The position numbers were made by a program, and so were the translations under genes. The notes under the pieces are model-generated. The model saw only the letters and a list, made by a program, of their open reading frames with translations. It searched no databases and was not told the origin of the DNA. From Chitinivibrionales bacterium (GTDB lineage Bacteria; Fibrobacterota; Chitinivibrionia; Chitinivibrionales; WJKA01), in the NCBI GenBank assembly GCA_014728215.1, contig WJLZ01000157.1:1-47921 (forward strand): 47,921 nucleotides of DNA. The letters run 5' to 3'. Shown one piece after another: positions 1-47,921 of this stretch (its first letter is position 1; every line of letters starts with the position of its first letter).

Positions 1-1875
1 ACGGCAAAGTCGACCGCCGTCCGGGCCCTCGCGTTGTTGCTGCCCGAAATCGAGGTTGCCGACGGGTGTGCATTCTCCTGTCCCGTGGGCAGTGATGACA
101 ACCTCTGCCCCGATTGCCGCAAGCAGGGACCTGCCCGCCGGGCGGTCCGGCGGCGCGTGCGCGTGGTCGACCTGCCGCTCAACACCACTCAGGACCGCCT
201 TCTGGGCGGCATCGATTTCGAGGGCGCTCTGCAGGACGGGCACTATCGCCTGCAGCCAGGTCTGCTTGCCGAAGCGAACCGGGGGGTTCTGTATGTTGAC
301 GAAGTCAACCTGCTGGATGATTTCCTTGCCGATACGCTGCTTGACGCCGCGGGGAGCGGCAGGTGTGTCGTTGAACGTGAAGGCATTTCCTTTACCCATC
401 CCGCGCGGTTTGTCCTGGTAGGCACCATGAATCCCGAGGAAGGCGAACTGCGGCCCCAGTTCCTCGACCGGTTTGGCTTGTGTGTCAATGTTGAGGGGAT
501 TCGGGACGAGACGGAGCGGGTTGAGTTGCTGCAAAGGAGGGAGTTGTATGACGCCGGTCCGGCGGACTTTTGCCGCCGGTGGCGGGAAAAGGATGCTGCA
601 CCGGCCGAAAAGATTGCAATGGCCCGGGCCCGTCTATCGAAGGTGGAGGTTACTCGACATACCCGAATGGGCGTGGCGGCGTTGTGCCGTGAATCGGCCG
701 TTGCCGGCCATCGTGCGGATATCGCGCTCGAGCGGACCGCCCGGGCGATTGCCGCTCTGGAAGGAAGAGTGGATATCTTCGACCGTGATCTTGAAGAGGC
801 GTCACAGTACGTTCTTGTCCACCGTTTGCGTCACCGCCCCCCGGACCAATCACCACCCCCGCCGCCGCAGCAGCAGCAGGGCCCCGATCCGAACCAACCG
901 TCTTCTCTCCAAAAAAAGAACGATTCGCAGGAAAAGCCCTTGCCGCAGCGTCTCGAGGATAATAATTCCGGGGAAGGGCAAGCAGGCAGCCCCGAGGGCC
1001 GGTCCCGGGGGCCCGAAGACAGAATATTTGCCGTCGGCGCCTCCTTTAAAGTACGCTCCTTGCCCAGAACGCGCGACCGTACAATGCACGGAGGGTCCGG
1101 ACGACGTACCAGGACCCGGGCAGGGGCCCGCTGTGGACGACAGATCTCAAACCGTATCGCCCATTCTACCGAAGATCTTGCTCCGGCGGCAACACTTCGT
1201 GCCGCGGCGCCCTTTCAAAGGGAGCGGCGGATAGAGCGGGGAAGTAAAGGCGGCGTGGTTGTCCATCACACCGATTATCGTCGCAAGGTCAGGGAAAAAC
1301 GGATCGGCAACTATATTATTTTTACCGTTGACACCAGTGGTTCAATGGGCGCGCGGCAACGGATGGTCGCCACCAAGGGGGCGATACAAAGCCTGTTAAT
1401 GGATACCTATCGGATGCGCGACAAAGTTGCAATGGTCTCGTTTCGGAAAAAGGATGCAACCCTTGTTCTTCCCCCGGGCAATTCGGTGGTGCGCGCATCC
1501 CGTCTTCTGGCCCGGCTGCCGACCGGGGGGAGGACGCCGCTGGGGGCGGGCTTGGTGGAGGCATACCGGTGCGCCCGCAATTGCCTTGCGCGCAACCAGG
1601 CGGGGCGGCCGATTATCCTGCTCATTACCGACGCCCGGCCCAATCACGCCCTGCACGACGATGTGTCGCCGGTCGATGAATCTCTGGCCCTGGCGTCGAA
1701 AATGGCCCATGATCAGCGTATCACCTGGATCATTGTCGATACCGAACCCGGGGGATTTGCCTCGATAGGGCTTGCTCCCCGCCTTGCCCGGACGATCGGC
1801 GGGCAGTATTATAAAATTGAAGACCTCAAAGCTGATGATATTGTCACTATGGTAAAGGAGCACAGCAATGCATAA
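1..1875 (+). CDS. Mg-/cobalto-chelatase-like AAA+ and VWA subunit (ChlD/BchD type), 5' truncated by window
   Basis: The reading frame is open from base 1, so the N-terminus lies outside the window; 624 residues are visible. It starts inside the Walker A loop (TAKST). A Cys cluster (visible residues 23, 27, 36, 39), Walker B (LYVDEVNLLDD, near 98) and the conserved MNPEEGELRPQ segment follow. A Pro/Gln/charged linker spans about 278-363. A C-terminal VWA domain carries a MIDAS motif DTSGS at 444-448. ChlD/BchD-type proteins work with an I-type AAA+ ring to drive metal insertion into a tetrapyrrole. The intact-looking ATPase motifs and Cys cluster resemble the proteins annotated 'putative cobaltochelatase' rather than classical ChlD. 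The next gene overlaps its end by 8 bases. The catalytic CobN/ChlH-like subunit is not in view and may lie upstream. Substrate metal is inferred from the NicO neighbour. Confidence 0.85.
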   Translation, partial: TAKSTAVRALALLLPEIEVADGCAFSCPVGSDDNLCPDCRKQGPARRAVRRRVRVVDLPLNTTQDRLLGGIDFEGALQDGHYRLQPGLLAEANRGVLYVDEVNLLDDFLADTLLDAAGSGRCVVEREGISFTHPARFVLVGTMNPEEGELRPQFLDRFGLCVNVEGIRDETERVELLQRRELYDAGPADFCRRWREKDAAPAEKIAMARARLSKVEVTRHTRMGVAALCRESAVAGHRADIALERTARAIAALEGRVDIFDRDLEEASQYVLVHRLRHRPPDQSPPPPPQQQQGPDPNQPSSLQKKNDSQEKPLPQRLEDNNSGEGQAGSPEGRSRGPEDRIFAVGASFKVRSLPRTRDRTMHGGSGRRTRTRAGARCGRQISNRIAHSTEDLAPAATLRAAAPFQRERRIERGSKGGVVVHHTDYRRKVREKRIGNYIIFTVDTSGSMGARQRMVATKGAIQSLLMDTYRMRDKVAMVSFRKKDATLVLPPGNSVVRASRLLARLPTGGRTPLGAGLVEAYRCARNCLARNQAGRPIILLITDARPNHALHDDVSPVDESLALASKMAHDQRITWIIVDTEPGGFASIGLAPRLARTIGGQYYKIEDLKADDIVTMVKEHSNA

Positions 1876-2881
1876 TATTCCGATATTCCCCTTCTGCGCG
1901 ATTGTAGGACAGGATGAAATGAAACTCGCGCTGATACTCAATGTCATTGACCAGTCAATCTCCGGGGTACTCGTTCGCGGCGAAAAGGGAACTGCCAAAT
2001 CCACCGCGGTACGGGCCCTTGCCGATATTCTGCCCCACATCGAGGTGGTCAAAGATTGTCCGTTCAACCTGACGGCCGAAGGAGAACACGAGTGCTGTGC
2101 CCATTGTCCCCGGGAATCGTGTCGCGAGGCCGCGCCCGCCGATCGGGTAATCGAAAAAAGAAAAGTCGGAGTAGTAGACCTTCCGGTAGGCGCGACCGAA
2201 GACCGGTTGGTCGGCACGCTTGATATCGAGCATGCGCTCAAGAGCGGTGAAAAACGGTTCGAGCCGGGGATCCTGGCGGCCGCGCACCGCGGGTTTCTGT
2301 ATGTCGATGAAGTCAATCTTCTGGATGATCATCTTGTCGACTTGCTGCTCGATTCGGCCGCAATGGGCAAAAACAGTGTGGAGCGGGAAGGAGTTTCGTT
2401 TTCTCATCCGGCACGCTTTGTGTTGGTGGGGACCATGAATCCCGAAGAAGGTGAACTCAGGCCCCAACTCCTCGACCGGTTCGGGTTGTGCGTACAGGTG
2501 ACCGGAATCGACGACCCGGAAAAACGGGTGCAGGTAATGGAACGTCGGGCTGCCTTTGATGAAGATCCCCGGGGATTTGTCGACCAGTGGCGGGAGCAGG
2601 CCGAGCACATCGCCCGGAAAGTTGATGATGCCGTGAAGAGACGTCGCGACCTGACGGTGAATAAAGACTTCATGCTCGATATTGCACGATTGTGTATCCG
2701 TATGCAGGTCGACGGTCATCGGGCGGATATTATCACCCTGAAGGCGTCGAAGGCGCTGGCCGCCTGGCGCGGACGAAAGGAATTGAGCAAAGAGGATATC
2801 GATTGCGCCGCCGAAATGGCCTTGCCTCATCGTTTGCGGCGACAACCCTTTGATGAAATCGGTGGAACAGTTACTCAATGA
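1868..2881 (+). CDS. Mg-/cobalto-chelatase-like AAA+ ATPase subunit (ChlI/BchI type) with Cys cluster
   Basis: A 337-residue AAA+ protein with Walker A GEKGTAKST (38-46), Walker B FLYVDEVNLLDD (about 141) and the chelatase segment MNPEEGELRPQLLDRFG. Five cysteines (64, 76, 77, 80, 85) sit between Walker A and the first insert, as in the cobaltochelatase-like branch, and may bind metal or a cluster. The family forms a hexameric ring that, with the D-type subunit, powers metal insertion into a tetrapyrrole by the large H/CobN subunit. It begins inside the end of the preceding VWA subunit gene, in another frame, implying translational coupling. The two proteins share the AAA+ region almost motif for motif, suggesting an old duplication with the VWA added to one copy. 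Function is secure at family level; the metal is inferred. Confidence 0.88.
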   Translation: MHNIPIFPFCAIVGQDEMKLALILNVIDQSISGVLVRGEKGTAKSTAVRALADILPHIEVVKDCPFNLTAEGEHECCAHCPRESCREAAPADRVIEKRKVGVVDLPVGATEDRLVGTLDIEHALKSGEKRFEPGILAAAHRGFLYVDEVNLLDDHLVDLLLDSAAMGKNSVEREGVSFSHPARFVLVGTMNPEEGELRPQLLDRFGLCVQVTGIDDPEKRVQVMERRAAFDEDPRGFVDQWREQAEHIARKVDDAVKRRRDLTVNKDFMLDIARLCIRMQVDGHRADIITLKASKALAAWRGRKELSKEDIDCAAEMALPHRLRRQPFDEIGGTVTQ

Positions 2882-2973
2882 CATATTCTGGCAAAATCCA
2901 TCGGGATATATTAGATTATACAGTGTGTAATTCACCTTAATCTGCTTATCACGATTTTTATATACACGAGTGC

Positions 2974-4464
2974 ATGAATATCCTCCGCCTGATCCCGGTA
3001 TTATCCGCCTTCATACTTCTTTTTAATGTGTCGCCCTTTGCCCATGAGGTAAGCTGGAACAAAGCAGAATTCAGTCTTGCGGACGATTCACTCCACGTGA
3101 TATTTACCCTCAATGCTCACGATATTATCAACGAAATTACCGGCCGGAACACTCATGGAGAGGATCGTTCCGGGGGCTATTTCACAGACAGTCTGGTCGA
3201 CCCGGGGCACTATATCAATGAAAACTTTTCTGTTCGCGCCGACAGTGTGTGGCTGGGAAAGGGAAGGATTAATCGGGGGCCGGGGGCTTCGGGACATGGG
3301 GAAAAAACTGAAAAATCCGATCATTCGTCGGAAATCAGGGTAAGAGCATCGTGGCCGGTTCCTGCCCGTGCAAAGCTTTTAACCGTTGCCAATCACCTTC
3401 TGTCTGCAACCAACCGGCAAATTCCGGTCAGGTGGGTTTACCGCATGCGCCGGGACGCCACCGGAGAATACGATCTCTACGATTTTGTGCAATACGGCGA
3501 CACGGTACGGTACGACATTTCCTCTCCAGGCGGCAAAAACAGCGGTTTCACAAACACCCACTCGGTGCCGGGTAAACTACGTATGCTTATAAAGGGGGGA
3601 TTCAATAAGTATACGGTTGGAGCACTCTTTGACGGTTCTATGAAACCTCTGTGGCTTTTTGTTTGCGGGATTATTGCAATATTTCTCGGCATGTCTCATT
3701 CGCTGAGTCCGGGGCACGGCAAGACCCTTATCGCCGCCTATATGATTGGAAGCAGAGGGACGGTTAAAGATGCGCTGACTCTTGGTATTGCGACAACCGC
3801 GAGCCACACGGCCGTCGTGTTTCTGCTGGGAATAATTGCGCTGGTCTTTTTCAATTCCGTCGTTCCGGAGCAAATCAACCGGATCATAGAAATTGGTTCC
3901 GGCTTAATGGTGGCGACTATCGGTGTTTTTTTGCTGGTAAAAAGAACAGGGGCAATCCGCCGGGCGCGTCCGGCAGGAGGTCATGAAGCGCACCGCCTGG
4001 ACGATCATCACCATACCTGCGGTCATACTCACAGCCATGATCACCCCCATGCACCCGTCGATCATGCGGCCGGCCACGAACACGGCGCTCATGACGGCCA
4101 TTCTCATGATCACCATCATCACCATCATCATGTCGTTACGGGCAAAGACGGCAAACCCGATTTCCTGGCCACGATCTGTATGGGTATTTCCGGAGGCGTC
4201 ATGCCCTGCCCCACGGCATTGGTTGTTTTGTTTGCGGCCATTGCCGTTAATCGTATCGCGGCCGGTATGCTGTTGATCGTATTTTTCGGGATCGGCCTGG
4301 CGGGAACATTGACATTACTGGGTATTCTCTTTTCAAAAACCAACAGGTTTTTTGACAAGGTGGGGGGCTCCGGTTTCATAAAAACTTTGCAGATCGTAAG
4401 TGCGGTCCTCATTACCGCGCTGGGGACCGGAATGATAGTCCGTTCTATTGTTCGGGTGTTCTAA
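2974..4464 (+). CDS. NicO-family nickel/cobalt transporter with periplasmic N-terminal domain and His-rich loop
   Basis: A 496-residue membrane protein. It has a signal peptide (1-23, ending near PFAHE), an extracytoplasmic domain to about residue 220, then a NicO/RcnA-type membrane domain. The family signature HSLSPGHGKT is followed by a second helix with TTASHTAVVFLLG and, after the loop, GGVMPCPTALVVLF. The central loop (about 336-387) holds dozens of histidines and Asp/Gly, a typical metal-binding segment. NicO proteins move Ni2+ or Co2+ across the inner membrane; RcnA exports, others import, and sequence alone does not decide. It lies 92 bases after the two chelatase subunits on the same strand, fitting cobalt supply or detoxification. 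I see no cobalamin or NiCo riboswitch in that short gap. Confidence 0.88.
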   Translation: MNILRLIPVLSAFILLFNVSPFAHEVSWNKAEFSLADDSLHVIFTLNAHDIINEITGRNTHGEDRSGGYFTDSLVDPGHYINENFSVRADSVWLGKGRINRGPGASGHGEKTEKSDHSSEIRVRASWPVPARAKLLTVANHLLSATNRQIPVRWVYRMRRDATGEYDLYDFVQYGDTVRYDISSPGGKNSGFTNTHSVPGKLRMLIKGGFNKYTVGALFDGSMKPLWLFVCGIIAIFLGMSHSLSPGHGKTLIAAYMIGSRGTVKDALTLGIATTASHTAVVFLLGIIALVFFNSVVPEQINRIIEIGSGLMVATIGVFLLVKRTGAIRRARPAGGHEAHRLDDHHHTCGHTHSHDHPHAPVDHAAGHEHGAHDGHSHDHHHHHHHVVTGKDGKPDFLATICMGISGGVMPCPTALVVLFAAIAVNRIAAGMLLIVFFGIGLAGTLTLLGILFSKTNRFFDKVGGSGFIKTLQIVSAVLITALGTGMIVRSIVRVF

Positions 4465-4469
4465 TGGAT

Positions 4470-4485
4470 TTCCGGTTTACCGGAA
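4470..4485. other. Small hairpin between convergent genes
   Basis: TTCCGG and CCGGAA flank a TTTA loop directly after the transporter stop codon and before the end of the convergent ABC permease gene. A 6-bp GC-rich stem without a clear T-tract could be a weak terminator for either strand, or only a secondary structure. Confidence 0.3.
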
Positions 4486-4534
4486 GATGTTTCAGCAGGG
4501 CTGGTTTCCGGGCCGGAATGAAGGAGCTTGTTTT

Positions 4535-5320
4535 TCAGCGGGAGTATATTCCTTTGAAGCGAAGCCCGGCGATTAAAAGCAGAGCCAGGGCGAACAGGGC
4601 CGTCACCACCGTTCCCGGTATGATATCAGGCCAGACCCAGCCGTGGAGTACCAGGGTACGCATCGGTTCCACCGCCGCGGTAAGGGGGTTCACGCGGGAG
4701 ATGAATTTCATCCAGGCGGGCATTGCCTCTGCGGGGAAAATCGCCGTGCTGGTGAACATGAGCGGCAGGGTTAAAAAATTGAGCACGGGATGGAGGCCTT
4801 CGATTGAAGAAAAGCCGGCGGCAATGAAAAGGGAGAGACCGGCCATGGCGAAACTAAAGAGTGAGCAGACGGCAACGGAGAGGAGAAATCCGCCGATTCC
4901 TGAGGCGAACCGTACTCCCATCAGGAATCCCACAGCGGCGATGATACTCGCCTGAAAGGCCGTTTGCGTGGCGATTCCCGCCATTTTGCCTGCGGGTATG
5001 GCAAGACGATTGAGTGGTGAGCACAGCATCCGGTCGAGGTACCCACTGGTCCGGTCGAGGACAAGAGAGAAACCGCAGAAAGTTGCGCTGAAAAGAGCGG
5101 TCATGATCATTATGCCCGGACACATGTAGGCGATATAGCCGCCCGGGGCGGTAATCGAATCCGCGGGATGGTTGGCTACCAGGCCCGACATGGCGCTTCC
5201 CATGAGTATCAGCCAGATAAGCGGTTGAAAGGCGATCATGAAAATACGACTTTTCTGCGCTGCGAAACGTTTCATCTCCCTGCGGTAGACAGTCAGGATA
5301 TCGGAAGCCGGGTGGATCAT
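4535..5320 (-). CDS. ABC-2 type transporter permease (DrrB-like)
   Basis: A 261-residue inner-membrane protein with about six hydrophobic segments and the ABC-2 layout: a short cytoplasmic N-terminus, a first helix around FMIAFQPLIWLILMG, a helix pair with GYIAYMCPGIMIMTALF, and a terminal helix in VVTALFALALLLIAGL. The segment LTLPLMFTSTAIFP followed by NPLTAAVEPMR is characteristic of DrrB/NodJ-type exporters. Its ATG overlaps the stop of the ATPase gene upstream on the same strand (ATGA, 5317-5320), so the two proteins are surely made together as one exporter. Substrate unknown. It converges with the nickel/cobalt transporter. Confidence 0.88.
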   Translation of the reverse strand: MIHPASDILTVYRREMKRFAAQKSRIFMIAFQPLIWLILMGSAMSGLVANHPADSITAPGGYIAYMCPGIMIMTALFSATFCGFSLVLDRTSGYLDRMLCSPLNRLAIPAGKMAGIATQTAFQASIIAAVGFLMGVRFASGIGGFLLSVAVCSLFSFAMAGLSLFIAAGFSSIEGLHPVLNFLTLPLMFTSTAIFPAEAMPAWMKFISRVNPLTAAVEPMRTLVLHGWVWPDIIPGTVVTALFALALLLIAGLRFKGIYSR

Positions 5321-6324
5321 CCATGCCCCCCGTGTTTCCCGCCGTGGCCGCCCATGCGAGACGGCACGCTTTGTTCACCCAATTCTTTCCCGGTAAGCGA
5401 AACATAGACATCATCGAGTGTGGTACGCTTCAGTGTCACCGACTGCGGTCGGATATTTCGTGAGCCAAGATGGTCCATAATCGGGACGATTGCCTTTTCA
5501 CCGTCATTGCACAGGTACGCCAGGCCATTTTCGATGGGATGTACCTTTTTAATGAAAGGATGGGTAGAAAGATCGCGAGTGATTTCTTCCGGCTTCCTGA
5601 CATCCCCGGGTGAGAGATGAATGTACACGCAATCGCTGGCGAGGTTCTGTTTCAAGGAGTCGGGTGTGTCGAGCGCCCGGATAGAACCGCTGTCGATTAT
5701 GGCCACCCTGTCGCACAGAGAGTCGGCCTCCTGCATATCGTGTGTGGTCATGAATATGGTGGTATTGAAATGTTCTCGGAGGCGGGCGACATATTCCCGG
5801 ATATGCCTGCGGCTCCGGGTGTCCAGACCCAGGGTGGGTTCGTCAAGAAACAGCACTTCCGGATTGTTGACAAACCCCGCGGCGAGATCGAGTCGCCGCC
5901 GCATTCCCCCGGAATAGGTGGAAACGCTCCGGTCGCCTCTGTCGGCTAGTCCTGCCAGTTCCAGCAGTTCGTTACATCGTTGGATCGCTTTACGACGGCC
6001 ACAGTGAAAGAACCGGGCCTGCATGAGCAGGTTCTCGCGTCCGGTAAGCGTGAGATCAACCGTGGGAACCTGAGATACGTAACCAATTCGTCGACGGACC
6101 GCCGCTGCATCTTTCATGACATCGAGTCCGCAGATAAACGCCGCACCCGATGTCGGTTTCAGCAATGTCGAGAGTATCCGCACGGTGGTGGTTTTACCCG
6201 CGCCGTTGGGTCCCAGAAATCCGAAAATTTCACCGGGGCGTACCGAAAAGGATATATCGTTCAGCGCAACAAAGTCCCGTCCAAACCGTTTTGTTACTCT
6301 GTCAACCAGGATGCTTGTTTTCAA
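5317..6324 (-). CDS. ABC transporter ATP-binding protein (DrrA-like)
   Basis: A 335-residue ATPase with Walker A GPNGAGKTT (38-46), a Q-loop near YVSQVP, signature YSGGMRRRLDLA, Walker B LFLDEPTLGLD and switch His in MTTHDMQEAD. The C-terminal DUF4162-like extension is typical of DrrA-type drug or lipid exporters. It begins at TTG (6324), behind a weak AAGAAG sequence. The last residues (SRMGGHGGKHGGHG) form an unusual Gly/His tail that could bind metal. It pairs with the overlapping permease, and the lipoprotein gene 33 bases upstream is probably in the same operon. Family assignment is firm; the transported substrate is not known. Confidence 0.9.
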   Translation of the reverse strand: MKTSILVDRVTKRFGRDFVALNDISFSVRPGEIFGFLGPNGAGKTTTVRILSTLLKPTSGAAFICGLDVMKDAAAVRRRIGYVSQVPTVDLTLTGRENLLMQARFFHCGRRKAIQRCNELLELAGLADRGDRSVSTYSGGMRRRLDLAAGFVNNPEVLFLDEPTLGLDTRSRRHIREYVARLREHFNTTIFMTTHDMQEADSLCDRVAIIDSGSIRALDTPDSLKQNLASDCVYIHLSPGDVRKPEEITRDLSTHPFIKKVHPIENGLAYLCNDGEKAIVPIMDHLGSRNIRPQSVTLKRTTLDDVYVSLTGKELGEQSVPSRMGGHGGKHGGHG

Positions 6325-6357
6325 TGAAAACTTCTTTACACACTAAAATGAACCACA

Positions 6358-6816
6358 TCATTGTTTCGCGCAGGTTAGTTTTCCCAGCGAGCGTTTGTCG
6401 GTTATATTAATATAATTGTCGATAAAAAGCGTGTCACCGGTCAGTGTTCCCCCATATGGCCCACGCACCGGAGTCACCGGTTGGGCGCCGCCCGGACCGT
6501 AGGTGGTATTCTCGAGGGGTGAAAACGAAATAGTCGTACCACTTCGGGTCCAGGTCCCGGTTTCCACTACGCCCCAGCCGTAACCGATATTGCTCTGTAC
6601 GGTGAATGAATCATTGGACGACAATTCATAACTGAACCAGGAACCGTTGTAGACGCCCGGCTGCATTTGGGCGGCCATTGTGGAGTCGTAAATCATTCCC
6701 TGGTAGGCGGTGGTGGTAATGTCGGTGGCGTCGGTCGTCCCCACCGGATTGGGACCATCGTCGCATCCAATTGTCGCGATCAATGCAAAAATGCCGAAAA
6801 GATGGAGTGGTTTCAT
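6358..6816 (-). CDS. Predicted lipoprotein, unknown function
   Basis: A 152-residue protein with a short signal (MKPLHLFGIFALIATIGC) whose Cys18, followed by Asp-Asp, is the likely lipidation site; the -3 residue is Thr, so the lipobox is imperfect. The remainder is rich in Thr, Gly and aromatic residues with alternating polar/hydrophobic pattern (TGTWTRSGTTISFSP), suggesting a small all-beta domain, perhaps lipocalin-like. Start supported by GGGAGG a few bases upstream. It precedes the ABC exporter genes by 33 bases on the same strand and may be an accessory envelope component. I do not recognise a named family. Confidence 0.75.
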   Translation of the reverse strand: MKPLHLFGIFALIATIGCDDGPNPVGTTDATDITTTAYQGMIYDSTMAAQMQPGVYNGSWFSYELSSNDSFTVQSNIGYGWGVVETGTWTRSGTTISFSPLENTTYGPGGAQPVTPVRGPYGGTLTGDTLFIDNYINITDKRSLGKLTCAKQ

Positions 6817-6961
6817 CGGGCCTCCCTTTGAAAGAGATTATTTTTAATTGCCGGATATTCGTAGCATGAATATAAGTTTCGTGCTACACACGACACAAGT
6901 CGTTCCCAAAAAAGGAGTTCGAGAATATTTCTTTGCAGCTATGCGCTCAGCCACGGGAAGG

Positions 6962-6984
6962 GGGGGCGTTTTCATAATGCCCCC
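6962..6984. other. GC-rich hairpin downstream of the T9SS-tail remnant
   Basis: GGGGGC (6962-6967) and GCCCCC (6979-6984) can pair across an 11-base loop. It lies just past the stop codon of the minus-strand remnant. No T-tract follows on that strand, so a terminator role is uncertain. Apart from this hairpin I see nothing supportable in 6817-7000. Confidence 0.3.
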
Positions 6985-7000
6985 GGTAGTGTGGATTTAC

Positions 7001-7430
7001 TTATTGAATGGTAATGTGTTCTGCAACTGTATTCGCATGGGTGCTTATAGTGGCCAGGTAGACACCTTTTGCTAATCCGGTCAGGGGCAGTTCGGCGCTG
7101 CCGGATTGTGTACTCCAATTGGTGTAACGGCAGACCGGGAATCTCCGTTGTTTGTGGTAAAGGAAGAATAGTAAACAGGTAGTGTTGCCGTACCCGGACG
7201 GCAGAGGATCTGATATTTTTCGCCGCTGTGATGCAAAAATGCCGGTTGAATACATCCCCACTCAGTCTGACCGTCAATCTCAAGTACATCGGTTTTTGTC
7301 CAGCCGTTGCCGCCGTCATACCGGCCCTGAGGAGCGAATTCGATGATTATTTCCCAGGGATAAAATGGGATGTCCCTCTCTGCTGGAACCCATTCATGAA
7401 GGATAAGCTTATTATCGGGTAGCTTTATGA
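7001..7430 (-). pseudogene. Remnant of a secreted protein with a type IX secretion-like C-terminal tail
   Basis: Two minus-strand frames look coding but do not join. Frame A is open from 7446 to a TGA at 7081-7083 and reads like ordinary protein (for example DNKLILHEWVPAERDIPF, then FAPQGRYDGGNGWTKTD) but lacks a start codon. Frame B ends at 7001 and its last 40 residues (AELPLTGLAKGVYLATIST, then ...AEHITIQ stop) match the style of T9SS sorting domains: a hydrophobic strand, a 'L..G.YL..I' core and a short basic/polar end. The frame changes somewhere around 7081-7150. The 5' part is missing, cut off by the tRNA terminator. I read this as the C-terminal end of a decayed secreted protein; the original function is not visible. 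Confidence 0.6.
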
Positions 7431-7431
7431 G

Positions 7432-7484
7432 AAAAAAAAAGACCCCTCAAATTTGCACATTTTCGGCATTTTTGAAGGGTTTTT
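7432..7484 (-). terminator. Rho-independent terminator of tRNA-Ala
   Basis: Read on the minus strand, a stem made of AAACCCTTCAAA-like bases (7471-7484) and TTTGAGGGGT (7442-7451), with one mismatch, is followed by nine consecutive T (complement of 7432-7440). It starts only a few bases after the tRNA 3' end. The plus strand also has TTTTT after the stem, so it may work in both directions. Confidence 0.8.
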
Positions 7485-7488
7485 CTTA

Positions 7489-7561
7489 TGGAGCCGGACG
7501 GGATCGAACCGACGACCCTCAGACTGCCAGCCTGATGCTCTCCCAACTGAGCTACGGCCCC
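7489..7561 (-). tRNA. tRNA-Ala (anticodon GGC)
   Basis: The minus strand folds as a complete 73-nt cloverleaf: acceptor GGGGCCG/CGGCTCC, D-arm GCTC/GAGC, anticodon stem TCAGG/TCTGA with loop CTGGCAG giving anticodon GGC (reads GCC/GCU), T-loop TTCGATC, discriminator A. The third acceptor pair is G-T (G3:U70), the classical alanine identity element, which supports the call independently of the anticodon. One mismatch (T-T) in the T-stem. CCA is not encoded (TAA follows). A strong terminator follows at once. Confidence 0.95.
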
Positions 7562-7788
7562 GTTTGATTCGAAGTGCAGCGTTCATACTGACTCGAACGG
7601 TTTATAAATTACTAGATGGGCGCCCGATTCAACAAGGTGCTAAGGCGGGAAATTTGAAATTTCAACCACACTGCAGCGTTGTTTCACGTCTCTTACTCTT
7701 TCCCCTCAACCTCAGCCTCTTTATGACATATTGTATTTTGATTTCTAGATTTCTTTATCAATTTTTTCAGGAAAGGAAACAACAGTCT

Positions 7789-8793
7789 ATGAATTCTGGA
7801 GGATCAAACGATCAGTTGATCCGGATTTTTGAGAAGATCCGATCGAAATTCAAGATGAGGAATCAGATTCTCATTCTTCTGATAGCGGCGATAATTGTTA
7901 TGGGCTGGATTCTTTTTACCGGCTTGTATACGGTCGCGGTTGATGAAGTTGCTGTTATTCAGCGTTTCGGCAAATATAACCGTCAACGGGGCCCTGGGCT
8001 CCATTTCAAGTGGCCCGATGGTATCGAGAAGCGTACGAACGTGAAGGTTAAGCAGGTGCTGACCGAAGAATTTGGCTTGCGGACCCTGCGGGCCGGGGTG
8101 AATACCAATTATGCTCCCGAGGAGCAGTACCTGAACGAATCATTGATGCTCACCGGGGATCTGAACTGTGCCGTGGTTCCCTGGATTGTTCAATACCGCA
8201 AGAGCGATCCGGTGGCTTATCTGTTTCAGGTCCGTGATGTCGAAGGTACGCTTCGTGACATGTCTGAAGCGGTTATGCGGCAGGTGGTTGGTGACCGGAG
8301 TATCGATGAAGTTATTTCCAATCGTCTGGAGATAGCCGACCAGGCCAGGGAAAAACTTCAGGAAACGCTCGATGAAGCCAACGCCGGGCTGACCATTGTC
8401 AATGTAGAACTGAAAAACACCACAGTCCCCGGTCCGGTACAGCCCTCATTTAACGAAGTCAATCAGGCTGAACAGGAGAAAGAACAGATGATCAACGAGG
8501 CAAAGGGAGATTACAACAGGGTGATTCCCGCAGCTGCCGGTGAGGCTGAAAAAATCGTGAGTGAAGCCGAGGGGTATGCGCTCGACCGGGTCAACAAGTC
8601 ACGCGGTGATTCGAGCCGGTATGTTTCACTTCATAACGAGTATGCCCGGGCAAAGGATGTCACCCGCCGGAGAATGTATCTCGAAACCATGAATGAAATC
8701 ATTCCCAAACTGGGGAAAAAGTATATCGTCGACAGTGAGCAGAAAAATGTTCTTCCCCTGCTCAATCTCGGTGAGAAAGGGGGTGTACGATGA
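7789..8793 (+). CDS. hflK: FtsH protease modulator HflK (SPFH/band 7 protein)
   Basis: A 334-residue protein with a short cytoplasmic N-terminus, one transmembrane helix (about 26-46) and a band-7/SPFH domain starting VDEVAVIQRFGKYNR. A C-terminal coiled region follows (NQAEQEKEQMINEAKGDY, AAAGEAEKIVSEAEGYA). With HflC it forms a large membrane complex around FtsH that moderates membrane-protein proteolysis. The frame stays open upstream to 7453, but that stretch crosses the tRNA gene; the ATG at 7789 preceded by AGGAAAGG is the sensible start. It ends with an ATGA overlap into hflC, the standard operon arrangement. It is shorter than E. coli HflK, lacking the long Gly-rich N-terminus. Confidence 0.9.
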   Translation: MNSGGSNDQLIRIFEKIRSKFKMRNQILILLIAAIIVMGWILFTGLYTVAVDEVAVIQRFGKYNRQRGPGLHFKWPDGIEKRTNVKVKQVLTEEFGLRTLRAGVNTNYAPEEQYLNESLMLTGDLNCAVVPWIVQYRKSDPVAYLFQVRDVEGTLRDMSEAVMRQVVGDRSIDEVISNRLEIADQAREKLQETLDEANAGLTIVNVELKNTTVPGPVQPSFNEVNQAEQEKEQMINEAKGDYNRVIPAAAGEAEKIVSEAEGYALDRVNKSRGDSSRYVSLHNEYARAKDVTRRRMYLETMNEIIPKLGKKYIVDSEQKNVLPLLNLGEKGGVR

Positions 8794-9800
8794 AACGGAT
8801 TCTCCTGATAATCGTTGCGATTGCGGCAGTCTGGGCGCTCAGAACCGGACTCTATGTTGTCGATGAAACTCAGCAGGTGATCATTACCCGCTTTGGTGAA
8901 GCGATCGGTGAGGCCGTGACCGAACCGGGGCTTCATATGACTATTCCTTTTGTCCACAAGACCACTTATTTCCAGAAAAATCTCCTTGAATGGGACGGCG
9001 ATCCCGGTCAGATTCCTACCCAGGACAAGACATTCATCTGGGTTGATGTTTTTGCCCGGTGGCGTATTGTCGAGCCGCTCCTGTTTTTCGAAAAGGTCAA
9101 CAACGAAACATCGGCCCATAAAAAGCTCGATGATATTATCGATGCCGCGGTGCGGAACCTGGTGACCTCAAATAATCTCCGGGAGACAGTCCGGAGCACC
9201 AACAGGACCCTGCGGAGCTCAGAGGACCTCGAGAATCGACCTGTCGCAGGCGCTGCACGCGATACGGCGGACACCGGCGGGGTTGAAATTACAGAAGTGG
9301 ACTCGCTTGTGGAGGAGAATAGTACCGAAAAGGTGATCGACCTCGGACGTGCACAAATGGCAATAGAAATCGCCAAGCAAGCACAACCGAAGCTCGAAGA
9401 ATTCGGTATCGAGCTGGTTGATGTTCGATTCAAGAGAATCAACTATGTCGAAAAGGTGCTGAAAAATGTCTATAAGCGGATGATCGCCGAGCGGAAGCAG
9501 ATCGCCGAAAGGTTTCGCTCCGAAGGACGGGGAGAGGCGCAGCGAATCGCCGGTGAAAAGGAAAAGGAACTGAAACGGATCTATTCGGGGGCATATGAAA
9601 AAGCTCAGGTGATCAAGGGTGAAGCCGATGCTGAGGCGGCAAAAATCTATGCCGCTGCCTATAACAGAGATCCGGAGTTTTACTCCTTTATTAAAACCAT
9701 GGATCTGTATAAAGAATCGTTCGATTCGACAAGCTCGGCGGTATTCTCTACAAAAAGCGATTTCCTGAAATATCTTAAAGATTATTCGGGAAGAAAGTAA
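8790..9800 (+). CDS. hflC: FtsH protease modulator HflC (SPFH/band 7 protein)
   Basis: A 336-residue SPFH protein. An N-terminal transmembrane helix (about 3-20) is followed by GLYVVDETQQVIITRFGE, the HflC-type start of the band-7 domain, and by WVDVFARWRIVEPLLFFE. The C-terminal half has the HflC sequence IELVDVRFKRINYVEKV and an Ala/Glu/Lys-rich helix (GEADAEAAKIYAAAYNRDPE). It partners HflK in the periplasm-facing regulator of FtsH. An acidic insert at about 150-180 (DTADTGGVEITEVDSLVE) is longer than I expect for the family. Start overlaps the hflK stop by four bases. Confidence 0.92.
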   Translation: MKRILLIIVAIAAVWALRTGLYVVDETQQVIITRFGEAIGEAVTEPGLHMTIPFVHKTTYFQKNLLEWDGDPGQIPTQDKTFIWVDVFARWRIVEPLLFFEKVNNETSAHKKLDDIIDAAVRNLVTSNNLRETVRSTNRTLRSSEDLENRPVAGAARDTADTGGVEITEVDSLVEENSTEKVIDLGRAQMAIEIAKQAQPKLEEFGIELVDVRFKRINYVEKVLKNVYKRMIAERKQIAERFRSEGRGEAQRIAGEKEKELKRIYSGAYEKAQVIKGEADAEAAKIYAAAYNRDPEFYSFIKTMDLYKESFDSTSSAVFSTKSDFLKYLKDYSGRK

Positions 9801-9810
9801 AGAGAAGATT

Positions 9811-9927
9811 AGAGTACCGGAGTGGTGGAGTATTGGAGCAGTGGGTGATGAAAAACCGGTAATAAGAACACATCCGCTGCATCCCATTACTTCATCAATC
9901 CAATATTGCACCACTCCATTTATTCCC
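9811..9927. repeat. Imperfect palindromic intergenic repeat
   Basis: The left arm (GGAGTGGTGGAGTATTGGAG..., 9819-9852) and the complement of the right arm (9880-9920: GGAGTGGTGCAATATTGGAT...) are near matches, giving a long imperfect inverted repeat around a 25-30 base centre. It fills the gap between hflC and the HAD gene. The 'GGAGT..TGGAGTATTGG' wording resembles repeats scattered between genes in various genomes. No coding potential is evident. Confidence 0.6.
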
Positions 9928-9938
9928 ATGGAGGTTTT

Positions 9939-10916
9939 TTGTCACTAGTTGCAGATTTTGCCAGAAGTGTTCACGAAAATGAACCGGTAAAGCGGGAGCG
10001 TCCTCTTGTCCCCCTGGAGTTTTCTTCTGCAGTGGAGAAGCTTCATGATATACGTGCTGTAATATTTGATGTCTACGGGACGTTGGTTGATTACTGGCGG
10101 CACGAATTTTCGGATAAGGATGCCAAGGAGCGTTTTTTGCTTAAAGCCTTCAATAAAACGGCAACCCGGTTTTCGCTTGCTTCTTTTCTAAAGAAGATGA
10201 ATCCGGAACATCCACCCGAACTTACCCTTCGGGACCTCTATCACGGCCTGATTGCGCTCAAACACGAGCAGGGCAAAGAAAAGGGGATCGAATATCCCGA
10301 AGTGCAGATTGAAAATATCTGGATGATAATGATCATGATGCTTAAGCGATATGGGTTTCAGCCCGAAACACTCGAGCTGGGTAATGATCGGGAGCTTGCC
10401 CGTTGCATGGCTTTTTATTACAATTATCATGTTCTTGGCCGGGGACTTTTTCCCGGGGTGGTGGAATGCTGCAAGGCGCTCAGAAAGCAGAATGTTATCC
10501 TCGGCATTCTTTCGAACGCCCAGTTTTATACACCGATCGATCTGACCCTTTTTATCCGGGATCAGAGCAGTGGTGAGTTTGATGATTACAACGAGCTATT
10601 CGATCTCGATTTCTGTTTTTTCTCCTATTCCGACGGTATTGCCAAGCCGGGAAAGCATATGTTCGAGAAGCTCTTTGCTATATTCAAGGCATACCAGATT
10701 CTTCCGTCACAAGCTATTTTTGCCGGCAATGATCTTTTGCTGGATATAAAAACCGCGCAGGATCTCGGTATGCAAACAGCCTTTTTTACCGGCGATCGGG
10801 AATGTGCTTTTGTCCGCAATCTCGGCAGTATCGTCCAGCCCGATCTATCGATCAGCAGTTGGGATGACTTTCCTCCCCGTGTTTCATTTTACGAAGAAAA
10901 AGGAAGCCAGGTTTGA
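9939..10916 (+). CDS. HAD-family hydrolase
   Basis: A protein of about 325 residues of the haloacid dehalogenase superfamily. Motif I is FDVYGTLVDYW (catalytic Asp near residue 44), motif II LGILSNAQFYT (about 188), motif III Lys in GIAKPGKHMFEK (about 232), and motif IV FAGNDLLLDIKTA (about 262). A helical cap lies between motifs I and II. Such enzymes are mostly small-molecule phosphatases; the substrate cannot be read from sequence. I place the start at TTG 9939, five bases after GGAGG; an in-frame TTG at 9906 would fall inside the palindromic repeat and lacks a ribosome-binding site. Its stop overlaps the TTG start of the next gene (TTGA), so the two are coupled. Confidence 0.82.
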   Translation: MSLVADFARSVHENEPVKRERPLVPLEFSSAVEKLHDIRAVIFDVYGTLVDYWRHEFSDKDAKERFLLKAFNKTATRFSLASFLKKMNPEHPPELTLRDLYHGLIALKHEQGKEKGIEYPEVQIENIWMIMIMMLKRYGFQPETLELGNDRELARCMAFYYNYHVLGRGLFPGVVECCKALRKQNVILGILSNAQFYTPIDLTLFIRDQSSGEFDDYNELFDLDFCFFSYSDGIAKPGKHMFEKLFAIFKAYQILPSQAIFAGNDLLLDIKTAQDLGMQTAFFTGDRECAFVRNLGSIVQPDLSISSWDDFPPRVSFYEEKGSQV

Positions 10917-13900
10917 AAAAAGCGAGTGTGTGTTTGTTTGTGCTCCTGACAGCAGTATGCAGTATATGGGCTGTGGATTTTGAATTCAGCCCCGATGAAA
11001 TTTCCGGTTCCGATGCAATTCCGTCGGCCCTGATGCGAACGGCAAAAGAAGCCTACAAGCTCAACATGAAAGGCCTCGATCTTCTGGAAAGCGGCGATAT
11101 TTCGGGTGCCCGGTCTCTTTTCGAACGGGCAAAGGAAACCCTTCCGGATTACACCGATGCGATCAATAATCTGGGTGTGGTCTATTTCAGAAAGGGAAAT
11201 ATCCCTCAGGCCGAAGCGCTCTGGAAATCGGCGATCGAGGAGGACAAAGAGTATGCGATCGCCTATCATAATCTGGGAACCATTGCTTTTCATGAGAAAA
11301 AATTCGATCGTGCCAAAGAGTACTTTGAGGATGCGCTGGATGCCAATAAAAAACTGGTGGATTCCCATGTTATGCTGGGACGGATGTTGCTGTCGCAGGG
11401 AGAAAGAAAGAAAGCATTGAAACATTTTGCCGATGCTTACAGAATCAATCCCCGTCACACCGCCTCGTGGGGTTTTTATTCATTCGGACTTATTCAGGAT
11501 GGCGATACATCCAGGGCGGTCGAGGTGCTGAAAAATAATCAGGACCATCCCGATGCTCTCGATATGCTGGGCACTATCGCCGCACTCAAGGGCGATACAG
11601 AGAGTGCAGCACAGTATCTTCGCAAAGCATTCGATCGGGGGGCATCCGAAACAGTGCTTTTAAAGCTGGCTTCAATCCATCTCGATAAAGGTGAATGCTC
11701 CCGTGCTCTTCCTGCGGTTCAGCGCTATATTACGGAAAGTAAAAGTCCGGTCTCCGATGCCTATTTGACTGCCGGTATAGCCGCTCAGGAGTGTGGAAAC
11801 AGCCGTGAAGCGCAGTCCTGGTTTGAAAAAGGAATGGAGCGGCATCCATCCGACCCGCTTCTCAGGTACAACCTGGGGAAACTTTACTTTCAAAATAAAA
11901 GTTATGCTCGAGCCGGGGAACTGCTGGGAAGCATCACCGATACACTTAACGATCCCGAACTCTATTACCTCCGGGCGCTTACTGCACGAAAACAAAAAGA
12001 TTACAAAAAAGCCCGTTCGCTGATCGATAAAGCGCTTTCTATCGATCCGAAAGCTCGCTACTACGATCTTTTCGGGGTAATCCTCTATGCGCAGGGTGAA
12101 AAAGAAAAGGCCGAAAAACAATTTAAGAAGGCACTCTCGCTTAATCCATCACTCCGAAGCGCACAAATAAACCTTACCTTTATCGACAAATCGTCCAGTG
12201 AGTTGTCGGCTGCCTTGCAGAAGGTGGAAGAAGAACTCGACAAATGTACCGGAAAATGTACTGATCAGGCCCTCCGGTTATCGGTGCTTTACTATCATAC
12301 CAAAGATGTTTCCCGGGCCCTGCAGACCCTGACGCGACTTTCCGAAAAGGAGCGGGATGAGCGGGTGTACAAAACCATGGCCCTCTATCATCGGGAAATG
12401 AACGACTTTGATCAGGCAATCGCGCTGCTTGAAAAGGCAAAGGAGCAGTTTGTTGTTGGCACCGGAACACTTCAGGAACTTGCCGAATTATACCTTCTGG
12501 CAGGAAACTACAGTCAGGCGATCACGACATTGACCGACGTTCTTGACAAGACTGATAAAGATTTCTGGCGAATATATTACCAGATCGGTTATGCCTCCAT
12601 GAAACAGAACGACCACGGTAAAGCCAGACTCTTTTTTGAAAAAAGTATCAAGGCCAACAGAAAAAATGTGGCCGCAAAGGGGCTTCTTGCCTATGTTCTC
12701 AATGAGATGGGTGATGAATCCGGCGCGCAAAAGTTGTGGAAACAGAGCATTCAGGATGATCCCGAAAATCCGACAATCTTAACAAACATGGGACTGGCGC
12801 TGGAGAACGAAGGAAATTATTCACGAGCACTTGAGTATTATCAAAAAGCCCACCGCCTCCAGAAAGAAAACACATCACTGCTGATCAATATCGGTAATGC
12901 CTATGCGGGACTCGGGCGGTCTAATGAAGCCTTTGATGCCTATCGCCGGGCACTCAATTCCGATAAGCGCGAACTGGCGGCATTCAATACCTTTAATCTT
13001 GCTCGCAAGCTGAACAACAGGAGCAAGGCTCAGAAGATGGTGGATCTTTTGAAAAAGGAATTCCCCCGGGCTGAAAATACACTTCGAGCCGAGGGAGAGG
13101 CGGCACTCTGGGACGGAGATACAACAGCGGCTCTCAAAGCACTGACATCACTGAAGGACTTGAATCCCGATGATCATCTTTCACTGGCCCTGATCTATTC
13201 CTCGGGGGGAATAGAGAAGAAAGCATCGTATCATCTTGGCAAGGTGCCGGATAAGGGTGGGTACAACAAAAAGAAAAAAGCTGTTCAGGCCCGCCTCGCC
13301 TTTATTTCGGGTAATTATGAGCGGGCCATTGCATTATGGAAAGAGCTTCAGGATACCTCCTTTGGTATTCAATACAACATGGCCGTTGCTGCATTGGAGA
13401 CCAAGGATTACCAAAATGCGCTGGCGGCGGCGGTGGAACTGGCGGATCGCGCTTCCCATGCCGACAGAGCTGATGTCTGGCGTGTTGCCGGCAATGCCGC
13501 ATTCGGTCTTAAAGAGTGGGAGCTGGCGAAAAAATGGTATTCCAAACTGTCGATGGTCACCGCTGATGATCCGGTGGTCTATTACAACATGGCCGTAGCC
13601 GATTATAATACCGGTGATATCGATGAATCATGGAAATATTATAAAAAAGCACAACAAATGAAACCATCATTGAAAAACAAAGATATCGAAAACCGCTACG
13701 CTGCTGCAAAAAATCCCCGGAAACCAGTAACAAAAGTGGTTGTTGATTCTCTGGATGAAATGTATAACACTGCACTCACGCTTCAAAGCCAGGGTAAGGT
13801 GGGGGAGGCCGAAGAGGTGTATTACAAAATAGTGACAGTCGATAAAAATCATACCAGGGCCTGGAATAATCTGGGAGCTATCTATGCCGCCCAGGGAGAG

Positions 13901-14107
13901 CTTGAAAAAGCGGAAGAGTGTTATCTTAATGCGGTAAAGAAAAACCACGACCTTCCGGAAGCCTACGTCAATCTCGTTAATATCTATCTTGCCCTCGAAA
14001 AGGTCTCCGATGCCAAAAAATGGGTATTCAAAGGTCTCCATTACCATCCCGACTCCAATGTCCTCCGGCAAATGGAGCAGCGGGTCGATCAGAAACTGAA
14101 AGACTAA
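10913..14107 (+). CDS. Large secreted tetratricopeptide-repeat protein
   Basis: A 1064-residue protein with a signal peptide (KKASVCLFVLLTAVCSIWA) and then TPR repeats over nearly the whole length. TPR consensus positions are repeatedly visible, e.g. YTDAINNLGVVYFRKGNIPQ, YAIAYHNLGTIAFHEKKFDR and, near the C-terminus, TRAWNNLGAIYAAQGELEKA. I estimate around two dozen repeats, grouped in an N-terminal and a C-terminal run with a more divergent middle. No catalytic domain is visible. The protein is probably a periplasmic or outer-membrane-associated scaffold. It starts at TTG overlapping the HAD stop codon, with AGGAAG upstream. Role unknown; placement before purD does not help. Confidence 0.88.
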   Translation: MKKASVCLFVLLTAVCSIWAVDFEFSPDEISGSDAIPSALMRTAKEAYKLNMKGLDLLESGDISGARSLFERAKETLPDYTDAINNLGVVYFRKGNIPQAEALWKSAIEEDKEYAIAYHNLGTIAFHEKKFDRAKEYFEDALDANKKLVDSHVMLGRMLLSQGERKKALKHFADAYRINPRHTASWGFYSFGLIQDGDTSRAVEVLKNNQDHPDALDMLGTIAALKGDTESAAQYLRKAFDRGASETVLLKLASIHLDKGECSRALPAVQRYITESKSPVSDAYLTAGIAAQECGNSREAQSWFEKGMERHPSDPLLRYNLGKLYFQNKSYARAGELLGSITDTLNDPELYYLRALTARKQKDYKKARSLIDKALSIDPKARYYDLFGVILYAQGEKEKAEKQFKKALSLNPSLRSAQINLTFIDKSSSELSAALQKVEEELDKCTGKCTDQALRLSVLYYHTKDVSRALQTLTRLSEKERDERVYKTMALYHREMNDFDQAIALLEKAKEQFVVGTGTLQELAELYLLAGNYSQAITTLTDVLDKTDKDFWRIYYQIGYASMKQNDHGKARLFFEKSIKANRKNVAAKGLLAYVLNEMGDESGAQKLWKQSIQDDPENPTILTNMGLALENEGNYSRALEYYQKAHRLQKENTSLLINIGNAYAGLGRSNEAFDAYRRALNSDKRELAAFNTFNLARKLNNRSKAQKMVDLLKKEFPRAENTLRAEGEAALWDGDTTAALKALTSLKDLNPDDHLSLALIYSSGGIEKKASYHLGKVPDKGGYNKKKKAVQARLAFISGNYERAIALWKELQDTSFGIQYNMAVAALETKDYQNALAAAVELADRASHADRADVWRVAGNAAFGLKEWELAKKWYSKLSMVTADDPVVYYNMAVADYNTGDIDESWKYYKKAQQMKPSLKNKDIENRYAAAKNPRKPVTKVVVDSLDEMYNTALTLQSQGKVGEAEEVYYKIVTVDKNHTRAWNNLGAIYAAQGELEKAEECYLNAVKKNHDLPEAYVNLVNIYLALEKVSDAKKWVFKGLHYHPDSNVLRQMEQRVDQKLKD

Positions 14108-14258
14108 CGGGCTTTCCTCGGCTTTTCTTCCGAATTTATATTCACTGTTGAAGCCTGCCTTGTAATTGCGGGCCGATAACCATACTATTTAGAATTTTCA
14201 GTTCTTTACCATATTTTTTCGAGTTTCGAGTTTCTATTATGGAGGTTTTGTGTTTGAC

Positions 14259-15554
14259 ATGAAAAATGTACTGATCGTCGGTAATGGTGGACGGGAGCAT
14301 GCATTATTGAAAGCGCTTCTCCGAACAGATCGTCCAATGAGTATTCATGCCTATCCCGGTAATCCGGGTATGGTAAAGAATGGCTGTCAGATTGTCGACA
14401 GTCCCATTGACGGCTGGCTGGATCTTGCCGAATGGGCTGAGCAGAATAATATCGATCTTACCATTGTCGGTCCCGAACTTCCGTTAGTTGAAGGCATTGT
14501 TGATATGTTCAGGGAGCGTGGCCTTACAATATTCGGACCATCGACAGCAGCCGCCAGAATCGAGGGAAGCAAGGAGTTTTCAAAAAACCTCATGAAAAAG
14601 TATTCGATTCCTACGGCATCTTTTGATATTTTCACCAATCATGCCTCCGCATCGGAATACCTCAATGAGCACGGTGCTCCTATTGTCGTAAAAGCGAGTG
14701 GTCTTGCGGCAGGTAAGGGAGCTATTGTCTGTGACAGTATCGACGATGCCGACCGGGCTCTGACACAGATGTTCGATGAGCGAAAATTCGGGGATGCAGG
14801 AAACAGTGTTGTTCTTGAAGAAAAGATGGTGGGCGAAGAGGCATCCATATTTATTTTGACTGATGGGAAGTCGTATAAATTACTTCCGGCCTCTCAGGAT
14901 CATAAACCGGTAGGAGACAACGATACCGGTCCCAATACCGGAGGCATGGGAGCCTATGCACCGGCGCCGATTATTGATGAAGCGGTGATGCACCGGGTCG
15001 AAAAGGATATCATTCAACCGACACTGGATGCCATGCGTAAGGAAGGGTGTCCCTATCAAGGATTGCTCTATGTTGGTATCATGCTCACCAGCGAGGGCCC
15101 GAAAGTGGTGGAATATAATTGTCGTTTTGGTGATCCCGAAACCCAGTGTGTCCTTCCGCTGGTAAAATGCGACTGGTATGAAGCGTTTTCGGCCTGTGCA
15201 ACCGGCCGGCTGAATGAGGTGGAATGGAAAGTTCGTCCTCAAGCATGCGCAGCGGTTGTACTGGCATCGGAGGGATATCCAGGCAAATATGAAAAAGGCA
15301 AAGTGATTATGGGTATCGATGAGGCCGAGCGGGGCAAGAGCAACATCGATGTTTACCATGCCGGTACCGCACTCAACGACGGAGGAGAACTTGTTACCAG
15401 TGGCGGACGGGTCCTGGCGGTCAGTGCCCGTGAAGGCACCCTTGGAAAAGCCATCGAATCAGCCTATAGAGGGGTCGATTGTATTCATTTTGATGGGAAA
15501 ATGTTCCGGAAGGATATTGGCGCCAAGGGGCTTGCGAGATTGCAGGATGGGTAA
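14259..15554 (+). CDS. purD: Phosphoribosylamine-glycine ligase (GAR synthetase)
   Basis: A 431-residue enzyme of purine synthesis that joins phosphoribosylamine and glycine using ATP. Clear PurD features are the N-terminal NVLIVGNGGREHALL, ATP-grasp segments VKASGLAAGKGAIV and PNTGGMGAYAPAP, and the Mg-binding VEYNCRFGDPETQ. The C-terminal domain has HAGTALNDGGELVTSGGRVL. The ATG at 14259 matches the usual PurD N-terminus (MK-VLIVG). A GTG at 14250 in frame is only four bases from GGAGG and is an alternative adding three residues. purE follows 217 bases downstream, so the two purine genes may be co-transcribed. Confidence 0.95.
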   Translation: MKNVLIVGNGGREHALLKALLRTDRPMSIHAYPGNPGMVKNGCQIVDSPIDGWLDLAEWAEQNNIDLTIVGPELPLVEGIVDMFRERGLTIFGPSTAAARIEGSKEFSKNLMKKYSIPTASFDIFTNHASASEYLNEHGAPIVVKASGLAAGKGAIVCDSIDDADRALTQMFDERKFGDAGNSVVLEEKMVGEEASIFILTDGKSYKLLPASQDHKPVGDNDTGPNTGGMGAYAPAPIIDEAVMHRVEKDIIQPTLDAMRKEGCPYQGLLYVGIMLTSEGPKVVEYNCRFGDPETQCVLPLVKCDWYEAFSACATGRLNEVEWKVRPQACAAVVLASEGYPGKYEKGKVIMGIDEAERGKSNIDVYHAGTALNDGGELVTSGGRVLAVSAREGTLGKAIESAYRGVDCIHFDGKMFRKDIGAKGLARLQDG

Positions 15555-15771
15555 GAGAGGAAGATATTGACGATTACTCGCAATAAGTGCTCAACGAGTC
15601 CGGGGAAGAAAAGATGGATTATCGACAACGAAAGTCACAACGATTTGAGAGGTTGAGGTTAAAAAAAAGAATTGACCTTCTGACTTCCGACACTTCGGCA
15701 GGAACAGGGCATAGCTTTCGACGTTCAACCTTTATCTATAACAATAAACTATCCCATAAAAAGGAGCAGAT

Positions 15772-16230
15772 ATGCCAAAAATAGCAATCATAATGGGTTC
15801 AAAATCCGACACTGATGTTGTTGCGAAAGCAGAGGCGATACTGAATGAATTTGAGATCGAGTTTGAGACTCATGTGATTTCGGCCCACCGGAATCCCAAT
15901 AAAATCAAAAAATTTGCCCGTGGTGCCGAAGAGAGGGGTATTGAGGCGATCATTGCGGTTGCCGGTCTTGCAGCTCACCTTCCGGGAGTGGTTGCCAGTC
16001 TGACCGTTATTCCGGTGATCGGTGTTCCGGCTCCGGGAGGTCCGCTCAACGGTCAGGATGCACTCTATTCGATCGTCCAGATGCCTTCGGGAATACCCGT
16101 TGCAACGGTGGGGATCGGTAATGCGAAAAATGCCGCACTTTTAGCAGTTCAGATACTCGGAACCAAAGATCCCGAATTCCGTGAAAAAATGATGAAATTC
16201 AGAGAACAGTTTGGTGATGATGCCGTCTGA
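15772..16230 (+). CDS. purE: N5-carboxyaminoimidazole ribonucleotide mutase PurE
   Basis: A 152-residue class I-like PurE with the nucleotide loop MGSKSDTDVV, SAHRNP, AGLAAHLPGVVAS and the substrate-binding region NGQDALYSIVQMPSGIPVATV. It converts N5-CAIR to CAIR in de novo purine synthesis, normally together with PurK, which is not in this window. The ATG follows AAAAGGAG with good spacing. The gap upstream (15555-15771) holds no convincing gene. The AT-rich gap downstream (16231-16408) separates it from the secretion genes and probably contains their promoter. Confidence 0.95.
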   Translation: MPKIAIIMGSKSDTDVVAKAEAILNEFEIEFETHVISAHRNPNKIKKFARGAEERGIEAIIAVAGLAAHLPGVVASLTVIPVIGVPAPGGPLNGQDALYSIVQMPSGIPVATVGIGNAKNAALLAVQILGTKDPEFREKMMKFREQFGDDAV

Positions 16231-16408
16231 TCTGATTTCATTGGAAACAATGGTCAGTGATGCTATAAAATAACAAATTATTTAAATCATGTTAATGAAA
16301 CAATATTTGCATTTACCCTGTCGTTAATAATTATTATAGATAATCCTGACCTTCTAATTATTTTAATAAAATATTTTAGCTTATGTATATTGAATTCAAA
16401 TAATTACC

Positions 16409-18166
16409 ATGATACACACCACGCAGCTCTTAGGACAAATTCTCAAAAGGAGTTCTTCGATTGACAATTCCGCTCTGGAGCGGGCGGCCGACAGCGCCCG
16501 TATGCAGGGGAAACTAATCGGGGAATACCTGATCGAAAACGGAGAATTATCCGAGGAAACGGTGTATAAAGCCCTCGCAGCCCAGTTTTCGCTTCCTTAT
16601 ATTGCCGAACTCCAAGAGCAGGTCAATCATGAGTTGATCCGCGACCTTCCTACCGACTTGTTCAAAGACGGACGGTGCCTTCCGCTGAGTAGTTCAGATA
16701 CACACCTGGAGATTGTCGTAAGCAATCCCTGTGACTTTGATATTATCCAGGCTGCCGAGGCTATGAGTGGCCTGATTGTTCAGATTCACTTGACAACGCC
16801 TTCGAAACTGATGCAGGTCTGTAATGCGCTTTTTGAAGATGATTCTATTTTCAAACAGGCAGCCGGTAAAATCAGCAAAGAATACGAAAAGCACCTTCAT
16901 AACAACGATTCGGGGCTTTCGCTTGAGGAGATTCGTAAGCGGACCGAATCCGAGCCGGTAGTTAAACTGGCCTCTCTCATTTTCGATGAAGCTATCAGGC
17001 TGAATGCATCGGATATTCATGTGGAACCATCAGAGTATAACGCCGTAGTGCGGTTTCGAATCGACGGCCTGCTTCGTCAGCACACCGAGGTGACCGCATG
17101 GATGTATACACCGCTTACGTCACGAATCAAAATTCTTGCCGATCTGGATATTGCCGAACGGCGGGTACCTCAGGACGGCCGTATCCGGTATGCCTATCGG
17201 GGAAATGAGTTCGATTTCCGTGTATCGACGCTTCCCACCCACCACGGAGAGAAAACGGTTATTCGTATTCTGAAACACGATCAGCGCCTGCTCGAAATGA
17301 AAAATCTCGGTCTGCCCGAACATCAGATGCCCCAGATACTGGAGCTTTTGGAAAAGCCACAAGGCATGGTGTTTGTCACCGGTCCCACCGGAAGCGGAAA
17401 ATCATCCACGCTCTTTGCCTGTCTGAACCATATCCGGACAAAGGCGATCAATATCACCACAATCGAGAATCCTATCGAGTACAAATTGTCTGGTGTCAAC
17501 CAGGTGCAGATCAATGAAAAGGCCGGAGTGACCTTTGCCCGGACCCTCCGTTCGATATTACGTCAGGACCCCGATGTCATTCTTATCGGAGAAATTCGTG
17601 ATAAAGAGACGGCTGGAATCGCAACGCAGGCATCGCAAACCGGACACCTTGTCTTTTCAACACTTCATACCAACGATGCCGTCTCGGCAATCACCCGGCT
17701 GCGTGATCTGGGAATTCCCGGTTTTTTAATATCCTCCTCACTGCTTGCAATCATGGCTCAGCGGCTGGTGCGGGTGATCTGTCCGGAATGCCGGACGAAA
17801 AAGGAACCTTCGGAAGATATCCGTAACCGGTGGAACATGCTGCTTGGGAATGTACCCATGCCCGAATCCTATCAGGCTGTGGGATGCAAAGCCTGTCATG
17901 ATATCGGGTATAAAGGACGGACCGGCCTGTTTGAAGTTGTAACAGTGAATGAAACAGTACGAAATCTGATAGCCGAAGATGCATCGGAAGTAGCGATCAG
18001 GAAAGCACTCAGGGAGATGGGTACCAAATCGCTTATTTTTGATGGCATCGATAAAATACGACGAGGAATTACTACACCTGAAGAGTTGCTGAGGGTTGTG
18101 CTTGTTGAAGATACTGCGGAGTTGCGAACAGGCGCCGAAGAGCCCCAGCCCGCTGCAGGAGAGTAA
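16409..18166 (+). CDS. gspE: Type II secretion / type IV pilus assembly ATPase (GspE/PilB family)
   Basis: A 585-residue hexameric motor ATPase. The N-terminal MshEN-like domain (LGQILKRSS..., KLIGEYLIENGELSEETV) is followed by the T2SSE domain. This has Walker A GPTGSGKSS (325-333), an Asp box around TIENPIEYKL, Walker B VILIGEIRDKETA, a His box HLVFSTLHTNDA, and a four-Cys zinc knuckle (CPEC near 458, CKAC near 493). It supplies ATP energy for pseudopilus or pilus assembly at the inner membrane. I keep the ATG at 16409 because the N-terminal domain starts immediately, although no clear ribosome-binding site precedes it. Secretin and PilN-like genes follow. Confidence 0.93.
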   Translation: MIHTTQLLGQILKRSSSIDNSALERAADSARMQGKLIGEYLIENGELSEETVYKALAAQFSLPYIAELQEQVNHELIRDLPTDLFKDGRCLPLSSSDTHLEIVVSNPCDFDIIQAAEAMSGLIVQIHLTTPSKLMQVCNALFEDDSIFKQAAGKISKEYEKHLHNNDSGLSLEEIRKRTESEPVVKLASLIFDEAIRLNASDIHVEPSEYNAVVRFRIDGLLRQHTEVTAWMYTPLTSRIKILADLDIAERRVPQDGRIRYAYRGNEFDFRVSTLPTHHGEKTVIRILKHDQRLLEMKNLGLPEHQMPQILELLEKPQGMVFVTGPTGSGKSSTLFACLNHIRTKAINITTIENPIEYKLSGVNQVQINEKAGVTFARTLRSILRQDPDVILIGEIRDKETAGIATQASQTGHLVFSTLHTNDAVSAITRLRDLGIPGFLISSSLLAIMAQRLVRVICPECRTKKEPSEDIRNRWNMLLGNVPMPESYQAVGCKACHDIGYKGRTGLFEVVTVNETVRNLIAEDASEVAIRKALREMGTKSLIFDGIDKIRRGITTPEELLRVVLVEDTAELRTGAEEPQPAAGE

Positions 18167-18189
18167 ATTAACTAATAGAGTAGGTGTTC

Positions 18190-20340
18190 ATGAGAAATAT
18201 TCAGTCTGTAACCAATATGTTCCTTATCCTTTTTTGCGTATTTATTAACGGGTATGGTCTGGAGGATTCGGCGCAGGGGCAAACCGGCGAAACGCGGACC
18301 ATGTCTATTGATGTCAAAGATACCGATATCAGGGATGTGGTGCGGACGATCTCCAAGGGATACGATCTCAGCATTATCATGGATAAGGATGTTTCGGGCA
18401 ACGTAACCGTTCATCTCTCCGACGTTCCTATCATGGAAGGACTTAGGATGCTGGTTTCATCCCTGGGTCTGGAGGTTGTTAAAGAGGGGAATGTCTACCG
18501 CATACGGAAAGTATCGGATGAAGAGATCAAGTCAATCAAATATATCAGAGGCAAACTTACGGTCGATGTGCTCAATATGGATGTCAGAGAGTTTCTCAAA
18601 AAATTGAGTTCAAAGACCGCAGTCAGCATTGTACCCGACAACAATGTGTCGGGAAAAATATCCGGCAAGCTTTACCAGGTGGATCTCGAAGATGGGCTTC
18701 GTGCATTGCTTGAAACAAGCGGATTTAAAGTTACCAAACGGCGGAATATCTATACGGTTACCAGTGATAAGTCGGATGATACAAAAAATCCACGAAGAAT
18801 TCGACGGCGCTCATCCGGAGGACGGTCGGAATTTTATGTCGATTACTCGGATGGAAAGCTGACACTCGATGTCTCCAACGGTGATCTTGAAGATGTTGTC
18901 AAGGCGATCGCCGAACAGAGTGAAGTTGAGATTGTTACCTATGGAAATTTAAAGGCCGATGTCAATGCCAAGTTGAACGATATGCCGCTTAATGAAGCAC
19001 TGGCGCTGCTTTTGGGGGGGACAAAATATACCTTCATCGAAAAGGACCGGATTATCCTTATCGGTGACCGAAATCCTGCGTCCCATGCCGGACTGGCCTT
19101 GTCCACGTCCGAGCTTATTCATCTGAAACATATCAAGGCCGACGGCATCGCCAAGATTTTGCCTAAAAATATTCAGGCGACAAATATAAAGGAAGTCAAG
19201 GAACAGAATGCGCTTCTTGTGTCGGGAACATCGGAAGACATTGTCCAGACCCGGGATTTTCTGAAAAAGATTGATATCCCCACGCCACAGGTGATCATCG
19301 ACGTTCTTGTTGTGGAATACAGCCGGGACATCAATCGTGAGTTCAGTATCGAACTTCGGGCCGGCGGAAAAGCACCTGCAGAGCAGTTTCAGTTCCCCGG
19401 CTTAAGTGGAACAACCAGGCTCGATTTTTCGCGGGAGATTATGGCGCCGATGGGCGGCATTAAAACCGCCCTGGGTCACCTTTCCGATGAATTCTATGCT
19501 ACGGTGCGGTTCCTTGAAGCAGAAAACAAGGCCAAAATTCTTGCCCAGCCTTCAATAACCGTTCTCAACGGACATAAAGCTACTATCGATGTGAGTCAGA
19601 CTCAATATTTCAGGATCGTCGGGGGAACAGCCGATCAGCCTACCTATCAGTTCAGGCCCATTTCTATCGGTATCAACCTGAAAATCACTCCCTGGATCTC
19701 ACAGAGCGGACAGATTACCGCAGATATCCAGCCGGATATCTCCAATCCCATGGGAATCAACGAAGACGGATATCCTAATGTATTCAAACGGTCGATTTCA
19801 ACGACAGTCCGGCTCGAGGATGGAGAAACCCTGGTTCTTGGAGGGCTGTTGCGGAGCGATGATCAGGTTGCAAACTCAAAAGTCCCCTTTCTGGGCGATA
19901 TCCCGATTATCGGTTTTCTGTTTCGTACCAATAAAAAGATCAACACTCAAACTAATCTCGTGATTTATATCACGCCCCATATTATCGATCAGCACAGTCA
20001 TGTCAATCTCGACGAAGAACTGAGAGATTTTGATGACGAGCGTAAGAGCAGGCGGCTTTTTATGGAAGAGAGTTTCAGGGAGTCGCTAAAAAAGGCGGAA
20101 GCAGGACGTATGATGACAACAGGCGATGATAATGATAGTACCGAAGAAGATATAACCGTCGAACCAGACAGCGTTTCAGAAACAAACACCGATCGGATTG
20201 TTGAAGAAAAAGAGAGCGATACCTTAGAAACACAGTCCTCGCCGCCACAATCAAAACGGCGACGGCCCTTCTTCAGAAAGAGAAGTGCGCAGCCCTCTGC
20301 TGAAATTACAGCTGAAGATGAAAATGAAGATGATGAGTAG
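18190..20340 (+). CDS. gspD: Type II secretion / type IV pilus secretin (GspD/PilQ family)
   Basis: A 716-residue outer-membrane channel protein. It has a signal peptide (MRNIQSVTNMFLILFCVFING), then three STN/secretin N-type repeats (MSIDVKDTDIRDVVRTIS; LTVDVLNMDVREFLKKL; LTLDVSNGDLEDVVKAI) and a fourth N-domain (ELIHLKHIKADGIAKIL). The secretin core ends with the hallmark LVLGGLLRSDDQVANSKVPF and LVIYITPHII. A charged Ser/Glu/Arg tail of about 100 residues follows. Secretins form the ring through which folded substrates or pili exit. I prefer ATG 18190; GTG 18184 is in frame just upstream. The repeated STN layout is PilQ- or GspD-like; without pseudopilin genes nearby I cannot choose between them. 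Confidence 0.92.
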   Translation: MRNIQSVTNMFLILFCVFINGYGLEDSAQGQTGETRTMSIDVKDTDIRDVVRTISKGYDLSIIMDKDVSGNVTVHLSDVPIMEGLRMLVSSLGLEVVKEGNVYRIRKVSDEEIKSIKYIRGKLTVDVLNMDVREFLKKLSSKTAVSIVPDNNVSGKISGKLYQVDLEDGLRALLETSGFKVTKRRNIYTVTSDKSDDTKNPRRIRRRSSGGRSEFYVDYSDGKLTLDVSNGDLEDVVKAIAEQSEVEIVTYGNLKADVNAKLNDMPLNEALALLLGGTKYTFIEKDRIILIGDRNPASHAGLALSTSELIHLKHIKADGIAKILPKNIQATNIKEVKEQNALLVSGTSEDIVQTRDFLKKIDIPTPQVIIDVLVVEYSRDINREFSIELRAGGKAPAEQFQFPGLSGTTRLDFSREIMAPMGGIKTALGHLSDEFYATVRFLEAENKAKILAQPSITVLNGHKATIDVSQTQYFRIVGGTADQPTYQFRPISIGINLKITPWISQSGQITADIQPDISNPMGINEDGYPNVFKRSISTTVRLEDGETLVLGGLLRSDDQVANSKVPFLGDIPIIGFLFRTNKKINTQTNLVIYITPHIIDQHSHVNLDEELRDFDDERKSRRLFMEESFRESLKKAEAGRMMTTGDDNDSTEEDITVEPDSVSETNTDRIVEEKESDTLETQSSPPQSKRRRPFFRKRSAQPSAEITAEDENEDDE

Positions 20341-20368
20341 ATATCAGATAGCTGACCACAAGGAATAG

Positions 20369-21637
20369 ATGATGCGTACCCTTTACGGCGTAGTTCCAAC
20401 AGAAGAGGGCAAATACTTCTGTAGTACTCTCTGTCGGACAGAATCGGGGTGGAGTTGCAGGAAAACAGAGTCGTGGACAATGGACAACCGGCTCAAAAAC
20501 AATCTACTGCTCTACAGGGGGGTCTCCCTTGGTCTACCTTCGCACTGGACTCCATCACGCTCTTCGATGGAATACAGGGAGCTTCGGAAGATTGATGAAG
20601 AGCGGGATTTTGTTCCCGCCACACAGCCCGTGCCCTACGACATTCACACCCGGACACTGGGAAACAATCTGATTGCCGTGGTTCCCGATGATGCTTTTTT
20701 GTCAACAATACCGATTCAGTGCGGAAGATTCAACGAACAGTCCTTTGTCTCGATTTTCCGTTCCAGCCATGCCATTAAAATTGGGGTGGTATCCAAAAAG
20801 AGCCTTTTGGCGGTATTTAATTGCGCTCCTGCCCGGGATGAACTTATTCCTGCTCATATTGCCCGCTTAAAACAGTATTTCCGGTCCAGTTACCGCCATG
20901 TACCTTTCCCCGATATTGTTGCGGTAATTGGTGGTGAGCCCATCGAAGATATTCCCGGCTATGCCCTGGAGCATATCGATTGCGCCGAAATTCTCAATGG
21001 TACATTTTCTGAGGATGCAATAAAGGCTGCGGGGGTTGCTCTGTCGAGTGAACAGCCCTGGAGTGTTCCACTTTTCAGCGGTGAAACACAGACTGCGGGA
21101 ATGCGCAAAATCCGGTCGGGCGCCTATCTTGTTTCGGCCGGTCTTATCGCTGCAGGTTTTATCCTTGCTTTGTCGTTGTGGCTCTGGGGGCTGGGGCTCT
21201 CGTGGAGGCTGAAAAACTATAATCAGCAATACCAGGAACTGGTTGCCAACAATCGTGACATTCAGGAACTACTGGATAAAAACGATCAGTTGGCAAAAAG
21301 AATCCTTTCTGTTGAAGATAAACTTTCCAACCGAACATCATGGGCCCGGTTTCTCCAAGAATTGTCGGACCTCAAACCCCAAGGACTCTATTTTGAACGG
21401 TTAGGTTCGCAGCCCAATGCAAAATCCGAAGATCTCATGGAAATTGCCGCTGCAGGATGGGCCAAAGATGAAGCTTTGGTAACCAAAGCCATTGCCCGTC
21501 TTCAGAAACTGCCCTTTCTCGTCGATGTCAGGCTTTCTTCTATCGGCAGGGATCAGAAAAAATTGTCGATCTGCCGGTTTAAACTATTCTGTACCTTGAA
21601 ACTTCGGGAGAAGAACGGGAATACCGGCAAAGAATAA
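20369..21637 (+). CDS. PilN/GspL-like inner-membrane assembly protein
   Basis: A 422-residue protein with a soluble N-terminal region of about 250 residues, a single transmembrane helix (about 252-275), and a coiled segment (NNRDIQELLDKNDQLAKRI). A small C-terminal PilN-like domain follows (WARFLQELSDLKPQGLYFER, ...ARLQKLPFLVDVRL). PilN/GspL proteins link the cytoplasmic ATPase to the periplasmic apparatus. The N-terminal half may be a degenerate PilM/GspL actin-like domain; I see no intact nucleotide-binding motif in it. It starts 28 bases after the secretin gene behind AGGAAT, completing a three-gene set. Family call is moderate: topology and context carry it more than sequence motifs. Confidence 0.7.
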   Translation: MMRTLYGVVPTEEGKYFCSTLCRTESGWSCRKTESWTMDNRLKNNLLLYRGVSLGLPSHWTPSRSSMEYRELRKIDEERDFVPATQPVPYDIHTRTLGNNLIAVVPDDAFLSTIPIQCGRFNEQSFVSIFRSSHAIKIGVVSKKSLLAVFNCAPARDELIPAHIARLKQYFRSSYRHVPFPDIVAVIGGEPIEDIPGYALEHIDCAEILNGTFSEDAIKAAGVALSSEQPWSVPLFSGETQTAGMRKIRSGAYLVSAGLIAAGFILALSLWLWGLGLSWRLKNYNQQYQELVANNRDIQELLDKNDQLAKRILSVEDKLSNRTSWARFLQELSDLKPQGLYFERLGSQPNAKSEDLMEIAAAGWAKDEALVTKAIARLQKLPFLVDVRLSSIGRDQKKLSICRFKLFCTLKLREKNGNTGKE

Positions 21638-21653
21638 GTCGGTTTTGCTTTTG

Positions 21654-22522
21654 TTAAGCAATCACCTTATTGATAGGATATTCCACAATCCCTTCAGCCC
21701 CCGAGTCTTTAAGACTGGGGATAATATTTTTGGTCTCGGTGCCGTGAATAATGGTCTCGACCGCAAACCACCCCTGATCGGAAAGGGTGGATACCGTCGG
21801 GTTGTGGAGTGCCGGAAGAACTTTTAGAATTTTTTCGAGATCTTTTTCCTGAACGTTGCATTTGAGACCAACATAGTTCTCGGCATCGAGTGTGCCCTGA
21901 AGGAGCATGGTAATATTTCGAGTTTTTTCTTTTTCTGCTTATTGTTCCATGCGGTTTTATTTGCAATGAGAATGGTCGAGGTCTCCAGGAGAGTATCAAT
22001 AATATTCAGGTTGTTTGCCCGCAATGATGATCCTGTTTCGGTTATATCGACAATGGCATCGACAAGTCGCGGGGGTTTAACTTCGGTGGCGCCCCAGGAA
22101 AATTCGACATCAACAGGGATTTTTTTCTTCTTGAAATACCGTTTGGTTGTTCCTACCAGTTCGGTTGCGATTCGTTTGTTGCGCAGATGTTCCGGTTTTT
22201 TAAATTTTGAACTCTCGGGAACTGCAAGGACCCAGCGGCACTTCTGCCGTGTTGATTTGCTGTATTCCAGCTCACAGACGGTAACAACTTTGACATTATT
22301 TTCTATGGTCCAGTCGTAGCCGGTTATGCCTGCATCCAGTATACCCTGTTCCACATAGCGGGGCATTTCCTGAGGGCGCATGAGTATGAGATCGAGCTCG
22401 GGATCATCGCTGACAGGATAATACGACCGGCTGGTTGATCGAATGTGAATACCGGCTTTGCGAAATAGTTCGATTGTTGACTTTTCAAGACTTCCTTTGG
22501 GTAATCCTAATGATAGTTTCAC
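21654..22522 (-). CDS. hisG: ATP phosphoribosyltransferase HisG (long form), interrupted by a one-base frameshift
   Basis: First enzyme of histidine synthesis. The N-terminal part (22522 to about 21920) has LGLPKGSLEKS, LDLILMRPQEMPRYVEQG and the PRPP-binding DITETGSSLRANNL. The end, in another frame (about 21917-21654), has MLLQGTLDAENYVGL, LSDQGWFAVETII and SGAEGIVEYPINKVI, the C-terminal regulatory domain of long HisG. The join lies in a run of three A (complement of 21917-21919); one extra A would give the expected LENITMLLQGT. Restored length is about 289 residues, normal for the family. As written the protein ends early, at 21824. Both halves are well conserved, so the lesion is very recent or a sequencing error. 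Start is two bases after the etfA stop. Confidence 0.88.
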
Positions 22523-22524
22523 GG

Positions 22525-23727
22525 CTACTTCCCTAATGTTTCTTTAAATGCTTTGGTTAATGCTGGTACGATTTCGAGTGCATTGCCGACAATACCAAGA
22601 TCGGCTATTTGAAAAATATCGGCTTCAGGATCTGTGTTGACAGCGATGATATAATCGGAAGATTGCATCCCGGCCTGATGTTGCACAGCGCCGGAGATTC
22701 CACAGGCAATATACAGTTTAGGACAGACGGTTTTTCCTGTTTGTCCCACCTGATGAGAATAGGGCATCCAGCCTGCATCTACCGCAGCACGGCTCGATCC
22801 GACAGCTCCACCCAGTATTTCCGCAAGCTCTCTGATCATTTCGAAATTCTGTGGGTCCTGCATGCCCCTACCGCCGGCAACGATAATGTCGGCTTCGGTA
22901 ATATTGACTGTCGATTCAACCTCTTTGACAATATCGATGATTTTCGTCCGCTCAGGAAATGCTCCCTGATCGACTTTGTGGACAATAACCTCACCGGTTC
23001 GGCTTTCATCAAATTGAGCGGGTTTCATTACTTTATGACGGACTGTGGCGATTTGCGGGCGGTGCTGCGGGCAGATAATGGTAGCCATCAGGTTACCACC
23101 GAATGCCGGGCGGGTTCCCAGAAGAAGACGCTTTTCGGTATCGATTTCAAGTTTGGTACAGTCGGCGGTCAGACCGCCGTAAACCCGTGCGGCAACTTTA
23201 GGAATGAACGACCGTCCGACTGCTGTTGCACCTGCAAGCACAATTGAGGGTTTTTCTTTTTCAATGAATTCGCTGACAAAATGGGCATAGGTGTCGTCTT
23301 TGAATGTCGCCAGATCAGGGCCGTTCATATACACTACCCTGTCGGCACCGTACTTTACGAGATTTTCAGCCTTTTTAAGCAGTTCATGACCTAAAACAAC
23401 GGCCACGAGTTTCTCACCAAGCTGATCGGCAAGCTTTCTTCCCTCACCAAGAATCTCATAAGAAACCCCATGAATATCACCATCACGTTGCTCGATAAAG
23501 ACGGCAATATTTTTATATTCATTGATATTTTTTACTCCGGCACCCATTTCATCTTCAATGGTGATGGCCTGATATTTTTTACATGCATCAACACATGCTC
23601 TGCAGTAATTACATTTCTCCAGGTCGATTTCAGCTTTTTTTTCGACAATCCGGATAGCATCCTGCGCACATGCCTTCACACAGAGTTTACATCCGATACA
23701 TTTTTCAAGATCAACCTTGATACTCAT
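22525..23727 (-). CDS. etfA: Electron transfer flavoprotein alpha subunit with N-terminal two-cluster ferredoxin domain
   Basis: A 400-residue EtfA. Residues 1-60 form a ferredoxin-like domain with two CxxCxxCxxxC sets (Cys 10, 13, 16, 20 and 39, 42, 45, 49), expected to hold two [4Fe-4S] clusters. The Etf alpha domain follows, with AVVLGHELLKKAENLVKYGA, the FAD-domain segment IIVAGGRGMQDPQNFEMI, and the C-terminal FAD signature LYIACGISGAVQHQAGM. Ferredoxin-extended EtfA is known from anaerobes, notably the caffeyl-CoA reductase Etf of Acetobacterium, so an electron-bifurcating role is possible. It starts 15 bases after etfB, with hisG following two bases after its stop. No acyl-CoA or other dehydrogenase partner is in the window. 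Confidence 0.93.
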   Translation of the reverse strand: MSIKVDLEKCIGCKLCVKACAQDAIRIVEKKAEIDLEKCNYCRACVDACKKYQAITIEDEMGAGVKNINEYKNIAVFIEQRDGDIHGVSYEILGEGRKLADQLGEKLVAVVLGHELLKKAENLVKYGADRVVYMNGPDLATFKDDTYAHFVSEFIEKEKPSIVLAGATAVGRSFIPKVAARVYGGLTADCTKLEIDTEKRLLLGTRPAFGGNLMATIICPQHRPQIATVRHKVMKPAQFDESRTGEVIVHKVDQGAFPERTKIIDIVKEVESTVNITEADIIVAGGRGMQDPQNFEMIRELAEILGGAVGSSRAAVDAGWMPYSHQVGQTGKTVCPKLYIACGISGAVQHQAGMQSSDYIIAVNTDPEADIFQIADLGIVGNALEIVPALTKAFKETLGK

Positions 23728-23742
23728 TGCATGTTTCCTTAT

Positions 23743-24531
23743 TTATTTGATTATATTAAGATCTAAAATTGCAGATTTTATTTTTTCGACCATATCGGGG
23801 GTTTCTCCGTTGATCTTTTCGCCGCCCTTTTTCCGTTCCGGTACAAAGGAACGGAGGACCTGCGTGGGGCTTCCTTTCAGGCCGATTTTTTCCGGCACAG
23901 CATTGATCTTTTCCGCACTTAAAACAGGAATTTGTGCCTTTTTGGCCCGCATCTTGCCTTTCAGGGATGCCAGCCGGGGTTCATTGATCTCTTTTACAAC
24001 AGTGATCAGTCCCGGAAGAGGCATTTCAACAACTTCATACCCCTCTTCCATCATTCGCTCAGCCTTAATTGACCGATCGGTGATTTCTTCAATTTTTCTG
24101 ATCCAGGCAACAAAGGGAACATTAAGCATCTCAGCAACTCCCGGTCCAACCTGAGCCGTATCGCCGTCAATAGCCTGTTTTCCACAGATAATCAAATCAT
24201 AATCGCCCAGGGACTGGATACCCCGGGAGAGGGCATAGGATGTTGCCCAGGTATCGGAGCCTGCAAGCGCACGGTCCGAAACAAGATATCCTTCATCAGC
24301 ACCCATGGAAATTGCCGTTTTCAACGCCGTGCCGGCCTGAGGAGGACCCATGGTGATAACTTTGACCGTTCCCCCGACCTTTTCTTTTATCCGGATCGCT
24401 TCCTCAATAGCATATTCGTCGAAAGGATTAACAACAGCTTCGATTCCATCTCTAATAAGCGTACCGGTATCAGGATTGATTTTCACCTGTGTCGTACCCG
24501 GAACCTGCTTGATACACACGATAATATTCAC
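23743..24531 (-). CDS. etfB: Electron transfer flavoprotein beta subunit
   Basis: A 262-residue EtfB. It starts NIIVCIKQVPGTTQVKINPD and has AVNPFDEYAIEEAIRIKEK, MGADEGYLVSDRALAGSDT, and the nucleotide-binding ICGKQAIDGDTAQVGP. The recognition loop LPGLITVVKEINEPRLASL is the standard EtfB signature. It binds AMP or, in bifurcating types, a second FAD, and pairs with EtfA. I choose GTG at 24531, which follows GGAG and matches the normal N-terminus; the frame extends to 24612 but the extra 27 residues have no family resemblance. First gene of the etfB-etfA-hisG run. Confidence 0.93.
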   Translation of the reverse strand: MNIIVCIKQVPGTTQVKINPDTGTLIRDGIEAVVNPFDEYAIEEAIRIKEKVGGTVKVITMGPPQAGTALKTAISMGADEGYLVSDRALAGSDTWATSYALSRGIQSLGDYDLIICGKQAIDGDTAQVGPGVAEMLNVPFVAWIRKIEEITDRSIKAERMMEEGYEVVEMPLPGLITVVKEINEPRLASLKGKMRAKKAQIPVLSAEKINAVPEKIGLKGSPTQVLRSFVPERKKGGEKINGETPDMVEKIKSAILDLNIIK

Positions 24532-24634
24532 GTTATTTTTACTCCATAATGAAGACTCATACACCTGCAAATTGGGGCAAAAAATATACTTCCTGACTGG
24601 GGGAGCAGGCAATATGAAAGGGAGTTGAATGAAT

Positions 24635-24662
24635 GTCGAAGGGCGAAAGTCGAAGGGCGAAG
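24635..24662. repeat. Tandem 14-mer (two copies)
   Basis: GTCGAAGGGCGAAA (24635-24648) is followed directly by GTCGAAGGGCGAAG (24649-24662). It lies in the 244-base gap between corC-type and etfB genes. The rest of the gap holds a small TCCCGT-AGA-ACGGGA hairpin near 24734-24748 and imperfect GGTTAAG/CTTAACC complementarity, suggesting intergenic repeat debris rather than a gene. Confidence 0.55.
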
Positions 24663-24775
24663 ATCGTAAGAATGGGGAAGGGCAGGGATGCCTGTTTGGT
24701 GAGGGGGTCAGGGTTAAGAAGGGGTCAGGTTTTCCCGTAGAACGGGACTTACGCTACGTTCCAGCAGCCTTAACC

Positions 24776-26080
24776 TCAATCTCCCGACCCGTTGCCGGAC
24801 TTTCCGTTTTTACTCGGTGGCTTTTCAACTTCAACTTTAAGGATTTTCTGTTTATCCATTTTCAAGACCTGAATGCGGAGGCCGTGAAATTCGATTGTGG
24901 TATTTTCTTCAGGGACATCGCCGTGCTCATGGTAAATCAGTCCGCCCAGCGTATTGTAATCGGTATCCTCGAGATCAAAATGATAATCGATTTCCTCCTG
25001 AAGATCATGAAGATCTATGTGAGGGTCGACATGGAAGATATTTTTTGAAATCTCTACTATCGGCGTCTCATCTTCATCGTATTCATCCTGAATTTCTCCA
25101 ACGATTTCCTCTAAAATATCTTCCAGGGTAACGATTCCGGCAGTGCCGCCATATTCATCGACTACAATGGCCATATGAACATGTTTTCGTTTCAATTCCC
25201 GCATAAGATCGTCGATTTTCTTGCTTAAAGGTACAAAGAGGGCCGGTTTTATCAATGTCGAAAGGTTCCAGGATTCGGGGCTGTTCTCTGAAGCCCATCC
25301 GATAATATCCTTAGCAAAAAGAATCCCCAGGACCGTATCGATGTTTTCGTTATACACCGGAATACGCGAATGGCCGCATTCCCTGATTGTTGCAAGCGTT
25401 GTTTTGTAATCAGATTTGATATCGAGACCTTCAATGTCGATCCGTGGTACCATGATTTCGCGAACACTGGTCTCACCGAATTCAAAAATGCTGTGAATCA
25501 TCTCCTTCTCTTCTTCATCGAGTGCCTCTTCATCAGCATCAGTACCTTCCATCCGTGATTTTTCTTCCTGCGTGAGAAAAGCAAAACGCTCATCATAGCG
25601 AAACATCCTTAGCAGGAGCCTAGAGAAGCCAAGGACAATGGAACTCAGGGGAAGCAGAACCCAGCTGAATATCGAATAGAGACGATAGGTAATTATCGCA
25701 AAGGATGAATAATAGCAAAGGGCAATTGCCCTGGGAATAACGTATGCAAATACTGTCAGAATTATAACCGCAAAGATAAACCCCGTCAGTAAAAGCTTGA
25801 TTTCAGTAACACCGGGAAGTGTTTCTCTGAGCAAACAAAGCAAACAGAGTATAAAACCGGTATTCGCCATGGTTTTTCCGGTCGAAACAGTCGTGACCAT
25901 GATGTCTCTGTTTTCTTTGATAGCTTCAATTTTGGAGGCATATAAGCGGAGACGCTCATTCTCGGCGTCAATGGCCTGTTTATCGGTAGCTGAAAATATG
26001 ATTTTTACGACAGAAAATAGCGTAGAGGCAGCAAAACAAAACAATACACCGATTATACAATACGGCAGAGGAACTTCCAA
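24776..26080 (-). CDS. CNNM/CorC (HlyC)-type membrane protein with CBS pair
   Basis: About 434 residues. The N-terminal CNNM/DUF21-like region has several membrane segments (VPLPYCIIGVLFCFAASTLF; NTGFILCLLCLL; LLTGFIFAVIILTVFAYVI; WVLLPLSSIVLGF). A cytoplasmic CBS-domain pair follows (about 200-330; VREIMVPRIDIEGLDI, HMAIVVDEYGGTAGIVTLED). The C-terminal CorC_HlyC domain follows (DTDYNTLGGLIYHEHGDVP). The family is implicated in magnesium/cobalt efflux or membrane divalent-cation homeostasis. Two adjacent TTG codons (26083, 26080) follow GGAG; the second has the better spacing. ybeY lies upstream on the same strand, a common neighbour of these proteins. Confidence 0.87.
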   Translation of the reverse strand: MEVPLPYCIIGVLFCFAASTLFSVVKIIFSATDKQAIDAENERLRLYASKIEAIKENRDIMVTTVSTGKTMANTGFILCLLCLLRETLPGVTEIKLLLTGFIFAVIILTVFAYVIPRAIALCYYSSFAIITYRLYSIFSWVLLPLSSIVLGFSRLLLRMFRYDERFAFLTQEEKSRMEGTDADEEALDEEEKEMIHSIFEFGETSVREIMVPRIDIEGLDIKSDYKTTLATIRECGHSRIPVYNENIDTVLGILFAKDIIGWASENSPESWNLSTLIKPALFVPLSKKIDDLMRELKRKHVHMAIVVDEYGGTAGIVTLEDILEEIVGEIQDEYDEDETPIVEISKNIFHVDPHIDLHDLQEEIDYHFDLEDTDYNTLGGLIYHEHGDVPEENTTIEFHGLRIQVLKMDKQKILKVEVEKPPSKNGKSGNGSGD

Positions 26081-26103
26081 CAAATTCTCCTTTCAAAAAT
26101 AAT

Positions 26104-26112
26104 ATTATATCA
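26104..26112 (-). promoter_or_regulatory. Extended -10 promoter candidate for the CorC-type gene
   Basis: On the minus strand TGATATAAT (TGn-TATAAT, an extended -10) lies about 24-32 bases before the start codon of the CorC-type gene. The surrounding DNA is very AT-rich and a good -35 hexamer is not obvious, so this is suggestive only. Confidence 0.4.
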
Positions 26113-26308
26113 TCTGATTTAAATCTATACTATTACTCGAATAACTTATTAATATTGCACTAATATGGGAACGGCAGCTTTAATGTTCTAAAACGGGGTT
26201 GCCCTTTAAATATAAACATCAGACGGGAATTAGTGGTGCCTGGATTTTGCATTTTTTACTTTTTTGCAGCATCTCCTCTTTCACTAAAATTATACATCAG
26301 ATCATGTG

Positions 26309-26734
26309 TCAAAGGCAAAAATATTTGTTTTCCCGCTTTTCCATTTCGATGCGCTCTTTTTCTGTATCATGGGTAAACCCCAGTAAATGAAACATTCCAT
26401 GAATAAAAACGCGCGCAACTTCATCCTCGTATGCGTTTCCGTATCGGGGAGCCTGTGATTTGCATCGCTGCAATGAGATGTATATCTCTCCTAAAAAATC
26501 ACTGTCGTTAAAAGGAAAGGCGAGTACATCGGTAGGCTTGTTTATGTTCCGGTAATCGGCATTGAGTTTTTTGATCTTGTAATTTGAGCAGAGCACAACG
26601 GTAACCATCTTTTGGGGGAAGATTTTTTCGGCATCAAAAATTTTTTCACCAATCGCTTTCAGTTTTTTATCCGGATAATCGAGTCTCTTGTAATCATGGA
26701 TAAATTCGATTGGAAGCCTTCCGTTCTTTTTCAT
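26309..26734 (-). CDS. ybeY: Endoribonuclease YbeY (16S rRNA 3'-end maturation)
   Basis: A 141-residue member of the UPF0054/YbeY family. It has the zinc-binding motif HGMFHLLGFTHD (His at positions 1, 5 and 11) and the preceding conserved segment LNADYRNINKPTDVLAFPF. Family proteins are metal-dependent single-strand RNases involved in 16S rRNA processing and ribosome quality control. The length is normal. The ATG follows GAGGTAATT. It lies upstream of the CorC-type gene on the same strand (about 225 bases apart), a conserved partnership in many bacteria. Divergent from the FecR-domain gene. Confidence 0.93.
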   Translation of the reverse strand: MKKNGRLPIEFIHDYKRLDYPDKKLKAIGEKIFDAEKIFPQKMVTVVLCSNYKIKKLNADYRNINKPTDVLAFPFNDSDFLGEIYISLQRCKSQAPRYGNAYEDEVARVFIHGMFHLLGFTHDTEKERIEMEKRENKYFCL

Positions 26735-26754
26735 AATTACCTCATATAAAAGGA

Positions 26755-26783
26755 TTGACCTGTATTACTTTTTGTGGTAGAAT
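26755..26783 (+). promoter_or_regulatory. Sigma70-type promoter for the FecR-domain gene
   Basis: TTGACC (26755-26760), a 17-base spacer and TAGAAT (26778-26783) match the housekeeping promoter pattern closely. It lies about 80 bases before the start codon at 26866, in the divergent gap with ybeY. It likely drives the FecR-domain gene and the genes after it. Confidence 0.7.
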
Positions 26784-26865
26784 TGAGAAATATAATACAA
26801 AATTATAACAAAAAAGAGTGATAATTTTTATAAATTCGCCAAATGGTGCAAAAGGAGGAAGGGCA

Positions 26866-29064
26866 ATGCAGCCGAAAATGTATTTAAAGTCATGCTTTTT
26901 ATTGTGCATGGTGTTCTTTGTTTGTATTCATGCCCAGACCCCTTCTCCCCGCTGCAAAATTAAAAATCTTGTTGGAACAGTAAAAATACGAAAAGGTGCC
27001 GGTCCCCGGTGGATTCCGGCTCGTCCGAGCATGACATTGAAAAAGAGCGATGCGGTTCGGACATTTGTTGAATCGATGGTTGAAATTGAGATGGCCGATG
27101 GTTCCGAGCTTACGCTCAACGAAAATTCCACCGTTGAGCTTACCGATTTGACACAGAAAAAATCCGGCGGCAAATCGACAAAAATTAAAATCATGACCGG
27201 CAAGGTCATGTCAAACATTCAGAAATTAACGAATGCAAAATCCAAATTCGAATTCGAAACTCCTACGGCGACAGCATCAATCAGAGGCACAAGGGTCGGC
27301 TTCGAAGTCAGTGGTCAGCAAACAGATGTGCGGGTGTATGAGGGTAAAGTATTTGTTGTGCCCAAGGGGTCCAAATCCGGTGCTGAAGTCGGCGCTAATC
27401 AGATGACCGCTGTAAAAGCAGGGCAGAAGACCGTGAAGATTGTCAAGCTTGAAGAACCTGAACCTGCAGAATCCGTCGGCCAGGTCGACAGCGCAGCGGC
27501 AGATACAACCCGGAGCGACAGCACAACTGCTGAAGACAGCATAACCGCAGAGGGCGCAGAGGAAGATACCGCTGCTGCGGTGAAGGATTCTGCAATGATC
27601 GAAGATACCTCTGAGGCCGAAGATGATGCGGTTGATCAGTCGGATACCGCAACGGTGGAGGATAAAGATACAACAGCCCGGATAGATCTGCGACTCAATC
27701 TCATCACGCCGAAAGAAGGCGCGGTTTTTCGCCCTAACAGTCAGATAGCGGTAGCTGGAAAAATCTCTTCTCCAAAGGCGAAGGTTGTCGTAGAAGGAAA
27801 GCCGGCAACGGTAACGCCGGGAGGCGATTTCAGGTTGACGCTCAATTCACCTGCCGAAGCCGGTGATTATGACATTACTGTAGAAGCTTCCCTGGAAGGA
27901 GAGTCAAAGTCGGCTATGGTTCGGTATAGGGTAGAGCTTCTTACAAAAGAATTACAATTGGTTATCAATTCACCAACCGACCGACAGGAATTTTCAAAGC
28001 CGGTTATCACCATACACGGCCTTTCGACACCTGGAGCTGAAATAACCTGTTCGGGGATGAAATTCCAGGTTGGGTCCAATGGCGCATTTTCAGGGCAGGT
28101 GCCGATTCCCGATGAAGAGGGAGAGCTGGAACTCGAATTCGACGCTATGATGGGAGGCGAAAGCAAGACGGTCACGCGTTCCATCGTGTACAAGCGCGAT
28201 GTTATGGCGCTTAATCTCAATGTGAGTTCTCCTTATGGAGGACAAAAAGTCTCGGAAGTACAGCTTCAGGCATCAGGGCAGGTCACTCCATTTGATGCCG
28301 AAGTGTATGCTGCAGGAAGAAAAATGTCGGTGGGTGCAAAGGGGAGTTTTACCGGTCTTGTTATGATCCCCAAAGAGCCGGGTGAGCATGAAATTGAATT
28401 TGAAGCTTCTACTGATGACAAAACTGTAACGGTTGCACGTCGGGTGGAATATGTTCCGCCTCCCGACAGAGATCGTCCCCAAATACAGGGGCAACTGCCG
28501 GCTATGTCACAGGAACGGATGCTTCCCTTTGCGGTAATTGACAGGACGCCCGATGATGAAATCATCTTTTATAAAGAGATTGACGGCTCTCGTGATTCGG
28601 AAAATGGTGAACCCGGCGGCCGTTTTTACCTCGAACTCGAGGAGGGTGTCCACGATTATGCGGTATGGGCCGAAGACAAGGCAAAGAATTCTTCAGCGCG
28701 GCTTGCAGGAAACGTCGCCTACATGGGAAATCTCATCACTATCAAAATGATTGATCCCATGGGTAATAAATTTTTCAGACTTCCTCCCGGTGCTCCTGGA
28801 AGCGATTTCGATCCGGAATATACTGTCAGATTCCGTCTCGAAAACCTTCCCGATGAAGATCCCGAAACATTGTCACGTCTGATTAAAGAAATCAGGGTGA
28901 CTAATTTAACCAGTGGACGAACCGAGACCATGAATAACCCGACAGATACTGATATCGAAATCGATATCGAATTGCGACGAAATGCCGTAAACAACATAGA
29001 AGTCAAGGTGGTCGACATAAAAGACCGAGTGTTTACCCGCACCGCTACCATTCATGTTCAGTGA
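26866..29064 (+). CDS. Secreted FecR-domain protein with Ig-like repeats
   Basis: A 732-residue protein beginning at ATG 26866, seven bases after AAAGGAGG; the upstream GTG in frame lacks a ribosome-binding site. A signal peptide (LKSCFLLCMVFFVCIHA) is followed by a FecR domain (about 30-180) with SVRTF-like, EIEMADGSELTLNENST and TPTATASIRGTRVGFEV. An Asp/Glu/Thr/Ala-rich linker (about 200-285) follows, then three tandem beta-sandwich repeats, each starting like LNLITPKEGAVFRPNSQIAV, LVINSPTDRQEFSKP and LNVSSPYGGQKVSEV. A further beta-rich region ends the protein. This is not a transmembrane sigma regulator; it looks like a periplasmic or surface structural protein. The beta-helix/barrel gene follows after 29 bases. 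Confidence 0.85.
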   Translation: MQPKMYLKSCFLLCMVFFVCIHAQTPSPRCKIKNLVGTVKIRKGAGPRWIPARPSMTLKKSDAVRTFVESMVEIEMADGSELTLNENSTVELTDLTQKKSGGKSTKIKIMTGKVMSNIQKLTNAKSKFEFETPTATASIRGTRVGFEVSGQQTDVRVYEGKVFVVPKGSKSGAEVGANQMTAVKAGQKTVKIVKLEEPEPAESVGQVDSAAADTTRSDSTTAEDSITAEGAEEDTAAAVKDSAMIEDTSEAEDDAVDQSDTATVEDKDTTARIDLRLNLITPKEGAVFRPNSQIAVAGKISSPKAKVVVEGKPATVTPGGDFRLTLNSPAEAGDYDITVEASLEGESKSAMVRYRVELLTKELQLVINSPTDRQEFSKPVITIHGLSTPGAEITCSGMKFQVGSNGAFSGQVPIPDEEGELELEFDAMMGGESKTVTRSIVYKRDVMALNLNVSSPYGGQKVSEVQLQASGQVTPFDAEVYAAGRKMSVGAKGSFTGLVMIPKEPGEHEIEFEASTDDKTVTVARRVEYVPPPDRDRPQIQGQLPAMSQERMLPFAVIDRTPDDEIIFYKEIDGSRDSENGEPGGRFYLELEEGVHDYAVWAEDKAKNSSARLAGNVAYMGNLITIKMIDPMGNKFFRLPPGAPGSDFDPEYTVRFRLENLPDEDPETLSRLIKEIRVTNLTSGRTETMNNPTDTDIEIDIELRRNAVNNIEVKVVDIKDRVFTRTATIHVQ

Positions 29065-29093
29065 GAACTGGAGTGAATTAAAGGAGTATTCTA

Positions 29094-32000
29094 ATGGGAA
29101 GATTGTCAGCAGGTATCTTCATTCTTCTGATATATATTTCTGCCAATGGGCAGGAAAAAAAGGGGCAAAACAGCAAACAGGAGAAGAGTTCTTCGGAAAT
29201 CGCCGCCGAAGAGAAGAAGGCGGCGCCAAAGCCCGAGGAAACCGATTCTTCCGATACCACCGATAGTACGAAGAAAGAAAAGGAACCGGAGAGTGAAAAG
29301 CCTGCTCTTGAAAAGAAAGAAAAGGCCAGCCCATCGGTTGAAAATGAAAAGTCCGGATATACCTCGGTCCCCGGCACGTTTGAAACCGAGCTGCCGGGCG
29401 GTATTCTTTTCGGCAAGTTCGACAGTTCCAGCAGCCCCTTTCTTATTACCGGAAGCATAATTGTTCCTTCAGGACAAAAACTGGAATTCGGTCCCGGATG
29501 CCGGGTTTATCTGGGCGGTGAATATCCAACCGTTACTGTCTTCGGTCAACTCATAGCCCGGGGGACCTCTGAAAAACCTGTTCTTTTCAGGTCGGCCAAC
29601 CGGAATCCCAAACCCTGGGACTGGGATAGGATTTATTGCAGAAGTCGTAACCGTTCGGTTTTTGAGCATTGCATTATCCAGCACTGTAATTATGGTCTCT
29701 TTGTTGAAAACGGTTCGGCCACGGTTGACCACTGTTTATTCGAGCAGAATTCGCTCCATGGGATGGTGGTTAAAAATTCGGATGTTTCGTTGCTGGATTC
29801 CCGCTTCCACAATGGCCATGTCCTGGCACTTTTTTTTCAGGAAGGAGCACGGGTCAGAGCCGAAAGCCTTCATGTGGTCAATAATATCACCGGTATAGCT
29901 TGTGGAAAGAAATCATCACTCAATCTGATCGGCGGCGAGATTACTAATAATACAAATGGTGTGGCGGTAAAGGAGGATGCCTCGGTAACGATCATAGGTG
30001 CCGAAATAACCCGCAACCGCAAAGGACTCGTCTCCCTGGTCGAAATTCCTAAAAAGGTGAGAGAAATGGTTTTTGCAAACGTGATAAATTTCGAGGTCGT
30101 TTCGAAAGATGAAATGGCCAGGATGCTTAAACCGCCGGAGGAAGTTGAATCGATAGTTTTACCCAAAACCACTGAAAAAGTCGATGTGGGAGAGGGTTTT
30201 AAATCGGGTTTTTCCGCTACCCATGCTCCACGGCAGCAGACTGTCAGCTTTATGGGAAATGTCACTGCGGGTTTCAAGTATTACAGTCCCGAATCAAAGT
30301 CCCATTCCATTTTGCAGAAAGAATATGACACGACCTATGCGGGAACCGATTCACAGAAGGTAAGTGTGCGATACTCCTCCAAAGACACGTTGGTCATGCA
30401 AAGCCGCTACCCGGGAGAACAGAACGACGAATTTTATGCCGGGTTCCAGCCGGAGATGCAGATTTTTGCCAGCGGCCGGCGTAAAGGCGCGGATCTCAAC
30501 CTGCTCATGGATGTCTACGGCAACCAGTGGATCGACCTTCCATTACATATGAAAAAAAATACTTTTAATTTAAATATCAACTATTACAACCAACATCTGG
30601 TGATGGGTGATTTTTTTGAAAGCAACTCAAAAACATCTCTGGAGAGCAGAAAGTTCACCGGCATCCGGTATTCCGCCGACTTATTGCCCATGGGGAAAGG
30701 CGCCAATCGAATCAATTTCAGGTTTGCCGGCGGAGAAACCGAATTTCCCAAAGATGTAGGTGATAATGATATCACCCTTTACAATGATACTGTGGATACA
30801 GGGATGTCGATCCGTCAGCAAATGACCTATCTTGCCGGATTTACAGTCAAGCCTACTCTGAATTCAAAGATCAACGTGAATAGCATTATCTCGAGGGATC
30901 AGGGGTACGAACCACTGTTCAGACGGGTCATTTCCGATCCTGAAGTGCCCGATCCTATTGAAGCCCAGACTGGGGCTATCGACGGTAGTGTTCTTTTATT
31001 TGATGATAAACTTACCCTTACCGCCGAACTCGATGTTGGCGTCCACGATACGCTGACACCTTCACAATCGGAGGAGATCCAGGAAATCGCCTGGTATAAG
31101 CCCCAGATCGGTGAGGCGGTATCAACCGTATTCAAAGAAATACTCGACCGTCACCTGGAACACTGGGCTATGTCGCTCGGCGCCGCCGGACTGGTCAATG
31201 GTTTTGACCTCGCGGGAAGCTTTACCCGTATCGGGCCGGAATATTTTTCGGCCGGAAATCCCTATCTTGAAGCCGACCGGTATATCGGAGAGCTGAAAGG
31301 GGAGAAGACTATTATCGAAAACCTTACCGCCGCCGCCGGATATGAATACGAAATGCGATATGCCACAAACAAATTCAATCTTGCTGCAGAAGAGTCCGGG
31401 CCCACTCATGTCAATACCATCGATCTTGATGGTGAATACACTTTCAGCCCGAAGTGGCCCTCGGTGGGAATAGAATACCAACTCATGATCGAAAATACGG
31501 ATGAACCGGGAGAAAAGTATATCGTTGATTATTCTACAATCCTGGATTCAACGATCAGTGATGACGGCCTGTCCAAAACGTATGACTATGCACTTGATAC
31601 ACTCGAGCAAAAATATCGAGAACTCGATATGAAAAATTTGTGGGGAATTCAATTAAAACAACGGTTCGACAACGGGATTAGTTACAGTCTCCGGTACCGC
31701 ACTATGTGGGATAACGACATGACCGACTATCCAAATCCGGAACTGGCTGTTGAGGATGACGGATGGCAGCATCAGATAAACACACGGTTCGGTTTTAAAA
31801 TTAAGCGGCTGATACGGAATACTACCACCTTCAAGATCACCACTAAATCAGAAAATCAGTACACTTTCGAAGGATTGTCCTATAAGATCGGCAATAAGCT
31901 GAAAGTAACGGCAATTCCGCGTAAATTGAGCTTTGAGCTCAAAGGCGATTATTATAACCGTACCGATGATGAAGATGAATATACCGAACTGGGTGACGAT

Positions 32001-32192
32001 GCTTACGATATTTTGAGAACGAATACTGTTACGAAATCCTACGGTATCGAAACTGCCGCAAAATATTCCCTATCTTCAATGCTCTCACTCACATTGATGG
32101 GCAGGTATGAAAAGAGCTCGGATGAAGTAGAGGGCTCCACCGAGAACTACGAAGTGATAATTGGAGGACTTCACGTAACTTATTTATTTTAG
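29094..32192 (+). CDS. Beta-helix protein with predicted C-terminal outer-membrane beta-barrel
   Basis: A 1032-residue secreted protein with ATG after AAAGGAG. A signal peptide (about 1-19) is followed by a Lys/Glu/Ser-rich stretch (20-85) and a right-handed parallel beta-helix (about 115-330). The helix repeats appear as VFEHCIIQHCNYGLFVENGS, ATVDHCLFEQNSLHGMVVKN and LIGGEITNNTNGVAVKEDAS. From about 375 to the end the sequence alternates polar and hydrophobic residues with many aromatic and Asp/Asn turns, and ends in ...HVTYLF, a C-terminal Phe typical of outer-membrane barrels. I infer a surface or periplasm-facing beta-helix anchored by a barrel. Function unknown; adjacency to the FecR-domain gene suggests they act together. 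Confidence 0.78.
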   Translation: MGRLSAGIFILLIYISANGQEKKGQNSKQEKSSSEIAAEEKKAAPKPEETDSSDTTDSTKKEKEPESEKPALEKKEKASPSVENEKSGYTSVPGTFETELPGGILFGKFDSSSSPFLITGSIIVPSGQKLEFGPGCRVYLGGEYPTVTVFGQLIARGTSEKPVLFRSANRNPKPWDWDRIYCRSRNRSVFEHCIIQHCNYGLFVENGSATVDHCLFEQNSLHGMVVKNSDVSLLDSRFHNGHVLALFFQEGARVRAESLHVVNNITGIACGKKSSLNLIGGEITNNTNGVAVKEDASVTIIGAEITRNRKGLVSLVEIPKKVREMVFANVINFEVVSKDEMARMLKPPEEVESIVLPKTTEKVDVGEGFKSGFSATHAPRQQTVSFMGNVTAGFKYYSPESKSHSILQKEYDTTYAGTDSQKVSVRYSSKDTLVMQSRYPGEQNDEFYAGFQPEMQIFASGRRKGADLNLLMDVYGNQWIDLPLHMKKNTFNLNINYYNQHLVMGDFFESNSKTSLESRKFTGIRYSADLLPMGKGANRINFRFAGGETEFPKDVGDNDITLYNDTVDTGMSIRQQMTYLAGFTVKPTLNSKINVNSIISRDQGYEPLFRRVISDPEVPDPIEAQTGAIDGSVLLFDDKLTLTAELDVGVHDTLTPSQSEEIQEIAWYKPQIGEAVSTVFKEILDRHLEHWAMSLGAAGLVNGFDLAGSFTRIGPEYFSAGNPYLEADRYIGELKGEKTIIENLTAAAGYEYEMRYATNKFNLAAEESGPTHVNTIDLDGEYTFSPKWPSVGIEYQLMIENTDEPGEKYIVDYSTILDSTISDDGLSKTYDYALDTLEQKYRELDMKNLWGIQLKQRFDNGISYSLRYRTMWDNDMTDYPNPELAVEDDGWQHQINTRFGFKIKRLIRNTTTFKITTKSENQYTFEGLSYKIGNKLKVTAIPRKLSFELKGDYYNRTDDEDEYTELGDDAYDILRTNTVTKSYGIETAAKYSLSSMLSLTLMGRYEKSSDEVEGSTENYEVIIGGLHVTYLF

Positions 32193-32196
32193 GTGA

Positions 32197-33498
32197 ATGA
32201 GCACTTATTCATCACGATCCGGATCACCCTGCCATTTTCTTACATCTTTTTTGTGGTGCATTGCCCTCAGTGCAATTCTTGCATTACCCCGCATTGCAGG
32301 ATCCATGATATTCATTCCCATGGATGATACCCAGACCGATCATTTGAAAAGCTATGGCCTTGTCTATAAAATGCTCGAAGACGGCAACAAGGTCTACTGG
32401 TGTCTGAACTACCGGGGCGGCTCTTTTGTGGCCGAGGATTCGAGAAAGTTCGAACTGAAAGCGCGGGTTGACGGCATTGAAATCAAGACAATTTCCCCGG
32501 CCGACTGGGCCCGGATTCTCGAGACGATCGATAACAACAATATGGAAAAGGTCACTCTCGAAAAATCTCCGAAAATCGCGGTTTATACCCCACCCAATAA
32601 GCTTCCCTGGGATGATGCCGTCACGCTTGCCCTGACCTATGCCGACATTCCATACAATAAAGTGTACGATGAAGAAGTTCTTGGTGGAAAGTTATCGGAA
32701 TACGACTGGCTTCACCTCCATCACGAGGATTTTACCGGTCAATACAGCAAATTTTATCGCTCCTTTAACCATACTCCCTGGTACCAACGCCAGAAAATGG
32801 AACTCGAAAAACGAGCCAAAAAGCTGGGATTCAACAAGGTCTCCGACTGTAAGAAGGCGGTTGCCCTTGCCATTCGCAATTATGTCGATAAAGGCGGATT
32901 TGTCTTTGCCATGTGCTGTGCACCCAATACATTCGAAATAGCCCTGTCGGCCCTGGGTGCCGATATTGTTGCTGCGCAGTATGATGGCGATGGTATCGAT
33001 CCGAACTATAAAAACAAACTCAATTTCGATAACTGCATGGGCTTTGAGAATTTTACTATCCAGACCGATCCCATGGCTACCTATTTCGGCAATATCGATG
33101 TCAATAAAGTCAATACGCCACTTCGGATACCGGCTGCCGATTTTGAGCTGTTTGATTTCAGTGCCAAACTCGATCCCGTCCCGACAATGTTAATTCAGTG
33201 TCATCAAAAGACTGTTCGAGGTTTTTTCGGTCTGGCAACATCCTACAACAAAGAGGTTATGAAAGAAAGCTCCGTTGTTCTTGGCTATGTGCCGGGTACT
33301 AAGCGGGTCAAATATCTCCACGGTGTATACGGAAAAGGAATGTTTGCCTATTACGGCGGCCATGACCCCGAAGATTATACTCATGCGGTTGGTGACAAAC
33401 CAACAGACCTCCAGTTTCACAAAAATTCTCCGGGATACCGTCTGATTCTCAACAATGTACTCTTTCCTGCTGCGGAAAAGAAGGAAAAGAAGACGTGA
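32197..33498 (+). CDS. Exported protein of the type annotated 'asparagine synthetase B' in Bacteroidota
   Basis: A 433-residue protein with an N-terminal hydrophobic segment (about 14-36) consistent with export. The start of the mature part (MIFIPMDDTQTDHLKSYGLV, then YWCLNYRGGSF) matches from memory a family annotated 'asparagine synthetase B' in Bacteroidota. I see none of the PP-loop or N-terminal Cys glutaminase features of true AsnB, so that name is probably wrong. The middle (NYVDKGGFVFAMCCAPNTFE) resembles a glutamine-amidotransferase-like fold with a possible nucleophile-elbow Cys. It starts four bases after the beta-helix gene and ends in a GTGA overlap with the transporter gene. Function unknown. 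Confidence 0.7.
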   Translation: MSTYSSRSGSPCHFLTSFLWCIALSAILALPRIAGSMIFIPMDDTQTDHLKSYGLVYKMLEDGNKVYWCLNYRGGSFVAEDSRKFELKARVDGIEIKTISPADWARILETIDNNNMEKVTLEKSPKIAVYTPPNKLPWDDAVTLALTYADIPYNKVYDEEVLGGKLSEYDWLHLHHEDFTGQYSKFYRSFNHTPWYQRQKMELEKRAKKLGFNKVSDCKKAVALAIRNYVDKGGFVFAMCCAPNTFEIALSALGADIVAAQYDGDGIDPNYKNKLNFDNCMGFENFTIQTDPMATYFGNIDVNKVNTPLRIPAADFELFDFSAKLDPVPTMLIQCHQKTVRGFFGLATSYNKEVMKESSVVLGYVPGTKRVKYLHGVYGKGMFAYYGGHDPEDYTHAVGDKPTDLQFHKNSPGYRLILNNVLFPAAEKKEKKT

Positions 33499-34817
33499 AT
33501 ACTGATTTGGAGTCCGGACAGGACGACGGATTCTTTTCCGCTACGCCCCAGGGGAGGCGGGCTGTCTGGTCATGGATTATGTATGACTGGGCAAATTCTG
33601 CGTATGCCATGACCGTGTTGGCTGCGTTTTTTCCGATATTTTTCAATGAATACTGGTGTGAAGGAGCCAATTCGACCGCTCGTTTGGGATTCGGCAATGC
33701 TGTTGCAGGGCTTCTCATTGCTCTGGTTTCGCCCTTTCTTGGTGCCCTTGCCGATACCGGGCATAACAGGAAACGTTTTTTAGCCTATGCGATGCTTCTG
33801 GGCGTTATTATGAGCGGAGCACTCTATTTTGTCGCCCCGGGGGCGTGGCTTACGGCTCTGTTTGTTTTTATTCCGGCCACGATCGGTTTTTCCTGTGCTA
33901 ATCTTTTTTATGATTCCATGCTCCCCATGGTTTCACCTCCCGGGAAAATGGATCTGGTATCATCAATGGGATTCGGTTTCGGCTATCTGGGATGCGGCAT
34001 TCTCTTTGCGATCAATATAGCGATGGTTCTCAAACCTCAGTTTTTCGGGCTGGCCAATGATGCTGTTGCGGTCCGGACCTCCTTCCTTACCGTGTCGATC
34101 TGGTGGCTGATTTTTTCGATCCCGATTCTACTCTTTGTCAAAGAACCCCGCGCCGAAAGGACTATCGGTACAAGTGAAGTTTACAGACGGGCGTTCATCG
34201 AGCTGGCGCATACATTTCGATCCCTGAAAAAAGAAAAAGGGATGCTGCTGTTTCTGTTTTCTTACTGGCTTTATATCGATGGCGTTCATACGTTTATCCG
34301 CATGGCTGCCGATCTTGGAAAATCGATCGGCCTTGAAAATGCCGTGCTAATGCGGGCTCTGTTACTGGTACAGCTTGCTGCATTTCCTGCAGCAATTCTT
34401 TTCGGGGTCATTGCAAAAAAAATCGGGACCCTCCGTGCGATTCTTATCGGCATCGGACTTTATACTTTTATTACCTTTGTTGCTCCGATGACTGTGAGGG
34501 GGGCGGGCATGTTCACTTTCTTTGCCGTGCTCTCCGCCGTTCCACAAGGATGTCTTCAGGCGCTGAGTAGATCCTATTTTGCCAATATTATTCCCAAAGA
34601 GAAAGCTGCCGAGTATTTTGGCTTTTATAATCTCATGGGGAAGTTTGCAGTATTTTTCGGACCACTGATGATTGGTGTCATTGTTGTCATATCACAGTCG
34701 GTGGGAGCCCGATCGGAGTATGCTTCACGGCTTGGTTTCAGTTCGACATCACTGCTTTTTCTGGCCGGCGGGGTAATGCTTTACTTTGCCGACAGGTCGA
34801 TCAGAAAAAAAGTCTAG
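33495..34817 (+). CDS. MFS transporter, UMF1/Atg22-like family
   Basis: A 440-residue protein with about 12 membrane helices. The N-terminus VWSWIMYDWANSAYAMTVLA is characteristic of the UMF1 branch of the major facilitator superfamily (related to yeast Atg22 vacuolar effluxers). LSRSYFANIIPKEKAAEYFG and NLMGKFAVFFGPLMIG in the second half are also typical. Substrates are poorly known; amino-acid efflux is reported for the eukaryotic relatives. GTG start overlaps the stop of the preceding gene, so it is coupled to the exported 'AsnB-like' protein. Confidence 0.87.
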   Translation: MNTDLESGQDDGFFSATPQGRRAVWSWIMYDWANSAYAMTVLAAFFPIFFNEYWCEGANSTARLGFGNAVAGLLIALVSPFLGALADTGHNRKRFLAYAMLLGVIMSGALYFVAPGAWLTALFVFIPATIGFSCANLFYDSMLPMVSPPGKMDLVSSMGFGFGYLGCGILFAINIAMVLKPQFFGLANDAVAVRTSFLTVSIWWLIFSIPILLFVKEPRAERTIGTSEVYRRAFIELAHTFRSLKKEKGMLLFLFSYWLYIDGVHTFIRMAADLGKSIGLENAVLMRALLLVQLAAFPAAILFGVIAKKIGTLRAILIGIGLYTFITFVAPMTVRGAGMFTFFAVLSAVPQGCLQALSRSYFANIIPKEKAAEYFGFYNLMGKFAVFFGPLMIGVIVVISQSVGARSEYASRLGFSSTSLLFLAGGVMLYFADRSIRKKV

Positions 34818-34845
34818 GTACTGCTGAAAATCAGGAAAGGAAAAA

Positions 34846-35397
34846 ATGGGGCAACGACGTGGAGATATTGAAACCAATTATGTGATCCGCAGCTTCGATG
34901 CGAACATATCGCTCGATGAATATAAGCGTCTGCCAAAGAATCCACTCTATATTATTGTCGACAATCTGCGAAGTGCATTCAATGTCGGTTCGATTTTCAG
35001 GATCGCCGATATTCTGCGGGTAAAAGGACTTTTTCTCTGTGGCTATACCGCGTTTCCGCCTCATATCAAACTCGAGAAAACCTCTCTGGGAACGATAGAA
35101 TATGTACACTGGAAACGATTCGAGCATACGCTTGATGCCGTTACCTATCTCAAAAAAAAGAATATTCCTGTCTGGGCCGCGGAGACAACATCTATCTCAA
35201 AGAAATATACCGCCCTCGAGTATCCTTCCGAACTGGGAATTGTTTTCGGTAATGAAGCGTTGGGGATACAACGGGACGTTATCGATGCCTGCGACCAGGC
35301 AATTGAAATCCCCACATACGGATTTAAAAATTCTCTGAATGTCGCCGCAGCGTGTGCGGTGATAGGATTCAAGTTTGTTGAAAAGACATGTAAATAA
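34846..35397 (+). CDS. SpoU/TrmH-family RNA 2'-O-methyltransferase
   Basis: A 183-residue SPOUT enzyme that methylates a ribose 2'-OH in tRNA or rRNA using S-adenosylmethionine. The three SpoU motifs are present: motif 1 NLRSAFNVGSIFRIAD, motif 2 GIVFGNEALGI, and motif 3 IPTYGFKNSLNVAAACAV, which form the trefoil knot. The length is that of a compact TrmH-like enzyme without an RNA-binding extension. Start follows AGGAAAGG. It lies 28 bases after the UMF1 transporter and converges on rpsU with a shared terminator. The target nucleotide cannot be told from sequence. Confidence 0.88.
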   Translation: MGQRRGDIETNYVIRSFDANISLDEYKRLPKNPLYIIVDNLRSAFNVGSIFRIADILRVKGLFLCGYTAFPPHIKLEKTSLGTIEYVHWKRFEHTLDAVTYLKKKNIPVWAAETTSISKKYTALEYPSELGIVFGNEALGIQRDVIDACDQAIEIPTYGFKNSLNVAAACAVIGFKFVEKTCK

Positions 35398-35429
35398 AAA
35401 AGCTTCTCCGGAGGGGGAGTAGCTTTTTT
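35396..35429. terminator. Bidirectional rho-independent terminator
   Basis: AAAAAAGCT (35396-35404) pairs perfectly with AGCTTTTTT (35421-35429); CTCC/GGAG extends the stem inside. T-tracts on both strands let it end both the methyltransferase transcript and the convergent rpsU transcript. Confidence 0.85.
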
Positions 35430-35451
35430 AGATTATAAGGCGGGCTGTCGG

Positions 35452-35652
35452 TTAGCGGTAACTCGTTCTTTTTTCGTCACGAATGCGTTTCCGCTTGGCA
35501 GCATTGAGCTTCCGTTTTTTCTCTTCACTCGGTTTTTCGTAATGGCGATATTTTTTAACATCAGAGAGGATACCCGCACGCTCACAGGTTTTAGTAAACC
35601 GTCGAAGGGCCTTTTCGATAGCCTCGTTGTCTCGGATATGAATACCGTTCAT
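35452..35652 (-). CDS. rpsU: 30S ribosomal protein S21
   Basis: A 66-residue, highly basic protein with the S21 pattern: short N-terminus, then EAIEKALRRFTKTCERAGIL, KKYRHYEKPSEEKKRK and a basic tail (KRKRIRDEKRTSYR). It binds the 30S platform near the 3' end of 16S rRNA and helps in initiation. ATG with a loosely spaced GAAGG upstream. Monocistronic here, converging on the methyltransferase gene. The 214-base gap upstream (35653-35866) is shared divergently with the sugar-binding protein gene and must carry both promoters; I could not pick convincing hexamers. Confidence 0.93.
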   Translation of the reverse strand: MNGIHIRDNEAIEKALRRFTKTCERAGILSDVKKYRHYEKPSEEKKRKLNAAKRKRIRDEKRTSYR

Positions 35653-35866
35653 GCAGTAGTCAACCTTCCCTTGCTTGGATAAATTGATTAATAAACAATT
35701 TCAGTAAAATACTACATGTCTTTCCCTGAGGCAACAACATTCCGGTATCTTCCCCGTTCCGTACAGATTGTGCCTCTGTAACAGGCTGAGAATAATTGAG
35801 ATGTGTGCCAAGTGTTATATTTAATTTTCTGCAAATTTAAACAGCTTTAATTGTAAGGGGATTTAG

Positions 35867-37123
35867 GTGAAAAAATATCTTATTACACTCACACTTTTCG
35901 CTTTGATAGGCTGTTCCGGTCAAAAGGGGGCAGTAACATTCATGGTGGGAGGAACCGCAAACGATTTTACTTACTGGGAAGAAGTCATTGCTGATTTCAA
36001 GGAAAAAACCGGGATTTCGGTAGGTTTGCTTCGTTCGGCAGCGCAGACCGAGCAGCGTAAACAGCAGATATTGATAGCACTGCGAGGCAAACAGGCTGAT
36101 CCTGATATTGTCGTGATGGATATCGCCTGGATCGGCCAGATGGCCCAGTCGGGCTGGCTTGAAGACCTCGGTCAGTATGATATCGATACCTCGTTGTTTT
36201 TCAATAATATCATCGAGCTTGCCGACATCCACAATTCTCAGCTCATCGGTCTGCCTTTGTATGTCGATGCCGGAGTATTATACTACCGAAAGGATCTTCT
36301 GGAGAAATATGGCTATACCGGTCCCCCCGCTACCTGGGATGAGCTGGTATCCATGGCCACGAAGGTCCAGGCAGGAGAGCGGAAAACGAACCCTGATTTC
36401 TGGGGATTTGTATGGCAGGGGGCACAGTACGAAGGCCTTGTGTGCAATGCCCTCGAATTTTTTGCCTCTGCCGGTGGAAGCTTTTTCAATGGTGAAGGAA
36501 ATCCTGTGATTCGGAGTGCCGGCAATCTTCAGGGGTTGACCTTTATGAAAGAGTGTATTCATAGCCATGCAATTTCTCCGCCAAACACCTATACCGATAT
36601 GAAAGAAGAAGAAGTCCGTCTTCTCTTTCAGAACGGCAATGCACTGTTTGAGCGAAACTGGCCCTATGCTGCCAAACTTCACGATAATGAGGATTCCCAG
36701 GTATTGGGAAAGTTTTCAATCGATGTACTTCCTCATTTTAAAGGCCATAAGAGTGCATCCACGCTGGGAGGGTGGCATGTTGGAATCTCGCGTTACTCCG
36801 ATGCTAAATCCGAGGCTGCCCAATTTTTAGAATACATAACCTCCTTTGAGGTTCAGGCCGGGCTTCTCACCGAACTGGGCCATAATCCCGGACGAGTCGA
36901 TATCTATGACGATGTAAAAATCCAACGCGACCGTCTGGCAGAACTCAAGGACATATTCTATTCGGCGATTCCACGGCCCACTGTTCCGTACTATTCGCAG
37001 GTCTCACAGGTGCTTCAGAAGTATCTCAACGCTGCACTTGCCGGCCCCCTGGCGCCATCGGATGCCCTTGCTGAAGCACAGGAAGATATTCAACGTATTC
37101 ATGAGAGCTATAAGACCGATTAA
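35867..37123 (+). CDS. Sugar ABC transporter substrate-binding lipoprotein (CUT1 type)
   Basis: A 418-residue extracellular solute-binding protein of family 1 (MalE/UgpB-like). A lipoprotein signal ends in LIGC (Cys16). The mature protein has the family pattern: VADFKEKTGISVGLLR-like opening, ADPDIVVMDIAWIGQMAQSG, LIGLPLYVDAGVLYYRKDLL, TWDELVSMATKVQ, and KSASTLGGWHVGISRYSD in the second lobe. It starts at GTG six to seven bases after AAGGGG. The next gene begins inside its stop codon (TAATG). Downstream NamZ, MurU and AmgK-type genes suggest that the bound sugar is a MurNAc-containing saccharide; the sequence alone does not show this. Confidence 0.9.
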   Translation: MKKYLITLTLFALIGCSGQKGAVTFMVGGTANDFTYWEEVIADFKEKTGISVGLLRSAAQTEQRKQQILIALRGKQADPDIVVMDIAWIGQMAQSGWLEDLGQYDIDTSLFFNNIIELADIHNSQLIGLPLYVDAGVLYYRKDLLEKYGYTGPPATWDELVSMATKVQAGERKTNPDFWGFVWQGAQYEGLVCNALEFFASAGGSFFNGEGNPVIRSAGNLQGLTFMKECIHSHAISPPNTYTDMKEEEVRLLFQNGNALFERNWPYAAKLHDNEDSQVLGKFSIDVLPHFKGHKSASTLGGWHVGISRYSDAKSEAAQFLEYITSFEVQAGLLTELGHNPGRVDIYDDVKIQRDRLAELKDIFYSAIPRPTVPYYSQVSQVLQKYLNAALAGPLAPSDALAEAQEDIQRIHESYKTD

Positions 37124-38007
37124 TGAACTATCATCGAAAAGAAATACAAACCGCCTATATATTACTTCTTCCCGTTATCTGTATCGTAGCGCTGTTTATT
37201 CTGCTGCCGGTTATTGGGGCATTGTATAATAGTTTTTTTCGTGATGTAACCTATTTACCAAAGAAATTCATCGGGATCGAGAATTTTATATGGCTCCTTT
37301 CAAATCCCGATTTTCATCGGGCCCTTCTCTTTACCCTTCTCTTTACCTGTGCAGCAGTGGTATTGGAAACATTGCTCGGGCTTCTCTTTGCGCTCATGCT
37401 CAATGAGTCGTTCAAGGGGCGGGGATATTTGCGGACTATTATTCTGGTGCCCTGGGCAATTCCGACAATAGTGTCGGCAAAAATTTGGAATATTATTTTT
37501 AACTATTCATATGGGGTGTTGAATTATATAGTGATTTCCACCGGACTTGTTCCCGAGAGAATTAACTGGCTTGGAACCTCGAGTGCGGCTTTTGCCGCTC
37601 TGGTGATCGCCGAGGTATGGAAAACCACTCCTTTTATGGTATTAATCATTCTTGCCGGGTTGCAGGCGATCCCCCAGGAGCTCTATTATCAGGCCCGCAT
37701 TGACGGCGCCGGGGTTTTTAAACGATTCTTTGCTATCACCCTGATCATGATCCGCCCGGTGCTTGTTATCGCCCTGATTTTCAGAACCATCGACTCCCTG
37801 CGAATCTTCGATCTGGTCTATGTTCTCACCGGAGGAGGGCCTGGTGGAAGTACGCGGACGCTCTCCATGCTCGGGTTTGAAAATTACCTGGCCGACTCTT
37901 TCGGAAGAGGATCGGCGATATCGATCGCCACTTTTTTGGTTGTTTTCGGTATCACCCTTTTTTATATACGGGCCGGAAAGTTTTCTCAAAGTATCCGTCA
38001 AAAGTAA
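37123..38007 (+). CDS. Sugar ABC transporter permease (MalF/UgpA-like)
   Basis: A 294-residue inner-membrane permease with six predicted helices. It has the CUT1 start (YILLLPVICIVALFILLPVI), the helix LFALMLNESFKGRGYLRTII, and the cytoplasmic EAA loop YYQARIDGAGVFKRFFAI, which docks on the ATPase. The conserved DLVYVLTGGGPGGSTRTL near the end is typical of UgpA-type proteins. ATG overlaps the preceding stop by one base. It partners the next gene in a heterodimeric channel. Confidence 0.92.
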   Translation: MNYHRKEIQTAYILLLPVICIVALFILLPVIGALYNSFFRDVTYLPKKFIGIENFIWLLSNPDFHRALLFTLLFTCAAVVLETLLGLLFALMLNESFKGRGYLRTIILVPWAIPTIVSAKIWNIIFNYSYGVLNYIVISTGLVPERINWLGTSSAAFAALVIAEVWKTTPFMVLIILAGLQAIPQELYYQARIDGAGVFKRFFAITLIMIRPVLVIALIFRTIDSLRIFDLVYVLTGGGPGGSTRTLSMLGFENYLADSFGRGSAISIATFLVVFGITLFYIRAGKFSQSIRQK

Positions 38008-38024
38008 ATGGGATTATCATAATA

Positions 38025-38852
38025 ATGAAAGAGAACGCATTAAAAAAAATAATCCTCATTATCGGCAACACCTTTCTGGTGTTTTTTGCGCTGACTCCAT
38101 TTGTATGGATGCTTATCATTTCACTCACTTCCCGTGCCGATTTCCTGATCACCGGTGAGGTTGAATATACACTCCAGAATTATCGCAATATCCTGACAAA
38201 TACATCACTCCATTTTGGCAATTATTTTTTCAACAGCCTTATTGTTTCTTTAATTACCTCAATTTTCGTTACGATTATTGCATCTCTGGCCGGCTATGCC
38301 GTTTCGCGGCTCCAGTTTCCCGGAAGAATCGTCGTTCCCGTGGCTATTCTTGCTCTGTCCATGTTTCCGCCGATCAGTATTGTCGGGTATTTGTATCGTT
38401 TTTTTTCGGATACGGGGCTTTTAAATACCCATATAGCATTGATTCTGCCCTACACTGCACTGACAGTGCCCCTGGCACTCTGGATCAATATGAGCTATTT
38501 CAGTCAGATCCCTCGGGAGCTGGATAAGGCGGCGCTTATTGATGGTGCAGGCAGGATCGGAACACTCACTAAAATTGTTCTTCCCTTGGCACTCCCGGGG
38601 ATTTTCTCCTCCTTTTTACTGGTCTTCATTGCCTGTTTTAACGAATTCCTTTTAGCGCTCATGTTGACAATAGATTATCGGGCGCAAACACTGCCGGTGG
38701 GGATTGCATTGTTCCAGGGACTCCACGGAGAGATTCCCTGGGGAAATCTCATGGCTGCATCGGCCCTGACTGCGGTACCGCTGGTTGTGGTGACAATTAT
38801 TTTTCAAAAATACATCGTTCAGGGATTAATCGGCGGAGCCGTGAAAGGCTGA
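38025..38852 (+). CDS. Sugar ABC transporter permease (MalG/UgpE-like)
   Basis: A 275-residue permease with six helices and the MalG-type layout: an N-terminal helix (LIIGNTFLVFFALTPFVWML), SLAGYAVSRLQFPG, SMFPPISIVGYLYRFFSDTG, and the EAA loop ELDKAALIDGAGRIGTLTKI. The late segment ACFNEFLLALMLT is also typical. Separated by 17 bases from the MalF-like gene and by 13 from the ATPase gene. With its partner it forms the channel of a CUT1 importer. Confidence 0.92.
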   Translation: MKENALKKIILIIGNTFLVFFALTPFVWMLIISLTSRADFLITGEVEYTLQNYRNILTNTSLHFGNYFFNSLIVSLITSIFVTIIASLAGYAVSRLQFPGRIVVPVAILALSMFPPISIVGYLYRFFSDTGLLNTHIALILPYTALTVPLALWINMSYFSQIPRELDKAALIDGAGRIGTLTKIVLPLALPGIFSSFLLVFIACFNEFLLALMLTIDYRAQTLPVGIALFQGLHGEIPWGNLMAASALTAVPLVVVTIIFQKYIVQGLIGGAVKG

Positions 38853-38865
38853 AAGAGTTAATTAT

Positions 38866-39981
38866 ATGGATTCGTTACCCGTAAAACTCCATAATTTATC
38901 GAAATCATTTTTTACATTCCGGGGAACGACTGTTGTTCTGAAGGGTATTAATCTTTCCATTAATGCTGGAGAGCTGTTTGTTCTTCTTGGCCCGAGCGGG
39001 TGTGGCAAAAGTACACTGCTGAATTTGATCGCGGGGCTGGAGAGACCTACCGGTGGTTCGATTACTATCGGCGATAAAAATGTTGCCGACGCCACGGCCA
39101 AAATTTATTGTGAGCCCTTTGAGCGCGATGTTGCTATGGTGTTCCAGAGTTATGCGCTCTATCCGCACATGACAGTGGAGCAGAATATCGCTTTTCCTCT
39201 CACCAATCTGAAAAAGAAGCTTACTAAAGAAGAAATCGCCGCAGCCGTTCGAAAAAGCGCCGGGCTTTTGAAAATTGAAGAGCTGCATTCACGGAAACCA
39301 AGAGAACTGTCCGGTGGACAGCGTCAGCGTGTAGCGATCGGGCGGGCAATCGTTCGGGAGCCCAAAGTTTTTCTCATGGATGAGCCTTTGTCCAATCTCG
39401 ATGCCCAGTTGAGAATGGAAATGCGTGCACAACTCAAAGCCCTGCAGCAAAAACTCGGGATAACAATGATTTATGTCACCCACGATCAGATCGAGGCAAT
39501 GACCCTCGGAGACAGAATCGCTGTGCTCAACAAAGGTAAAATATCCCAGATCGGTACACCCGCCGATATTTATGAAAATCCGGATACCATTTTTGTCGCT
39601 AAATTTGTCGGTTCACCGCCAATGAATATTATCAGTGGTGAAATCAAATCGGATGGCGGCAAGAATATGCTGACAAATAGTGATTTTTCATTTATTATCC
39701 CCAGGAGCCTGAAAGAAACCATAAAAAAGAGGGGGGAGGGTGCGATAATCGGCATTCGTCCCGAACATCTCCGCTTTGGTACTCCGGGGGAGGGTGCTAT
39801 GGATGTGGAAATTTCGGTGATCGAAAATATCGGCGGTGAATACCTCTGCTACATACTTTTCGAATCCAATCGGCTGATCGTAAAGACCCCGGTTAAACCT
39901 TCGGAAAAACATGTATCGCTTCGGGTGGAGCCGGAAAAAATTCTGATTTTTGACATTGAGGGAAAGCGGGTGCGAAAATGA
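38866..39981 (+). CDS. Sugar ABC transporter ATPase (MalK/UgpC/MsmK-like)
   Basis: A 371-residue ATPase with Walker A GPSGCGKST (42-50), Q-loop MVFQSYALYPHM, signature LSGGQRQRVAIGRA (about 148), Walker B VFLMDEPLSNLD and switch His in YVTHDQIEAMTL. A C-terminal TOBE/regulatory domain follows (IGIRPEHLRFG). This is the CUT1 subfamily ATPase. Having its own ATPase completes the transporter: binding protein, two permeases and ATPase in order. Its last bases overlap the namZ start (ATGA). Confidence 0.94.
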   Translation: MDSLPVKLHNLSKSFFTFRGTTVVLKGINLSINAGELFVLLGPSGCGKSTLLNLIAGLERPTGGSITIGDKNVADATAKIYCEPFERDVAMVFQSYALYPHMTVEQNIAFPLTNLKKKLTKEEIAAAVRKSAGLLKIEELHSRKPRELSGGQRQRVAIGRAIVREPKVFLMDEPLSNLDAQLRMEMRAQLKALQQKLGITMIYVTHDQIEAMTLGDRIAVLNKGKISQIGTPADIYENPDTIFVAKFVGSPPMNIISGEIKSDGGKNMLTNSDFSFIIPRSLKETIKKRGEGAIIGIRPEHLRFGTPGEGAMDVEISVIENIGGEYLCYILFESNRLIVKTPVKPSEKHVSLRVEPEKILIFDIEGKRVRK

Positions 39982-41162
39982 TACGAACAAGGTCGGGGCT
40001 GGAAATTTTTTGTGATCGATTTCCAAAGGAGCTACATGGTGTTCGACTGGGAGTACTCTGCCATGCTCCATCGATCGATTCATCCTACCGTCATATAATC
40101 ACCTGTCTGAAGGAGATTCCCGAATGCACGCTTGGCGCCATATTCGGTCCTCAGCATGGGTTGTTTGGACAGACCCAGGATAATATGGTCGAGTGGGAAG
40201 GGAATATTCATCCTCAACTGAAAACACCGGTCTACAGCCTCTATGGTGCTGTTCGCAAACCAACTCCTGCGATGCTCGATTCGATCGATGCCCTGGTAAT
40301 CGATCTTCAGGATGTCGGCGCTCGTCCTTACACCTATATCTGGACAGTGAAGCTTTGCCTGGAGGCATGCGGTGAGCGGAATATTCCGGTATGGGTACTC
40401 GACCGTCCAAATCCGATTGGGGCTTTAGATTTTGACGGTCCTCTTTTATCTCCCGACTATTTTTCCTTTGTGGGAGGCGCCGAAATCCCGTTGTGCCATC
40501 GTATGACTATCGGAGAGATCGCACTCCTGCTCAAGCAAACATACTCCCCGGCAACCGAGCTTCATGTAGTGTGGATGGAGAACTGGTGGCGTAGCTCGTT
40601 ATGGTTCCAAACAGGACTTCCCTGGGTACTTCCCTCACCGAATATGCCGACTCTCGATACCGCTATAGTTTATCCGGGGATGGTCCTCCTCGAAGCAACG
40701 AATCTTTCCGAAGGAAGAGGCACAACCCGTCCCTTCGAACTGATTGGCGCTCCATACCTGCGAATCGACCGCCTGTTAGCTTCATTGAGCAACAAAAAAG
40801 TTCCCGGTACTGTTTTCAGAGAACATAATTTCATTCCCACATTCCAGAAATGGAAGGGAGATTATTGTCCCGGCATTCAGGTGCATGTGACCAATGTAAA
40901 GGAGCTCAATCCGGTTTTTCTGACTGCTACCCTGCTCGCTTCAGTTATTGAAACGGCCGGAGAACAATTTGCTTTCAAAGATCCACCTTATGAATACGAG
41001 ACCGAGAAAATGCCCTTTGATATTCTTTCCGGCGGTGATAAGCTGCGAAAACTGCTGAGTGTCGGAGCAATGGAACCAAAAATCAGGGAAGAGTGGAAAG
41101 ACGAGTATAAAAATTTCTTTGTTTTATTCAACGATATCACTCATTACCCCGAACTACTGTGA
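39978..41162 (+). CDS. namZ: Exo-beta-N-acetylmuramidase NamZ-like (DUF1343, GH171), no signal peptide
   Basis: A 394-residue DUF1343 protein. The family member NamZ of Bacillus subtilis removes MurNAc from the non-reducing end of peptidoglycan fragments. Family segments are clear: LGVLCHAPSIDSSYR, IFGPQHGLFGQTQDN (57 onward), VYSLYGAVRKPTPAML, VIDLQDVGARPYTYI, VWVLDRPNPIGALDFDGP, CHRMTIGEIALLLK and NLSEGRGTTRPFE. From memory the common motif is GPEHG; here residue 59 is Gln. The N-terminus (MIRTRSGLEIFCDRF) is not a signal peptide, so the enzyme should act in the cytoplasm on imported saccharides. Start overlaps the ABC ATPase stop by four bases, tying it to the transporter. Confidence 0.87.
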   Translation: MIRTRSGLEIFCDRFPKELHGVRLGVLCHAPSIDSSYRHIITCLKEIPECTLGAIFGPQHGLFGQTQDNMVEWEGNIHPQLKTPVYSLYGAVRKPTPAMLDSIDALVIDLQDVGARPYTYIWTVKLCLEACGERNIPVWVLDRPNPIGALDFDGPLLSPDYFSFVGGAEIPLCHRMTIGEIALLLKQTYSPATELHVVWMENWWRSSLWFQTGLPWVLPSPNMPTLDTAIVYPGMVLLEATNLSEGRGTTRPFELIGAPYLRIDRLLASLSNKKVPGTVFREHNFIPTFQKWKGDYCPGIQVHVTNVKELNPVFLTATLLASVIETAGEQFAFKDPPYEYETEKMPFDILSGGDKLRKLLSVGAMEPKIREEWKDEYKNFFVLFNDITHYPELL

Positions 41163-41215
41163 TTGTACAATAGAGAGATATTGCAGAAAAGTATGCAAAT
41201 CGATTTTCTTTAATG

Positions 41216-41221
41216 TATAAT
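41216..41221 (+). promoter_or_regulatory. Possible internal -10 element before murU
   Basis: A perfect TATAAT lies about 50 bases before the murU-like start in the 109-base AT-rich gap after namZ. No good -35 hexamer is spaced correctly, so a separate promoter for the murU-amgK pair is only a possibility. Confidence 0.25.
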
Positions 41222-41271
41222 TTTAAAAGTACGGGTGTATTACAAAAGTTAAGAAAGAGTCTTTTTACGGC

Positions 41272-42210
41272 ATGAGAGGATTCATACTGGCGGCAGGGTT
41301 CGGCACACGGCTCCGTCCTCTGACAAATCATATCCCCAAATCACTCCTTCCCGTCTGCGGTATCCCCCTTTTGGAGCGTCGGTTGAAGTTTCTTACCGAT
41401 AACGGCATTGAGACTATCGGAGTAAATTCTCATTATCTCCACGAACAGTTCGAGACCTTTCGGAATAACTGTCCTATCGGATTTGATCTCTTTCATGAGA
41501 CCGATTCGATCAGGGGAAGCGGCGGGCCGCTCTATTTTGCTAAAGATTTTTTACAGCAGTCGGACATATTCTGTATCTGCAATGCCGAACCTCTGACTGT
41601 CTTTGATTTACAAGAGAAGTATAGCCAATTCAGGCGTTCCTCGTCGGTGTGCACCCTGCTTGCCGCACCGTCGCCGGGCAACGGGACAGTCTTTTATGAG
41701 CCGGAATCGGGCGAATATGTCGGCCCCCGTAATGAAATTCAGAACAAGCAGGGGCTTGGGAGCGCCGATTTTATCGGTGTTGCCCTTTATCGGAAAGAGT
41801 TTCTGGAATTGATGCGGCCCGATGATTTCTCGATCCTGCCGATCTGGAAGCGGGCGCAGGAAAATGGCTTGCATGTAACGGTAAGTATTATCGATGAACT
41901 CTACTGGAAAGATATCGGTAATCCGGGAGAATTTGCAGAGATCCATTTTGATTTTCTGGAAGGAAAAACACCCCTTGATATTCCCCGGGATTATGTTTTT
42001 GACAGGGAGCGAAAAGTTGCCTTTCCCGCTGGCCTCGCTCGTGACCGGGCACAGCAACTTAAAGAGCATGTATGGTGCGATTCTGCTTCCTTGCCTGATG
42101 ACGTTGTATTTTTTAGATCGGTAATTTTGCAAAAACCAGTCAATCTTACAGAAAACGGTTCAATAGAAAAAGCAATTATTTCTTTCGGGGAGGTCGTTTC
42201 ACTTGAGTAG
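41272..42210 (+). CDS. murU: MurNAc-1-phosphate uridylyltransferase-like nucleotidyltransferase (MurU)
   Basis: A 312-residue sugar-nucleotidyltransferase. It opens with the nucleotide loop LAAGFGTRLRPLT (6-18) and IPKSLLPVCGIPLLERRL with Lys24, as in MurU and related pyrophosphorylases. IGVNSHYLHEQF, FICNAEPLTVF (position of the usual metal-binding Asp; here Glu is seen) and YWKDIGNPGEF follow. MurU converts MurNAc-alpha-1-phosphate plus UTP to UDP-MurNAc. The general family also includes other NDP-sugar synthases. The MurU call rests on the directly overlapping AmgK-like kinase and the NamZ gene. The C-terminal 60 residues are an extension of unclear role. Confidence 0.72.
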   Translation: MRGFILAAGFGTRLRPLTNHIPKSLLPVCGIPLLERRLKFLTDNGIETIGVNSHYLHEQFETFRNNCPIGFDLFHETDSIRGSGGPLYFAKDFLQQSDIFCICNAEPLTVFDLQEKYSQFRRSSSVCTLLAAPSPGNGTVFYEPESGEYVGPRNEIQNKQGLGSADFIGVALYRKEFLELMRPDDFSILPIWKRAQENGLHVTVSIIDELYWKDIGNPGEFAEIHFDFLEGKTPLDIPRDYVFDRERKVAFPAGLARDRAQQLKEHVWCDSASLPDDVVFFRSVILQKPVNLTENGSIEKAIISFGEVVSLE

Positions 42211-43222
42211 CAGGACAATTGTTTTAACACCGGCACAAGAAGAATTTTTAGAAAAGAACATACCGAGTTTTTCATTTTCTCTCTGGGATATTTCCGAAGC
42301 CGCAAATGCCGGCTCCGACCGCCGGTTTGTCCGTGTATCCCATAAAGATCATTCCGATCAATCGTATATCCTTATTATCTGGGACAGCAGCGAGCGCGAT
42401 TGGGGCCGTTTTGTGGCAATACAACGGGATCTCAAAAGTAGACTCAATTGCCTTCCCCATATCCTTCACCACGATGCATCACACGGCTTAATTCTCGAAG
42501 AAGATTTTGGTAATCGGACGCTCAATAAAGTCTGCCAAGCCAGTCTTTCGGAAAATGAGATGAGCGCTTTATATAAACGGGTGATCGGCGCTCTTGTCAA
42601 GTGGCACGGTGTCCGTCCAGGGTGGAGCAAAACGGTTGCATCCAGGAGTATGGATGAGGCCATGTTTTTATGGGAAAGCGATTATTTCGGTACCCATTGT
42701 GTGACTGAATTCGCTGGCTGCGATGACCTTTTAGATGACAGGTGGGAAAAGGAGCGCCGGGAATGCGCCTGGCTGGCGTCGAGTTTTCCCCGTGTGTGTA
42801 TCCACAGAGATTTTCAATCGGAAAACATTCTACTGTACCACAACAGGATCTGCTTTGTCGATTTCCAGGGAGCCCGGATGGGACCTGCGGCCTACGATCT
42901 GGCATCACTAGTGTATGATCCCTATGTTGAATTTCCTGGTAATGGATGGTTTGCCGATGAAATGCTTTCGTATTATCGTTCCTATGGCAGGGGCAAAATA
43001 GACCCGTCATCCTTTCGCATCTGTGCTGTTCAGCGGCTCATGCAGGCGCTGGGTGCCTATGCCAACTTATCTATTCACAAGAAAAAGCCCCGCTATCGGC
43101 ACTTTATGCCCATTGCACTCAAACGGCTTTATCATGTACTTTCGGCGGACACCGACTTTCCGCACCTCCGCACCATTACAGAATCCTGTCTGGAGCGAAT
43201 CGAGGTGGCGTCAACCGTCTGA
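42203..43222 (+). CDS. amgK: Anomeric MurNAc/GlcNAc kinase-like phosphotransferase (AmgK)
   Basis: A 339-residue aminoglycoside-phosphotransferase-fold kinase. The catalytic loop is IHRDFQSENILL (about 200) and the metal-binding segment CFVDFQGARMGPAAYDLASL, very like AmgK ('HRDxxSxN ... DFQDAxxGPxxYDLxSL'). The N-lobe has SDRRFVRVSH and the hinge GLILEEDFGN. AmgK phosphorylates MurNAc and GlcNAc at the anomeric carbon; MurU then makes the UDP-sugar, bypassing de novo UDP-MurNAc synthesis. TTG start behind GGGGAGG, overlapping the murU stop by eight bases, so the two are translationally coupled as in Pseudomonas-type salvage. Confidence 0.8.
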   Translation: MSSRTIVLTPAQEEFLEKNIPSFSFSLWDISEAANAGSDRRFVRVSHKDHSDQSYILIIWDSSERDWGRFVAIQRDLKSRLNCLPHILHHDASHGLILEEDFGNRTLNKVCQASLSENEMSALYKRVIGALVKWHGVRPGWSKTVASRSMDEAMFLWESDYFGTHCVTEFAGCDDLLDDRWEKERRECAWLASSFPRVCIHRDFQSENILLYHNRICFVDFQGARMGPAAYDLASLVYDPYVEFPGNGWFADEMLSYYRSYGRGKIDPSSFRICAVQRLMQALGAYANLSIHKKKPRYRHFMPIALKRLYHVLSADTDFPHLRTITESCLERIEVASTV

Positions 43223-43253
43223 TTTGAGTTACCGTTTTTAGGGCTCATTATTC

Positions 43254-43283
43254 TTGCTTTTCTTCAATAGTATTTGATATATT
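43254..43283 (+). promoter_or_regulatory. Promoter candidate for the lipoprotein-OmpA pair
   Basis: TTGCTT (43254-43259), an 18-base spacer and TATATT (43278-43283) form a plausible housekeeping promoter about 65 bases before the lipoprotein start. A perfect palindrome lies about ten bases after the -10. Confidence 0.5.
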
Positions 43284-43293
43284 CTTACGTATG

Positions 43294-43307
43294 AGGACAG
43301 ATGTCCT
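43294..43307. promoter_or_regulatory. Palindromic operator candidate
   Basis: AGGACAGATGTCCT is a perfect inverted repeat (AGGACA / TGTCCT with GA between). It sits at or just after the predicted transcription start, where a bound repressor would block initiation. No matching regulator gene is adjacent. Confidence 0.4.
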
Positions 43308-43346
43308 GTTCCTGAATATACACATTACACTGCAAGGGAAACAAAA

Positions 43347-43736
43347 ATGAAAAAGTACTCCTTTCTTCTCCTTGGCCTCTTTTTATTTCTTGTCTCCTGT
43401 GGTTCCCAGTATCCCATGCTTGCACAGGATATTTCAGTTCAATGTAAGGAACTCCATGAGATATGCAGTCAGAAAAAAATCAAATCAGCGGAGGCAACTA
43501 CCGCCGATTCTCTTTATACAACCGGTTTGACCCTGTATCAAAAGGGGAAGAACAAGGATGCCTATCCTGTCCTCGAATCTGCCGCAATGTATTATCGTCT
43601 GGCGTTATCAAAAGATGAACTGGAGGATGTAAACAACGAAATTGATCGGCTGAAAGAATCCCTTACCGATGCGGAAGACAAGCTTGGAATGTATAAAAAG
43701 GTTCTCAGCGAACTTGAAACAATGGAGCGACCATGA
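43347..43736 (+). CDS. Small lipoprotein with helical hairpin, OmpA partner
   Basis: A 129-residue lipoprotein: the signal MKKYSFLLLGLFLFLVSC has a good lipobox (LVSC, Cys18). The mature part is helical. A segment with TPR-like character (YTTGLTLYQKGKNKDAYPVL) is followed by a coiled coil (LEDVNNEIDRLKESLTDAE). Such short DUF4398-like lipoproteins often precede OmpA-type genes and may help organise the outer membrane-peptidoglycan link. Its end overlaps the OmpA-family gene (ATGA). Exact function unknown. Confidence 0.82.
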   Translation: MKKYSFLLLGLFLFLVSCGSQYPMLAQDISVQCKELHEICSQKKIKSAEATTADSLYTTGLTLYQKGKNKDAYPVLESAAMYYRLALSKDELEDVNNEIDRLKESLTDAEDKLGMYKKVLSELETMERP

Positions 43737-44665
43737 GTAAGTATTACCTGTCGATAGCTTTTGGGACAATTCTTGCCCTCGGAACACAGCTTTTTGCACA
43801 GAACAACGTTTCTCCCTGGGATCCGGGGGCGGAATCCGGAACAACGATGTCTGCGCCGATGAAAACGATTGATGACCTTGAAGCCAAACTGAGAAAGGCG
43901 TACAAGGCTGCGTCGGTTGAGGTTCCGGTAGTCAGTCTCGATCTGTATCGTGATGCACTTACAACGCTCGATATTCTCGGTCCCCAAGTGAAAAAGAAAC
44001 CCGACAGTGAAAAGGGGAGAAGAGGATTTCTCACTTGTTCAACTTCTGTTGAAGCTGCCGTAGCCCAAATTCGGCTGGCTCTTCAAAAATCAAAAGCTGA
44101 ATCATTGCGGGCACAAACAATCCAGACCCTTTCGGCATTGAGTGAGGTTCATCAGCAGATAAATGATATCCAGGGCGACCAGGCATCGAAACTCAAATCA
44201 GACCTCGATGCCGAACGGGAAAAGGCCCGTAAACTTCGGGAAGAAGCTGAAAAGAAATTTTCCGAGCTTCAAAGTGCCCTTATTCAGGTATCAAAAGACG
44301 CCCGGGGTACAATTATTTCCATGTCCGATATTCTTTTTAAAATCGGCAAAGCGGATCTGACACCCGATTTGAAAACAAATCTTGCAAAGATTGCCGGTAT
44401 CCTGACGGTTTTTAAAAATTCGAAGATAATTGTCGAGGGACATACTGATAATCAGGGTTCGGAAGAATATAATCAGCGTCTTTCGGAAGACCGGGCCGAA
44501 AATGTGATGAATTTTCTCATTGAACAGGGGGTTCAGCCTCATCGGCTTACCGCAATCGGGTATGCATTTCATCGTCCCATAGCTTCGAACGACACGCCGG
44601 AAGGCCGTCAGAAGAATCGACGAGTTGACCTGGTCGTTCAGGAAAAGAATAAAGAATACGAATAA
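43733..44665 (+). CDS. OmpA-family peptidoglycan-binding protein
   Basis: A 310-residue exported protein: signal peptide about 1-22 (ends TQLFAQ), a helical middle with coiled coil (SDLDAEREKARKLREEAEKK), and a C-terminal OmpA domain (about 195-305). The domain has KIIVEGHTDNQGSEEYNQRL and SEDRAENVMNFLIEQGV and ends with RQKNRRVDLVVQ, where Asp and Arg bind diaminopimelate in peptidoglycan. No N-terminal beta-barrel is visible, so it is a periplasmic peptidoglycan-binding protein rather than a porin. Translationally coupled to the lipoprotein upstream. A hairpin follows its stop. Confidence 0.9.
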   Translation: MSKYYLSIAFGTILALGTQLFAQNNVSPWDPGAESGTTMSAPMKTIDDLEAKLRKAYKAASVEVPVVSLDLYRDALTTLDILGPQVKKKPDSEKGRRGFLTCSTSVEAAVAQIRLALQKSKAESLRAQTIQTLSALSEVHQQINDIQGDQASKLKSDLDAEREKARKLREEAEKKFSELQSALIQVSKDARGTIISMSDILFKIGKADLTPDLKTNLAKIAGILTVFKNSKIIVEGHTDNQGSEEYNQRLSEDRAENVMNFLIEQGVQPHRLTAIGYAFHRPIASNDTPEGRQKNRRVDLVVQEKNKEYE

Positions 44666-44691
44666 AAAAAGCCCCGAACATGATTCGGGGC
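44664..44691 (-). terminator. Rho-independent terminator for the minus-strand MBL gene
   Basis: GCCCCGAA (44671-44678) and TTCGGGGC (44684-44691) form a perfect 8-bp stem with a five-base loop. On the minus strand seven T follow (complement of 44664-44670). It lies 30 bases after the metallo-beta-lactamase-fold gene stop. On the plus strand the hairpin may also slow transcripts leaving the ompA-type gene. Confidence 0.85.
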
Positions 44692-44721
44692 ATTAGGTAT
44701 GCATCGCTAATTGAAAAGAAA

Positions 44722-45621
44722 TCAGAGCTCGATTTCCATTCCTTCACGGGCAAATTCCAGCTCAAACCCCTTATCTCCGGCCATTTCCCTGCAGAGGTTT
44801 TCCCGCTCTGCAAGCTTTGTGTCGTTATTCATGGGTTCGTGGTGAGCAAAAATGATATGGCTCAGGCCGGCTTTTTCGGCCATTATGATGTTTGATTCGT
44901 AAGTGCTGTGTCCCCACCCCTTTTTTGACTGGTATTCTTCATTGTTGTACTGGGCATCCCATGAAACCAGATCGGCGCCGCGGCAGAATTCAATAATTTT
45001 GTTGTTCTGCATCTCAGCATTTTCATCAAGCTCCTTAAGAAAATCTTCATCCATCGACTCGCCCTCTTTGGAATTTCTGTAAACGTTGTTGTAAGGCTCG
45101 TGGTCGCCGCCGTAGATAAAAGTTTTTCTGTTGTAATGAAGCCGATAGGCGAGACAGGCGACTGGATGATTCAGCCGGCAGGTCGATATTTCAAATCCAT
45201 TGACATCGACAGTTCCCTCCCGGCAATCGTGATACTGGATATCGGCCCCCAGTTGGGAAATGCGTATGGGAAAGTATTCATAATTTGTCTGCATTGCCAT
45301 TATCTGCTCTAAACTGAGATTCTGAACATCGGAAGGCGGTCCGAATATTTCAAATTTATTCCCCGGTACATAGGCGGGAATAAAGAACGGGAACCCCTGT
45401 ATATGGTCCCAGTGCGTATGGGAGATAAAGATTTTTCCATTGATCTTTTTTCCAAGCGACATTAGATAGTTGCCGCATTCACGGATGCCTGTACCCGAAT
45501 CGAAGATTAAAACATAATCATCGATTTCAACAGATACGCAAGAAGTATTGCCGCCAAACCCAACTGTTGAGGGCCCGGGTACGGGAACCGAACCACGAAC
45601 GCCCCAGTATCGAATCTTCAT
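44722..45621 (-). CDS. Metallo-beta-lactamase-fold hydrolase (phosphodiesterase/RNase Z-like)
   Basis: A 299-residue enzyme. The N-terminal KIRYWGVRGSVPVPGP and GGNTSCV are typical of an MBL subgroup related to RNase Z and cyclic-nucleotide phosphodiesterases. Metal ligands are visible: HTHWDH (68-73), His in LNHPVACLAYRL, Asp in FIYGGDHEPYN, and a late His pair in IIFAHHEP. These give a normal two-zinc centre. The substrate is unknown. Its ATG overlaps the stop of the HDOD gene by four bases, so the two proteins are probably produced together, which hints at a signalling role. Confidence 0.85.
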   Translation of the reverse strand: MKIRYWGVRGSVPVPGPSTVGFGGNTSCVSVEIDDYVLIFDSGTGIRECGNYLMSLGKKINGKIFISHTHWDHIQGFPFFIPAYVPGNKFEIFGPPSDVQNLSLEQIMAMQTNYEYFPIRISQLGADIQYHDCREGTVDVNGFEISTCRLNHPVACLAYRLHYNRKTFIYGGDHEPYNNVYRNSKEGESMDEDFLKELDENAEMQNNKIIEFCRGADLVSWDAQYNNEEYQSKKGWGHSTYESNIIMAEKAGLSHIIFAHHEPMNNDTKLAERENLCREMAGDKGFELEFAREGMEIEL

Positions 45622-46469
45622 GCTTTCAAAAACTCCTTTGCTTTCTGTATTTCCCCTTCAAGGCCTTCAAGAATGGATGACTCAATCGAGGCATCGATCC
45701 CCAGCGTTGAGAGTACCTGAGTATCGATCTCGATAGGCGTTTTATCCAGTACCAGACCCAGGGAATTATTTTTACAGATTATATTTGATACATATACCGT
45801 GCATGTAAGTTCTGTAAGGTTGTTGCCCGACGGCGAATGGTGATTAAGGATCACACTTAAAAGGTCATCTGAAAGGCTCCATTTTCTGCCAAGAATTTCG
45901 CCGATTTTGCAATGATTGAGTCCCTCGAAAATTATGTCTTCAGCATCGATAATACCGACTTCAGTGGCAGTGAGAATAACCCGTTCGATTTCATCATGAA
46001 AAATTTTACTTTCCACTGCCAGGCCAAGATCGTGCAGAAGGCCGGCGATAAAATAATCTTCAATGATTTTTTTATCCACATTCCGTTTCTGTGCGATAAG
46101 CTTTGACGCGGTTCCTACTGCCAGCGAATGCTGCCAGAAACCATTATGATCGAATGCCGGGCTGGTCTCTTCAGTTTCCATCTGGGTAAGCGCCGCCGCG
46201 CCGAGAGCAAGGTTTTTTATCGTGTTAAGACCTAAAAGAATGATCGCTTTTTCCAATGAAACAATTTTGTTGCTCAGGGCAAAATATGATGAATTGACCA
46301 ATTTGAGCACTTTGGCCGATAATACCGGATCCATTTTAATAACCTGTGTCAATTCACTCGGGGGACAGTTGATATCATTTGCCAATTTCATTACTTTGGA
46401 AGCAGTAGGGGAGAGAGAGGGTATGTTTTCTTCAAGTTTCTTTTCGATTTCCTCGATCGTATGGGCCAT
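45618..46469 (-). CDS. HDOD-domain signalling protein
   Basis: A 283-residue protein almost wholly made of an HDOD domain: IPSLSPTASKVMKLANDINC, LTQVIKMDPVLSAKVLKLVN, SSYFALSNKIVSLEKAIILL, GLNTIKNLALGAAAL, and FIAGLLHDLGLAVESKIFHD. HDOD domains are HD-like helical modules found in bacterial signalling and motility control; several lack enzyme activity. LLHDLG keeps an HD pair here. No receiver, GGDEF or other output domain is attached. ATG follows AAGGAG. The downstream MBL-fold gene overlaps by four bases. Confidence 0.9.
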   Translation of the reverse strand: MAHTIEEIEKKLEENIPSLSPTASKVMKLANDINCPPSELTQVIKMDPVLSAKVLKLVNSSYFALSNKIVSLEKAIILLGLNTIKNLALGAAALTQMETEETSPAFDHNGFWQHSLAVGTASKLIAQKRNVDKKIIEDYFIAGLLHDLGLAVESKIFHDEIERVILTATEVGIIDAEDIIFEGLNHCKIGEILGRKWSLSDDLLSVILNHHSPSGNNLTELTCTVYVSNIICKNNSLGLVLDKTPIEIDTQVLSTLGIDASIESSILEGLEGEIQKAKEFLKA

Positions 46470-46705
46470 GAATCAAGCTCCTTCTTCATCGATAAACCAT
46501 GCCCGACAGCAAAAGGAAAATTGTCTAAAAGCGTTGAACCTGGTGCAAATACAATTATACAATCAATGATACATTTCAGGTAATAATGGTTCAAGAGTAA
46601 TATTTACCGAATATCAAAAAAACCGGGTGGGTACACATTAAAAAGCAAACTGCTTGGCGCTTCCGGATTTTGGGTGGCTTCCTCTCTGAATGTAGTATAT
46701 AGCAC

Positions 46706-47792
46706 ATGAACGATAAAAGCTTATATGAAAAAATTCTTGGCATTACTGCCCCATGGCACGTTACCGATGTGCGCATGGAACTGTCGTCGGGCTCTATCAC
46801 TGTAGTGGTAGAGCACGCTGAAAACGCAACATTTCGCTGTCCTGAGTGCAATAGCTCCGGGCCGATTCACGATCATCGGGTTAAGCGGTGGCGCCATCTT
46901 CCCACCTGCCATCTTCGAACCGTAATTGAGGCGCGTACTCCGCGAATAACCTGCCCCAACCATGGTGTTCGGCAAGTAAGGGTTGACTGGGCTGATGGCA
47001 ACAGCTCCTTTACCTCTCTTTTCGAGGCATTGGTAATTCAGTGGCTGGCTGAAGCGAGCATATCCGCTGTGCGCCGCATGATGGAGCTGAGCTGGGATCA
47101 GGTTGATACCATTCGCAGAAGAGCCGTGCAGCGGGGCTTGGCCAGGCGCAAAAAGTGTAAGCCCAAGGCTTTGGGCATTGATGAGACCTCGTTTCAGAAG
47201 CGGCATGAATATGTTACTGTTATAGTTGACCAAAAGACACACGCAGTCATGGATGTTCTCGATGACCGCAAACAGCAGACGCTGCAGAGCTACTTCGAGG
47301 CCCTTACTCGCTCTCAGCGAAAAGCCGTGAAAACGATTGCTATGGATATGTGGGACCCATACATTGCAGCGGTGAGAAATACCTTTGAAGCATGGGAGCA
47401 AAAGATATGTTTTGATCGCTTCCACGTTTCTTCCCATTATGGCAAAGCTCTTGACAAAACCCGCACACAGGAGCATCGTCATTTTATCAAACAAGATGGC
47501 GAAAGCATTCTGAAGCATACCAAGCATCATTGGCTTCGTAACAGCAGCAGAACAGATAATCGCAGTCGAAGATGGTTTCTTAAGATAACACGCAAGAACC
47601 TGAAGACCGCTCGTGCGTGGGCCATAAAAGAAACAGCTGCGCAGCTGTGGGATTACAGTACACGAGGACATGCAATGAATGCTTGGAAGCGGTTGATTAG
47701 CTGGATGCGACGGAGCCGCTTGGAGCCTATGAAGAATCTGAGCAAAACTATCGGCAATTACCTTTGGGGTATAGTTAATGCTCCGGCCACTA
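46706..47792 (+). mobile_element. ISL3-family insertion sequence, 3' end interrupted (left end not defined)
   Basis: The transposase gene defines the element. The left terminal repeat must lie in the 236 bases before the ATG, where I see a small AAGCA-AAC-TGCTT hairpin (46643-46655) but no certain terminal repeat. The right part is missing: an IS630-like element appears to be inserted at a TA at 47791-47792. Confidence 0.65.
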
Positions 47793-47797
47793 TATAG
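46706..47797 (+). CDS. ISL3-family transposase, C-terminally truncated
   Basis: A 363-residue transposase. The N-terminal zinc-finger-like region (FRCPECNSSGPIHDHRVKRW, ITCPNHGVRQV) is followed by a helix-turn-helix (MMELSWDQVDTIRRRAVQRG) and the DDE domain with KALGIDETSFQKRHEYVTV and KTIAMDMWDPYIAAV, which give two catalytic Asp. Family members run on for about 40-80 more residues with the last acidic residue in a motif like TNGxxEGLN. Here the protein stops at NYLWGIVNAPATI, just where PATN... would continue, so the third catalytic residue is lost. The gene is therefore probably inactive. The antisense frame is open by chance. Confidence 0.88.
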   Translation: MNDKSLYEKILGITAPWHVTDVRMELSSGSITVVVEHAENATFRCPECNSSGPIHDHRVKRWRHLPTCHLRTVIEARTPRITCPNHGVRQVRVDWADGNSSFTSLFEALVIQWLAEASISAVRRMMELSWDQVDTIRRRAVQRGLARRKKCKPKALGIDETSFQKRHEYVTVIVDQKTHAVMDVLDDRKQQTLQSYFEALTRSQRKAVKTIAMDMWDPYIAAVRNTFEAWEQKICFDRFHVSSHYGKALDKTRTQEHRHFIKQDGESILKHTKHHWLRNSSRTDNRSRRWFLKITRKNLKTARAWAIKETAAQLWDYSTRGHAMNAWKRLISWMRRSRLEPMKNLSKTIGNYLWGIVNAPATI

Positions 47798-47921
47798 TTG
47801 AATAAAATAAGTTGTCATGATTTTTGCTGTTTATAATGACATGAAGACACAAGATTTTCGCAAACTTTGCCCTCAAGCCCAGGAAGAAATCCGCATAAGA
47901 GCGGTCAATGCTGTATTGTCC
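47793..47921 (+). mobile_element. IS630-like insertion sequence (left end, cut by window)
   Basis: Starts beside the disrupted ISL3 transposase reading frame at a TA dinucleotide, the usual IS630 target. An inverted pair TGTCAT (47813-47818) and ATGACA (47836-47841) lies just before the transposase start and may serve as an operator. The right end lies outside the window. Confidence 0.5.
47841..47921 (+). CDS. IS630-like transposase, N-terminal fragment (cut by window end)
   Basis: Twenty-seven codons are visible: MKTQDFRKLCPQAQEEIRIR, then AVNAVLS. The pattern 'RKL.P.AQEE.R.RAV.AVL.G' is the usual opening of the IS630-type transposase helix-turn-helix domain, in line with insertion in the ISL3 gene immediately upstream. 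No clear ribosome-binding site. The remainder lies beyond the window. Confidence 0.6.
   Translation, partial: MKTQDFRKLCPQAQEEIRIRAVNAVLS

Follow-up and report, generated by a model that had tools for sequence, protein, structure and literature searches.

Does a sugar importer encoded beside candidate genes for MurNAc salvage supply them with substrate? The question is raised by a 47,921-nucleotide contig of a Chitinivibrionales bacterium (WJLZ01000157.1; at its full length, the window), in which seven genes, from the binding protein (SBP) to AmgK, lie on the forward strand (Table 1). A preliminary description had read them as a single system: a complete CUT1 importer whose ATPase gene overlaps NamZ, followed by overlapping MurU-like and AmgK-like genes. 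Open frames and Pfam domains confirm this layout, with overlaps of 4 bases between MalK and NamZ and 8 bases between MurU and AmgK, and a spacing of 109 bases between NamZ and MurU. Because the Pfam scores of all seven genes exceed gathering cut-offs, chance domain matches are excluded. Taken as a whole, the best explanation, which we consider probable, is that the window combines a trehalose/maltose importer with a separate cytoplasmic MurNAc-salvage module.

Table 1 Importer, candidate salvage genes and upstream flank in the window
Feature	Coordinates	Strand	Remarks
MFS gene (Atg22/MFS)	33495-34817		near SpoU and importer
SpoU-family RNA methyltransferase	34846-35397	+	PF00588 110.1 bits; conserved upstream flank
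rpsU (bS21), name presumed from its sequence	35452-35652	-	between SpoU and SBP
SBP (TMBP-like, CUT1 importer)	35867-37123	+	GTG start; SBP_bac_1 136.6 bits
MalF-type permease	37123-38007	+	BPD_transp_1 65.8 bits
MalG-type permease	38025-38852	+	BPD_transp_1 59.5 bits
MalK/UgpC-type ATPase	38866-39981	+	ABC_tran 126.8 and OB_MalK 37 bits; UgpC subfamily 418.6 against a 432 cut-off
NamZ (DUF1343), Gln-type	39978-41162	+	NamZ_N 240.1 and NamZ_C 146.3 bits; PQHG = residues 58-61
MurU-like sugar-1-phosphate nucleotidyltransferase	41272-42210	+	NTP_transferase 53.3 bits; Glu in place of the metal Asp (NAEP)
AmgK-like anomeric sugar kinase (APH family)	42203-43222	+	TTG start; APH 59 bits

NamZ, MurU and AmgK form a conserved module

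NamZ, MurU and AmgK constitute one conserved module. MurU lies directly downstream of 33 of the 37 NamZ copies from the window's order and AmgK follows in 32; no other family neighbours NamZ nearly as often as MurU/AmgK (117 of 173 loci). A search of genome contigs was led by the sequence adjoining a MurU–AmgK fusion, with a Gln-biased motif. Among the best 80 of the matches listed, a non-random sample of 74 loci from Nitrospirota or Thermodesulfovibrio kin, 4 without stated phylum, 1 from WOR-3 and 1 from Blastocatellia, MurU and AmgK are downstream of NamZ in 70, fused in 69 of these, and positioned directly behind NamZ in 63 and 0.5–4.1 kb behind it in 7; in 5 more loci MurU is seen close to the end of a contig, and 5 have neither gene. 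Within the window's phylum, 162 of 167 genomes encode AmgK, as do all 89 of the good ones; like MurU, it was sought with models built from this phylum and its kin, which remote sequences may escape. The other-phylum set comprised 80 genomes chosen among 224 with known carriers of the Gln motif favoured (40 listed places and 10 others were taken); two loci, L187 and L210, whose contigs are equally long, are probably one record.

MurU and AmgK are both named from remote sequence similarity. The corresponding NCBIfam equivalog model is the top match of each protein in the window, yet scores only 71.2 bits against a cut-off of 250 for MurU and 72.3 bits against 550 for AmgK. In the PDB, the top match of the window's MurU is an unspecified nucleotidyltransferase (7whr, 62.4 bits), followed by a MurU (8hhd, 56.4 bits) and a mannose-1-phosphate guanylyltransferase (55.3 bits). 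It keeps the GxGTRLRPxT loop and has NAE in place of N-x-D with its metal residue, both of which we take to be MurU motifs; Glu replaces the metal Asp in 3 of 117 MurU sequences, all from the window's family. Across nine aligned AmgK sequences, HRDxQSxN and DxQGAR are invariant and contain what are presumably the catalytic motifs of the kinase family, HRDxxxxN and DxQ. The weak equivalog scores would also fit a nucleotidyltransferase and kinase that serve another sugar, such as a capsule or heptose precursor, with NamZ as a bystander, as would the mannose-1-phosphate guanylyltransferase and GlmU-like models that score near MurU, the latter being top in one locus (L107). We consider this very unlikely, given that the MurU/AmgK pair, often fused, is frequently linked to NamZ across phyla, and that among enzymes of relatives the MurU model is top by bits for six of seven nucleotidyltransferases and the AmgK model for all seven kinases, other kinase models scoring below 25 bits.

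The conserved gene set supports, as its simplest reading, the salvage route from MurNAc to UDP-MurNAc proposed earlier for NamZ, AmgK and MurU, and the module likely performs Pseudomonas-type recycling. The Pseudomonas-type anabolic route comprises AnmK, MupP, AmgK and MurU, and shares with the window the passage through AmgK and then MurU to UDP-MurNAc without MurQ (PMC5371407). The trio is a variant of this known pathway in which NamZ is joined to the UDP-MurNAc recycling shortcut. It differs in its co-encoded, apparently cytoplasmic NamZ, in a genome where AnmK and AmpG do not exceed their cut-offs, and in its remote MurU and AmgK, which are fused in most Nitrospirota loci among the best 80 listed. 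MurNAc scavenging in T. forsythia, which involves MurT, AmpG and AmgK/MurU, likewise leads to UDP-MurNAc through AmgK and MurU; T. forsythia lacks MurA and MurB (PMC7670621), whereas the window's genome encodes MurA (459.3 bits against a cut-off of 392.7). Across several phyla that have been little studied, the module joins NamZ to the recycling shortcut as genes inherited together; we found no description of such a link in the literature searched.

The module carries a Gln-type NamZ

DUF1343 proteins, which we take to be family GH171, include the exo-β-N-acetylmuramidases NamZ of B. subtilis and NamZ1/2 of T. forsythia. The window's NamZ shares both Pfam domains and the 4k05 fold with these enzymes; 4k05 is its best match by sequence and by fold (E 3.6e-27 and TM 0.71 for a predicted structure with a mean pLDDT of only 67). 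It differs in having Gln59 (PQHG) at the Glu position of PEHG, presumably the residue proposed as catalytic in B. subtilis NamZ (Glu92), and in an Asn-Met pair (N69-M70), a PYEY motif near the C terminus and no signal sequence visible by a hydrophobicity heuristic, a feature that the preliminary description does not mention. Over all loci we counted 145 PQHG and 28 PEHG motifs and one fragment. An alignment took in 86 of the 144 sequences of the Gln type, with Nitrospirota represented by one in four, and 27 of the 28 of the Glu type; all 86 and all 27 carry their respective residue, the groups being defined by the motif itself, and N69-M70 is newly invariant in the Gln type. DUF1343 appears to comprise two kinds, the Glu type being mostly secreted and the Gln subfamily apparently cytoplasmic.

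With the invariant Glu replaced by Gln and the Asn-Met pair and PYEY gained, Gln-type NamZ might, instead of hydrolysing, transfer MurNAc, for example to phosphate, yielding MurNAc-1-phosphate that would pass straight to MurU and leaving AmgK for free MurNAc. We give this reading a small chance; if true, Gln-type NamZ would be a wall-sugar phosphorylase, an enzyme distinct from the secreted exo-muramidases.

The importer resembles trehalose/maltose systems

The preliminary description assigned the importer to MurNAc-containing saccharides. By sequence, however, its SBP is a trehalose/maltose-binding protein: the best PDB match is 1eu8 (500.9 bits), with 55% identity over the full length. Compared on the binding protein only, the window's set shares this identity and the ligand contacts with the TMBP importer of Thermococcus litoralis, and differs in adjoining NamZ, in one genus only. 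Of ten residues that we take to be the TMBP ligand contacts, the SBP keeps nine (R49, D70, Y121, D123, W257, Y259, G294, W295 and R364), with D in place of E17, and the congener's SBP keeps all ten. Only Trp295 among them is confirmed in print (PMC13311272).

Distribution points the same way. An SBP orthologue occurs in 13 of 60 genomes, two of which have no NamZ, and NamZ is present in 45 of the 47 importer-less genomes. Two orthologous importers (L055 and L056) adjoin OtsA–OtsB in genomes without NamZ; OtsA is found in 7 of 13 importer-bearing genomes versus 7 of 47 others (p 0.007, kinship ignored) and scores 519 bits in the window's own genome. When the co-occurrence of the ABC set with the trio was followed across genomes, the trio was largely kept in the order, whereas the importer precedes NamZ in only 2 of 37 copies, both from the window's genus. 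Outside the genus at least 1 kb upstream was seen for 28 of 35 NamZ copies, and in the other 7 an importer could lie beyond. Likewise, none of the best 80 genome-contig loci listed has importer genes before NamZ in the stretch seen. Because gene order is unconserved and the SBP is TMBP-like, the in silico evidence goes against a dedicated MurNAc importer on both counts.

We therefore weighed the original model, in which the ABC system brings MurNAc-containing saccharides to NamZ, AmgK and MurU, against these data. Adjacency to NamZ and the overlap of MalK and NamZ that both species of the genus share agree with it, as do the failure to find AmpG in the window's family and an ABC–NamZ–NagZ–AnmK operon in an unrelated genome, where the genes run SLT–ABC–SpoIID–NamZ–NagZ–AnmK. 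A precedent for ABC import of muropeptides exists in Agrobacterium YejBEF–YepA, which the earlier list of MurNAc uptake routes had left out; like the proposed system it would carry wall fragments into the cytoplasm, and it is described as a peptide-type importer, in contrast to the CUT1 set here (PMC9790009). The model nevertheless seems highly improbable in view of the retained TMBP site, complete in the congener, the lack of linkage between importer and module in the other genera examined, and the two genomes that carry the importer beside OtsAB without NamZ. On synteny, distribution and binding-site residues we rejected the ABC importer as a part of the module; it is probably a CUT1 system for trehalose/maltose-type α-glucosides.

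The importer may have entered an rpsU/NamZ junction

In the window the importer sits between NamZ and rpsU, a gene absent from the preliminary description. Among 31 loci searched from the order outside the genus, rpsU directly adjoins NamZ in 8 (L067, L069, L074–L078 and L097), and SpoU is upstream of NamZ without an importer in L069 and L074–L078; rpsU adjoins the importer in L045 and L051. We infer the direction of the rearrangement as importer into junction. The locus would then consist of two unrelated units, an importer (unit A, 35867–39981) and the MurNAc-salvage genes (unit B, 39978–43222); unit A would have arrived at the rpsU/NamZ junction in the window's lineage, its last gene now overlapping NamZ, and would not feed unit B.

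The MalK/NamZ overlap is 1 base in the congener (G001), whose importer is divided over two contigs within MalF, so that its link to NamZ crosses a contig break. Because MalK and NamZ overlap and NamZ and MurU stand apart, transcription of NamZ together with the importer is probable in this genus. The importer's promoter could even have been co-opted to drive NamZ while the importer went on carrying trehalose/maltose, which would tie salvage to carbon supply or osmotic state. The overlap kept in two species, a NamZ–MurU gap that is absent or replaced by a few-base overlap in most relatives, and the absence of a terminator-like site at the MalK/NamZ junction are in keeping with such co-option, which we nonetheless hold to be unlikely: it draws on two genomes, and promoter-like sites show no excess (13 versus a shuffle mean of 11.9).

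A proposed route from wall saccharide to UDP-MurNAc

Under the favoured explanation of two separate units, we infer that Gln-type NamZ would release MurNAc from peptide-free wall saccharide in the cytoplasm, AmgK would phosphorylate it at C1 using ATP, and MurU would form UDP-MurNAc with UTP, the NamZ substrate entering by some route other than unit A. UDP-MurNAc would join lipid II synthesis at MurC, by-passing MurA and MurB. The Glu-for-Asp change in MurU, the Gln-for-Glu change in NamZ, the sub-cut-off MurU and AmgK scores, the unspecified top PDB match of MurU, the probable transcription of NamZ with the importer and the lack of an entry route among those considered speak against this explanation.

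The genome shows the Pseudomonas-type pattern of AmgK and MurU with MurQ absent; MurQ exceeds its cut-off in 0 of 60 genomes (highest score 35 bits against 302). AmpG was rejected as the entry route: neither the window's genome nor that of its congener has a match, nor does the sister genus, and the full-length matches in 12 of 60 genomes (194.7–239.4 bits) all fall under the 350-bit cut-off. The MFS gene was rejected as a MurNAc permease because in L051 its counterpart adjoins SpoU and the importer, whereas NamZ lies on a different contig. The module raises the question of how bacteria mostly without detected AmpG bring wall sugars in. In the window's genome AnmK has only a partial match (21.8 bits against a cut-off of 24; 30 of 60 genomes exceed it) and NagZ only a GH3 match of 121 bits against 207 (3 of 60 genomes exceed it). 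In a single unrelated genome, G190, ABC genes, NamZ, NagZ and AnmK form one operon.

Conservation of the NamZ–MurU–AmgK trio

The preliminary description joined an ABC importer, NamZ, MurU and AmgK into one MurNAc salvage module. All seven genes claimed for it were recovered as open frames with the positions and overlaps reported, and domain searches confirmed the family of each (see table). Within this locus, the trio NamZ–MurU–AmgK forms a conserved module, a new variation on Pseudomonas-type MurNAc recycling. NamZ (DUF1343) is present in 56 of the 60 genomes around the window, its own included. Synteny within the window's order was read for 37 NamZ copies from 36 genomes: MurU lies directly downstream of NamZ in 33 and AmgK behind MurU in 32. 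The copies without MurU directly downstream are those of G008, G018 and G017 and the second G037 copy, at a contig end; in G014 the contig stops before AmgK. At ten loci from more distant genomes of the phylum (L084–L093), MurU is near NamZ in seven and AmgK in two (L085, a MurU–AmgK fusion, and L086), and neither is near NamZ in L084, L089 or L093. Of 167 genomes of the phylum, 162 carry AmgK; so do all 89 of those with completeness of at least 90% and contamination of at most 5%.

A genome_contigs scan started from one distant-genome NamZ extended this arrangement. Its best 80 loci include 74 with titles naming Nitrospirota or Thermodesulfovibrio kin. MurU and AmgK follow downstream of NamZ in 70 of the 80, as a single fused gene in 69 and as separate genes in L130; in 63 they come immediately after NamZ, and in 7 they lie 0.5–4.1 kb away. 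In five of the 80, MurU is near a contig end, and in five (L126, L129, L138, L153 and L188) neither gene was found. MurU–AmgK fusions beside NamZ with a PQHG motif (Gln-type) occur in L085, L107 and L109–L187, mainly in Nitrospirota. Clustering of every gene lying up to 5 kb from NamZ at 173 loci put MurU/AmgK far ahead of any other neighbour, with 117 loci; broad families such as response regulators (20), ABC ATPases (17) and a radical-SAM protein (14) came next, antisense shadows disregarded. In the portions of the literature retrieved on fusions, Fibrobacter, Nitrospira, DUF1343 and GH171, we did not recognise this unit as described, and the accessible part of a review naming NamZ, AmgK and MurU did not place all three in one operon.

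Coordinates of features in the window and at related loci
Feature	Position	Strand	Remark
Magnesium-chelatase-like AAA genes	34-2881		two adjoining, one with VWA domain
NicO/DsbD-like membrane protein	2974-4464		after the AAA gene pair
FecR-domain protein	26818-29064
1032-residue protein	29094-32192		right-handed beta-helix stretch; after FecR-domain protein
433-residue protein	32197-33498		no Pfam match
SpoU	34846-35397	+	upstream of importer
rpsU	35452-35652	-	upstream of importer
Binding protein, MalF, MalG, MalK, NamZ, MurU-like, AmgK-like	35867-43222	+	first four form the importer
MurU-like	41272-42210	+	metal site NAE
MurU–AmgK fusion	L085:8706-10571
MurU–AmgK fusion	L107:9286-11343
G190 run	L229:6220-16927		outside the phylum

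Enzyme assignments and proposed pathway

The names MurU and AmgK are the weak point of the gene assignments, because their NCBIfam equivalogs, although the top matches, score 71 bits against a cut-off of 250 and 72 against 550, respectively. Among relatives scanned, the MurU model is top by bits for six of seven nucleotidyltransferases and the AmgK model for all seven kinases, none over cut-off. The window's kinase matches essentially AmgK models only and retains the catalytic motifs. The window's nucleotidyltransferase also matches a mannose-1-phosphate guanylyltransferase model (62 bits), and in the PDB its top match is 7whr, an unspecified nucleotidyltransferase (62.4 bits), followed by MurU 8hhd (56.4), mannose-1-phosphate guanylyltransferase (55.3) and 4y7t (53), which we take to be MurU and which the match list itself gives as nucleotidyl transferase. 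The metal-site N-x-D of MurU reads NAE in just 3 of 117 sequences, those of the window, its congener G001 and the sister genus G002; the other 114 keep the Asp. Because Glu replaces this metal Asp, MurU in the window's family may be slow or altered.

MurQ is over cut-off in none of the 60 genomes (partial matches of 35 bits at most), so the E. coli route would be closed to MurNAc, and the presence of MurA in the window's own genome argues for recycling, not auxotrophy. AnmK falls below cut-off in that genome (30 of the 60 are over it), and AmpG was not found in its family. In the pathway judged most likely, NamZ would act in the cytoplasm, releasing MurNAc from MurNAc-GlcNAc-type fragments that lack peptide, and AmgK and MurU would convert this MurNAc to UDP-MurNAc.

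Two types of NamZ

The NamZ proteins read from the phylum carry a GPQHG motif and an N-terminus without a signal sequence, as judged from visual inspection and a hydrophobicity test. As a DNA pattern, GPQHG occurs in 152 of 167 phylum genomes versus 21 of 224 outside; read backwards, it occurs in none of either set. In a set of 174 NamZ copies, 115 of the 145 Gln-type ones have MurU or AmgK no more than 3 kb away, versus none of 28 with PEHG (Glu-type), and hydrophobic N-terminal stretches number 3 and 17, respectively. Linkage of Gln-type NamZ to MurU/AmgK is common without being a rule, since only 6 of 23 outside-phylum copies from the G-numbered genomes are linked. The Glu/Gln state needs two changes on a quick NamZ tree with the motif columns left out. 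A moderate AlphaFold model of NamZ (mean pLDDT 67) matches, at E up to 0.001, only 4k05 (3.6e-27) and 4jja (1.7e-18) in the PDB, both with Glu; we take this PEHG residue to be Glu92 of B. subtilis NamZ, reportedly proposed as catalytic. One genome, G301, carries a tandem pair with one copy of each type (L200).

The importer as a neighbour

The ABC importer is predicted from its binding protein to carry trehalose/maltose. In the PDB this protein matches the Thermococcus litoralis trehalose/maltose-binding protein at 500.9 bits and 55% identity, the next match scoring about half (257.9 bits). Of ten residues that we take to be ligand contacts of the T. litoralis protein, the window keeps nine (E17 is Asp) and G001 all ten; the remaining eleven orthologues each keep between eight and ten. 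Trp295 lies within the ligand site of the T. litoralis protein, which binds both sugars with an affinity of 160 nM (PMC13311272).

An orthologue of the binding protein is encoded by 13 of the 60 genomes. In G027 and G031 the importer occurs without NamZ and adjoins a trehalose-6-phosphate synthase/phosphatase gene; the window's own genome has a trehalose-6-phosphate synthase gene away from the importer. In the other nine importer genomes outside the genus, importer and NamZ are on separate contigs, and MalK was not found beside NamZ in the flanks read. The importer is a neighbour of NamZ–MurU–AmgK and no part of the module; what survives of the single locus first proposed is its seven genes as observed and the conserved trio.

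Across the order outside the genus, rpsU directly adjoins NamZ on the opposite strand in 8 of 31 NamZ loci searched, with SpoU behind it in six. The order is SpoU, rpsU, importer, NamZ in the window and rpsU, importer, NamZ in G001, where it was pieced together over a contig break within MalF. In G002 (L051, L058) the importer comes after SpoU–rpsU, and a separate contig carries NamZ–MurU–AmgK, followed by the two genes that also lie downstream of the trio in the window. The simplest history, its direction inferred, is that the importer inserted between rpsU and NamZ in the window's family and that the two later became separated in G002. In both species of the genus the end of MalK runs into NamZ (by 4 bases in the window, by 1 in G001), so that transcription of NamZ may start there at the promoter of the importer.

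A putative ABC-coupled peptidoglycan salvage operon does occur in G190, where a compact run encodes a lytic-transglycosylase-type SLT protein, a binding protein/permease fusion, MalG as second permease, SpoIID, Glu-type NamZ, NagZ (230 bits, cut-off 207) and AnmK (482 bits, cut-off 387). This run, found in 1 of 28 Glu-type NamZ loci, is of the same kind as the preliminary model, ABC-coupled wall salvage, but its lineage and enzymes are different.

Elsewhere in the window, the 433-residue protein is kept beside an MFS gene in G001 (81% identity) and G002 (72%).
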